This document shows, piece by piece, positions 1-36,662 of a stretch of 36,662 nt of DNA (position 1 is its first letter; each line of letters begins with the position of its first letter). Position numbers and translations under genes: made by a program. The DNA comes from a virus: the IMG/VR virus record IMGVR_UViG_3300042306_000268, positions 1 to 36,662 of that record; one strand, given 5' to 3'. The notes beneath the pieces were generated by a model. The model saw only the letters and a list, made by a program, of their open reading frames with translations, did not search any database and was not told the DNA's origin.

Positions 1-1
1 T

Positions 2-127
2 TTCGCAGTGTATGCAAACAACCGCAAAGCCGGTAACGGTGTTGAAGTGACCGAGTATGTTATGGGTCAACCAAGCCGCAAGATCATTGCCGCAGGTTAC
101 AAGGCTATGGCTCTCGGCCTTGCGTAA
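2..127 (+). CDS. C-terminal fragment of an unidentified protein (5' end outside window)
   Basis: An open frame enters from the left edge and stops with TAA at 125-127, giving the last 41 residues of a protein. The fragment ends in a small-residue and hydrophobic stretch (KAMALGLA). No family can be recognised from so short a piece. Two hairpins follow it, so it looks like the last gene of the preceding transcription unit. Confidence 0.6.
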   Translation, partial: FAVYANNRKAGNGVEVTEYVMGQPSRKIIAAGYKAMALGLA

Positions 128-148
128 GTAGAGAGTTCGCTCCGAAGT

Positions 149-212
149 CCTGGGGGTAGTGTCCCAGGCAAACCCCCGAGCCCTGCCACGCTGTGAAGCT
201 GTTGCGGGGCTC
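149..212 (+). terminator. Tandem hairpins after the first partial gene
   Basis: CCTGGG (149-154) pairs with CCCAGG (163-168). A second 9-bp stem pairs 178-186 (GAGCCCTGC) with 204-212 (GCGGGGCTC, one G-U pair), followed by ACCTTTTG. The T run is short, so this is a plausible but weak intrinsic terminator, or a structured 3' end just before the first early promoter. Confidence 0.45.
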
Positions 213-246
213 ACCTTTTGTGGCAAAAATACAACACCAAAAGAGG

Positions 247-275
247 TTGACAGAGTGGTAAAACCTTGCTATAAT
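247..275 (+). promoter_or_regulatory. Early sigma70-type promoter P1
   Basis: -35 TTGACA at 247-252, 17-nt spacer, -10 TATAAT at 270-275, then ACATACA. The ATG at 282 begins 7 bases after the -10, so the transcript would be leaderless or nearly so. Confidence 0.9.
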
Positions 276-281
276 ACATAC

Positions 282-554
282 ATGAACTTAAACAATGTCG
301 ACGAAGAATGGTTCCGCAGAGATCGAAGCTTTCGTATCATAGGCAATGATCAAGTAGGCTATCATGTCCGAGCCTGTGGAAACCATCGTGTTCTCAGCGA
401 TAGAGAAGAGCCCTTAAAGACCCTACAAGACGCAAGGAATTGGTTGACAGAATACTATCCCGGTGTTATAATACATACATCGCAACAAGGAGCAGTCAAT
501 GAGCTACATTGTTTTCAAACACAACAAGGAATACGGTCCACGCAAAGGACTTGA
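282..554 (+). CDS. Small early protein, unknown function
   Basis: A 90-residue frame begins at the ATG placed 7 bases after the -10 of P1. Residues 1-60 look like a genuine small charged domain (FRIIGNDQVGYHVRACGNHR, then an ARNWLTEYY helix). The C-terminal third is odd: it translates through promoter P2, its leader and the first 56 bases of the next gene, so the tail may be low in functional content. No Shine-Dalgarno site can exist if transcription starts where P1 predicts. An upstream in-frame extension to 159 would start before the promoter and is rejected. Function unknown; only its position in the early array suggests a host-takeover role. Confidence 0.55.
   Translation: MNLNNVDEEWFRRDRSFRIIGNDQVGYHVRACGNHRVLSDREEPLKTLQDARNWLTEYYPGVIIHTSQQGAVNELHCFQTQQGIRSTQRT
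444..472 (+). promoter_or_regulatory. Early sigma70-type promoter P2
   Basis: -35 TTGACA at 444-449, 17-nt spacer, -10 TATAAT at 467-472, then ACATACA. It lies inside the upstream reading frame. The leader (ACATACATCGCAACAAGGAG) is almost the same as that of P4. Confidence 0.9.
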
Positions 555-702
555 AGGACCCTTCCACTATCCCAATGGCCGTGTTGCCTACTACGATCCT
601 AAGGAAGGCCGCTACTGGGATCCACGGACTGACTTCTACCTCGAGACTGAGGAAGCCGCTGAACTCCAGAACTCGATCTTCGGAGTGCTGAAACGTGCTT
701 AA
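499..702 (+). CDS. Small early protein, unknown function
   Basis: A 67-residue protein with a strong AAGGAG ribosome site 9 bases before its ATG, expressed from P2. It is rich in Tyr, Pro, Arg and acidic residues (YDPKEGRYWDPRTDFY), with a short C-terminal helix (EEAAELQNSIFGVLKRA). No family recognised. Its stop overlaps the GTG start of the next gene by 8 bases, indicating translational coupling. Confidence 0.75.
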   Translation: MSYIVFKHNKEYGPRKGLEGPFHYPNGRVAYYDPKEGRYWDPRTDFYLETEEAAELQNSIFGVLKRA

Positions 703-880
703 GATACATCCAGACCTTAACCCACTAGAGGTCATCCTAGTCGAAGAGGACATGGCCCGCAAGGGAATCACACACTACACAATGACTCCGGGCAATGACT
801 GCATCTGGGTCTACTACGGTTCTATGAACCTTTACTACATCTTCAACGAGGGTAAGATACATGACATCCAAATCGATTAA
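695..880 (+). CDS. Small early protein, unknown function (GTG start)
   Basis: A 61-residue protein starting at GTG 695 inside the end of the preceding gene. It combines a short helical N-terminus with an aromatic beta-rich C-terminus (CIWVYYGSMNLYYIF). It overlaps the next gene by 20 bases. No family recognised. The chained overlaps across 499-1070 mark one early operon. Confidence 0.65.
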   Translation: MLKIHPDLNPLEVILVEEDMARKGITHYTMTPGNDCIWVYYGSMNLYYIFNEGKIHDIQID

Positions 881-1070
881 AGTCTATCAGGAAACCACAC
901 AGTGGACAGACAGCAACGCCGGTAACCATGTCTACATCTTCAACGAGCGGGTTACAGGTCGAAGTGCCACAGCTATTGCCTACATACCTGCGGGCACAGA
1001 TCAGGTAAAGAAGTTCCGTACACCGCTCAAGCTGGATCTCAAAGGGCGAACATTTAAAGAGTTGACTTGA
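861..1070 (+). CDS. Small early protein, unknown function
   Basis: A 69-residue basic protein beginning at ATG 861, 20 bases before the preceding gene ends. It is beta-strand rich with many Thr and Lys residues. No signal peptide, membrane segment or known motif is visible. Last gene of the P2 operon; its final codons contain the -35 of promoter P3. Confidence 0.65.
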   Translation: MTSKSIKVYQETTQWTDSNAGNHVYIFNERVTGRSATAIAYIPAGTDQVKKFRTPLKLDLKGRTFKELT

Positions 1071-1090
1071 TAAATAATTGACTGTATAAT
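1062..1090 (+). promoter_or_regulatory. Early sigma70-type promoter P3
   Basis: -35 TTGACT at 1062-1067, 17-nt spacer, -10 TATAAT at 1085-1090. The ATG of the next gene is at 1097, 7 bases after the -10, so this transcript also appears leaderless. It lacks the ACATACA tract of the other early promoters. Confidence 0.8.
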
Positions 1091-1096
1091 AGAACT

Positions 1097-1384
1097 ATGA
1101 AACGAATCCTTACTTCAATCGCACTGATCGCATCCTTGGGCACTGCACAGGCAGCTGGTCCAGAGGATGTCTTGCTGGGTATCATCCTAGGCGGATTCAT
1201 AGGCAATTCAATGGCTAAACAACAGCCCGTTCAGCCTCCTGTAATCGTTCAACAACCTCCTGTGATCTACCAACCACAACCGCAGATCATCTACCAACCC
1301 TTGCCCCCACAGCCGGTATGCTACCATACTCCGGTCTATAACGGCTATGGTCAGTTCTTTGGCTGGCGCACTCACTGTAGATAA
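1097..1384 (+). CDS. Exported proline-rich glycine-zipper protein
   Basis: A 95-residue protein with a textbook signal peptide: basic MKR, hydrophobic core, and an AQA-type signal peptidase I site near residue 20. The mature part has a short Gly-rich segment (GIILGGFIGN) like the glycine zippers of small envelope proteins, then a Pro/Gln/Val/Ile repeat region (PPVI, QP) and a C-terminal segment with two Cys residues that could form a disulfide in the periplasm. An exported protein from an early promoter suggests a role at the host envelope, for example superinfection exclusion. That role is inference. It is unlikely to be a lipoprotein, as there is no Cys at the cleavage site. Confidence 0.75.
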   Translation: MKRILTSIALIASLGTAQAAGPEDVLLGIILGGFIGNSMAKQQPVQPPVIVQQPPVIYQPQPQIIYQPLPPQPVCYHTPVYNGYGQFFGWRTHCR

Positions 1385-1390
1385 AGATTC

Positions 1391-1465
1391 CTGGCCATAG
1401 TTCAATGGACAGAACATCTGCCTTCTAAGCAGTCAATCCAGGTTCGATTCCTGGTGGCCGGACCA
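1391..1465 (+). tRNA. tRNA-Arg (anticodon UCU)
   Basis: A full cloverleaf folds by hand. The acceptor stem pairs 1391-1397 with 1455-1461 (one G-U). The D stem is GTTC/GAAC (1400-1403, 1412-1415). The anticodon loop is 1422-1428 with TCT at 1424-1426, and its stem has one terminal mismatch. The T stem CCAGG/CCTGG encloses TTCGATT. The discriminator is A1462, and CCA is encoded at 1463-1465. It would read AGA and possibly AGG codons. It sits 6 bases after the exported-protein gene and is probably co-transcribed from P3. Confidence 0.95.
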
Positions 1466-1468
1466 AAT

Positions 1469-1496
1469 AACCCTGCACTTGACAGGGTTTCTTTTT
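1469..1496 (+). terminator. Intrinsic terminator after tRNA-Arg, overlapping promoter P4
   Basis: The 7-bp stem AACCCTG (1469-1475) / CAGGGTT (1483-1489) has a 7-nt loop and is followed by TCTTTTT. The -35 box of P4 (1479-1484) lies in the loop and 3' arm, so termination and reinitiation are fused. Confidence 0.8.
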
Positions 1497-1507
1497 GATG
1501 TTATAAT
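1479..1507 (+). promoter_or_regulatory. Early sigma70-type promoter P4
   Basis: -35 TTGACA at 1479-1484, 17-nt spacer, -10 TATAAT at 1502-1507, then ACATACATCGCAACAAGGAG, almost the same leader as P2. Confidence 0.9.
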
Positions 1508-1533
1508 ACATACATCGCAACAAGGAGCACACA

Positions 1534-1851
1534 ATGGCTAAACTGTTAATCACTACACAATACTACGAGAACTACGGTGCCCATGATTGGGACGGCAAGA
1601 ACGAGTGCCCACAGTACTGGAAAGCCAAGGGCGGTTCGGACTACGTGGTCAAGAAGTTCAAAGGTGGCTCTGCCGATGCTACCATGGCGGTCATGTGCCT
1701 GCGAGCACAGATTGAGTCAGACAACGATCACTTCCGTGAAACAGTGATCGACTTCCGCATTGTCAAGGACGACTACCTCACAGAGTTTGAGCAGAGCCAG
1801 TTGGACTACGAAGGTTCCATCCGTTACCCAGCAAAAGAGTTGGTTTGGTAA
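1534..1851 (+). CDS. Small early protein, unknown function
   Basis: A 105-residue protein with an AAGGAG site upstream, expressed from P4. It starts with a hydrophobic strand and an aromatic turn (KLLITTQYYENYGAHDW) and continues with charged, mixed alpha/beta sequence. It has two Cys residues that are not spaced like a zinc site. Sequences of this type occur as uncharacterised small proteins in other phages, from general recollection only. No catalytic motif is visible. It stands alone between P4 and P5. Confidence 0.8.
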   Translation: MAKLLITTQYYENYGAHDWDGKNECPQYWKAKGGSDYVVKKFKGGSADATMAVMCLRAQIESDNDHFRETVIDFRIVKDDYLTEFEQSQLDYEGSIRYPAKELVW

Positions 1852-1863
1852 AGACCTTAGTGG

Positions 1864-1892
1864 TTGACAGGGCTTTGAATTCCTGTTACAAT
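1864..1892 (+). promoter_or_regulatory. Early sigma70-type promoter P5
   Basis: -35 TTGACA at 1864-1869, 17-nt spacer, -10 TACAAT at 1887-1892, then ACACACATAG and an AAGGAG ribosome site before ATG 1919. Confidence 0.85.
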
Positions 1893-1918
1893 ACACACAT
1901 AGACACTAAGGAGCAAAG

Positions 1919-2143
1919 ATGATTAGAGAACACATCGAGATGGACACACGACACGGTGGTCCTTATGATCGCGGCATGGCAGACAGCTATTACCGCAGGG
2001 ACTACAATCCCCACTACTACCTAGGTGACACCAAAGCCTCAGGGCGTGTCACTCTCAAGGATATGACACCCAATGAGATCGTGGCCTACACCGCAGGCTT
2101 CAACGACAACGAAGAACATGGCGACTATAAGGAGTGGATCTAA
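1919..2143 (+). CDS. Small early protein, unknown function
   Basis: A 74-residue protein rich in Tyr, Asp, Arg and His (RHGGPYDRGMADSYYRRDY), with a C-terminal helical segment (TPNEIVAYTAGFND). The N-terminal half looks flexible. Its TAA shares one base with the ATG of the next gene (TAATG). No family recognised. Confidence 0.75.
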   Translation: MIREHIEMDTRHGGPYDRGMADSYYRRDYNPHYYLGDTKASGRVTLKDMTPNEIVAYTAGFNDNEEHGDYKEWI

Positions 2144-2226
2144 TGCAAGCAATGATCAACCTAGCCATAGTACTGATGCCCGTGATCGTCATGGGTCTTG
2201 CAATGATTATCATGGGAGAATTTTAA
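2143..2226 (+). CDS. 27-residue single-pass membrane peptide
   Basis: ATG 2143 overlaps the previous stop (TAATG), and its own TAA at 2224-2226 overlaps the next ATG the same way. The peptide is almost entirely hydrophobic (INLAIVLMPVIVMGLAMIIM) with a short polar end, so it is a single transmembrane helix. The exact overlap on both sides argues that it is translated. Function unknown; phage micropeptides of this kind often act on the inner membrane (inference). Confidence 0.65.
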   Translation: MQAMINLAIVLMPVIVMGLAMIIMGEF

Positions 2227-2444
2227 TGAACGATCACGATAAGGGTAACCTAATGTTCTTGTTGAACCTGCCTACCAAACAGCTCAAACAATGGTACACG
2301 GAAGTGTCGGAAGACGACCGCCTGTATGCAGAAGAATTGTTGGTGCAGGCCCACTTAATGACCATCGATGCGGCTGTGGCTAAATTGCCACAGTACAAAG
2401 AAGCCAAAGAAGTTCTAAAACCCTTTAGGTTGACAGGTCTTTGA
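2226..2444 (+). CDS. Small helical early protein, unknown function
   Basis: A 72-residue protein starting at ATG 2226, joined to the peptide before it by TAATG. It is largely helical (PTKQLKQWYTEVSEDDRLYAEELL region) with amphipathic spacing and no Cys. The longer in-frame extension back to 2073 lies inside the upstream gene and is rejected. The last codons contain the -35 of P6. Confidence 0.7.
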   Translation: MNDHDKGNLMFLLNLPTKQLKQWYTEVSEDDRLYAEELLVQAHLMTIDAAVAKLPQYKEAKEVLKPFRLTGL

Positions 2445-2458
2445 AAAGACGTTATAAT
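2430..2458 (+). promoter_or_regulatory. Early sigma70-type promoter P6 (drives a non-coding transcript)
   Basis: -35 TTGACA at 2430-2435, 17-nt spacer, -10 TATAAT at 2453-2458, then ACATACA. No start codon with a usable frame follows before P7. Confidence 0.9.
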
Positions 2459-2464
2459 ACATAC

Positions 2465-2591
2465 AAGAAGAAAGAATAAGGTTGCTGAAGTAAAGAGCAT
2501 TTAAGGACGCTGAGGAACAGTGTTAAAGCCCTAGAGGAACTGGGGCACTTAGGTGGGGCAACGGATATAATAACCCTACAGAGCGTAGGGT
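2465..2591 (+). ncRNA. Candidate structured early RNA with GGA hairpin loops
   Basis: This segment of about 127 nt has its own strong promoter (P6) and no plausible ORF. Visible pairings: GTTGC (2481-2485) with GCAAC (2558-2562) as an outer stem; ACGCTG/CAGTGT (2507-2512, 2518-2523) with loop AGGAA; GCCCTA/TGGGGC (2528-2533, 2541-2546) with loop GAGGAAC; and ACCCTAC/GTAGGGT (2573-2579, 2585-2591). Loops exposing AGGA are the binding signature of CsrA/RsmA-type proteins, so a protein-titrating RNA is possible. The last hairpin lacks a T tract, so the 3' end is uncertain and the RNA may continue into the next gene as a leader. Confidence 0.5.
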
Positions 2592-2593
2592 GG

Positions 2594-2622
2594 TTGACAG
2601 AGTAGTAAAACGAAGTTATAAT
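2594..2622 (+). promoter_or_regulatory. Early sigma70-type promoter P7
   Basis: -35 TTGACA at 2594-2599, 17-nt spacer, -10 TATAAT at 2617-2622, then ACATACA. It begins right after the last hairpin of the candidate RNA. Confidence 0.9.
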
Positions 2623-2652
2623 ACATACACACTAACACAAAAGGGGCGACAG

Positions 2653-3039
2653 ATGGCTAAAAAAGTAAACTATGATGCGTTTAACAGTTTCGACCTTAAC
2701 GAAGCCTGTGACCATTTTGACTGCGTGGACCAGAAGGCTTGGGCTAAGATCCGCCCGTTCATTGTAGCAGACGGACAGGACTACGAGGCAGTGATGGTAG
2801 AAGCGTTCGACTTTGAAGACGTTACAGACAGCGAGCACGAGGCCTTCTGTGCAGGCGTTAAGTATGCCCTAACAAAGATGAACATTGCCTTTGAGAAAGC
2901 AGGCGTGGAACTAGAAGTGGCAGAAGTGGACTTGGTAGAGGCATTTGGCTACATGCTAGTGCGGGTTGACGACGAGCCCGAGACCTTTGTTAAGCGAGCC
3001 CTTAAGAAGCCCGTTATGATGGTAGAAGGCTGGGTATAA
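2653..3039 (+). CDS. Acidic early protein, unknown function
   Basis: A 128-residue, strongly acidic protein with an AAGGGG ribosome site before ATG 2653. The longer frame from 2590 would start upstream of the -10 and is rejected. Helical Asp/Glu-rich sequence predominates (DYEAVMVEAFDFEDV, EHEAFCAGVKYALTKMN), ending in a basic stretch (KRALKKP). The high negative charge would suit a DNA-mimic or a binder of a basic host protein, but nothing more specific can be seen. Confidence 0.8.
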   Translation: MAKKVNYDAFNSFDLNEACDHFDCVDQKAWAKIRPFIVADGQDYEAVMVEAFDFEDVTDSEHEAFCAGVKYALTKMNIAFEKAGVELEVAEVDLVEAFGYMLVRVDDEPETFVKRALKKPVMMVEGWV

Positions 3040-3043
3040 CCCT

Positions 3044-3059
3044 TAGCCCGCAAGGGCTA
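3044..3059 (+). terminator. GCAA-tetraloop hairpin, weak terminator
   Basis: TAGCCC (3044-3049) and GGGCTA (3054-3059) close a GCAA loop just after the preceding gene. TTGGTTT follows, which also forms the start of P8. The T tract is poor. Confidence 0.45.
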
Positions 3060-3063
3060 TTGG

Positions 3064-3092
3064 TTTACACTCTGGTAAATTGGCGTTATAAT
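3064..3092 (+). promoter_or_regulatory. Early sigma70-type promoter P8
   Basis: -35 TTTACA at 3064-3069, 17-nt spacer, -10 TATAAT at 3087-3092, then ACAAGCATAC. This -35 departs from TTGACA, so it may be weaker. Confidence 0.85.
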
Positions 3093-3124
3093 ACAAGCAT
3101 ACACTAACACACTAGGAGCAAAAG

Positions 3125-3364
3125 ATGAAGCTAAACGAGATCGTAGACTACAGGGGCCTTGGCACCATCCAGATGCGACTGGACGAGGATGGTCGTAAGT
3201 TCTATTCCTACAAGCACAACTTCTTCAACCAGTACGGCGATGAAGACACCATCAAGGGTGCCAAAGAGATGCTGGAGTGGGAGCACGGTAAGGCCGTAGA
3301 GATCCAACAGGCTATCTCAACCTTGACCGCTCGTGGCTACAAAGTCTTTAAAGAAATAGCATAA
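3125..3364 (+). CDS. Small early protein, unknown function
   Basis: A 79-residue protein with an AGGAGC ribosome site. Its N-terminal half is beta-like (VDYRGLGTIQMRLDEDGRKF) and its C-terminal half helical (IKGAKEMLEWEHGKAVEIQQ). No Cys, membrane segment or known motif. Single gene under P8. Confidence 0.75.
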   Translation: MKLNEIVDYRGLGTIQMRLDEDGRKFYSYKHNFFNQYGDEDTIKGAKEMLEWEHGKAVEIQQAISTLTARGYKVFKEIA

Positions 3365-3378
3365 TTGGCCGGAGTGCC

Positions 3379-3427
3379 AACCCCTGCCACTAGACCCTGC
3401 AACTCGCCTGGGTACTTCGCAGGGGTT
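3379..3427 (+). terminator. Long-loop hairpin overlapping promoter P9
   Basis: A perfect 9-bp stem joins AACCCCTGC (3379-3387) and GCAGGGGTT (3419-3427) across 31 nt. The 3' arm runs into the TTGACA of P9. There is no T tract, so it is more likely an RNA 3' structure than a strong terminator. Confidence 0.4.
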
Positions 3428-3454
3428 GACACCGAGGCTTTTCCGTGCTATAAT
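3426..3454 (+). promoter_or_regulatory. Early sigma70-type promoter P9
   Basis: -35 TTGACA at 3426-3431, 17-nt spacer, -10 TATAAT at 3449-3454, then ACACACATA. Confidence 0.9.
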
Positions 3455-3481
3455 ACACACATAAACAAACAAGGACACACA

Positions 3482-3616
3482 ATGACACAGAAATCAATTC
3501 CATCAAGCACCGGCGGCGTTATTACCTACACCAAGACTGGTCTGATCCACACCGCAGGCAAAGCCTACTCCGGCAAGATTGCCGCTCAGGAAGCCAAACA
3601 AACTAAAGGAAAATGA
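3482..3616 (+). CDS. 44-residue basic early peptide
   Basis: ATG 3482 follows a CAAGGACAC ribosome site about 30 bases after the P9 -10. The peptide is small, basic and rich in Gly, Ser, Thr and Lys, ending in KQTKGK, with no hydrophobic core. The longer frame from 3365 starts before the promoter and is rejected. Function unknown. First gene of a three-gene unit with the two membrane proteins that follow. Confidence 0.65.
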   Translation: MTQKSIPSSTGGVITYTKTGLIHTAGKAYSGKIAAQEAKQTKGK

Positions 3617-3617
3617 A

Positions 3618-3836
3618 ATGACTCCTAAACAAACCGCACTGCTCAACATGGGCAAACTCCTGGGCATTGCCCTTATCGCAGGCTTCTGTGCCAACGTAGT
3701 GTTCACCTACTTCACCGTAGAACAGATTGGCATTGGCTTCTGCGTAGGCATGATAGTCTATCTGTGCAAGATGGTCTACGACATCGAGCTGGCCAAAGCA
3801 GAGCACCTGGATGCCCTGAACAAGTTGAACAAGTAA
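3618..3836 (+). CDS. Small two-helix membrane protein
   Basis: A 72-residue protein with ATG at 3618, one base after the previous stop, with AAAGGAAAATGAA upstream as ribosome site. Two hydrophobic segments (around residues 10-30 and 35-52) are followed by a charged helical tail (DIELAKAEHLDALNKLNK). This is a predicted two-pass inner-membrane protein, probably with both ends in the cytoplasm (inference from charge). Function unknown. Confidence 0.7.
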   Translation: MTPKQTALLNMGKLLGIALIAGFCANVVFTYFTVEQIGIGFCVGMIVYLCKMVYDIELAKAEHLDALNKLNK

Positions 3837-3850
3837 ACAAGGATCGCACT

Positions 3851-4051
3851 ATGCAAACCGTCGCCGCTTTTGTCCTAGCCGTTGCAACTCTAGTTGGCAT
3901 CAGCTTGATCATGGCCCTGCCCACTATGCTCCTGTGGGACTGGTTGATGCCCGAACTGTTTGGACTGAAGGAAGTCACTCTGTTCCAAGCATGGGGCTTG
4001 AACTTCCTCTGCGGCATGTTGTTTAAAAGCCACAACAGCACCAGCAAATAA
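3851..4051 (+). CDS. Small two-helix membrane protein
   Basis: A 66-residue protein starting at ATG 3851, preceded by ACAAGGATCG. It has an N-terminal hydrophobic helix (AAFVLAVATLVGISLIMALP) and a second one near residues 43-57, then a basic tail. It pairs with the preceding membrane protein under P9. An upstream in-frame extension from 3764 overlaps that gene and is rejected. Confidence 0.65.
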   Translation: MQTVAAFVLAVATLVGISLIMALPTMLLWDWLMPELFGLKEVTLFQAWGLNFLCGMLFKSHNSTSK

Positions 4052-4054
4052 CAG

Positions 4055-4083
4055 TTGACAAGGTGGTAAAACCTTGTTATAAT
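4055..4083 (+). promoter_or_regulatory. Early sigma70-type promoter P10
   Basis: -35 TTGACA at 4055-4060, 17-nt spacer, -10 TATAAT at 4078-4083, then ACATACATCAACAACGCACT, a leader nearly identical to that of P11. Confidence 0.9.
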
Positions 4084-4116
4084 ACATACATCAACAACGC
4101 ACTAAGGAGCTTTTAA

Positions 4117-4467
4117 ATGAACGCTAAAGACTTTAACCTGGACGCCGTGCAAGACGCAACCAACGAAGCCGCACTGGCTGCTCGCTCAGCTGTTAAGCAG
4201 GCCTATGCCGCACTGGGCGGTGACCGTGGCGCTTGTGGCTTTGCTTGGGTCAATGTGTGGGGTGTACGCTCCAACAGCAAGTTGGGCAAGGCCCTGCAAG
4301 CCGCTGGCTTCCGCAAAGACTACACAGGTTCGCTCCAGCTGTGGAATCCAGGCAAGGCGGCTGCTCAGAGCTTGGACATCCTGGAAGCGGGTGCCTATGC
4401 ATACGCAGAGGTGCTCAAGGCTAAGTTGGGCTTGGACAAGGTCTACGCCGGAAGCCGAATGGACTAA
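4117..4467 (+). CDS. Conserved-looking early protein, unknown function
   Basis: A 116-residue protein with an AAGGAG site before ATG 4117. The N-terminal helix is Ala-rich. A central segment (GFAWVNVWGVRSNSKLGKAL, then AGFRKDY and LWNP) looks like a compact alpha/beta domain. The end reads EAGAYAYAEVLKAKLGL and SRMD. The pattern of Gly, Trp and Asn suggests a conserved fold, but the family is not recognised. Confidence 0.8.
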   Translation: MNAKDFNLDAVQDATNEAALAARSAVKQAYAALGGDRGACGFAWVNVWGVRSNSKLGKALQAAGFRKDYTGSLQLWNPGKAAAQSLDILEAGAYAYAEVLKAKLGLDKVYAGSRMD

Positions 4468-4483
4468 GCAAGGGGCGCGAGCC

Positions 4484-4568
4484 CTTTGTTGAACGCATTA
4501 GATCCCTTTTAGTGTTCGGGCTCCACGGACCAACGGGCACTAGATTCCTTTTAATGTGTTCAACAAAG
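4484..4568. repeat. 11-bp inverted repeat enclosing a direct repeat
   Basis: CTTTGTTGAAC (4484-4494) is exactly complementary to GTTCAACAAAG (4558-4568). Between them are two copies of TAGATYCCTTTTARTG (from 4499 and from 4541). The element fills the gap between the 116-residue gene and P11. It could be the folded 3' end of the P10 transcript or a protein-binding site; there is no terminal T tract. Confidence 0.65.
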
Positions 4569-4571
4569 AGC

Positions 4572-4600
4572 TTGACAACTCTGTAAAAAGATCATATAAT
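4572..4600 (+). promoter_or_regulatory. Early sigma70-type promoter P11
   Basis: -35 TTGACA at 4572-4577, 17-nt spacer, -10 TATAAT at 4595-4600, then ACATACA. Confidence 0.9.
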
Positions 4601-4632
4601 ACATACATCAACAACGCACTAAAGGAAGCAAA

Positions 4633-5511
4633 ATGGCTACAGCAAAGAAGGCAGCACAGAAACCCAGCAAGGGCACTACAGTACTGGAATTCGATACGGA
4701 CGCTATCAAGAAGCGCGAGAACGAAGTGGCTAAGGAAACAGACGCAGAGATCCTGGCACGACTGGGTGAGCGCTTTGAGATCCTGGACGAGATGACCAAG
4801 GCTGTGAAGAGCGGTGATGTCCGTGCTATGATCGTCAGCGGCCCTCCAGGTGTTGGCAAGAGCTTTGGAGTTGAGAAGGTTCTGCAAAAGGACGGCCTGT
4901 TTGACACATTGGCTGAGAAGAAACCCAAGTTTGAGATTGTCAAAGGTGCTATGAGTGCCTTGGGACTGTACGCTAAACTGTATGAGTTCTCTGACGCTAA
5001 GAACGTGGTTGTGTTCGATGACTGCGACAGTATCCTTATGGAAGACCTGAGCCTGAACATCCTCAAGGGTGCCTTGGACTCCAGTGAGCGTCGTTTCATT
5101 GCTTGGAACACTGACAGCCGCCTGCTACGCTCAGAAGGCATTCCAGACCGCTTTGAGTTCAAAGGTGCGGCCATTTTCATTACCAACATCAAGTTTGAGC
5201 ACGTAAAGAGCAAACGACTCCGTGATCACTTGGATGCATTGGAAAGCCGTTGCCACTACATTGACCTGCAGATGGACACCAACAGAGAGAAGATTCTGCG
5301 TATCAAGCAGGTGGTTAACGATGCAGACATGCTGGCCCGCTTTGAGTTCAGTCAGATCCAAAAGGACGAGATTGTCAGCTTTGTGGAACAGAACCAGGAC
5401 AAGTTGCGTGAGCTGAGCCTGCGTATGGTGCTCAAGTTAGCAGACCTGCGCAAGGGCTTTCCAAAGAACTGGCAAGCAATGGCCAAGACTACCTGTATGA
5501 AGCGAGCATGA
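4633..5511 (+). CDS. AAA-type ATPase
   Basis: A 292-residue P-loop ATPase. Walker A is SGPPGVGKS at residues 69-77 and Walker B is VVVFDDCDS near 125-133. A sensor-1-like strand follows (AAIFITNI, about 168-175), then a helical C-terminal domain. The basic N-terminus (KKAAQKPSKG) is probably disordered. The ribosome site AAAGGAAGC precedes ATG 4633 under P11. It resembles single-domain AAA proteins that remodel a protein or nucleic-acid partner. It lacks a recognisable clamp-loader or helicase signature, so the substrate is unknown. Its stop overlaps the next gene by 4 bases (ATGA), tying it to a membrane protein and a zinc-type protein. Confidence 0.85.
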   Translation: MATAKKAAQKPSKGTTVLEFDTDAIKKRENEVAKETDAEILARLGERFEILDEMTKAVKSGDVRAMIVSGPPGVGKSFGVEKVLQKDGLFDTLAEKKPKFEIVKGAMSALGLYAKLYEFSDAKNVVVFDDCDSILMEDLSLNILKGALDSSERRFIAWNTDSRLLRSEGIPDRFEFKGAAIFITNIKFEHVKSKRLRDHLDALESRCHYIDLQMDTNREKILRIKQVVNDADMLARFEFSQIQKDEIVSFVEQNQDKLRELSLRMVLKLADLRKGFPKNWQAMAKTTCMKRA

Positions 5512-5738
5512 CCCGAGTAATCATATACGCACTAGTGGGCACAGTACTCAGTGCCGCTGGTATAGACTTCTACAGTGAATGGTTCTGGTGTATGCTGGCG
5601 CTGTTCATCTGTAGTGATTACCTCAGCCGTAGGGCGGGCTTTGAAATGGGTGTAGTACAGGGCATAACAGCCTACTCAACAGCCACTGAATCCCAACGAG
5701 CAGACCTAGATAAGATAGTAAAAGACAACAATGACTAA
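5508..5738 (+). CDS. Small membrane protein
   Basis: A 76-residue protein coupled by ATGA to the ATPase gene. There is a hydrophobic N-terminal helix (VIIYALVGTVLSAAG), a second around residues 25-37 (WFWCMLALFIC), then a soluble, charged tail. A two-pass inner-membrane protein is likely. It overlaps the next gene by 8 bases. Function unknown. Confidence 0.75.
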   Translation: MTRVIIYALVGTVLSAAGIDFYSEWFWCMLALFICSDYLSRRAGFEMGVVQGITAYSTATESQRADLDKIVKDNND

Positions 5739-6027
5739 CACTACACAACACACATGCCAGTACATTGGCGCACACGCTCACACACCTACATGTACACACG
5801 CCGCACTAGAGGGCCGTAGCTACTGTGCTGAGCACTATGCGCTAGTGTACAAGCAGGGTACTAAGCGGGCTACACGCCACAAAGAACTACGGGTCGTGGA
5901 CAAGGTTCGCATCGTAGAGAGTCTCATGAACGAAGCCATTGCTGAGTTAGAAGCAGAGGGCTTTGACTGCTACGGTGATTCGGAGTTGGGCTTGCTGGCT
6001 GATGAGGACCAGGTAGTCCAGGCCTGA
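5731..6027 (+). CDS. Small Cys/His protein, probable zinc binder
   Basis: A 98-residue protein. The N-terminus has C9, C21, C32 and H35 plus further His residues, in the arrangement C-x11-C-x10-C-x2-H (GRSYCAEHY), a pattern seen in short zinc-stabilised domains of phage and GcrA-like proteins. A basic helix (TKRATRHKELRVV) and an acidic helical tail follow. DNA or RNA binding is possible. Last gene of the P11 operon and of the early region. Confidence 0.7.
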   Translation: MTNTTQHTCQYIGAHAHTPTCTHAALEGRSYCAEHYALVYKQGTKRATRHKELRVVDKVRIVESLMNEAIAELEAEGFDCYGDSELGLLADEDQVVQA

Positions 6028-6169
6028 GGTGGTGGCCGGCCATGGTGGGGTGGTCAGGTAGTGCTTGCACATGTTAGCAAGCACTAACTTGCAAGCATGC
6101 CAAAAGTTCTCAAAAATTCTCTCAAAAAATCTCCAAACTTTTCACCCCCAGTGTTAGAGTAGATCACCA

Positions 6170-6196
6170 GGGGCCGAGATCTCTTCCCCCTTTTTT
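6170..6196 (+). terminator. Possible intrinsic terminator
   Basis: GGGG (6170-6173) and CCCC (6186-6189) flank a GAGATCTC palindrome and are followed by CTTTTTT. The stem is short, so confidence is moderate. The position, after the last early gene, fits. Confidence 0.45.
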
Positions 6197-6298
6197 AACT
6201 GCGCGGCAAAAATTTGAGCCGCTAAAACTTTCGGTACCCACGCTGTTCGGATTTTGAAAATTTTTTGCGCTAATTTTTTCCTCTATATATAGAAATTC

Positions 6299-6327
6299 TT
6301 GACTTATAGCATAAGTACGTATATAAT
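6299..6327 (+). promoter_or_regulatory. Sigma70-type promoter P12
   Basis: -35 TTGACT at 6299-6304, 17-nt spacer, -10 TATAAT at 6322-6327. It lacks the ACATACA tract, and the leader before ATG 6348 has no clear Shine-Dalgarno site. Confidence 0.75.
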
Positions 6328-6347
6328 TATTTTAAACTCGCACACTC

Positions 6348-6785
6348 ATGCTACACTGTATAACCACCCTCACTGACCCACTTTGCGCCATAGTCAAGGA
6401 CGATCCCGTGCGTCCCGAAATACCCATTGAATTCAGAGTAAGTGAACGCAGTAATATATTTGTACTGTTAGATCTCTATGGTAAGCCCATGGCTGCTGTA
6501 TGTGCTGTTTACAAAGATTCAGTTCCCAAAAACACACTGGAACTAACACATCCCAACATGATGACTCCACACATAGCAGTGTTCTATACCATATGGAGCT
6601 ACAGTGCTGGTTCTGGGAGGCAGTTGATTCTACAGACTCGTGATCATCTACGAGTTGTGCAACCCACTCTAACACAGTTTGTCACTCTATCACCACCCAC
6701 TGACATGGCTCGTGTGTTTCACCTACGCAATGGTGCTGGCGTGCTGTCAGTCAATGCGGACACTGTCAATTACATCTATAACTAA
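6348..6785 (+). CDS. Conserved T4-like phage protein, unknown function
   Basis: A 145-residue protein expressed from P12. It has a mixed alpha/beta pattern with hydrophobic strands (IFVLLDLYGKPMAAVCAVY), a helix (PHIAVFYTIWSY), and a terminal strand-rich part. The layout of alternating strands and one long central helix is reminiscent of a small GNAT-like fold, but no acetyl-CoA motif is clear. Similar uncharacterised proteins are, from memory, common in T4-like marine phages. There is no membrane segment or signal peptide. It is followed 12 bases later by the HAD gene. Confidence 0.7.
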   Translation: MLHCITTLTDPLCAIVKDDPVRPEIPIEFRVSERSNIFVLLDLYGKPMAAVCAVYKDSVPKNTLELTHPNMMTPHIAVFYTIWSYSAGSGRQLILQTRDHLRVVQPTLTQFVTLSPPTDMARVFHLRNGAGVLSVNADTVNYIYN

Positions 6786-6797
6786 CAAGTATAACTT

Positions 6798-7361
6798 ATG
6801 ACTAAAAATACCTTTTATCTAGACATGGACGGAGTCGTAGCTGATTGGGAATCAGCTGCTTCTAGCTTTTTAGGTCGACCAATGCGCAATCCCGATTCAC
6901 TCACACACTATCGCAACACTGTGGAAGAATGGGAACTGATCAAGACTCAAACACGTTTTTACCGTGATCTACCACTTATGCCCAGGGTGGGCGAGCTTGT
7001 ACATCTAGCACGTCAGTATAGAGACATCTTGGGTTGGAATTTGCTGTTTCTCACTGCTGTGCCCGCCAAAGATGATGTACACTGGGCATTCTATGACAAG
7101 GTGTTATGGGCACAACTACATTTTCCCGACGTACCCGTACACTTTGGACCGCATTCGTGGGACAAGCATAAACACTGCACAGTGGGGGATATATTAGTAG
7201 ATGATCGTCCGGACAATTGTTCACAGTGGCTTGAAGCAGGCGGACTGTCGTTTAAGGTCAACGGTAATGATCTGGGCAGTGTACTGGATTTGATCTCGAC
7301 AGATTTAAGGACTCGTGTGGCACGTAAGAATCTACGTGACGTGGTTCTGGATCTAGTGTGA
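6798..7361 (+). CDS. HAD-family 5'(3')-deoxyribonucleotidase-like phosphatase
   Basis: A 187-residue HAD hydrolase. The N-terminal motif LDMDGVVADW (residues 8-17) holds the nucleophile and acid-base aspartates. LLFLTAVP (around 82-89) supplies the motif II Thr. The motif IV pair is ILVDDRPDN (around 130-138). Spacing and length fit the 5'(3')-deoxyribonucleotidase (NT5C) type, which dephosphorylates nucleoside monophosphates. A sugar-phosphate substrate is the main alternative given the glycan genes downstream. Starts 12 bases after the previous stop; no strong ribosome site. Confidence 0.8.
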   Translation: MTKNTFYLDMDGVVADWESAASSFLGRPMRNPDSLTHYRNTVEEWELIKTQTRFYRDLPLMPRVGELVHLARQYRDILGWNLLFLTAVPAKDDVHWAFYDKVLWAQLHFPDVPVHFGPHSWDKHKHCTVGDILVDDRPDNCSQWLEAGGLSFKVNGNDLGSVLDLISTDLRTRVARKNLRDVVLDLV

Positions 7362-7402
7362 TTAAGTGGGTAGATAAAGGTGTATAAAAATCTCTTTTTT
7401 AC

Positions 7403-7420
7403 CGCTTCGCGCTTCGCGCT
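7403..7420. repeat. GC-rich CTTCGCG tandem/palindromic element
   Basis: CGCTTCGCGCTTCGCGCT contains two CTTCGCG copies and can form GCGC-TTC-GCGC hairpins. It follows ATCTCTTTTTT (7390-7400) and lies 21 bases before the next start codon. A TATAAAAA sequence at 7383-7390 resembles a T4-type late -10 element. The element stands out from its surroundings in base composition. Confidence 0.5.
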
Positions 7421-7441
7421 GCTGGGTTGGGCTCTTGACCG

Positions 7442-8218
7442 ATGAAGGTGGCCATATTAGTCAGCGGTGAACCTAGGTTCTGCAGGGAATTGACAGTGTT
7501 TCAATCTAGGCTTGTGGGCTTTGATTCTGCTGATTGGTTTGTGTCCGTTTGGTCACGCAGCCAAAGTCGCAGTGACTATTGGCGCAGTCAGGGCAGTGAG
7601 TTGGTGGCACCCGGGTGGCTCAATCCCACAGTGGAGTGGGCTCAGGAACGTATTCAGCTGAATCTACAGGGTGGGCATCGTTTGGCTCACTTAGAACTAG
7701 TGGATCAAAGTCAGCTAGCATTCCCTCACAGTGGTCGTGATGACGGTGTTACCAACGTGGCCAACGGGTGGAAAATGTTCTGGGGTAACTGGCGCACAGA
7801 TCAAATGCGTCAAGCACACGAACACAGCACCGGACAACCCTATGACCTAGTACTGAAGATACGTCCCGATCTAATGCTACACAATACCTTGGATCTAGCT
7901 CGCTGTGCTGAAATCCTAGGGCATGATGATCGTGCAGTGATCATGCCCGATAATACTCGTGCGGGCTATGGACATGCAGTCAGTGATCTTATGGCTGTGG
8001 GACGGGGTGCTGCCATGAGTTGTTATGCTGACTGTTTACATTCGATTGAACAGTATATAGCACAGGGTAAAATATTTCATCCCGAGACCATACTGGGAGA
8101 TTATTTGAAATCTCAGCAGATGGGAATACGCACTGCCGGATTCCGCATTGACATTAGACAGTTGGGTCAACGGATAAGTGAAACAGAATATATTAGCGAT
8201 TTCGGAAGTTGGGCATGA
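7442..8218 (+). CDS. Putative glycosyltransferase (paralogue 1 of 3)
   Basis: A 258-residue protein. It begins KVAILVSGEPRFCREL, a nucleotide-sugar-binding type first strand and loop. YDLVLKIRPDLML (near residue 138) resembles the acidic metal-binding region of GT-A enzymes, and GYGHAVSDLMAVG (about 177-189) is the best conserved block among the paralogues. Transfer of a sugar to a surface glycan is the likely role; donor and acceptor are unknown. It is coupled by ATGA to paralogue 2, and a more distant copy lies at 11467-12213. The assignment rests on paralogue comparison and general resemblance to polysaccharide-cluster proteins. Confidence 0.6.
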   Translation: MKVAILVSGEPRFCRELTVFQSRLVGFDSADWFVSVWSRSQSRSDYWRSQGSELVAPGWLNPTVEWAQERIQLNLQGGHRLAHLELVDQSQLAFPHSGRDDGVTNVANGWKMFWGNWRTDQMRQAHEHSTGQPYDLVLKIRPDLMLHNTLDLARCAEILGHDDRAVIMPDNTRAGYGHAVSDLMAVGRGAAMSCYADCLHSIEQYIAQGKIFHPETILGDYLKSQQMGIRTAGFRIDIRQLGQRISETEYISDFGSWA

Positions 8219-8982
8219 GAGTAGCATTGTTATTACCCGGAGAACCTAGATTCTGTAGAGAATTCGATCTGCTTCTGGAAAATCTCCGGGGCTATACCAC
8301 AGTGGACTGGTTTGTTTGGCTGTGGCAGGACAGTCAATGTGAAGAACATCGTGGAGTAGATGTTGTAGCGCCCAGTTGGCGTCACATGGAATATGAAACA
8401 GCACACAGTCGCTTGAACAGCTATCTGCCTGCAGGGCACCAGTTGATTAATCTAAGCATAGAGAATCGAAGCAGTTATCCTCCGCCTCGGGTACACCACA
8501 AAGCAGGGGAAACCAGCGTGGAACGAATGTGGGGCATGTATACCAGTGTGAGGGAATGTGATCTACAGCGCCGAGTACATGAACGGGCCACGGGACAGCC
8601 CTATGATTTGGTCATACGCACACGCCCGGATCTAGGCTTGGCTGCACCCTTGGATCTAGAACATTGTCTAGAATATCTAAAACAAAATCCCCGAACTGTT
8701 ATCACTCCCAGAAATGAAGTACACGGCTATGGGCACAAGACCAACGACATGATGGCACTGGGGCAGAGCAGTGCAATGTCCACTTACTGTGATCTAGCTC
8801 AGTACATAGTTGAGTATCATCATAAACTAGGTTTGATCTATCATCCAGAAACCATGTTGGCATTTCACATAGCAGCACAGGGACTGACTAACCATAATAA
8901 AGACAGCTATGAAGTAGTGTTGCGTAAGTTTGGCGCTGTTGAACGAGATGCTTACCGTAGCGATTACGGGCGCTGGGCTTGA
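8215..8982 (+). CDS. Putative glycosyltransferase (paralogue 2 of 3)
   Basis: A 255-residue tandem duplicate of the preceding gene, starting at ATG 8215, which overlaps the previous TGA (ATGA). Shared blocks are the N-terminal RVALLLPGEPRFCREF, YDLVIRTRPDLGL, GYGHKTNDMMALG and the C-terminal SDYGRWA (SDFGSWA in copy 1). Overall divergence is high, so the duplication is old. A TTG two codons earlier is less likely. Its 3' end overlaps the convergent GDPD-like gene by 19 bases, so the two transcription units collide here. Confidence 0.6.
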   Translation: MRVALLLPGEPRFCREFDLLLENLRGYTTVDWFVWLWQDSQCEEHRGVDVVAPSWRHMEYETAHSRLNSYLPAGHQLINLSIENRSSYPPPRVHHKAGETSVERMWGMYTSVRECDLQRRVHERATGQPYDLVIRTRPDLGLAAPLDLEHCLEYLKQNPRTVITPRNEVHGYGHKTNDMMALGQSSAMSTYCDLAQYIVEYHHKLGLIYHPETMLAFHIAAQGLTNHNKDSYEVVLRKFGAVERDAYRSDYGRWA

Positions 8983-9413
8983 ATCTTTAGAATCCAGTCA
9001 CTGCATATAGCATGACATTTCCAGTCTAGATTACTCAGTGTGAGATCCGCAGTTTCGGGCATGACCTGTACACTTCTCCCAGTTACAGGATATCCTGGAT
9101 AGGCCCAAATGTAGTTTTTACTGGTCAGTGTGTAATGATCTTCTTGATGCCAGAAATAATTCAAATCTTTGCCCAACAACCAGTCAAGTGCGTCTATGTG
9201 TTTGGCGTGTATCCACAGACCCGGTTGATCTAAAAATTCTCTAGTAATGTTGTACTGTGGACCATCGTGTCCTAGATAAAGTCTGCCGTCAAATACCCAT
9301 AGGTCAATTTCACAATCGTAGCCCAGAGCTAGACTATTTTTAATCTGCTGTGGTTGATTTTCTAATGAACGGTTAGGACCATTGATCAGTCCACGATGTG
9401 CTATCAGTTTCAT
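8964..9413 (-). CDS. Glycerophosphodiester phosphodiesterase-like protein
   Basis: A 149-residue protein with the hallmarks of the GDPD TIM-barrel family: IAHRG at residues 4-8, EIDLW near 35-39 (metal-binding Glu and Asp) and LGHDG near 47-51 (catalytic His). GDPD enzymes hydrolyse glycerophosphodiesters; full-length ones are about 240-330 residues, so this one is short and may be a reduced barrel. Small GDPD-like proteins occur in bacterial surface-glycan clusters, so the substrate may be a glycan-linked phosphodiester (inference). It is coupled by ATGA to the FkbM gene upstream. Confidence 0.7.
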   Translation of the reverse strand: MKLIAHRGLINGPNRSLENQPQQIKNSLALGYDCEIDLWVFDGRLYLGHDGPQYNITREFLDQPGLWIHAKHIDALDWLLGKDLNYFWHQEDHYTLTSKNYIWAYPGYPVTGRSVQVMPETADLTLSNLDWKCHAICSDWILKIQAQRP

Positions 9414-10090
9414 TTCTTTCTAAAATATAAGTTGAGTTCATTTGACCACTGGTCGTTTAATTGTTCGTGAAACACAGCAAATCCATGTTCAGAAAGGAAA
9501 TCTTTCATCTCGGCCACTGTGTGGTTTTCTTTGTAGAGTTTCCCTGCTTCATCCCGAGCACATTCCACAACACCTTCTTGAATTAGGCGTACATAGTCGC
9601 CCATGCCTTTGAGCACACGTAGGTCACTGCCCTGTGTATCACAATGAAAGTAATCGATCTTTTCCAAGTTCAGGCCCTGTGATTTATACCACGTATCAAA
9701 TCTAGAAACTTTGACTGTAACAGTTCTTGTGGTAACTAGGTCTCGCCGCCCGGGCCAGGTCTGACTTACTTCGTCAACAAATGGATATAGACTGCTAGCG
9801 CCCCAGTCACCTACTGGATCACGATCGGCAACATAAAATGTTGACTCACCGTCATAGTCACTAATTGCCAAAGGAAATACATGATAACGATCTTCGTAGC
9901 TAACGCCAGCTGGTTCAGCACGATGATAAAATTGCCATGTGTACCCATTTTTTCTTGCAGTGTCTATTCTACTAAACAATTCGGGAATAGGTTCAAATGC
10001 CCAGGTCTCTACTGAGGTGTCGTTACGTGTTCTGTCTAAACTGTCTTGACCCTGATTTGCACCGATGTCAAATAGAATATATTTGCTCAT
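9410..10090 (-). CDS. FkbM-family SAM-dependent methyltransferase
   Basis: A 226-residue class I methyltransferase of the FkbM type: motif I LFDIGANQGQDS (residues 6-17), the acidic strand EPIPELF (about 33-39), and YFHCDTQGSDLRVLKG (about 148-163), the FkbM signature block. These enzymes O-methylate sugars or polyketides; in polysaccharide loci they usually methylate a glycan residue. The gene sits between the GDPD-like gene (ATGA overlap) and the HAD-nucleotidyltransferase fusion (3 bases away). A role in capping or altering a surface glycan is inference. Confidence 0.85.
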   Translation of the reverse strand: MSKYILFDIGANQGQDSLDRTRNDTSVETWAFEPIPELFSRIDTARKNGYTWQFYHRAEPAGVSYEDRYHVFPLAISDYDGESTFYVADRDPVGDWGASSLYPFVDEVSQTWPGRRDLVTTRTVTVKVSRFDTWYKSQGLNLEKIDYFHCDTQGSDLRVLKGMGDYVRLIQEGVVECARDEAGKLYKENHTVAEMKDFLSEHGFAVFHEQLNDQWSNELNLYFRKK

Positions 10091-10093
10091 ACT

Positions 10094-11470
10094 TTAATCT
10101 TCTTTATGATTTGCTAAGAAATGATTTAGATCTTCCGGAGTGCCTATACCCCACATCTTTTGAATTTTCTTAACTTTAATTTTCTTACCTGCTTCAATTG
10201 CTTGATTAAACACGGGGCAAACATAAAATTCATTGTTAACACGAATGTTCTTTTCAATCATTTCTTCGGCATATTTAACGTAGTCACTGCCGTGCTTCCA
10301 GTAGTAAACTCCAACAGTGGCATCGTTGCTGATAACTTTCTTTTCAGCAACTTCACTGACAAAGCCGTCATCTCCTACACGGGCATAACTCCACTTTGGA
10401 TGGCTCGCTTCAAAGGTAATGATACCCCCGTCAATTTCATCTGCGTTGAATGCGTACATACATTCGTTACTGTTCCATTTGATGAATTGATCACTGTTGG
10501 CCATAACTAACGGAGCATCGTTGTTGATATAATCTTTAGCCAGCAATGTACTGCAAGCTGCCCCTTCAGTTACTCCTTCGACCTGCACAATATCACATCC
10601 TGGTGCAATTAGATTGAGCAAATACTTTAGATTGTATTTTTCGTAATGTTCTTTTTGTACAATGAAAATAAAGTGTGCGTCGATGTTTAGATTTTCCACA
10701 ACTACTTGAATCATCGGTTTGCCGTTGACTTCAATTAAAGGTTTAGGGAATGTGTATCCTTGTTGTGCAAATCTACTACCTGCACCTGCCATGGGTACCA
10801 GCACATTAAGTTTACTGTCTTTCCAAGGAATATTATTTTTAATTGTTTGTGAGTTCATATGTGATAATTTATTATTAATTTTTGACCAGGTCACATCGTG
10901 TGAGTCTTCTACAGCCAGTAAGTTTCCACCACTGTCCAATGCACCTTGTCTACCAATGTGACTGTCTTCAATGATTAGTGTATTGCGAGGTAGGGCATTG
11001 CAGACTGTCATACACTGCCAGTACATCTCTGGATACGGTTTAGGTAAAGTAACATCTTGATTGCTAACGTAGTAATCAACATATTCCATGACTCCTATTT
11101 TAAGCAGACTTAGTTTAACAGTTTCTCGTATGCTGTTACTGGCTACTGCAATCAAGTAACCTTGCTTTTTTAGTCTAGTGAATATGTCAATTAGTTTATA
11201 ATCAAAATCAAATTTGCGAATTAGATCAAATGTAGCTTCTTGTTTTTTACGCCATATTAGATCATGAAATTCTGCAGGCAATCCTTTTGTTTCAGATAGT
11301 AATTTTAATTTTTTAGTAGTATTGAGTCCGTCATATACACTAAGGTGTTCGTCTCTGTTGATCACATATTTTTTATCAACAGATTCTAATGCGGCATTTA
11401 GGCTATGATAGTGTAGTTCTCTACTTTCTATCAGTACACCATCTAAGTCAAAGATTACAAGTTTATTCAT
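10094..11470 (-). CDS. Bifunctional HAD phosphatase / sugar-phosphate nucleotidylyltransferase fusion
   Basis: A 458-residue two-domain protein. The N-terminal domain (about 1-205) is a HAD phosphatase of beta-phosphoglucomutase type: FDLDGVLIE, ASNS, LPKPYPE and IIEDSHIG supply the four motifs. The C-terminal domain (from about 222) is a GlmU/RmlA-like nucleotidylyltransferase: VPMAGAGSRF is the nucleotide-binding loop, and FPKPLIEVNGKPMI follows. A fusion of this kind could process a sugar phosphate and then activate it as an NDP-sugar. It has no clear link to ADP-heptose, because RmlA-type domains usually use dTTP, CTP, UTP or GTP. It is coupled by ATGA to glycosyltransferase paralogue 3. 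Confidence 0.85.
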   Translation of the reverse strand: MNKLVIFDLDGVLIESRELHYHSLNAALESVDKKYVINRDEHLSVYDGLNTTKKLKLLSETKGLPAEFHDLIWRKKQEATFDLIRKFDFDYKLIDIFTRLKKQGYLIAVASNSIRETVKLSLLKIGVMEYVDYYVSNQDVTLPKPYPEMYWQCMTVCNALPRNTLIIEDSHIGRQGALDSGGNLLAVEDSHDVTWSKINNKLSHMNSQTIKNNIPWKDSKLNVLVPMAGAGSRFAQQGYTFPKPLIEVNGKPMIQVVVENLNIDAHFIFIVQKEHYEKYNLKYLLNLIAPGCDIVQVEGVTEGAACSTLLAKDYINNDAPLVMANSDQFIKWNSNECMYAFNADEIDGGIITFEASHPKWSYARVGDDGFVSEVAEKKVISNDATVGVYYWKHGSDYVKYAEEMIEKNIRVNNEFYVCPVFNQAIEAGKKIKVKKIQKMWGIGTPEDLNHFLANHKED

Positions 11471-12213
11471 GATAGTATTGTTGGATCTTGCGTAACGGGC
11501 AAGTGATAATGTTTGTCAGTAAACTTAGAACGACCTCTTGTGGTTAAGACGTGATCGAAGTTTTCTAATCTGTATTTTATATTGTTCTTATTAAGGTAGT
11601 GGCCCAGTATATGTTCTCCGGACCAGTTTCCGTGTCCGTTGTGTTCCCATTGTGGATCTGATTCTACTACCAGCTGATTATATTGTCTACCTATGTCAGC
11701 GTACAATCGCATACTATTATAAGTACCTAAGGCAAATTGATCATTGACAGGCCATTGACTCCACCCACATCCATTTTTAGGAATCACAATGTCATCTTGA
11801 ACATCAAGTGATCTTAGATCGATAATTCTATTTAGCATGCCGTCTGGTCTAAATCTAATTACAAGATCGTAGTCCTGGTCAATTAAATCAAAGGCCATGT
11901 ACAAGGATTGCCACATTCCTATTCTACGTTGATACCACCAACGAATGTTTTCAGGAGAGGCCGGCGGATGTGACAGCGAGTGTAGTGGAAGATTCCATGC
12001 TGGTTGTTCTGTAATCTTTAGTTTTGCTAAACGGTAATTTGGCAACAGCACTGATTCTATCCTAGCTCTGCCCTCTGCTTCAGTCGAAACCCAGTCACTG
12101 TTCCAAAAATTTAGATAGAGGTCCGCAGACTCAAAGCCAGTTAGTTGATGCATTAAAGCAATAAAGTCTCCGGTAAACCTGGGATGGCCGCCGCTGATTA
12201 AGGCTACACGCAT
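11467..12213 (-). CDS. Putative glycosyltransferase (paralogue 3 of 3)
   Basis: A 248-residue protein related to the two plus-strand copies at 7442-8982. It shares RVALISGGHPRFTGDF at the N-terminus and YDLVIRFRPDGML in the middle, and the equivalent of the SDLMAVG block reads NDQFALG. It has diverged more than the other two and is in the opposite orientation. Probable sugar transferase for a surface glycan. It starts 1 base after the GT9-like gene stops. Confidence 0.6.
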   Translation of the reverse strand: MRVALISGGHPRFTGDFIALMHQLTGFESADLYLNFWNSDWVSTEAEGRARIESVLLPNYRLAKLKITEQPAWNLPLHSLSHPPASPENIRWWYQRRIGMWQSLYMAFDLIDQDYDLVIRFRPDGMLNRIIDLRSLDVQDDIVIPKNGCGWSQWPVNDQFALGTYNSMRLYADIGRQYNQLVVESDPQWEHNGHGNWSGEHILGHYLNKNNIKYRLENFDHVLTTRGRSKFTDKHYHLPVTQDPTILS

Positions 12214-12214
12214 T

Positions 12215-12991
12215 TTAGAAATATTGAATGTTTAATCTAAAAGGATAGTTAATTTCTAAACGCTCGAATGGTTCGTTCTTACGAACTTCTAGCATCATAG
12301 TCTTACCCAAAGCCAGTGCAACTGCACTAGGTCCACCCATGCTGGTAACAAAGTATTCACTACCTTGAATAACTCGAGCAAGTTCCATTAGATTTTCTGT
12401 TCTATAATGAGGTACCCATACTTTGAATATTTCTTCAAAGGCCGCATGTTCTTCTTCACTGCCTACAAATACGCCCTGGTCAGTTAATCCTCTTTGACAA
12501 ACGTTTTGCCATGTTTTGCTGTCTTTTTCATTTCCGTCTTGGTAGTTCATGTTACGATGTACTACGATAGGACGTCCTGGAATCTTAATAGGATTACGAC
12601 ATTCCATCCATGGATCTATTTGAAGTTGTCTGAAATGATATTTGTGATCAATGCCATTGGCTAGTGCATGTTGATTACTAAAATTACGAGGTAAGAAACC
12701 TGTCTCTAAATGCAATGCTGCATCTTCAAGTTCGTAATCAATATCTTCACCGTTCCATACTTTAAAACTATTAATGTACGGTTGATGCAACATAAACTCT
12801 TCCATTTGATCAAAGTCTACTTGTCTCATCTTATCGTTGTGACGTCCTGCATCAGGCCACCCTAACTTTTCTTGAATCATTTTTTTAAGATTACCTAGAC
12901 GAAGGTAAACATCACCACCGCCTAATATTTTAACTGCAACCATGCTACACAATGTGTCGCCCATGGTACCTGAATGTGAAAATGTTGTCAT
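12215..12991 (-). CDS. GT9-like (heptosyltransferase-type) protein
   Basis: A 258-residue protein from the ATG at 12991; an in-frame GTG at 13024 lies inside the upstream gene and is less likely. The N-terminus FSHSGTMGDTLCSM matches the GD-containing first loop of GT-B family 9 enzymes. The C-terminal part has the donor-site pattern of that family: VFVGSEEEH, then MELARVIQGSEYFVTSMGGPSAVALALG. GT9 members are ADP-heptose:LPS heptosyltransferases. At 258 residues it is shorter than the usual 320-350, so the acceptor domain is reduced. An ADP-heptose cassette at 20045-21924 supports the assignment. Confidence 0.65.
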   Translation of the reverse strand: MTTFSHSGTMGDTLCSMVAVKILGGGDVYLRLGNLKKMIQEKLGWPDAGRHNDKMRQVDFDQMEEFMLHQPYINSFKVWNGEDIDYELEDAALHLETGFLPRNFSNQHALANGIDHKYHFRQLQIDPWMECRNPIKIPGRPIVVHRNMNYQDGNEKDSKTWQNVCQRGLTDQGVFVGSEEEHAAFEEIFKVWVPHYRTENLMELARVIQGSEYFVTSMGGPSAVALALGKTMMLEVRKNEPFERLEINYPFRLNIQYF

Positions 12992-13001
12992 AATTTCTTT
13001 C

Positions 13002-13838
13002 TTATCTATACATATCTGTGGCACGTAATACTGCGCCTTCTAAAATCATATCTTTGTATTGTTCAACATTACTAGTAACACATTCGGGAAAGTAATCATC
13101 TAGTTGAACCCACTCATATCTTTCGCTGTCATTGGGACCATGATGTCCGTATTTGTTTTGTATAAACCATTTGATATTGTGACGCTTGATCATATCAGGT
13201 GTATCAGTTTCTGTGTGAGCAAAGTTTTGAATTTTGGTAATCGCATGTTGATCATCACCTAGGTAAGTGAAATGCCAGCCGCCATGATCCACAAATACTG
13301 TGTTTTCTGGCTTTGCGTTCCAAAAGAATGTCCATTCTCTTTCTTGTTGTGCGTTTGAATAACAACGACCTCTTGTTACCATGATGTTGGCATTTTTTGA
13401 AACGTTATAAACTTTCATGTAGTTTAGTTTATATTGAAATTGCGGAATGTTCAAGATGTATTTGTCATAATTATTCTCATCTTCTTTTATCAAAGTAACG
13501 ATCTCAGCACGAGTAATTTCGTCACAGTCACTGACAATAACAATGTCTTCGGGTTCCATATCATATAGGCCTCGGTCAAGACAAACCCGCTGGAAACGTT
13601 CACGGACCCACGAGTCTTCAGTCTCGGGCATGTCTTCTACTTTTATATGACGAATCTTACTCATCCACTGACTAAATCTCTCTTTGTTATTTTCAAAGAT
13701 ATATTCTTTGGGTTTACCGCTGTGACTTAGATTTGATTCTGCTAAAACAAATACGTCAACTACGTCCCACAGTTCTTTCAATCGAATTTCTAAAACGTCT
13801 AATTCGTTAAAGAATGGAAAACAATCATATACTTTCAT
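13002..13838 (-). CDS. GT17-like glycosyltransferase
   Basis: A 278-residue protein. The opening MKVYDCFPFFNELDVLEIRL is characteristic of family GT17 (N-acetylglucosaminyltransferase III type), and IVIVSDCDEITR near residue 105-116 is the conserved acidic metal site. The start at ATG 13838 fits the family N-terminus, has a GGAG ribosome site 8 bases upstream and shares one base with the previous stop (TAATG); a TTG four codons earlier is less likely. Bacterial and phage homologues act in glycan loci, and the exact sugar is unknown. Confidence 0.8.
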   Translation of the reverse strand: MKVYDCFPFFNELDVLEIRLKELWDVVDVFVLAESNLSHSGKPKEYIFENNKERFSQWMSKIRHIKVEDMPETEDSWVRERFQRVCLDRGLYDMEPEDIVIVSDCDEITRAEIVTLIKEDENNYDKYILNIPQFQYKLNYMKVYNVSKNANIMVTRGRCYSNAQQEREWTFFWNAKPENTVFVDHGGWHFTYLGDDQHAITKIQNFAHTETDTPDMIKRHNIKWFIQNKYGHHGPNDSERYEWVQLDDYFPECVTSNVEQYKDMILEGAVLRATDMYR

Positions 13839-14437
13839 TAAAATCTCCAAATGTATTGATAACCTTCATGTACTAAAGGTTTGCCGATGCTCTGCATAAA
13901 ATCATAAATGTATGCACCTTTGCCTTGACGTTGCCCATTGACAATAAAATTATCATCTACAGCAACAAGTGAACCAGGCCGCAGTCTAGACATAATTGCC
14001 GCAAGTTCTTTAATGTGATGTGCAGCACTGGGCCATGGGTCTTCTGGTTCGTAATCATAACTATCTAAGTATAACAGATCTACATAGTTCTCTGTTTCAG
14101 TTAAGTTCTGATTTGCTTGCCAGAGAAATTCAACGCTGTCACTGCAATGGATTTGTACTCGATCGCTTACTTGAGTAAGTGCATATTCTACGTGTTCTGG
14201 ATTGATGTCAACGGAGTGTAATTCACCGCCGCTTTGATTAATGAATGCATCAAAAATTCTTGTGCTGAATCCTTCATCTTTAAAACTTACGTCTTCGCTT
14301 CCCCACTCTTTATGTGGAGGACGAGCGCATCCTGTTTCAATTATTAATGGTTCTTCACAAGTTTTTAAATGCTCTATCATTATTTGGAATGAGTCCTGGC
14401 GCTTGCCAGTTTTACGGATCATTTCTTCTAAGGTCAT
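13838..14437 (-). CDS. Class I SAM-dependent methyltransferase
   Basis: A 199-residue protein. LIIETGCARPP (about residues 31-41) is motif I, SVDINPEH (about 94-101) the acidic motif II, LLYLDSYDYEP the motif IV region, and LVAVDDNF the post-IV strand. The layout fits the Methyltransf_24-like class seen in polysaccharide loci. AGGA precedes the ATG. This is the first gene of the minus-strand glycan operon, read from a candidate late promoter at 14463-14469. The substrate is unknown, probably a sugar. Confidence 0.75.
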   Translation of the reverse strand: MTLEEMIRKTGKRQDSFQIMIEHLKTCEEPLIIETGCARPPHKEWGSEDVSFKDEGFSTRIFDAFINQSGGELHSVDINPEHVEYALTQVSDRVQIHCSDSVEFLWQANQNLTETENYVDLLYLDSYDYEPEDPWPSAAHHIKELAAIMSRLRPGSLVAVDDNFIVNGQRQGKGAYIYDFMQSIGKPLVHEGYQYIWRF

Positions 14438-14462
14438 TTTTATCCTGTGTAAATGTTGTTGA

Positions 14463-14469
14463 TATTTAC
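14463..14469 (-). promoter_or_regulatory. Candidate T4-type late promoter before the glycan operon
   Basis: On the minus strand GTAAATAT, close to the T4 late consensus TATAAATA, about 25 bases before the ATG at 14437. It follows directly after the terminator at 14477-14498. Confidence 0.45.
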
Positions 14470-14476
14470 AAACAAG

Positions 14477-14498
14477 AAAGGAACCCTCAGGCTCCTTT
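14477..14498 (-). terminator. Intrinsic terminator after the pol-beta-like gene
   Basis: The 9-bp stem AAAGGAGCC/GGTTCCTTT (one G-U) with a 4-nt loop, followed on the minus strand by CTTGTTTG. It ends the unit that contains 14516-15208. Confidence 0.75.
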
Positions 14499-14515
14499 TG
14501 ATTCTTTATAAAAGT

Positions 14516-15208
14516 TTACTTATTGATGCTTAAATTTTTATCAAATGTCTGATCTATATAAGATACTAGCTTTTCTAATGATTTACTGTTACGTAAGCTC
14601 TTATATACTAAATTTTCTATCCCGTATTCTCCGGTCTGTTTTAGACCTATTTTGCGGTATTTTCGTAATAATTTTAGAACTTTTTGAGCCATTTCGAAGT
14701 CGTTTTGATTCAAAACATACCTGATTAAATTATCCCAGTACTCGTACTGCTTTTCGATGCTTTTACGGTCTATTTTGCCACTATAGTTCTTTGGCTCGCG
14801 TATCCAGCTATTAGTTTTAAGACTCCACGCTGAACTTACAGTCGGACGAGTTTGATCTTCTGTTCCGGGCTCTACAGGAATACCTCTGATATTGATTTGA
14901 AATTTTTCTTTAAACAGTAATCGTTTAGTGTCCAACAATTCTTCCACTTCTTGATCACACTGTATTTTACCATAGTCTATAATTAGATGCAGATCAAGAT
15001 CGCTTTGCTCGGTATAGTGATAAGTGACTTGACCTCCGGTTATTTGTACATCGATAACAGGAACATCGATATCTATAAATTCTCTAAATTTTTCTGCAAT
15101 CTGTAACAGCTTAACTTTAACTTCGGGGCGCAGTTGTATACCATCCCATAGTTTGGGATTTAATCGATCATGTTCCTCGTAGCCCTTGGTAAATTCAATC
15201 ATTCGCAT
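14516..15208 (-). CDS. Pol-beta-superfamily nucleotidyltransferase-like protein
   Basis: A 230-residue protein. The block GGQVTYHYTEQSDLDLHLII (residues 58-77) has the GG...DxD signature of pol-beta-type nucleotidyltransferases (D70, D72), and the next acidic strand follows. The C-terminal half is helical and basic (VLNQNDFEMAQKVLKLLRKYRK). Superfamily members add nucleotides to RNA, proteins or small molecules; the target here is unknown. An ATG two codons in (15202) could also be used. A candidate late promoter sits 7 bases before ATG 15208, back-to-back with that of the plus-strand neighbour. Confidence 0.6.
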   Translation of the reverse strand: MRMIEFTKGYEEHDRLNPKLWDGIQLRPEVKVKLLQIAEKFREFIDIDVPVIDVQITGGQVTYHYTEQSDLDLHLIIDYGKIQCDQEVEELLDTKRLLFKEKFQINIRGIPVEPGTEDQTRPTVSSAWSLKTNSWIREPKNYSGKIDRKSIEKQYEYWDNLIRYVLNQNDFEMAQKVLKLLRKYRKIGLKQTGEYGIENLVYKSLRNSKSLEKLVSYIDQTFDKNLSINK

Positions 15209-15215
15209 AGAATAT

Positions 15216-15222
15216 TATTTAT
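15216..15222 (-). promoter_or_regulatory. Candidate late promoter (minus)
   Basis: ATAAATA on the minus strand, 7 bases before ATG 15208, matching the core of the T4 late -10 element. Confidence 0.5.
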
Positions 15223-15225
15223 TGA

Positions 15226-15232
15226 TTAAATA
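15226..15232 (+). promoter_or_regulatory. Candidate late promoter (plus)
   Basis: TTAAATA on the plus strand ends 5 bases before ATG 15238. It is divergent from and almost abutting the minus-strand element. Confidence 0.4.
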
Positions 15233-15237
15233 TTATT

Positions 15238-15798
15238 ATGATTGAACAAAATTATAGAGGTTATCTTTTAGCAGCTCATCCTAGACGACAGGAACCGATT
15301 CTTCGTAAAGGAGTATTGCTAATATTAGATCATGATGCAACCGGGGCTATAGGACTCCAGATCAATAAACCATTTACAAATGATATCACGTTTCAAACTG
15401 TAATGCAGAATGTAGGCTTACATACAGATCAAGACCAGCCTTTATACAACGGCGGTCAAGAGTCAACTAATAGAATACATGTAATACATAGTCTAGACTG
15501 GTATACATCTAACACTACTAAAGTTACAAATCGAATTGGAGTAAGTCATGATGTTTCAGTTCTTGCCGCAATAAGCAAGGGAGAAGGTCCTGAACATTTC
15601 AGAGTAGTTGCAGGATTTACACGTTGGTTGCCCGGACACATTGAAGGGGAAGTTGCAGGAAAAGAACCTTGGCATTCATGGAGTTCATGGAGTTATGCTC
15701 CTGCTGAAGTCGAAACTGTATTTGGATCAGATGATATTGACCAGTGGCACAAAGTTATAGCTGAATCAGGTCGTTTACAAATTGCAAATTGGTTTTAA
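15238..15798 (+). CDS. AlgH/YqgE (UPF0301) family protein
   Basis: A 186-residue protein with the order of motifs of this bacterial family: GYLLAAHP near the N-terminus, GAIGLQINKPF (about 36-46), LYNGGQES, IHVIHSLDW, then AISKGEGPEHFRVVAGFTRW and a C-terminal EVETVFGSDD block. Its length equals the bacterial family norm (about 185). The biochemical role of AlgH/YqgE is unresolved; AlgH was first named for an effect on alginate regulation in Pseudomonas. It is one of only two plus-strand genes within the minus-strand block and overlaps gp41 tail to tail by 4 bases. It was presumably taken from a host. Confidence 0.85.
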   Translation: MIEQNYRGYLLAAHPRRQEPILRKGVLLILDHDATGAIGLQINKPFTNDITFQTVMQNVGLHTDQDQPLYNGGQESTNRIHVIHSLDWYTSNTTKVTNRIGVSHDVSVLAAISKGEGPEHFRVVAGFTRWLPGHIEGEVAGKEPWHSWSSWSYAPAEVETVFGSDDIDQWHKVIAESGRLQIANWF

Positions 15799-17267
15799 TC
15801 TTTTTCAGGATTTAAATTAGCCAACATACTTCTAATGTCGGCAACACCCTTGGCGTGTTTATTTTTACTAACAGCTACACCTTTTGTAGGATCAATTGGA
15901 ATAATTTCTCCAGTTTCGGGATCAGTAGTAGTTGACACTGTGCTGGTCCTTTTTAGGCCTGCATAGACACTACTTCCGCCACCCTGTTGCCGTTGCTGAC
16001 TGAAACTGCCTTCTTGCTCATCTTCACCTAGGTCGCTAATACGCAATGTATCTACATTAAACTCTAGATCAACTTTTTGCCCAACACCACTAGAACTACG
16101 TGTCTTCATAAACTGTATTTGATACCGCCCACGTTCTTTCATAGCACGTGACGTAAAGATACCGATAACATTATCCGCCGTCATAATCTTACTCAATCCG
16201 CCCGAGATGTGGCTGTGATCAAACTCAATTTCTTCAACAGCACTACGGTTTAACTGTGACGCTGTGACTGTGATACATTGTGTTTCCATAGCCAAGTTAC
16301 GAATTTCTTCCGACACATACTTGTCCTTAACGAACAGGTCACTTGGGCTAACTTTAACACTCAACGGCATCATCAAGTCCAAATAGTCAATTAGAATAAC
16401 GTCGGGCTTGCAACCTTTCTTGACCTGATACTCTTTCAAGTAGGCACGGATATCGTTACAGTTCTTGCCCGATGGCATATACTTAACCTGTAAGTTACCA
16501 CTCTTCTTGCCCAACATCTTGACCTTGAGTTCAACGTCGTCGATGTTCTTAAAGATCTCTCGAGTTGTAATACCTGTCATCATACTATCGAGTCGCATAC
16601 CTACGAGGCCTTCGGCTAATTCAAATGTAAGATATAAGACATTAAGTCCAGCTAGTGCCCAGTTCACTCCTAAGTTGGCTAAGAACAAACTCTTGCCGCC
16701 ACCTGATCCAGCACAGAAGATATTCAGTTCACCTCGGTTAAATCCGCCGTATAATTTCTTATCAATGCTGGGCCATCCTGTGCTGATCTGCCCATTGCCA
16801 TCTTTAAGTTTAGTCAGACGTGCTCTGGGATCTTCAAAGTAATCTGTACCCATATCTTTGTTTAGAGATATCTGTATAGCATCCTTAATTAGTTTTTCAA
16901 CTGGACCGTAGTCTCCGGACTCTAACAAATCACTAGACTCGATAATTGCCCTTTCTAGTCCTTTGTGTCTGCTAAAGTTTTCAAACTCATTCATTAACCA
17001 TTCATAGTTTTCTCTGGGCAATGCAACTGGGTTATACTGACTTCTTGTAGATGCGTTGACGATATTGGCCTCGGGCATTACCTTGTATTCATCTACATAT
17101 TTTGTAATGAACTCTGCACTTTCTTGCAGTCGCTGATCAAAGTTTTTGGGATCAAAAATATTTTGACAACGTACAAACGTCTCAGCATCGCTTAGAAACA
17201 TTTCCAAGTACAGCTTTTGCACTTCAAAGTCATAATTGGGTTTTTGTGGTTTTTCTTTTTTATTCAT
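15795..17267 (-). CDS. 41: Replicative DNA helicase (T4 gp41/DnaB type)
   Basis: A 490-residue hexameric 5'-3' helicase. The N-terminal region (about 1-150) corresponds to the DnaB N-terminal and linker helices. The RecA-like core has Walker A GSGGGKS (about 186-192), LYLTFEL, Walker B VILIDYLDL (about 295-303) and the H4-type block VTASQLNRSAV. Length is near T4 gp41 (475). The C-terminal 60 residues are Gln/Ser-rich and probably flexible. It overlaps the primase gene by 8 bases, so both primosome subunits are translated together. Confidence 0.93.
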   Translation of the reverse strand: MNKKEKPQKPNYDFEVQKLYLEMFLSDAETFVRCQNIFDPKNFDQRLQESAEFITKYVDEYKVMPEANIVNASTRSQYNPVALPRENYEWLMNEFENFSRHKGLERAIIESSDLLESGDYGPVEKLIKDAIQISLNKDMGTDYFEDPRARLTKLKDGNGQISTGWPSIDKKLYGGFNRGELNIFCAGSGGGKSLFLANLGVNWALAGLNVLYLTFELAEGLVGMRLDSMMTGITTREIFKNIDDVELKVKMLGKKSGNLQVKYMPSGKNCNDIRAYLKEYQVKKGCKPDVILIDYLDLMMPLSVKVSPSDLFVKDKYVSEEIRNLAMETQCITVTASQLNRSAVEEIEFDHSHISGGLSKIMTADNVIGIFTSRAMKERGRYQIQFMKTRSSSGVGQKVDLEFNVDTLRISDLGEDEQEGSFSQQRQQGGGSSVYAGLKRTSTVSTTTDPETGEIIPIDPTKGVAVSKNKHAKGVADIRSMLANLNPEKD

Positions 17268-18264
17268 CTCTTAACGCTTCTAGTTTCTTCTTCATTAGAT
17301 TTATTTTTATCTCGCCCGCAACCTTGTAGTGCAAGATTGTGGCTAACACATACAGTCGTCCATATTTCTTTACAGCATCTGCTACATCTTTGACGTCATC
17401 GCCCCACGGAGGCAAACTAGCACTCCAGCCATTGGTTATTGCTGATTTGAGCATCTTGGCACCGGGGCGATCTCTGTCTGGTACTACTATAATTTCTTTT
17501 CCTAATCCAGTCAATCTTGCAATCTGGGCATCGTTAGGCTCGTTCGTCATAATGGCTACGCCATCTATAGCTATAGCATCAAATTGTCCTTCTACGACTA
17601 TGACGCATTGACGATTCCACCCTTGACGATCCAAATTAAAAACATATCCACTTTGACTATCTGTCAAGTACTTAGGGTTGCCGGGATTGATTTTTCTGCC
17701 AGTGTATCCTATTACCTTTCCATCTTGATAAAACGGTATTAGTACTCTATCTACATAGCCCGATGCAGGACTCCACATCCAATTGTACCAATCGAGCTCC
17801 ATACCCCTACTTAAAATGTATTCTACTATCTTGCCAATGTCTTCTGCTACATCGGGCAAGTACCCGGTATTAATCCATTCCATTACAGACATTGTGCCAT
17901 CGGGCAAGGGTTTTTCTAATAATACTAAATTTAGTGCTTTCTTAAGAACGGGCTGGTCATCTTTGATCTTGAGTGCCGCAAGATTAAGTTTACCTATGTC
18001 TATCTCATTCATGCCTATCCATTGAAATAGGCTTTTGGTATTCTTGCTTAGAATTTTACCAGGAGTCCATCCTGCGGCAAATCCACAATTGAAACAATGA
18101 TATACAAACCCGTCATTCTCTACTCTAATACCGCCACGCAGTTTTTCATCTTGACGTTCTCCTCTGTGATGACAGCAGGGAGCATTAAAACTGGTCCATC
18201 CACCGGATGTAAGTTTCCTCTTAGAAGGCAGTAATGTCAGTAATGCAGATTGTATATCGTTCAC
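17260..18264 (-). CDS. 61: DNA primase (T4 gp61 type)
   Basis: A 334-residue primase, close to T4 gp61 (342). The N-terminal zinc ribbon uses C30/C31, H32/H33, C57 and C60 (YHCFNCGF). A TOPRIM-like domain follows, with VIVVEGQFDAIAI (about 215-227) supplying the conserved Glu, and VVPDRDRPG (about 252-260) the acidic DxD site. It makes RNA primers for lagging-strand synthesis with gp41. It begins 9 bases after the upstream virion-type gene ends. Confidence 0.92.
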   Translation of the reverse strand: MNDIQSALLTLLPSKRKLTSGGWTSFNAPCCHHRGERQDEKLRGGIRVENDGFVYHCFNCGFAAGWTPGKILSKNTKSLFQWIGMNEIDIGKLNLAALKIKDDQPVLKKALNLVLLEKPLPDGTMSVMEWINTGYLPDVAEDIGKIVEYILSRGMELDWYNWMWSPASGYVDRVLIPFYQDGKVIGYTGRKINPGNPKYLTDSQSGYVFNLDRQGWNRQCVIVVEGQFDAIAIDGVAIMTNEPNDAQIARLTGLGKEIIVVPDRDRPGAKMLKSAITNGWSASLPPWGDDVKDVADAVKKYGRLYVLATILHYKVAGEIKINLMKKKLEALRDE

Positions 18265-18273
18265 ATATACAGT

Positions 18274-19110
18274 TTAGCTTCTGTAAAGTGCTTTGTCAAA
18301 CGATCCGAAGAAACTAGGATTATCATTATTAGATTCTGCAGGTGCAGTTCCAGGAACATGTAGAATTCTAATATAGGTATAGACACCATTAAAGTTAATC
18401 GAATCTATTCCGGTAAATCCAGTATAAGTCTTGGTAACGATGTTAGAATAATTTCCACTTGATCCCGGAGTGTTGTCCAGGGTTCCTTGAATGTATACGG
18501 TCCCCTTATATCCGGTCATGTACATGGCTAATGTGTGCAATGCGCTATTACCATTGTATTCTGGGTTAGCATAGATGTTTCCACTCTTATGCTCATACTT
18601 CTGTATATCGTCGTTGTATGTAATATTAAACGTGTTTATAGTGGTGCTGTCTTTGAGAACAGGAAATACTTCAGAACTTAGATGCAGGGTTCCTGCCATT
18701 CCGTAGTAAGTATTAGAATAAGTTGGGAGATAGGCTCCATCAGATTCTCTAAGTTTAATTGTATATTGATAACTGGTTCTATCTAAATCTAATGTATCAC
18801 TCTCATTAAGAGTTAGTATAGCTAATCCCTTGGTTGAAGTAGTTGCTACATCTAGTACTTCGATTTGTTTTTCAACTATTAATCTCTGATTGATAGCATC
18901 AAACATACTGAATACAAATGTTTGCGTGTTGTAGATTCTAACATTTTTTTGGTCGCTATTTTTAAACTGAATTCTAACTTGATTTTTGATACCTTTTTGT
19001 ATCTTTAGGTCTCGCTGGTACATAACCTGGTTTACTCCTCTTACAGTAGCGTCCAAATCTAATGTTACATCGAGTTTGTAATTATATAAATAGACTGGTA
19101 AATTTTGCAT
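18274..19110 (-). CDS. Probable virion structural protein
   Basis: A 278-residue, beta-rich, Thr/Asn/Tyr-rich protein without Cys-based or enzymatic motifs. Its N-terminal block (KIQKGIKNQVRIQFKNSDQK) resembles the first domain of phage baseplate or fibre proteins of BppU type. The rest looks like repeated beta-sandwich sequence (GYKGTVYIQGTLDNTPG, then a Tyr-rich end). A candidate late promoter stands 4 bases before its ATG, which fits a structural role. Tail or head decoration is the best guess. Confidence 0.6.
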   Translation of the reverse strand: MQNLPVYLYNYKLDVTLDLDATVRGVNQVMYQRDLKIQKGIKNQVRIQFKNSDQKNVRIYNTQTFVFSMFDAINQRLIVEKQIEVLDVATTSTKGLAILTLNESDTLDLDRTSYQYTIKLRESDGAYLPTYSNTYYGMAGTLHLSSEVFPVLKDSTTINTFNITYNDDIQKYEHKSGNIYANPEYNGNSALHTLAMYMTGYKGTVYIQGTLDNTPGSSGNYSNIVTKTYTGFTGIDSINFNGVYTYIRILHVPGTAPAESNNDNPSFFGSFDKALYRS

Positions 19111-19114
19111 AAAG

Positions 19115-19121
19115 TATTTAT
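19115..19121 (-). promoter_or_regulatory. Candidate late promoter
   Basis: ATAAATA on the minus strand, followed by CTTT and ATG 19110. Good match to the T4 late -10 core. Confidence 0.55.
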
Positions 19122-19130
19122 TTTAAACTA

Positions 19131-19499
19131 ATGAGAGACCAGTTCCAAGAAAACTTTCCGTTCATAACCTGCTTAAAATCCAATGATAAGGAATATGTAG
19201 GTATTGTTATTAACTTTGATGATTATGTTGCTAGCATCTACGATCTATCTATGATCGTAGGAGTCGAGGAACGACAGATTTTCCTAGAAATGGGTGAAGT
19301 CTGGTGGTGGGAAAGTAACAGAAAAATACCCATAAACATTTTTCTTAAAAAAGAAATGCATGTATTCCGACCCTTTATAAAAACTTTTAATGTAAAAGAC
19401 ATAGAGTTAGTATTTGGTCCTAGTGTTAATCTAAGCGAAATTGCTGAAAAGAGAGTAAAACGTAAATCTATTCAGCTAATAAGGAATGCGAGGAAGTAA
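19131..19499 (+). CDS. Small conserved phage protein, unknown function
   Basis: A 122-residue plus-strand protein, divergent from the virion-type gene. The N-terminus is beta-rich (FITCLKSNDKEYVGIVINFDDY, Sm/SH3-like in pattern), with an acidic Trp cluster (GEVWWWES) and a basic C-terminus (EKRVKRKSIQLIRNARK) that could bind nucleic acid. It overlaps the convergent DnaE-like gene by 32 bases. No promoter is obvious. Similar proteins are, from memory, present but unnamed in related marine phages. Confidence 0.7.
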   Translation: MRDQFQENFPFITCLKSNDKEYVGIVINFDDYVASIYDLSMIVGVEERQIFLEMGEVWWWESNRKIPINIFLKKEMHVFRPFIKTFNVKDIELVFGPSVNLSEIAEKRVKRKSIQLIRNARK

Positions 19500-20058
19500 G
19501 ACCTTCGCAAATTAAGTTCATTTGAACTACAATAGCTGCCGCATATGCTATAGCGTGAGCTTTTTTAAAATAATACTCATTACCCGCAGGCTTTTGCCAA
19601 ATTTCTGCGTTTACAGTATTCCAGTCTTGTCCAATTAGATAGCGTTTTGCCGGTCTAATCATAGCTAATACCGCAGCCAATTGACTTATGCTATTTGGCA
19701 ACATCTGTCTTAGAATTGATCCGTGACCGTTCACATGGAACAACATATTAGTGAAATCGTCCTGTTGTAAAAGATCCCATAGTGGTTCTTGATTTAATAA
19801 TTTTAAGAGATGTTCTTCATCTCGTACATCTTTGTAAATTCCAACATTTAATAGGTCAATCTTAAAATACCCGCGGTTTTCAGCTTCTTTATAGTCAAAG
19901 CTAGCAGTATCAGTTATGGAATTGTACGGGATAGAATGACAATATACGCCAGTATTGTGCTTTTTAAAAGTTCCATTATCTTTAATAGCCGCTGGTACAT
20001 GCTCGATAATTTTGAGAATTTTTGTTCTATCAGCAAAGTCGATATCAATATCCGGCAT
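19468..20058 (-). CDS. Miniature DNA polymerase III alpha (DnaE/PolC)-like core protein
   Basis: A 196-residue protein that follows the motif order of C-family polymerase catalytic cores: PDIDIDF (2-8, palm aspartates), HNTGVYCHSIP (34-44, the HaaGV block), SFDYKEAENRGYFKIDLL (53-70, the K-x-D palm strand), MLFHVNGHGS (105-114, the FQ-ES block), AVLAMIRPA (129-137, the RPG block) and YFKKAHAIAYA (163-173, the F-KSHA-AY block). A bacterial alpha subunit is about 1160 residues; the PHP, beta-binding and OB regions are absent. Whether it polymerises DNA is unknown. It overlaps the heptose kinase gene by 14 bases. Confidence 0.75.
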   Translation of the reverse strand: MPDIDIDFADRTKILKIIEHVPAAIKDNGTFKKHNTGVYCHSIPYNSITDTASFDYKEAENRGYFKIDLLNVGIYKDVRDEEHLLKLLNQEPLWDLLQQDDFTNMLFHVNGHGSILRQMLPNSISQLAAVLAMIRPAKRYLIGQDWNTVNAEIWQKPAGNEYYFKKAHAIAYAAAIVVQMNLICEGLTSSHSLLAE

Positions 20059-20812
20059 TTCTAATCTCGTCGTATGATGGTGCGTAATTTCCTAAATGTT
20101 GTACAGTTAATCCTGCGGCAACGTTAGCAAACATTATAGCTTTCTTTATATCATTTGTATATAGGTATTGAGTGGTTAGTGCCGCCAAAAAAGTATCACC
20201 ACATCCACAAACATCACTTACTTCTACTTGTTTACTTGGATGCACTTCGTCCCATAGTCTAGCACCTTTGCTACCTAATGTAACAATTAACCCAGCACAC
20301 TCGCTTGTTAATCTGCTATACTCTAGTTCATTAATCTTAACCCATGCACCTTGAAAACGTTCTAAGTCAGTCTTTTTAGTGTCTATGAACACTGGTATGC
20401 TCAAAGCAACGAGTTCTTCGATTAATTCGTAGCTAACTGTACCTTTGTTGTAGTCACTGATCACAACTGCGTCGTAAATCGCAGGAATAGCCGAAGCAAA
20501 TTCAATAGGATTAGATTTAACATCATTGTCAATTCTTACAATGTGTTGTTTACTTTTGGAATCGATTAATCTGGTCTTAACACTTGTTTCTCCGCATAGG
20601 TATGTAACTTCACAGCCCAGTGCTTCAAGATTGAGTTTGACATTACGAGCCATGCCTGCTCTTTCTTCCTTAGAGCTATATTTGAATACAGGAACAGGTG
20701 CCTCGGGACTTATTCTGTCAACAGTTCCAAACTGATAAACATCTAAGCAATCATCCCCGATTAATAATATTCTGAATGGTGTTGGTAGTTGAGTATTCGC
20801 CGACTCTGTCAT
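20045..20812 (-). CDS. hldE1: PfkB-family heptose 7-phosphate kinase (HldE N-terminal domain type)
   Basis: A 255-residue sugar kinase. VDRISPEAPVPVFKY (31-45) is the signature of HldE kinases, ARNVKLNLEALG (55-66) matches the sugar-binding helix, VVISDYNKG (116-124) matches the HldE LSDY-KG block, and SDVCGCGDTFLA (199-210) is the PfkB ATP/catalytic site with D206 as base. The usual GAGD is GCGD here. It would phosphorylate D-glycero-D-manno-heptose 7-phosphate at C1. Bacterial HldE fuses kinase and adenylyltransferase; here they are separate genes in reversed order and overlap by 62 bases. Confidence 0.85.
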   Translation of the reverse strand: MTESANTQLPTPFRILLIGDDCLDVYQFGTVDRISPEAPVPVFKYSSKEERAGMARNVKLNLEALGCEVTYLCGETSVKTRLIDSKSKQHIVRIDNDVKSNPIEFASAIPAIYDAVVISDYNKGTVSYELIEELVALSIPVFIDTKKTDLERFQGAWVKINELEYSRLTSECAGLIVTLGSKGARLWDEVHPSKQVEVSDVCGCGDTFLAALTTQYLYTNDIKKAIMFANVAAGLTVQHLGNYAPSYDEIRNAGY

Positions 20813-21155
20813 AATAGATCACTTCTTTACAATATTCTTCTGCTGTGCTAGGTCTATCTTTTTTCCAGTCGCTGCCTTTTACATACACGTCTGGTTTCCA
20901 GCTTTTCATTATTTCTATAAGTTGTTCTTTGCTGTCAAAAAACAATACACTGTCAACTGCTTTTAAATTTTCTAAATGAAATTTACGATCTTCTTGGTTG
21001 TTAATAGGACGATCATCACCTTTTAACTCTTGCACTCTACGATCAGTATCAATCACAACCAGTACCGCATCTCCTTTGCTTTTAGCAAAGTTGAGCATTT
21101 CAATATGACCTCGATGCAGAATATCAAATGTTCCGTTAACCATTACTCGGGTCAT
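20751..21155 (-). CDS. hldE2: Heptose 1-phosphate adenylyltransferase (HldE C-terminal domain type)
   Basis: A 134-residue cytidylyltransferase-fold enzyme. VMVNGTFDILHRGHIEML (4-21) contains the T/HxGH nucleotide site, LKGDDRPINNQEDR (44-57) is the HldE-specific block, KAVDSVLFF follows, and VYVKGSDW (91-98) is the conserved second site. It would form ADP-D-glycero-D-manno-heptose from heptose 1-phosphate and ATP. Length matches the stand-alone RfaE2 domain. It overlaps HldD by 20 bases and the kinase by 62, so all three are made from one message. Confidence 0.88.
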   Translation of the reverse strand: MTRVMVNGTFDILHRGHIEMLNFAKSKGDAVLVVIDTDRRVQELKGDDRPINNQEDRKFHLENLKAVDSVLFFDSKEQLIEIMKSWKPDVYVKGSDWKKDRPSTAEEYCKEVIYYDRVGEYSTTNTIQNIINRG

Positions 21156-21924
21156 AATACTTTCTTAGGTTAGTTACATCAGCACATGTGTATGTTTGAT
21201 AATGTGCTTTAACATTATCAGGCATAGGAATATATTCAACTCTACATTTCATTCCTTCTGCAATTGTTCGAGCAACGTTATCAAACGATGTAGCGCGACC
21301 TGTACCGGCATTCCAAATACCAGATTCAGTTACGTTAAAAAACTTTTTATGAATACTAACTACTTCATGTACAGAAATAAAATCACGTTTGTAATTCTCA
21401 GAATTTTCAAATAGCTTGATAACTCCGGTAGCTTCTGCCTGCTTGGTAAACTTATGATGAGGGCTAGACTGATCACCTTTATGATCTTCATGAGGTCCAT
21501 ACACGTTGAAATACCTAAATCCCTGGACTGTTATGTTAGACCATTTTTCTCTAAATCCACTTACATATCTTTCAAAAAGATATTTGCTCCATGCATATGG
21601 ACTTAGCAAATGAACAGGTGCATTTTCGTTAAATTCTTTTCCTAGTCCATATACGCTTGCAGAACTTGCATATTGCAAATTTACATTGTTTGCCTGACAT
21701 TGATTGATAACAAGTCTACTAAAATCATAATTCTGATCTAGCATCTTGTCTACATCCATTTCAGTAGTAGACGAATTTGCTCCTAAATGTATGCACCAGT
21801 CTAAGCCTCTAAAATCTGGAAGTTCTTCTCCCCATTCAAAAAGAGACAGTTCGTGTTCGTCATTTAGTGCATTGACCATATTTTGACCAATAAAACCTTT
21901 ATACCCTGTAATCAAAATTTTCAT
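21136..21924 (-). CDS. hldD: ADP-L-glycero-D-manno-heptose 6-epimerase-like protein
   Basis: A 262-residue SDR epimerase. LITGYKGFIGQN (4-15) is the NAD(P) site; HLGANSSTTEMD matches the HldD ACSSTTE block; YASSASVYG supplies the Ser; YAWSKYLFE holds the Tyr-x3-Lys catalytic pair; GFRYFNVYGPHEDHKG and AGTGRATSFDNVA are further HldD-type blocks. It is shorter than bacterial HldD (about 310) but complete at the active site. It would convert ADP-DD-heptose to ADP-LD-heptose. It is coupled by ATGA to the cupin gene upstream. Confidence 0.85.
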   Translation of the reverse strand: MKILITGYKGFIGQNMVNALNDEHELSLFEWGEELPDFRGLDWCIHLGANSSTTEMDVDKMLDQNYDFSRLVINQCQANNVNLQYASSASVYGLGKEFNENAPVHLLSPYAWSKYLFERYVSGFREKWSNITVQGFRYFNVYGPHEDHKGDQSSPHHKFTKQAEATGVIKLFENSENYKRDFISVHEVVSIHKKFFNVTESGIWNAGTGRATSFDNVARTIAEGMKCRVEYIPMPDNVKAHYQTYTCADVTNLRKYYDPSNG

Positions 21925-22277
21925 TTCTGACTGTCTCCTTTAGCAACTCGATAATTGTCTTCGACACTGTCCGGTGTGCTAACTTCGATAATGGTCCCTT
22001 CTTCGAGACAAATCAGTTGATGTGGTACCAGTGGATTATTATGCCACACAGAGCCTGGTTTTAATACTTCTAAATATTCATCCGCTGTCTTCGTATCAAT
22101 AAATCTAACTTGAAATTCACCGCTTAACACATACCAGGTTTCTTCCTTTACAGAATGGAAATGCATACTAAATCTAGCACCGGTATTAAACTTTAGTAAT
22201 TTTCCGCAATACTTGTCGTTTGTTGCCCAAATTAATTCGTGACCCCAACCTTTTTCTACAAAACCTTCTAATCTCAT
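21921..22277 (-). CDS. Cupin-domain protein, probable sugar-phosphate isomerase-like
   Basis: A 118-residue single cupin. The first motif has HFHSVKEETWYVLSG (metal-binding H-x-H-x5-E type, about residues 39-53); the second has PLVPHQL (His near 86). The opening VEKGWGHELIW resembles the C-terminal cupin of type II mannose-6-phosphate isomerases. Placed at the head of the heptose cassette, it may supply or modify a sugar precursor, for example in place of the missing isomerase step, but this is speculative. It overlaps neighbours by ATGA on both sides. Confidence 0.75.
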   Translation of the reverse strand: MRLEGFVEKGWGHELIWATNDKYCGKLLKFNTGARFSMHFHSVKEETWYVLSGEFQVRFIDTKTADEYLEVLKPGSVWHNNPLVPHQLICLEEGTIIEVSTPDSVEDNYRVAKGDSQK

Positions 22278-22657
22278 AATTCTCCACTTTCAGCCAGTTT
22301 TAACATTAGGCTATATTGTTCGTATGCTTTTTTTACTGCTGGATATTTGTCCCGCAGTGCTCTCTCTCGTTCTTTCTGCTCCATTAGTGTTTCAAACATT
22401 CTGTAATGCCCTTGCTTCTTCATGTTGTTAAACACCTCGGATTCGAAGTCTGCAATTCTTTCTAATTCACTTTCAGCAATTTCCACAGTATACAACGGTT
22501 CGCTATCATATATAACATCTTCATAAACTCGATTAAAATCCATAGGATCTCTAAAGTAATTTAAATTGACTTTGCTGTACCGATGTGCCCGCTTGTTTGT
22601 ATCAAGTACACGAATACTGTGATGTTGGCAAAATTGTTTTATATTTTCTGTAGTCAT
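22274..22657 (-). CDS. Helical conserved phage protein, unknown function
   Basis: A 127-residue protein starting at ATG 22657 (TAATG with the gene before); a longer frame to 22711 lies inside that gene. It is mostly helical, with a basic N-terminal half (IRVLDTNKRAHRYSKVN), a charged coil (EIAESELERIADFESEVFNN) and a long Glu/Lys/Arg helix (TLMEQKERERALRDKY). It couples by ATGA to the cupin gene. No family name can be given, though such proteins seem common in related phages. Confidence 0.75.
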   Translation of the reverse strand: MTTENIKQFCQHHSIRVLDTNKRAHRYSKVNLNYFRDPMDFNRVYEDVIYDSEPLYTVEIAESELERIADFESEVFNNMKKQGHYRMFETLMEQKERERALRDKYPAVKKAYEQYSLMLKLAESGEL

Positions 22658-22857
22658 TATTCTATCAGCATTAACATAGCCATTGTGGCTTTCTTGTCGT
22701 CCTCTAAGCAAAGTAAAATTTCAGCGCCGCCACGAAGCGGCATAATGCGCCAACCTTCTCCACCTATTCTATCGTGAATATAATAGAGACGAGGCCCAAC
22801 GTGCTTCATGCACCAAGCCTCTGCTTTACCTACGCTAGGAACTTTAAACTCAATCAT
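22657..22857 (-). CDS. Small DLTMFxLRW-family protein (divergent member)
   Basis: A 66-residue protein. AEAWCMKHVGPR (12-23), a GGEGWRI turn and LLCLEDDKKATMAMLML at the end match, position by position, the pattern of its upstream neighbours (WC, G, W, FxFKDxKDLTMF). It lacks the final RW. The gene starts 20 bases after its neighbour, not by overlap. Function unknown; size and shape suggest a two-strand, two-helix mini-domain. Confidence 0.7.
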   Translation of the reverse strand: MIEFKVPSVGKAEAWCMKHVGPRLYYIHDRIGGEGWRIMPLRGGAEILLCLEDDKKATMAMLMLIE

Positions 22858-22877
22858 GTTCTATAGTATATATCACT

Positions 22878-23114
22878 TTATGTGCCCCACCTCAACAAAA
22901 ACATAGTTAAGTCTTTAGAATCTTTAAATGCAAAAGTAGTGTTGCCAAACATGCTGTGCATAACCCAAATCTTACCATTCATGCCTTCCCAAGTTTTAGG
23001 AGTTTGGTAGGACCACCCACCGGTTCCTATATGTTCGTGGCACCATTGTTCCATGTCTGGATGTTGCCAATAACGTTCTTTACCAAATGTAATCCAGCTA
23101 GCAGTATCACTCAT
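22878..23114 (-). CDS. Small DLTMFxLRW-family protein
   Basis: A 78-residue protein starting at ATG 23114 (ATGA overlap with the gene before; a GTG two codons earlier is less likely). MEQWCHEHIGTGGWSYQ in the first half and TFAFKDSKDLTMFLLRWG at the end define the family core. An extra loop of about 20 residues lies between. The AGGTGG before its ATG is the upstream gene's LRW coding sequence. Function unknown. Confidence 0.8.
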   Translation of the reverse strand: MSDTASWITFGKERYWQHPDMEQWCHEHIGTGGWSYQTPKTWEGMNGKIWVMHSMFGNTTFAFKDSKDLTMFLLRWGT

Positions 23115-23386
23115 GACCACCTCAGAATGAATAAGGTCAAATCCTTTTCATCTTTAAAATAAAATTTGTCTTTCTTTTCAAACCAACGACTGCCACTATT
23201 TCCAAATCGTTCTCTGCACCAAGTCTGTGCCTGTTCATTTAGATCCAAGGGAGTGCTTTCTGTTCGAGCCATTTCAATCCAGGTATATTTCATACCCCAT
23301 CCGCCAGCTTCTCCCGTTTTCATAGGTCGCAGTTCGTGTTCTGAACCGATGTTCAAGCCGCCGACAATAGAACTAATACTGGTCAT
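23111..23386 (-). CDS. Small DLTMFxLRW-family protein
   Basis: A 91-residue protein from ATG 23386. It has a unique Gly-rich N-terminal half (SSIVGGLNIGSEHELR), then the family core AQTWCRERFGNSGSRWFEKK and FYFKDEKDLTLFILRW. Its start and stop both overlap neighbours by ATGA, each preceded by GAGGTGGTC. Function unknown. Confidence 0.8.
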   Translation of the reverse strand: MTSISSIVGGLNIGSEHELRPMKTGEAGGWGMKYTWIEMARTESTPLDLNEQAQTWCRERFGNSGSRWFEKKDKFYFKDEKDLTLFILRWS

Positions 23387-23583
23387 GACCACCTCAACAT
23401 AAACATAGTAAGATCTCGATCTTGTTTAAAATAATATTCAATAGAAGTACTGTGATGAACTACATTCCATTTACCTTTGAATTTGCCCAAGGTCTTTCCT
23501 AACCATTCATCAACTTCTCTGGTACTGTGCAAAAGATTAACTTTGGTCTTATATGGCCATAATTCTTTTTTAAGTCGTCTCAT
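23383..23583 (-). CDS. Small DLTMFxLRW-family protein
   Basis: A 66-residue basic protein consisting almost only of the family core: VDEWLGKTLGKFKGKW (Leu replaces the Cys after Trp) and YYFKQDRDLTMFMLRWS. ATGA overlap with the gene before. Its terminal LRWS coding sequence supplies the ribosome site for the next member. Confidence 0.8.
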   Translation of the reverse strand: MRRLKKELWPYKTKVNLLHSTREVDEWLGKTLGKFKGKWNVVHHSTSIEYYFKQDRDLTMFMLRWS

Positions 23584-23930
23584 GTTAGTGCTTTCACAAT
23601 TTCATATTGACGCAGTGCTTCTTGGACATTGTTCCAAGCGATAGCCAATGCTGGATTAGACTTTGGTGCTTTTCTATATCTCACAGGAGGATCACTATCG
23701 ACCCACTGCTCTGGATTATCTTTGGTCCAGTAATAGACATTAGCCCAATGACTATGACAGGTGCTGTCAGTACGCCATTCTCCCTTGCCGTTCATGCCTC
23801 CAGTATGATTCCAATAAAAGTAATCTACACCACAAGTATCGTCAGCTAGGGTTACGGTCCTGAAGCCCATATAATAGCCGCTTTTATCAGGCTGCTGATC
23901 TGCTGTATGGTGCCATATGGAAGTCTTCAT
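23580..23930 (-). CDS. Small Trp/Tyr-rich protein, unknown function
   Basis: A 116-residue protein. The opening SIWHHTADQQPDKSGYYMGF resembles the W-x-P-x2-G-Y pattern of DUF551-like phage proteins. The centre is rich in Trp, Tyr, His and Asp (DYFYWNHTGGMNGKGEW, NVYYWTKDN), and the end is a short helix. It overlaps the upstream gene by 44 bases and the downstream one by ATGA. It does not share the DLTMFxLRW core. Confidence 0.75.
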   Translation of the reverse strand: MKTSIWHHTADQQPDKSGYYMGFRTVTLADDTCGVDYFYWNHTGGMNGKGEWRTDSTCHSHWANVYYWTKDNPEQWVDSDPPVRYRKAPKSNPALAIAWNNVQEALRQYEIVKALT

Positions 23931-24195
23931 AGTCTAAAAAAGATGTTGGAGTTTCTGATAGAAGGAGTGCGTCCCCGTACTTTAATTTTAACATCATTTC
24001 CTGTTTTTCGCAAGTGGTTGTTATCTTGATGTAGGGATTTTCGTTTTGATATCGCCAGCGTGTTCCATTTGAAGTTTCAAAATCTTGCCATTCGGGCATA
24101 ACGACTTCCACTTCGCAACCCAACCCAAATAGGAATGTTGCATCAATTTCTGTAGCATCGGGCTTACTCAGTGTCCAAAGTGTTTTAGTAATCAT
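23887..24195 (-). CDS. Small protein, distant member of the DLTMF family
   Basis: A 102-residue protein coupled by ATGA. PEWQDFETSNGTRWRYQ and YIKITTTCEKQEMMLKLKYG follow the spacing of the family core (W, G, W, then a strand and a Met/Leu helix ending in K-x-G). A C-terminal extension of about 25 residues is translated through the start of the next gene. Membership is by pattern only. Confidence 0.7.
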   Translation of the reverse strand: MITKTLWTLSKPDATEIDATFLFGLGCEVEVVMPEWQDFETSNGTRWRYQNENPYIKITTTCEKQEMMLKLKYGDALLLSETPTSFLDYEDFHMAPYSRSAA

Positions 24196-24443
24196 ACTCC
24201 GTTGCCGCTCCCAAACTTTAATGCAAACATAGTTGAATATTTCTCACCCTTGTTCATAAACTTAAATGTTACATATTCATCGGCTTGAAATACTGCCCAT
24301 TCAAAATCTAGTCCCATAATCAATCCCTGATCCTTACACCATTCTGCTAACTGGATAGCGTGGTTACTAGCGTGGTGTAGTTTCATAAAATTAAGATGTC
24401 TGTATTGAACTATAGTGTCGAACGGTATTCGAATTTCAATCAT
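24192..24443 (-). CDS. Small DLTMF-family protein
   Basis: An 83-residue protein. AIQLAEWCKDQG (about 29-40), a DFEWAVF strand and VTFKFMNKGEKYSTMFALKFG at the end match the family core (WC, W, FxF, TMFxLxxG). GGAGTATGAT at its 3' end provides both the ribosome site and the ATGA overlap for the next gene. Function unknown. Confidence 0.75.
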   Translation of the reverse strand: MIEIRIPFDTIVQYRHLNFMKLHHASNHAIQLAEWCKDQGLIMGLDFEWAVFQADEYVTFKFMNKGEKYSTMFALKFGSGNGV

Positions 24444-24696
24444 CGTTCATAATTTCTTCTATATACGGACTTTCGTTAGGAAAATAATGCACATGATATT
24501 CTCGCTGATTAAATCTGTAGACTTCAGATATACTATGTTGATTGTTACTAAACTCGTCGGGCTCATCTTGCATCTGTATCATCAACCAAACATTTTCTTT
24601 TTCTTGACCTTCTAATGTTCGACGAGGAGGGCCCATGACCTTACGAAGAAATGTTTTTAATTCTTCTTGGGACATGTTGTTAATAAAGGCTGTCAT
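24436..24696 (-). CDS. Small acidic phage protein, unknown function
   Basis: An 86-residue protein from ATG 24696, which overlaps the previous TGA (ATGA); a GTG at 24717 would give a longer form. An N-terminal helix (MSQEELKTFLRKVMG) is followed by a beta-rich, acidic part ending in MNDD. Overlaps the next gene by 8 bases. Not a clear member of the neighbouring small family. Confidence 0.7.
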   Translation of the reverse strand: MTAFINNMSQEELKTFLRKVMGPPRRTLEGQEKENVWLMIQMQDEPDEFSNNQHSISEVYRFNQREYHVHYFPNESPYIEEIMNDD

Positions 24697-25388
24697 TTTA
24701 TCCCAGTCTCGTTGCACAGTTCTTGAATCATCAAGATATCTGCAGGACTATCTTTAAATTTCTTCATCCAGAATTTAACATCAAATACAGGTGTAATCAT
24801 GCTCAACTGTTCGTCACTCATCTTACTAACCATGGTCTTACCCGATGTACAATTTAGGATAAGCCACGGACTAACGCGACCATTTAGCATGTCATGCACT
24901 GCTTTGTTCAAACTGACATAATCAAAGTATTGTGCAAAATTTGCACTATGCTCGTCTCCCCAATCCATCATTGTTTGCAATGTTCTCTGCACTGCTGCTT
25001 CGACTGGTTCTACTTTGAGCATGTCAAATAGGTACTGTTCATACAGTTCATCCCTGCACCAGTGGTCTAATTTGACACCACTTTTAATCACATAGTCAAT
25101 GAACTTTTGAGGATAGATAGGATTGACGTTATTGACAAAACTGCCAAACTTTACAAAGGCATTATAGTAAGCACTGGTACAAAAATGTTCATAGGTCTTG
25201 CCTTTTTTATCATTTTGTGTAAGTTGATAAAAACGAACATAGGCCATATAACCTGCTTGAACACGCTTCTCATCTTTCTGCAGAGCACGCCTTTTTTGTT
25301 CACACATGTGCGCTACTAGAGTCTTTTCTTTCATAAAACTCTTACCGCAATGTACACAATTAAAAGGTTGATCTGCCAATGCTATCAT
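24693..25388 (-). CDS. C2HC zinc-finger conserved phage protein
   Basis: A 231-residue protein. C11-x2-C14-x12-H27-x-C29 (FNCVHCGKSF...) forms a classical small zinc finger at the N-terminus, followed by a basic helix (EQKRRALQKDEKR) suited to nucleic-acid contact. The rest is helical, with a DHWCRDELYEQYLFD block, and shows no enzymatic motif. Proteins of this type are, from memory, widespread and unnamed in marine T4-like phages near recombination genes. ATGA overlaps tie it to both neighbours. Confidence 0.75.
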   Translation of the reverse strand: MIALADQPFNCVHCGKSFMKEKTLVAHMCEQKRRALQKDEKRVQAGYMAYVRFYQLTQNDKKGKTYEHFCTSAYYNAFVKFGSFVNNVNPIYPQKFIDYVIKSGVKLDHWCRDELYEQYLFDMLKVEPVEAAVQRTLQTMMDWGDEHSANFAQYFDYVSLNKAVHDMLNGRVSPWLILNCTSGKTMVSKMSDEQLSMITPVFDVKFWMKKFKDSPADILMIQELCNETGIK

Positions 25389-25849
25389 TCGTAATCTTTT
25401 CGTTGCTTCTTGTCAAAACCCATTTTGTCAAACAGTTCGTCGATGTCTTTCTTAGTCATCATGCTAGCTAACGTCTTAATGTCATCTAGCTTCCATGCAG
25501 GATAAATTTCAGCTAACAGTTTTTCAATCTTATTTGCTTTGCCCTTTTTACCTGCGGCAAGATAAGGATGATACATGTTAGAACCAATACCAGTTGCTGC
25601 AAATAATTTCCACAACAAGGGTCTATGATTCTTACTTAATTCCCAATGATTTTTATTAACATACTCGTTAGTCCTTTCTAGGAACCATTCTTGCAATGAT
25701 TGATCACCTTGCACATTAGCAGTATACCTCATTAAGATGTAAGGACTGAATGCTTTCTTTTCCTCGTCGGTGAGGTTTTCGTAAAAGTCATAGTTGCGAC
25801 TGTCTACTGCATTTAGTTCACGCTTAATATCAAGTTTTGCGGTTGCCAT
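25385..25849 (-). CDS. Conserved T4-like phage protein, unknown function
   Basis: A 154-residue basic, helical protein. FSPYILMRYTAN (about 34-45) resembles the PFxxNR block of some T4-like clamp-loader small subunits (gp62), as does the helical C-terminus (LASMMTKKDIDELFDKMG). The clamp-loader genes 44 and 45 are not next to it, so this remains a weak possibility. VNKNHWELSKNHRPLLWKL is another likely conserved block. It overlaps its neighbours by 20 bases and by ATGA. Confidence 0.7.
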   Translation of the reverse strand: MATAKLDIKRELNAVDSRNYDFYENLTDEEKKAFSPYILMRYTANVQGDQSLQEWFLERTNEYVNKNHWELSKNHRPLLWKLFAATGIGSNMYHPYLAAGKKGKANKIEKLLAEIYPAWKLDDIKTLASMMTKKDIDELFDKMGFDKKQRKDYE

Positions 25850-26111
25850 ATCTTTTTTCGTAATCTTCTGTAAGGTAGTATGTTATTTTAACACGGTCCA
25901 GGGCGGCTTGTAAAGCAGTATCGGACTTGGCAGCACGATGAATATCACCCCACAATTTACTTTCCATTATTTCGTCATGCAATGATGCCCTAGGTGATCC
26001 TGTTCCGATTCCTACATTGCCGGAACTGTCTATCCGCATTTTTTCAGTAGAACCTGCATTTCTAGCATAAACAGTTTTACCCTTATCCGGACTTTCAAAA
26101 ATTAGTGACAT
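25830..26111 (-). CDS. Short chimeric protein with a tail-fibre-like motif
   Basis: A 93-residue protein in three parts. Residues 1-19 (SLIFESPDKGKTVYARN) match a short family common in T4-like phages, residues about 20-43 contain MRIDSSGNVGIGTGSP, a motif normally found in phage tail fibres just before the chaperone region, and residues 44-93 are helical (SDTALQAALDRVKITYYLTEDY). A fibre motif is out of place among replication-type genes; recombination between unrelated genes is the likely origin. Starts 1 base after the gene before. Function unknown. Confidence 0.75.
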   Translation of the reverse strand: MSLIFESPDKGKTVYARNAGSTEKMRIDSSGNVGIGTGSPRASLHDEIMESKLWGDIHRAAKSDTALQAALDRVKITYYLTEDYEKRYGNRKT

Positions 26112-26112
26112 C

Positions 26113-26616
26113 TTACCAACATCTTGTGTAATCTACAATCTCACTTTGTCTAGAAACTTCTTTAACAAAATAGGCGCATAAAGGTTTTTCGCCTGCATGT
26201 AATGGTGTGGTTAAAAGTTGCCCAGCCCTCATTTTAGGAAAATACCATTTAACATCTTGATAAACATCAATAATATCAATTTCATGAAATTCTGGCCTAA
26301 AGCTACTAAGTGGATTAAAACAATATGTTTTGAATCCTCTATCATTTAGACTTGTTAATGGCAATACTTCCATATCTGGTCCTTCTGGATCTCCGACAAT
26401 TGTACACCAATCAAGTGGCATAGTAATTTCATCCTGACCTATTTTAAGAACTGCTGCAGGACCAGTAAAACTTTCAAGAAAAATTAGTGGGATAAAAAAG
26501 TAATCAGGATTTTGATTATCACTATTATCTAATACTGAAAATCGTAGATCATCGTCTACTTCTTCAGGTAATTCGTTGAGATAAAATGTTTTGTTTTCTA
26601 AGGTTAAGATTTGCAT
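26113..26616 (-). CDS. Conserved protein downstream of uvsW, unknown function
   Basis: A 167-residue acidic protein. It is beta-rich in the N-terminal two-thirds (YFFIPLIFLESFTGPAAVLKI) with a central Gly/Pro/Asp turn, then YQDVKWYFPKMRAGQLLTTPL and a C-terminal strand-helix ending DYTRCW. No catalytic motif. It shares one base with the uvsW stop (TAATG type), so it is translated with the helicase. Similar uncharacterised proteins occur beside uvsW in related phages, from memory. Confidence 0.7.
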   Translation of the reverse strand: MQILTLENKTFYLNELPEEVDDDLRFSVLDNSDNQNPDYFFIPLIFLESFTGPAAVLKIGQDEITMPLDWCTIVGDPEGPDMEVLPLTSLNDRGFKTYCFNPLSSFRPEFHEIDIIDVYQDVKWYFPKMRAGQLLTTPLHAGEKPLCAYFVKEVSRQSEIVDYTRCW

Positions 26617-28109
26617 TATTTGTTATATTTCACTTTTTGAATTTCGAATGGATATTTCGCATCCTTATAGAACTTTTTTCGTTCAGTAAGGTGTCTCTTT
26701 GCATACTTCGTTGACGCTGTAATATCCCAGATTTGTACGAAGTCTTTGTCGTCTGCTTTTCTAATGCCTCGCCCAATTGATTGTATAACGCGAGTAAAGC
26801 TCTTTCCGGACTCCAACATAACCAGATTAAAAATCCTAGGGATATTAATACCAACAGCGGCCACACCGTAAGTCGCCACAATAATCTTGTTAGTAGCAGT
26901 TTTAACTTCGTCATATTCAGTCTTTCTATCTTTGGTTTTTACTCTACCAGATATAAAAGCAACATCCGGTTCTTCTTTCAAAACATTGAATAAGCCACTA
27001 AGATGAGTTTGTAGGAATTCTCCGCACTCGATTCTATCAACTAACACAAGGGTGTTGCCAGTGTTTGCAATCTCTTTAATTAGCGTAGATATGTAACTCA
27101 TCCTATCATTATCGGTTACTAGGAATTTTAACTCCTCAGGATATCCGCTAAATTCTTTCCACTCTGCCGTTTGAATAATGTTTACGTGGCAATCACTTAG
27201 TACACCTTTTTCCTGTAATTCGTGAGCACGAACTTGATGTACTACTTCACCTAGACTTGCACGTAAACTTTGAAATTCGTGGTCTGCTTTAGGTACAGTA
27301 CCAGTTAAGCCCCAGCGTATTGGTGCGTTGGCAAGATTTCGGGTTAGCAAGTTTTTCAACACTTCCGCCTTGGCCATGTGTACTTCATCAACCATAACTG
27401 TAGCAACTCCTTCGAGTAATTCTGCTAAAGTTAACACTTCTTCATCAGTGGTATCTTTGGATTTTTTGTCTAAAATATTCAAACTTTGCCAGGTGCAAAT
27501 AGTATGCGTTTTGTTCAGATCTTTTCTGTCACCGTAGTAAACACCTACATCTAATTTACAGTTAATGAAGTCTTCCTCTGTTTGTTCCACAAGACTTTTG
27601 TTAGGAACAATGGTTATTGTACGACCATATTTTTCCACAATTTTCGATAAAGTTGCGGTGGTTATTGTCTTGCCAAAACCAGTTGCAATTTCTTGAATAC
27701 ACTGTGGATTTTTAAGAAACATATTGACTGCTTCAACTTGATCGTCACGCAGTCTAATAGGTTTGCCTGCAAATCGATGACCTTCGGGCCATGTCTGATC
27801 ACCCCAAAAATCTTCAAAAATTTCAGGAAAATCTAGGGCAATGGGCTTGCGATTATCTTCAAGATCAATGTTGTAATTTTTACTCTCAAGATATGTTAAC
27901 ACCTGTGGTAGCATTGATAGATAGGTAGTTCCACCTAATCCGAAAAAACTAACACTGCCGTCCCAACGACCTAATTTATAGGCTGGACGATACCTAGCTG
28001 TGGGGTCTTCGTACTTGAATTTCTTGACCAGAGCCTTTCGTGCGTCGAGGTCTAAATTTTCTATCTTAACATTGACCTCGTCTTTTATTATTATTTTACA
28101 GTATGGCAA
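26616..28109 (-). CDS. uvsW: UvsW-type RNA-DNA and DNA helicase
   Basis: A 497-residue superfamily 2 helicase, close to T4 UvsW in length. The N-terminal domain (about 1-110) contains KLGRWDGSVSFF, the small UvsW-specific DNA-binding domain. The motor has motif I ATGFGKT (about 141-147), motif II VDEVH, motif III LTGT, motif V YGVAAVGIN and motif VI QSIGRGIRK. UvsW unwinds branched DNA and R-loops and regresses forks, driving the switch to recombination-dependent replication. It overlaps the upstream 392-residue gene by 14 bases. Confidence 0.93.
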   Translation of the reverse strand: MPYCKIIIKDEVNVKIENLDLDARKALVKKFKYEDPTARYRPAYKLGRWDGSVSFFGLGGTTYLSMLPQVLTYLESKNYNIDLEDNRKPIALDFPEIFEDFWGDQTWPEGHRFAGKPIRLRDDQVEAVNMFLKNPQCIQEIATGFGKTITTATLSKIVEKYGRTITIVPNKSLVEQTEEDFINCKLDVGVYYGDRKDLNKTHTICTWQSLNILDKKSKDTTDEEVLTLAELLEGVATVMVDEVHMAKAEVLKNLLTRNLANAPIRWGLTGTVPKADHEFQSLRASLGEVVHQVRAHELQEKGVLSDCHVNIIQTAEWKEFSGYPEELKFLVTDNDRMSYISTLIKEIANTGNTLVLVDRIECGEFLQTHLSGLFNVLKEEPDVAFISGRVKTKDRKTEYDEVKTATNKIIVATYGVAAVGINIPRIFNLVMLESGKSFTRVIQSIGRGIRKADDKDFVQIWDITASTKYAKRHLTERKKFYKDAKYPFEIQKVKYNK

Positions 28110-29274
28110 AGTTAAAATTCCTTTGTGGTTTTTTGTCCAGTATGTGAATCACATTATGGTGATTTTTCACAAATTCTCGTATTGTATAGTGTACACTATG
28201 TAGGCTGAAGTTTACAACACAATTGAATTTAATTTTTGATTCGATAACTGTCTTCGGTACCTTGCCGCTGATAAACACTGCACGAGTTTTTTCAGTGATG
28301 GGATTGTTTAGTTGCTCGTCTTTGATAAATTTATTGAATTTTTCACCAGTTTCTTTAGGTAGTCTAAACATCACACTCATTTCTTCAGGAGTGATATCAA
28401 GTGATTTTAAAAATTCATAACTTTTTGTAATTTTTTCCATCTCCAGGCCGCCCGGTATGATAAACATGCAAGGAGACAGATTTTTAACAATACGAGAAAT
28501 GTCGTAAATTGTAGATTCTTCCAAATTTACGGTAAAATTCACCCCTGGATTTTCATTTAGGAAATCTATTACAGATTGTTCAATATTATTTTCAGCCAGG
28601 TACTCACTGACACTATCATCCCATGTATGTATACCGACTTTTCTTGCTAAAAATAGCGAGTCCAACAAATCTGTGGTTTCAGGTTGAGGCACACGATGGC
28701 TTACATTGATAAATTTTGGCATTTTTTCGGTATAACTGACCATAGGTACAAAATTTTCAAGATTTTCTTGAATAGCCAGTATTTGCTCAATGTAATTAAC
28801 AAATTCTTCGTCAGCAGTGAACTCGTCCTTCTCAACAAACGAGATCAGGAATTGTATGCTACGTTCGTTCAGTGCAAAAATCCATGCTTTTTCATCTTTA
28901 TCCCATTCCGCGTGTATCAAATTAGGACGCTCTTTTCTAATTCTCTCCAAGATGGTTTCATTATAAGGAAATTCCACTTTGATTGCCTTAGTGTATTCAC
29001 TATGAGCAATCACAGAGATTCGTTTGTTAGAATTGATAGTTCTACGGGGTACTCTATATGTGGGATTTTCCAGAAAATTTGTGATATCTTGTCCAAGTAT
29101 CTGCGTTAATTTTTCTTTTTGTCTTTGCAGTATTCGAACTGCAAGAATTGCCTGTTTTTCAGTGAATCCAAGACCTCTAGAAATTTGATCATGGAAGCTC
29201 CAAACCATTTTTGAATCATAGGGATTCATTTGGGTCTTCATTGCAAGGAGAATAATTAGGTCTTCAATACTCAT
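28096..29274 (-). CDS. Conserved protein paired with UvsW, possible HARP-like domain
   Basis: A 392-residue protein. Residues 30-60 form a helical block (GFTEKQAILAVRILQRQKEK). Residues about 94-150 (YTKAIKVEFPYN..., AEWDKDEKAWIF, LISFVEKD) resemble the HARP domain of SMARCAL1-type annealing helicases, in which a short strand-turn-helix ends in a W-x-F strand. The rest (PGVNFTVNLEESTIYDISR and others) is unassigned and has no ATPase motif. It has its own promoter-like element (29281-29309) and overlaps uvsW by 14 bases, so it may be a partner of UvsW. Confidence 0.55.
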   Translation of the reverse strand: MSIEDLIILLAMKTQMNPYDSKMVWSFHDQISRGLGFTEKQAILAVRILQRQKEKLTQILGQDITNFLENPTYRVPRRTINSNKRISVIAHSEYTKAIKVEFPYNETILERIRKERPNLIHAEWDKDEKAWIFALNERSIQFLISFVEKDEFTADEEFVNYIEQILAIQENLENFVPMVSYTEKMPKFINVSHRVPQPETTDLLDSLFLARKVGIHTWDDSVSEYLAENNIEQSVIDFLNENPGVNFTVNLEESTIYDISRIVKNLSPCMFIIPGGLEMEKITKSYEFLKSLDITPEEMSVMFRLPKETGEKFNKFIKDEQLNNPITEKTRAVFISGKVPKTVIESKIKFNCVVNFSLHSVHYTIREFVKNHHNVIHILDKKPQRNFNFAIL

Positions 29275-29280
29275 ACTAAC

Positions 29281-29309
29281 ATTATACAGGAAAACAAAAA
29301 AGGACGCAA
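29281..29309 (-). promoter_or_regulatory. Sigma70-type promoter for the uvsW unit, nested in a terminator
   Basis: Minus strand: -35 TTGCGT (29309-29304), 17-nt spacer, -10 TATAAT (29286-29281). The ATG at 29274 follows 6 bases later. The -35 lies in the loop and 3' arm of the terminator at 29296-29319. Confidence 0.6.
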
Positions 29310-29319
29310 GTCCTTTTTT
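29296..29319 (-). terminator. Bidirectional intrinsic terminator
   Basis: A perfect 10-bp stem AAAAAAGGAC/GTCCTTTTTT with a 4-nt loop, T-rich on either strand. It ends the gp32-uvsX unit immediately after the gene at 29322. Confidence 0.9.
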
Positions 29320-29321
29320 AG

Positions 29322-29777
29322 TTAGAGGGAAATATCGTCCAATCCGGCAGCGCGGAGTTTGATAATATTGCTAAGTTGCCACTGTTTGATATCCAGTGCC
29401 TTGATAATGCCCAGCCATTGATTTCTCAGCATGGCAAATTCGTTGATAATTTTTTCCATATCAACAACATCTGCTTCACCATCGACGTATTTTTCAACAT
29501 CTCGACTGCTTAGTGCTCTTTGATAATTCTCTAGATATTTCTTAAAGGCTTTGCTTCGAATACGGCGCAACTCAATGTTCAAATATTCTAATACTGCTTC
29601 AATTTCCTGCAATTGGTTAAACCTTTGTTCAACAATTCCAGGTAAAGAAGCCGAAGCTTTCTCTACTTTTCCGTAGATCTTAACTTCGGCCCTTGCACTA
29701 TCTATTTCTTTATAAAAGTATTCTATGCAGTCAGGTAAGTGAGCAATGTCCTTACTAACTTTAGAATACCATCCCAT
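29322..29777 (-). CDS. Helical recombination-module protein, possible UvsY equivalent
   Basis: A 151-residue, nearly all-helical protein with conserved-looking blocks: SASLPGIVEQRFNQLQEIEA, LRRIRSKAFKKYLENY, and a C-terminal NIIKLRAAGLDDISL. The end resembles, loosely, the C-terminus of T4 UvsY (hIqDMRxFEAG), the recombination mediator that loads UvsX. Length (UvsY is 137) and position near uvsX and uvsW fit. Against this, overall sequence similarity cannot be judged by eye. Starts 2 bases after the preceding gene ends. Confidence 0.6.
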   Translation of the reverse strand: MGWYSKVSKDIAHLPDCIEYFYKEIDSARAEVKIYGKVEKASASLPGIVEQRFNQLQEIEAVLEYLNIELRRIRSKAFKKYLENYQRALSSRDVEKYVDGEADVVDMEKIINEFAMLRNQWLGIIKALDIKQWQLSNIIKLRAAGLDDISL

Positions 29778-29779
29778 AA

Positions 29780-30031
29780 TTAATCCTCATCTTCGTAGAA
29801 ATCATCGTCTTCAATAAAGCTGTCATCTTCTTCTTCATTAAATTCTTTCATTACTAATTCGATAGCATCGTCAAGATGTGGATCATACCCTAATAGTCCT
29901 TCTAATGTGTCAGCTTCGACATCTTTGTTAACTAAAAAATCAACAAATTGTGACGCTGCAAATTCACGGCCCTTTTCAGGAATGTGATCTCTAAATGTGT
30001 CCCAAATTTCAAAGATTAGTTGCTCTTCCAT
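29780..30031 (-). CDS. Small acidic protein after uvsX
   Basis: An 83-residue, very acidic protein. The first 60 residues are helical (FEIWDTFRDHIP, ASQFVDFLV) and the last 20 are almost all Asp/Glu. It shares one base with the uvsX stop (TAATG). The acidic tail may interact with a DNA-binding partner such as UvsX or gp32, as the gp32 acidic tail does in T4. This is inference; no family name. Confidence 0.75.
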   Translation of the reverse strand: MEEQLIFEIWDTFRDHIPEKGREFAASQFVDFLVNKDVEADTLEGLLGYDPHLDDAIELVMKEFNEEEDDSFIEDDDFYEDED

Positions 30032-31098
30032 TATGCTTCCTCATTGTCTTCAAGTGCTATTGGATCTAAGGCTTTTTCTCCATTCTTGGAAATATCTTCC
30101 ATCATAATGGTTAGCCCGTCTTTTTCGTTCTTTTCCCAAGCCTTACGGAATTGTTTGATTATTTCACCATCGACTGTTGTGTAAACAAGACTGTTGCCTT
30201 CTTTCTTCAACATATTTTTAGCTTCGAACAAATCAACCAATCCGCTGTAGGGACTCATGCCAGTTGTATACGGAATTTCTACTTGCACTGACTCGAACGG
30301 CTTTGCATAACGTGTTTTCATAATCTTACAAGCTGCACGAATACCGTTAACAGTTGTAGTCTTATTACCATCAGCGTCAGTTTTCAGTTTGAGTTTCTTC
30401 ATAGCAACTACAATAGAACTTGCATAGACAAATCCTTGCCCGCCACTAATCTTATCATCTGGATCAAACATATCCTGGCTAGCGTATGTGTGATTTGTAC
30501 AAACCATACCTACATTCCACGAGCCAAACATGTTTACACAGTTACGAACCAATGAAGTAAGTGCCTTAGGCTTACGACCCATGTCACCTTTCATCTCGCC
30601 TGCTTCGAACTGATTAACGTCTGTAGGAGTCAACAACATACCCAATGAATCAATTACAAATAATACCTTAGGACGCGAATCTTCGGGCATGGTTTTGTAT
30701 TCTTTCATGAATTCACTAATGGTTTTTGCCACGTCGTCAATCATAGCCATGTTAAGTTTTAGAAGTTTATCTTCACTTGTATTAACACCTAGATCAAGCA
30801 ACCACTTTTCGTCAAGGGCGTTTTCGCTGTCAACTAAGACAACAAAAATACCTTGTTCTTGTGCCGCTTTAATAATGTTACCAGAGCAGATATATGATTT
30901 ACCTGCACCGGATTCGCCCGCAAAAACTGTTACTTTGCCTAGTGGAACTCCTTTGTAGAAGTCCCCCGAGATAAGATAGTTTAGGGCGTAGTTACCGGTT
31001 GAAATCCAATCGGTGGGGTCGTTAAACCCAATTCCCAAGCCATCAATACTTTTCGTAATAGACTTGCGGAACTTCGAAATATCGAAGGCCTTTGACAT
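30031..31098 (-). CDS. uvsX: UvsX recombinase (RecA-like)
   Basis: A 355-residue RecA-family strand-exchange protein. Walker A GESGAGKS (about 60-67), Walker B VLFVIDSLGML (about 145-155), the L2 region KISGGQGFVYASS and the C-terminal domain are all present. It forms filaments on ssDNA and pairs homologous duplex for recombination-dependent replication and repair. An AGGAGA ribosome site precedes ATG 31098, 14 bases after gp32 ends, so both come from one message. Confidence 0.94.
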   Translation of the reverse strand: MSKAFDISKFRKSITKSIDGLGIGFNDPTDWISTGNYALNYLISGDFYKGVPLGKVTVFAGESGAGKSYICSGNIIKAAQEQGIFVVLVDSENALDEKWLLDLGVNTSEDKLLKLNMAMIDDVAKTISEFMKEYKTMPEDSRPKVLFVIDSLGMLLTPTDVNQFEAGEMKGDMGRKPKALTSLVRNCVNMFGSWNVGMVCTNHTYASQDMFDPDDKISGGQGFVYASSIVVAMKKLKLKTDADGNKTTTVNGIRAACKIMKTRYAKPFESVQVEIPYTTGMSPYSGLVDLFEAKNMLKKEGNSLVYTTVDGEIIKQFRKAWEKNEKDGLTIMMEDISKNGEKALDPIALEDNEEA

Positions 31099-31112
31099 AG
31101 TCTATTCTCCTA

Positions 31113-32123
31113 TTAGTCTTTTTGACGGTTACGAATCATTGCAATGATATCGGCTGCTCTGCTCGATGCCTCCCCACCTGCGCTCTCAGCTTTTGCGGCT
31201 GGAGGAGTGAATGATTTCTCTGCTGTTGCAACTTCATCTTCCCAAGGTGCTGGCTCTTCAACGGCAGGTACTGGTGCTGGTCTAGCCACCGGTGCTGCCG
31301 CTGATTTAGCCGCTCCACCTTCTGCATTGTCACGACCACCATAGCCTGCTGGCTTGAAGTATTGACCCCAACGATCCATATCAAATGCTTCACCGTCTAC
31401 TGACGCTTCGAACATTTCTTTCATGACTTTGAGTTCAACTTCGCCTGGCTTCTTAGGCAAGAAGTCTTTTAGATTATACAATCCATGTTGTGCAATTGCA
31501 GCATTTTCTGCATCGCTTAGAGCACGTTCACGACGAGCCCAAGTGCTAGTAGAGTAGTCAGCATAACCACCTTTGCTTGTTTTAGCAATCTTGAAATCAA
31601 GACCACGAACCAAGTCTGTCGGTAGTTCTTCAATCTCACTATCCATCAAAGCATTTTTAACAATGTTAAAAATTTGTGAGCCGATGATGAAGCGACGGAT
31701 TGGATTTTCAGGAGTCTTATCTTCCTGTAGTTTGCTTTCGCCCACAAAACCTTGGAACAGGTATGACTTCTTCTTCCAGTACTTACGACCCATATCTTCC
31801 AAAGACTTGTCTTTGAACCAAGGACGAACCTCAGTAAGAATTGGACATGTCTCGCCCCACATTTCCATACATGGGACTTGAACAGTCACTGGCTTGGAAT
31901 TGGTTTCACCTTTCACACCGGCAAATGGCAATTTGATCATTGCACGTTCGATCCAGAAGAAAGTATTTGAGCTGTCACCGTCAGGAAGGAAGCGGACTGT
32001 TGTAGTCGAACCTTCTGGCATGTTCCAGTGAGGGTAAATTGCATTATCACCGCCGCCGGATTGCCCGCCGCCTTGTTGTGAAGATGCTTGTAGTTTTGCG
32101 CGAATTTCTGCTAATGTTGCCAT
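31113..32123 (-). CDS. 32: Single-stranded DNA-binding protein (T4 gp32 type)
   Basis: A 336-residue protein, T4 gp32 being 301. A flexible Gly/Gln-rich segment (15-26) precedes the OB-fold core: HWNMPEGSTTTVRFLPDGD, VPCMEMWGETCPI, KYWKKKSYLFQGFV. The core has the two Cys of VPCMEMWGETC but not the full H-C-C-C set of T4, so zinc binding may be altered. The C-terminal 70 residues are Ala/Pro/Glu-rich, ending in a short conserved helix (AADIIAMIRNRQKD), the likely partner-binding tail. TAAGGAAAA precedes the ATG. Confidence 0.93.
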   Translation of the reverse strand: MATLAEIRAKLQASSQQGGGQSGGGDNAIYPHWNMPEGSTTTVRFLPDGDSSNTFFWIERAMIKLPFAGVKGETNSKPVTVQVPCMEMWGETCPILTEVRPWFKDKSLEDMGRKYWKKKSYLFQGFVGESKLQEDKTPENPIRRFIIGSQIFNIVKNALMDSEIEELPTDLVRGLDFKIAKTSKGGYADYSTSTWARRERALSDAENAAIAQHGLYNLKDFLPKKPGEVELKVMKEMFEASVDGEAFDMDRWGQYFKPAGYGGRDNAEGGAAKSAAAPVARPAPVPAVEEPAPWEDEVATAEKSFTPPAAKAESAGGEASSRAADIIAMIRNRQKD

Positions 32124-32184
32124 AATGTTTTTCCTTAATGTTGATTTATTATGCCTCTTCTTTAAAGCCTACTGACTAAAAAGA

Positions 32185-32217
32185 AAAACTGTGCATGTGT
32201 TTAGTATGCACAGTTTT
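32185..32217 (-). terminator. Strong intrinsic terminator after the 835-residue gene
   Basis: A perfect 12-bp stem AAAACTGTGCAT/ATGCACAGTTTT with a 9-nt loop, followed on the minus strand by TCTTTTT. It separates the 835-residue gene from gp32. Confidence 0.9.
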
Positions 32218-32267
32218 ATTTATTATCGCAACCTATACGGCTACGAAAATACGGTTATTTTTGCCAA

Positions 32268-34775
32268 TTATTTTCTGTAGTTGGCAATTCTCATAATTGC
32301 TGCTAAGTCAGTAGATTCGTTCTGTCCTAGACCCAGTTCTGCTTTTTTACGGGCTAATCCTGCTGAGCTTGTTGGGCTATTGGTTTTTTCTTTTTCTAAA
32401 TCTTTAGTGGACATCTTCCAGTCGCCGCCTTGTTCCTTGCGTTTGTACGCAGGCACTTGGCTCTTATCTGGACCGCTTTCATTCGGACCGCGGTCGTCCG
32501 GAACACCGGCAGCTTTTAATGCATCTGCCCTGTCACTGTAACCTTTAACACCTGGTTTGATATCTTTAGATGCTTGTCTAATTGCTGCTTTTTCCGTGTC
32601 AGAGGCATTGCTGGCATCAACGTGCTTCATTGTTGTAGAAGCTTGATGACTATCTCTACCTTCAACTTTTGCCTTGATGTTTCCCACTAGTTCTTTTAAT
32701 CTTGCCAATCCGTCATCGCCATTAACTGGTGTGCCGTGACGCTGTTGCCATTCCATAGTTAGTTTTTCCATAAATTGTTCAGCCATTTGTCTTGCCTGTT
32801 GTCCAGCTTGCTCTCCAAACTTTTCACTGATTTGTTTTTCAACATCTAATGCAATGCCTTCACCGCCACGGAATGGTCCAACTTCTGGATTGTCACGATT
32901 GTAAAAACTCTTAACAATCTTAGCAACTTCTTGTACCATTGCCTTAGGATCTTTGCCTTCTGCAACAGGAGGTTGTTCTGGAGCAGGAGCGTCTACAGGC
33001 GGCATTTCTGCTGCTGGCTCTTGAGGCGCAGCACCAGTTAGTCCTAATGCCACTAACAACTCTGGGTAACTTTCCTGCGCCCACACTTGTAATACTTCGA
33101 TAGGATCAGTTGTAGGATCTAAGTCAAACGCACCTTTTAATTTTGCTTCGAGGTCGCTATCTTCTAAACCAAAGCTGCTGAAGAATTGCCATGCGGTTTG
33201 ACCGTCTACACCCAGTTCTATCTCACCGTTAGGCAATTCATCCATTGCCTGCTTTAAAGATTGAATTTGATCATCGGTTAGTTTACCTTGCTCAACCGCT
33301 TCTGCCCATTCTGTAAATTCGTCAAATACACTTTCCTTGACTTCTTTATCGTCGTCGTTGCATTCGCACGGCGAGCAATCGCATTTGGAACAAGTTCCTT
33401 CATTAACAAAATCTTCAAGATCAACAGCATTGGCTTCTTGCATAATGCTGTGAATTAGAGGAAAAAATGCTGCTAGATCTTCTTTGAAATTTGTTTCTGT
33501 AAATTTTGCCTTGTATGTTTCCATAGTGACAGGATCTAGATCTGCCATTAGTGTTTCATCTTGTTCTACAAAACTTGCTGTCCATGCTTCATAATGATGA
33601 CGCTTGCTCAATGATTCAATTTGTGCTTTTAATTCTTGTAGTCGGCCTACGGCCCTTTCTTTAATGCCCATTGCATCATCATGTAATTGAGTGTGTTGTA
33701 CTTGTCTGCTGAATTCTTGTAATTGGGCAATCTGTTCACTCATACGTACAATTGCCTTGCCGGCTGGATCGTGTGGAACGCCACCGTGGTCAACGTGCTG
33801 AGCCATGGCAAATGCGCCAGCTGGATGAATGAACGGATATTTAAATCTTTCACCGTCTCTATTTTGAATGTAAATTGCCTTGATGTTTTTCTTCTGGCTA
33901 CGTGCGCCTGGATACATTTCATCTACTGGACTGTGGTGTCTAACAATAACTTCTGTGGCACCTTTTACAGCGCGGCTAGTTTTTTTAGAACTTCTTTGGT
34001 TCCATCGGCTTTCTTGCAGACCTTCTCCCATATGTTGCTGTGTTCTATCTTTTAACATTGATAGTAGTCTTTCAGCAATTTCTTCGGGATGATCCTCATA
34101 TTGTCTACCTAGGTCGTATTGTAGTTCATCAAATTCTTTTTGGATATAACGTCCAACGGGATGTGTTATAGAATCTCCAGCATCTACTATTTTTAAAATA
34201 GTATCACTATTGAATTCTGGACTATTCACTACTTTTCCAACTTTTTGCATCAATGCGGTATTATCAATACTAGGACTCATTCTCGATATCAACCGATCAC
34301 GTGGAGTATTTGTCAGTTCACGACCAGTGTTTTCTGATACACCTTTTCTAATTTTTTTAGTTTCGTTCATAGTATTCATTTCGGGTTCTTCCTTAGTACC
34401 TTGCGTTGCTGCAAGATGTTGAAAATCATTTTTATCTAAATTTGTTTTAGCAATATCGCGTGTATCAAAACGTAGCAATCTACGCATTGCAAACAGTCTC
34501 ATTTCTTTTAGAAAATCGTACCACATACCTTTTGCAGGATCATCTTGATTTTCTGTAATGCCTTGACTGTAGTATATTTTAAGACTACCTAGATCGTTTA
34601 GGCTAATGCTCACACGGCCTAGATTTACACCTTCGTTAATAAAGTCAAAATCAAAGAATCTTGCCTCTGCAGGATCAATGGTTACAGCACCTGTTTCGTC
34701 GCCCATTTCCAAATTTTGGAAACGACTGCGGACTTTATCGAACAAGTCTTGGGAGATTATTTGAATAGCTTTCAT
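32268..34775 (-). CDS. Large 835-residue protein, possible virion component
   Basis: An 835-residue acidic protein with several parts. The N-terminal domain (about 1-110) begins KAIQIISQDLFDKVRSRF. A basic, Gln-rich middle (about 260-400) follows. A dense Cys cluster (C-x2-C-x-C-x2-C-x-C, about 460-471) could bind metal. A Pro/Ala linker lies near 590-610, and the C-terminal 200 residues are helical and charged. No catalytic motif is visible. A candidate late promoter abuts its ATG, suggesting a late, perhaps head or internal, protein. It follows terminase by 12 bases. Confidence 0.75.
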   Translation of the reverse strand: MKAIQIISQDLFDKVRSRFQNLEMGDETGAVTIDPAEARFFDFDFINEGVNLGRVSISLNDLGSLKIYYSQGITENQDDPAKGMWYDFLKEMRLFAMRRLLRFDTRDIAKTNLDKNDFQHLAATQGTKEEPEMNTMNETKKIRKGVSENTGRELTNTPRDRLISRMSPSIDNTALMQKVGKVVNSPEFNSDTILKIVDAGDSITHPVGRYIQKEFDELQYDLGRQYEDHPEEIAERLLSMLKDRTQQHMGEGLQESRWNQRSSKKTSRAVKGATEVIVRHHSPVDEMYPGARSQKKNIKAIYIQNRDGERFKYPFIHPAGAFAMAQHVDHGGVPHDPAGKAIVRMSEQIAQLQEFSRQVQHTQLHDDAMGIKERAVGRLQELKAQIESLSKRHHYEAWTASFVEQDETLMADLDPVTMETYKAKFTETNFKEDLAAFFPLIHSIMQEANAVDLEDFVNEGTCSKCDCSPCECNDDDKEVKESVFDEFTEWAEAVEQGKLTDDQIQSLKQAMDELPNGEIELGVDGQTAWQFFSSFGLEDSDLEAKLKGAFDLDPTTDPIEVLQVWAQESYPELLVALGLTGAAPQEPAAEMPPVDAPAPEQPPVAEGKDPKAMVQEVAKIVKSFYNRDNPEVGPFRGGEGIALDVEKQISEKFGEQAGQQARQMAEQFMEKLTMEWQQRHGTPVNGDDGLARLKELVGNIKAKVEGRDSHQASTTMKHVDASNASDTEKAAIRQASKDIKPGVKGYSDRADALKAAGVPDDRGPNESGPDKSQVPAYKRKEQGGDWKMSTKDLEKEKTNSPTSSAGLARKKAELGLGQNESTDLAAIMRIANYRK

Positions 34776-34781
34776 ATGTGT

Positions 34782-34788
34782 TATTTAT
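34782..34788 (-). promoter_or_regulatory. Candidate late promoter
   Basis: AATAAATAA on the minus strand overlaps the terminase stop codon and ends about 6 bases before ATG 34775. Confidence 0.5.
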
Positions 34789-36368
34789 TAGTAATTAGAT
34801 ATATAGATAGGCATTGGCATTAGGAATTCGTCCTCGCGCTCTTCCCGCATTTTATCGTAAATTGCAGGATCCCATTCTTGTAACATTAAAGCCATGCGTA
34901 TAACCAGTAACGTAGCACTTACTAAGTCGTCATGCAGCCCTACTTTAGCTTCAAAACTAACACCTTTTGCAATATATCCTTTTAATTCGCTAATTAGAGG
35001 TTTAGATCTAACACGGAATCTTTTGCTTTCTACTAGATGTTTTAATTTAGCACATGCATTGATTTTGCTAGAATTTGTAGTGTTAAATCCCTTACGGAAC
35101 CGGCGCACATGTCCTTTCTTAATAGGTTCGCTTAAAAACAATCCCGGGATACTTTCTTCTCCAATTTCTTCAATAGCAACTAGTGCCGCTTCGCCAATAT
35201 TGTTGTTTTCTACTGAATAATATATGCTTGCCTGCACACCTTTGTTAGCACATTCATCGTTAATAAAGTTACACAAATCTCTAAGTATACGCACCTGCCC
35301 TTGTACAGTAGTTAGATTATGTTGCCACTCACCTACTTGTTCAAAGCTAGGAATTTCTAAAATTTGAATAGCAGCAGGGTCACCACCTGTACCTAAACTA
35401 GGGTCTAGTGCTAGTAGATATGTGCTCATTGGATTAACTTTCTTATACCAACGTGCTTGACCCATTTTCATATAAGGCTCATCACCCTCCATGCCTGCAA
35501 GACAAATACTGTTAATTAATGTTTCATCAAATACTAAGAATTCGCAATCGTGTTCTCGACGGAAACGCTCTTCACCAATACGACTACGTTCTTCATTGGC
35601 CCATACTTCATCACGATCCGGGTGCTCGTTCCAGTATGCCCTGAATGGAAAGAATCCGTTGCGTCCTAATTTTTGTTCGTTGCCAAATTCGTCAAATTTG
35701 TAGTTTGCTTCTTTCCATATGTTAGCAAATTGATCTTCGTCACTGTTAGGCGTTGAAGTGATAATCGCTTTACCGCCTGTTGCAAGTGTAGGGGATATAG
35801 AAGTCCAGAATTCAACAGCAATATTAGGTTCAACGAACGCAAACTCGTCGGCGTATAGTAGCGACAATGACAAACCTCGACCCGTTGTTTCAGTTGTTGT
35901 CTGTGCAATAATACGCGAACCATTGTCAAATTCAATTGACTGTTTGTTGTAACTCTTTACACCGCAACGAATATGGTCAGCACATAATTCATACGCATAT
36001 CGAATGCGCGACATAATTTCTTGGGCACCGGTAAACTTGTGAGCAGCTACTAGAACAGTAGCATCTGGAATAAACATAGCGTACCATAATAGATATCCTG
36101 CGGCCGTTGTAGTCTTACCTGTTTGTCGAGGTAACAAATTTACATTAAATCGATTTCCGTGATAGCTGTCAATTAGTCTACGCTGATATTCAAACGGTTC
36201 GTATTGTAACTTACCTTTAGTGGGATGTTGAATATAAAAGAAATGATCAAGAAAGTAGTGTGGGCCGTTAATTGGATCTGTACAGCTCATTAGTTCTTCA
36301 ATATCCTTTTCAGTATATTTTTGAGCACTGTATGCAGTTTTAACTAATTTATTATCGGTGTAGGCCAT
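34788..36368 (-). CDS. 17: Terminase large subunit (T4 gp17 type)
   Basis: A 526-residue packaging motor. The ATPase domain has Walker A LPRQTGKTT (about 80-88) and Walker B LSLLYADEFAFV (about 167-178), then the coupling motif ITSTPNS. The C-terminal RNase H-like nuclease has LLALDPSLGTGGDP (first Asp), VENNNIGEAAL (conserved Glu-containing strand) and HDDLVSATLL (final Asp). T4 gp17 is 610 residues; this one is shorter, as in marine relatives. It cuts concatemeric DNA and pumps it into the head. It is preceded by a terminator and a candidate late promoter. Confidence 0.94.
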   Translation of the reverse strand: MAYTDNKLVKTAYSAQKYTEKDIEELMSCTDPINGPHYFLDHFFYIQHPTKGKLQYEPFEYQRRLIDSYHGNRFNVNLLPRQTGKTTTAAGYLLWYAMFIPDATVLVAAHKFTGAQEIMSRIRYAYELCADHIRCGVKSYNKQSIEFDNGSRIIAQTTTETTGRGLSLSLLYADEFAFVEPNIAVEFWTSISPTLATGGKAIITSTPNSDEDQFANIWKEANYKFDEFGNEQKLGRNGFFPFRAYWNEHPDRDEVWANEERSRIGEERFRREHDCEFLVFDETLINSICLAGMEGDEPYMKMGQARWYKKVNPMSTYLLALDPSLGTGGDPAAIQILEIPSFEQVGEWQHNLTTVQGQVRILRDLCNFINDECANKGVQASIYYSVENNNIGEAALVAIEEIGEESIPGLFLSEPIKKGHVRRFRKGFNTTNSSKINACAKLKHLVESKRFRVRSKPLISELKGYIAKGVSFEAKVGLHDDLVSATLLVIRMALMLQEWDPAIYDKMREEREDEFLMPMPIYISNY

Positions 36369-36373
36369 AGCAG

Positions 36374-36380
36374 TATTTAC
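36374..36380 (-). promoter_or_regulatory. Candidate late promoter for terminase
   Basis: GTAAATA on the minus strand ends 5 bases before ATG 36368 and directly follows the terminator T run. Confidence 0.5.
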
Positions 36381-36410
36381 TAAAAAAAATAGCCTCCGAA
36401 GAGGCTATTT
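36380..36410 (-). terminator. Intrinsic terminator upstream of terminase
   Basis: The 10-bp stem AAATAGCCTC/GAGGCTATTT with a 4-nt loop, followed on the minus strand by a run of T. It ends the gene at 36427. Confidence 0.9.
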
Positions 36411-36426
36411 GGTAAAACAAGTTTGA

Positions 36427-36662
36427 TCAGTTTTCACGTACAAACTTTTTATATTGTGCAAATAGATCGTTTACTGCTTCGTTCATATCTGCGTATGCTT
36501 TTGGACGATCTCCGTCCATCCTATCGCCTTGCCCTGGCTGATTCTCTTGATGAGCGTGTGCGTTTGCATCGAACTCGTCTTTGTCATTTGGGTCAGCTGG
36601 AGTATTGTCATACTCGTCAACTTTGTCTTTCTTTTCCATATCGTGATCATCCATGTCGTGAT
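36427..36662 (-). CDS. Acidic protein upstream of terminase (5' end may be outside window)
   Basis: At least 75 residues from an internal ATG at 36654; the frame stays open to the window edge (HDM before it), so the true start may lie beyond. It is rich in Asp, Lys, Asn and His (DHDMEKKDKVDEYD, PADPNDKDEFDANAHAH), with a helical end (DMNEAVNDLFAQYKKFV). T4 has its small terminase gene 16 just before gene 17, but this sequence shows no recognisable small-terminase feature. The acidic, low-complexity nature suggests the flexible tail of a larger protein. Confidence 0.6.
   Translation of the reverse strand, partial: HDMDDHDMEKKDKVDEYDNTPADPNDKDEFDANAHAHQENQPGQGDRMDGDRPKAYADMNEAVNDLFAQYKKFVREN

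Follow-up and report, generated by a model that had tools for sequence, protein, structure and literature searches.

The window, by which we mean the whole stretch of viral DNA analyzed (36,662 nucleotides), carries on its minus strand an open reading frame (ORF) of 196 amino acids that almost certainly encodes the C-terminal half (C half) of a miniature DNA polymerase III (Pol III) alpha subunit divided over two genes. Read on the plus strand in frame 1, the same span contains stops throughout. The features of the locus are compiled in Table 1. The window also encodes UvsX, a gp32-type SSB, a UvsW-type helicase, UvsY and a terminase, which fits a T4-like phage. Amid the replication genes, a short ORF (25830-26111) has a middle part, DSSGNVGIGTGSP, that by eye resembles a fragment of a tail-fibre repeat.

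Table 1. Features of the C-half locus, in positions of the window
Feature	Positions	Strand	Basis or correspondence
C-terminal half of split minimal DNA polymerase III alpha, 196 aa (very probable)	19468..20058	minus	ORF (ATG at 20058, stop at 19468), PHROG, model, alignment
C half, contents: catalytic DxD strand, remaining palm, truncated fingers	19468..20058	minus	
PDIDIDF, residues 2-8	20035..20055	minus	D3/D5 = D401/D403 of E. coli DnaE (PDFDVDF at 400)
HNTGV, residues 34-38	19945..19959	minus	HAGGV at 511, E. coli DnaE
FKIDLL, residues 65-70	19849..19866	minus	K66/D68 = K553/D555 in VKFDFL, E. coli DnaE
IRPAK, residues 134-138	19645..19659	minus	RPGP at 639, E. coli DnaE
FKKAHAIAYA, residues 164-173	19540..19569	minus	FNKSHSAAYA at 756, E. 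coli DnaE
Convergent neighbour, 122 aa, phrog_11637 (function unknown)	19131..19499	plus	32-nt overlap with 3' end of C half
DnaG-type primase	17260..18264	minus	Homologue downstream of C half
DnaB-like replicative helicase (T4 gp41 type)	15795..17267	minus	Homologue downstream of C half

Motifs and predicted fold of the C half

The original prediction had listed six blocks of the DnaE/PolC catalytic core in this ORF, and the comparison with E. coli DnaE confirmed them: they follow one another within 196 residues in the order of their counterparts at positions 400, 511, 552, 609, 639 and 756. The fourth block, FHVNG at residue 107, corresponds to position 609, and FKIDLL at residue 65 sits inside FDYKEAENRGYFKIDLL. 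The catalytic aspartate triad of the C-family palm (DxD plus KxD) is present as D3, D5 and D68. As had also been claimed, the palm aspartates are much closer to each other than in DnaE, with 63 residues from D5 to D68 versus 152 from D403 to D555 in the E. coli enzyme. Between R135 and F164 there are just 29 residues, versus 117 between these motifs in E. coli, so some polymerase functions must have been lost or be supplied by other proteins; there is no space for a counterpart of the LRRAMGKKK stretch (residues 708-716 of E. coli DnaE). The chain opens with the DxD strand and extends 23 residues beyond FKKAHAIAYA, the motif in which the last long helix of the model (residues 166-195) begins. 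The GRGS triphosphate-binding segment is absent from the ORF, as are the PHP, thumb, clamp-binding and OB regions, and the chain has no space for HhH either.

The AlphaFold2 model of the C half, based on 99 sequences, had a mean pLDDT of 92.4 and a pTM of 0.80. In a Foldseek search with this model, the top 15 rows were all DnaE/PolC-type polymerase chains (best E value, 2.1e-4), and VIA-align retrieved 14 DnaE/PolC entries with Z scores of 6.3 to 9.5, whereas the next, unrelated entry scored 3.1. The model matches the palm and fingers of these polymerases across nearly its full length with an rmsd of 3.2 to 5.0 Å, which indicates a common core that differs in its details. Residue 1 falls on residue 419 of the Mycobacterium tuberculosis structure 7pu7, the Met of MPDIDIDF, and D3 and D5 are therefore in register; the alignments with five E. 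coli entries are shifted by one residue at their start (model residue 1 on residue 400). The predicted fold is thus palm-like and matches that of DnaE, in agreement with the assignment first made from the motifs.

Sequence relatives and conservation of the C half

The C half was matched with an E value of 4.8e-67 by phrog_11778, a family annotated as DNA polymerase, and more weakly (1.9e-6) by phrog_405, a full-size polymerase family of 1,190 positions. Similarity to cellular enzymes was far fainter. The NCBIfam model PRK05673 (Pol III alpha) and the sequence of the Pol III alpha structure 5lew gave very weak matches (E values of 0.03 and 0.037, respectively), and the sole Pfam match, a viroporin, is spurious. 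An hhalign comparison of the C-half family with the single E. coli DnaE sequence resulted in a P value of 0.0043 and a probability of just 8%. When the family profile was searched against PDB sequences, DnaE ranked first with an E value of 0.038, and the second match was an unrelated tRNA hydroxylase (0.074). A 190-position profile built from 99 relatives aligned with 5lew in four pieces, all weak, three of which fell on the expected motifs, namely, DIDIDF, the stretch from KMD to RP, and FNKSHA. The Pfam Pol III finger domain matched 60 of these 99 relatives at an E value of ≤0.1, the best being 0.00093. By sequence alone, similarity to DnaE therefore appears present but weak, which leaves the originally proposed relationship standing.

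Relatives of the C half are numerous in viral metagenomes, so that the expectation of similar proteins elsewhere held. In a tblastn search, 63 phage records carried the C half, of which 61 different ones were named. No match was obtained in plasmids, and 590 pattern matches in bacterial and archaeal genomes included no relative in a single-protein search that reaches close relatives alone; at an E value of 10, 6 of the 14 bacterial or archaeal genomes used as controls had matches to the phrog_11778 model. For the 99-sequence alignment, relatives were filtered by motif and limited to 80% identity, and the 12 loci that the filter excluded likewise carry D.D.D and K.D. A second set of 235 viral loci, free of any post-hoc motif filter, yielded 176 distinct sequences. 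All 176 contain D3, D5, D7, H34, G37, K66 and D68, as well as R135, P136, K138, K165 and H168; these loci came from short-peptide pattern scans (the best 80 of 556, 564 and 585 matches, any pattern being sufficient), and variants at some core positions are under-sampled because the patterns covered DIDIDF, the IR of IRP, and FKKAHA. Length and ends of the C half are similar across the relatives examined. The dN/dS ratio had a median of ~0.10 and ranged from 0.01 to 0.26 (654 non-independent pairs); the C half is under purifying selection. A chance match of motifs was rejected in view of the phrog_11778 family, the 63 phage records, this conservation, and the fact that DnaE and PolC were the sole strong fold matches.

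A second gene carries the triphosphate-binding half

Relatives of the C half occur together with a second small gene of ~175 aa that carries the GRGS segment (N half). In the superfamily, this segment binds the phosphates of the incoming nucleotide. All 7 named phages have PF07733 above cut-off in a small ORF of its own, and their N-half rows all contain GRGS without any motif filter having been applied. The segment is also present in 56 of 56 aligned N-half rows that had been preselected with the motif G.GR[GA][SC]. An N-half profile matched residues 321 to 392 of E. coli DnaE (E value, 0.0012). The model of the N half had a pLDDT of 90.6 and matched 14 DnaE/PolC entries with Z scores of 7.8 to 12.2, versus 2.4 for the next, unrelated entry; these matches cover the last ~100 residues, the first 76 being barely represented in the list of fold matches.

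If residues are numbered from the first G of G.GRGS, the N half of 75 of 80 viral-contig loci terminates after exactly 35, and that of the other 5 after 37 to 41. In E. coli DnaE, the stretch from GPGRGS to ERFLN also counts 35 residues; it ends at FLN393 and is followed by PERVS, M399 and PDFDVDF. The chain is therefore cut in the short linker that joins the triphosphate-binding segment to the catalytic strand. When both models are aligned with one and the same polymerase chain, their ranges abut: 306-415 (N half) and 419-841 (C half) on 5lew, 306-415 and 419-858 on 7pu7, 280-395 and 400-833 on 4jom, 294-457 and 461-888 on 4iqj_C, and 822-966 and 970-1384 on 9qrn.

Co-occurrence of the two halves with a family B polymerase

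The N half was found in 61 of the 62 named phage records that have the C half (60 from the tblastn listings, namely 57 matched by computation and MG592671, OR228459 and AP018399 added individually, plus Alishewanella phage Slicko01), which are not independent cases because several are duplicates or close kin. The C half is present and the N half was not found in PP728206 (109,507 bases). Thirteen IMG/VR records were selected because they have the C half; the N half was detected in the three largest of them (181-270 kb) and not in the remaining 10, all of 58-150 kb. Of 10 IMG/VR records selected by their N half, 7 contain the C half. In the other 3, one of which measures 359 kb, neither the C-half search nor phrog_11778 gave a match; the helicase of the window was also without a match in a search that had no positive control, and the records may therefore be incomplete. 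The 359-kb record (G016, with its N half in locus L134) encodes a family B polymerase, and neither C half nor helicase was detected in it; either it truly departs from the pairing or the record is incomplete. The N-half and C-half genes are separated by 14.6 to 281 kb in 15 records (linear distances, approximate for IMG/VR).

A family B polymerase was found in all 7 named phages, in 9 of the 10 N-half records and in 3 of 10 C-half IMG/VR records, the last being the three largest. The three largest close relatives of the window possess both halves and a family B polymerase. Within the 36.7-kb window, searches for PF07733 and for a family B polymerase returned no match and only the C half was found, so that the pairing of the two halves is deduced from relatives.

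Searches with the N half matched 86 phage records in one case and 74 in another, versus 63 records with the C half. The surplus matches seen were weak (E values of 2e-7 or worse), and many were annotated as Pol III alpha. Four of these records were inspected. The match lies within a full-size ORF of 1,065 aa in OR844993 and a full-size protein of 1,185 aa in PV245944, and it is part of a split full-size enzyme in ON950054. The fourth, OQ508956 (Slicko01), has a true N half, and a profile search located the C half ~11 kb away. Slicko01 is a 141-kb circular, non-jumbo phage with its halves at positions 2710-3222 of locus L363 and 67594-68148 of OQ508956; the split polymerase is therefore not confined to jumbo phages. 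A DnaQ-like exonuclease was also considered as a constant partner and rejected, with RNase_T above cut-off in just 6 of 17 records.

Full-size DnaE cut at the same linker

Two phages of the genus Cbastvirus, Tenacibaculum phage Larrie and Cellulophaga phage phiST, encode a full-size DnaE as two adjacent genes (L358:2146-5726 and L360:922-4522, respectively), and the chain is broken at the same linker as in the miniature enzyme. Their N gene comprises PHP and positions 3 to 98 of PF07733, and their C gene continues from PF07733 position 100 with fingers and HhH; in phiST, LPDID.DF is located 18 residues into the C gene. Unlike the miniature enzyme, the Cbastvirus DnaE is of full size (515 + 676 aa in Larrie), retains PHP, fingers and HhH, and has adjacent genes. 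The N gene has ~55 additional residues past FLNSGR, and the C gene has ~18 ahead of LPDID. By eye, the N-gene tail is Hint/intein-like; the tail of Larrie had no match at an E value of 1 among the Pfam and NCBIfam intein families. A relative in Chryseobacterium phage MA9V-3 is uncut, and in its single chain this region reads FLNEGRVGKSLPDIDND. No match to a family B polymerase was obtained in phiST, Larrie or MA9V-3, for which reason DnaE may be the main replicase of these phages. By analogy, the split in Larrie and phiST supports the idea that a palm cut at the linker can be rebuilt from two chains.

Gene neighborhood

The C half, the convergent phrog_11637 gene, a virion-protein gene, the primase gene and the DnaB helicase gene form a conserved order. 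Homologues of the phrog_11637 protein were found in 78 of the 79 IMG/VR loci with room for them and in 6 of 7 phages, and all 84 lie on the opposite strand; given this constancy, the protein may be functionally linked to the C half. All 65 IMG/VR loci with room have the primase homologue downstream of the C half, and all 55 with room have the helicase homologue there; each is also present in 6 of 7 phages. The virion-protein homologue was present near the C half in 69 of 71 such loci and in 2 of 7 phages.

On the other side lies a sugar-nucleotide cassette (20045-21924) that encodes a PfkB kinase, a cytidylyltransferase and a NAD-dependent epimerase and that we take to resemble split genes for ADP-heptose synthesis. 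A function of the C half tied to these upstream sugar-kinase and nucleotidyltransferase genes was rejected, because PfkB is upstream in just 20 of 76 IMG/VR loci and in 0 of 7 phages, whereas primase and helicase are constant. By eye, further probable sugar-related genes are located at 7442-13850, among them a pair of similar, neighboring ORFs (7442-8218 and 8209-8982) and the fusion of a HAD-like protein with a nucleotidyltransferase (10094-11470). The product of 14516-15208 (230 aa) has a weak MTPAP-like match (poly(A)-polymerase-like palm; E value of 0.0061, under the curated cut-off) and is perhaps another polymerase-beta-type nucleotidyltransferase. An AlgH-like (DUF179) protein is encoded at 15238-15798 (E value, 4.6e-25), adjoining the helicase gene on the opposite strand.

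Discussion

We favor, with a probability of roughly 60%, the reading that the two genes specify a two-chain minimal DnaE-type Pol III alpha that docks into one enzyme of low processivity and carries out short synthesis beside the family B replicase. The C half would be the metal- and template-binding half, and the other protein would contribute the GRGS triphosphate-binding half. The two chains would dock without a covalent link into one rebuilt palm, in which D3, D5 and D68 would hold two metal ions and GRGS the phosphates of the incoming nucleotide, allowing ordinary two-metal nucleotidyl transfer. The enzyme is expected to be distributive, adding few nucleotides per binding, because the C half cannot accommodate thumb, clamp-binding, HhH and OB regions and its fingers are shortened. 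Its most likely task would be to synthesize short stretches of DNA close to the primase and helicase, either at the fork or behind it, for instance in primer extension, gap filling or repair.

Part of the original prediction needs to be revised in this light. A polymerase core in 196 residues had been proposed, and palm and fingers are indeed there, but the protein is not self-contained: with the GRGS half in a second gene, the C half should, by homology, not work alone. The placement of a C-family palm and fingers core in a T4-like lineage that has a family B polymerase was borne out by the named phages and the larger relatives. A 196-residue polymerase sufficient in itself could draw on the compact, confidently predicted fold and the catalytic triad; we consider it very improbable, since the triphosphate-binding half is not in the chain and a separate gene provides it in nearly all of the named phage records. 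Similarly, a bacterial dnaE that was captured and is now decaying would account for a chain far shorter than DnaE, and a protein of phage CBB has been termed a "truncated" Pol III alpha in its genome paper (PMC5259590). The similar length and ends of the relatives examined, the low dN/dS and the conserved gene order nevertheless make such decay scarcely credible.

The two remaining alternatives concern what the pair does. The C half might be inactive as a catalyst and, as a mimic of Pol III alpha, bind replisome parts of phage or host in the role of a scaffold, regulator or decoy. The decoy had already been raised in the original prediction, and any of these roles would be in keeping with the lack of GRGS in the ORF, which alone cannot be a full nucleotidyltransferase. 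The three aspartates, K66 and the GRGS of the partner are kept in the sets examined, which would be needless in a dead protein, and there is purifying selection; we thus disfavor a decoy and regard it as quite improbable. Less easily set aside, though still unlikely, is a reunited pair that acts as a nucleotidyltransferase other than a templated DNA polymerase, for example in template-free addition or on another substrate. The missing space for thumb, clamp-binding, HhH and OB regions, the loss of much of the fingers with the short distance from R135 to F164, and the family B polymerase already present in the phages would all suit such an activity. On the other hand, HNTGV, RP and KKAHA, which are positions of the DnaE palm and fingers, are kept, and primase and helicase are the neighbors, all of which argues against this alternative.

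In its most far-reaching form, which we put forward tentatively, the two-chain polymerase would be an active C-family enzyme that is held together non-covalently, lacks a thumb, is smaller than any other C-family DNA polymerase known to us and shares the fork with a family B replicase. The linker, cut independently in full-size phage DnaE, would then be a site at which the C-family palm is naturally assembled, and the convergent phrog_11637 protein could be a third part. If active, the pair would offer a very small two-piece model of a bacterial replicative polymerase with which to probe what the rest of DnaE does, and one phage replisome would combine polymerases of the bacterial and the archaeo-eukaryotic type. 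The break point and the partner identified here define the two proteins concerned.

Comparison with known polymerases

Bacterial DnaE (7pu7, 2hnh, 4jom, 4iqj) shares with the C half the order of DxD, KxD, RP and F(N/K)K(S/A)HA and a fold that aligns with Z scores of up to 9.5 over 194 residues. It differs in being one chain of ~1,100 to 1,200 aa with PHP, thumb, full fingers, clamp-binding and OB regions, versus two chains of ~175 and 196 aa. PolC structures (3f2b, 3f2c, 9qrn, 9qpc, 9qrl) share the N-half fold, and the C half matches 9qrn, 9qpc and 9qrl, which we infer to be PolC from their matching residue numbers. PolC chains hold extra residues, as 93 to 94 aligned N-half positions span ~145 residues, whereas E. 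coli DnaE has no extra residues between FLN and PERVS-M.

Both halves are annotated as DnaE-like in the record of phage Phosso. The open-licence literature, mostly as titles and the beginnings of abstracts, yielded no report of a biochemical or genetic test of the split enzyme. Among jumbo phages, those of group 3.2, such as phage G, are described as having a full-length, host-like Pol III alpha (PMC7824862); it is also a C-family enzyme and differs from the C half in being a single chain with PHP. The truncated CBB protein mentioned above, CBB_328 (172 aa; PMC5259590), seems from its size and annotation to be an N half, and the same seems true, from size or position, of gp316 of Atu_ph07, reported as Pol III alpha (PMC6102473). 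According to a 2022 paper, PF07733 occurs in 51.9% of phage group PGC_A (PMC9123017).

The closest known system is the split minimal Pol III alpha that Iyer et al. described in 2021 for group 2.2 jumbo phages by sequence comparison (PMC7824862). The C half very probably belongs to this polymerase; the arrangement was already published, contrary to the implication of the original prediction that the protein had escaped description. As described there, the system consists of two genes, for an NTP-binding N part and a Mg- and template-binding C part, in phages with a family B polymerase. Atu_ph07, placed in group 2.2 by the same paper, has both halves in our analysis and hence belongs to the same lineage; the equation of the two systems is based on the description in that paper. 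The contig of the window represents an unlabelled environmental member. Relative to that description, the present analysis adds the exact break point, the counts for the coupling of the two halves, the placement of both models on the same polymerase chains, the conserved neighbors, and the occurrence of both halves in the non-jumbo, 141-kb phage Slicko01.
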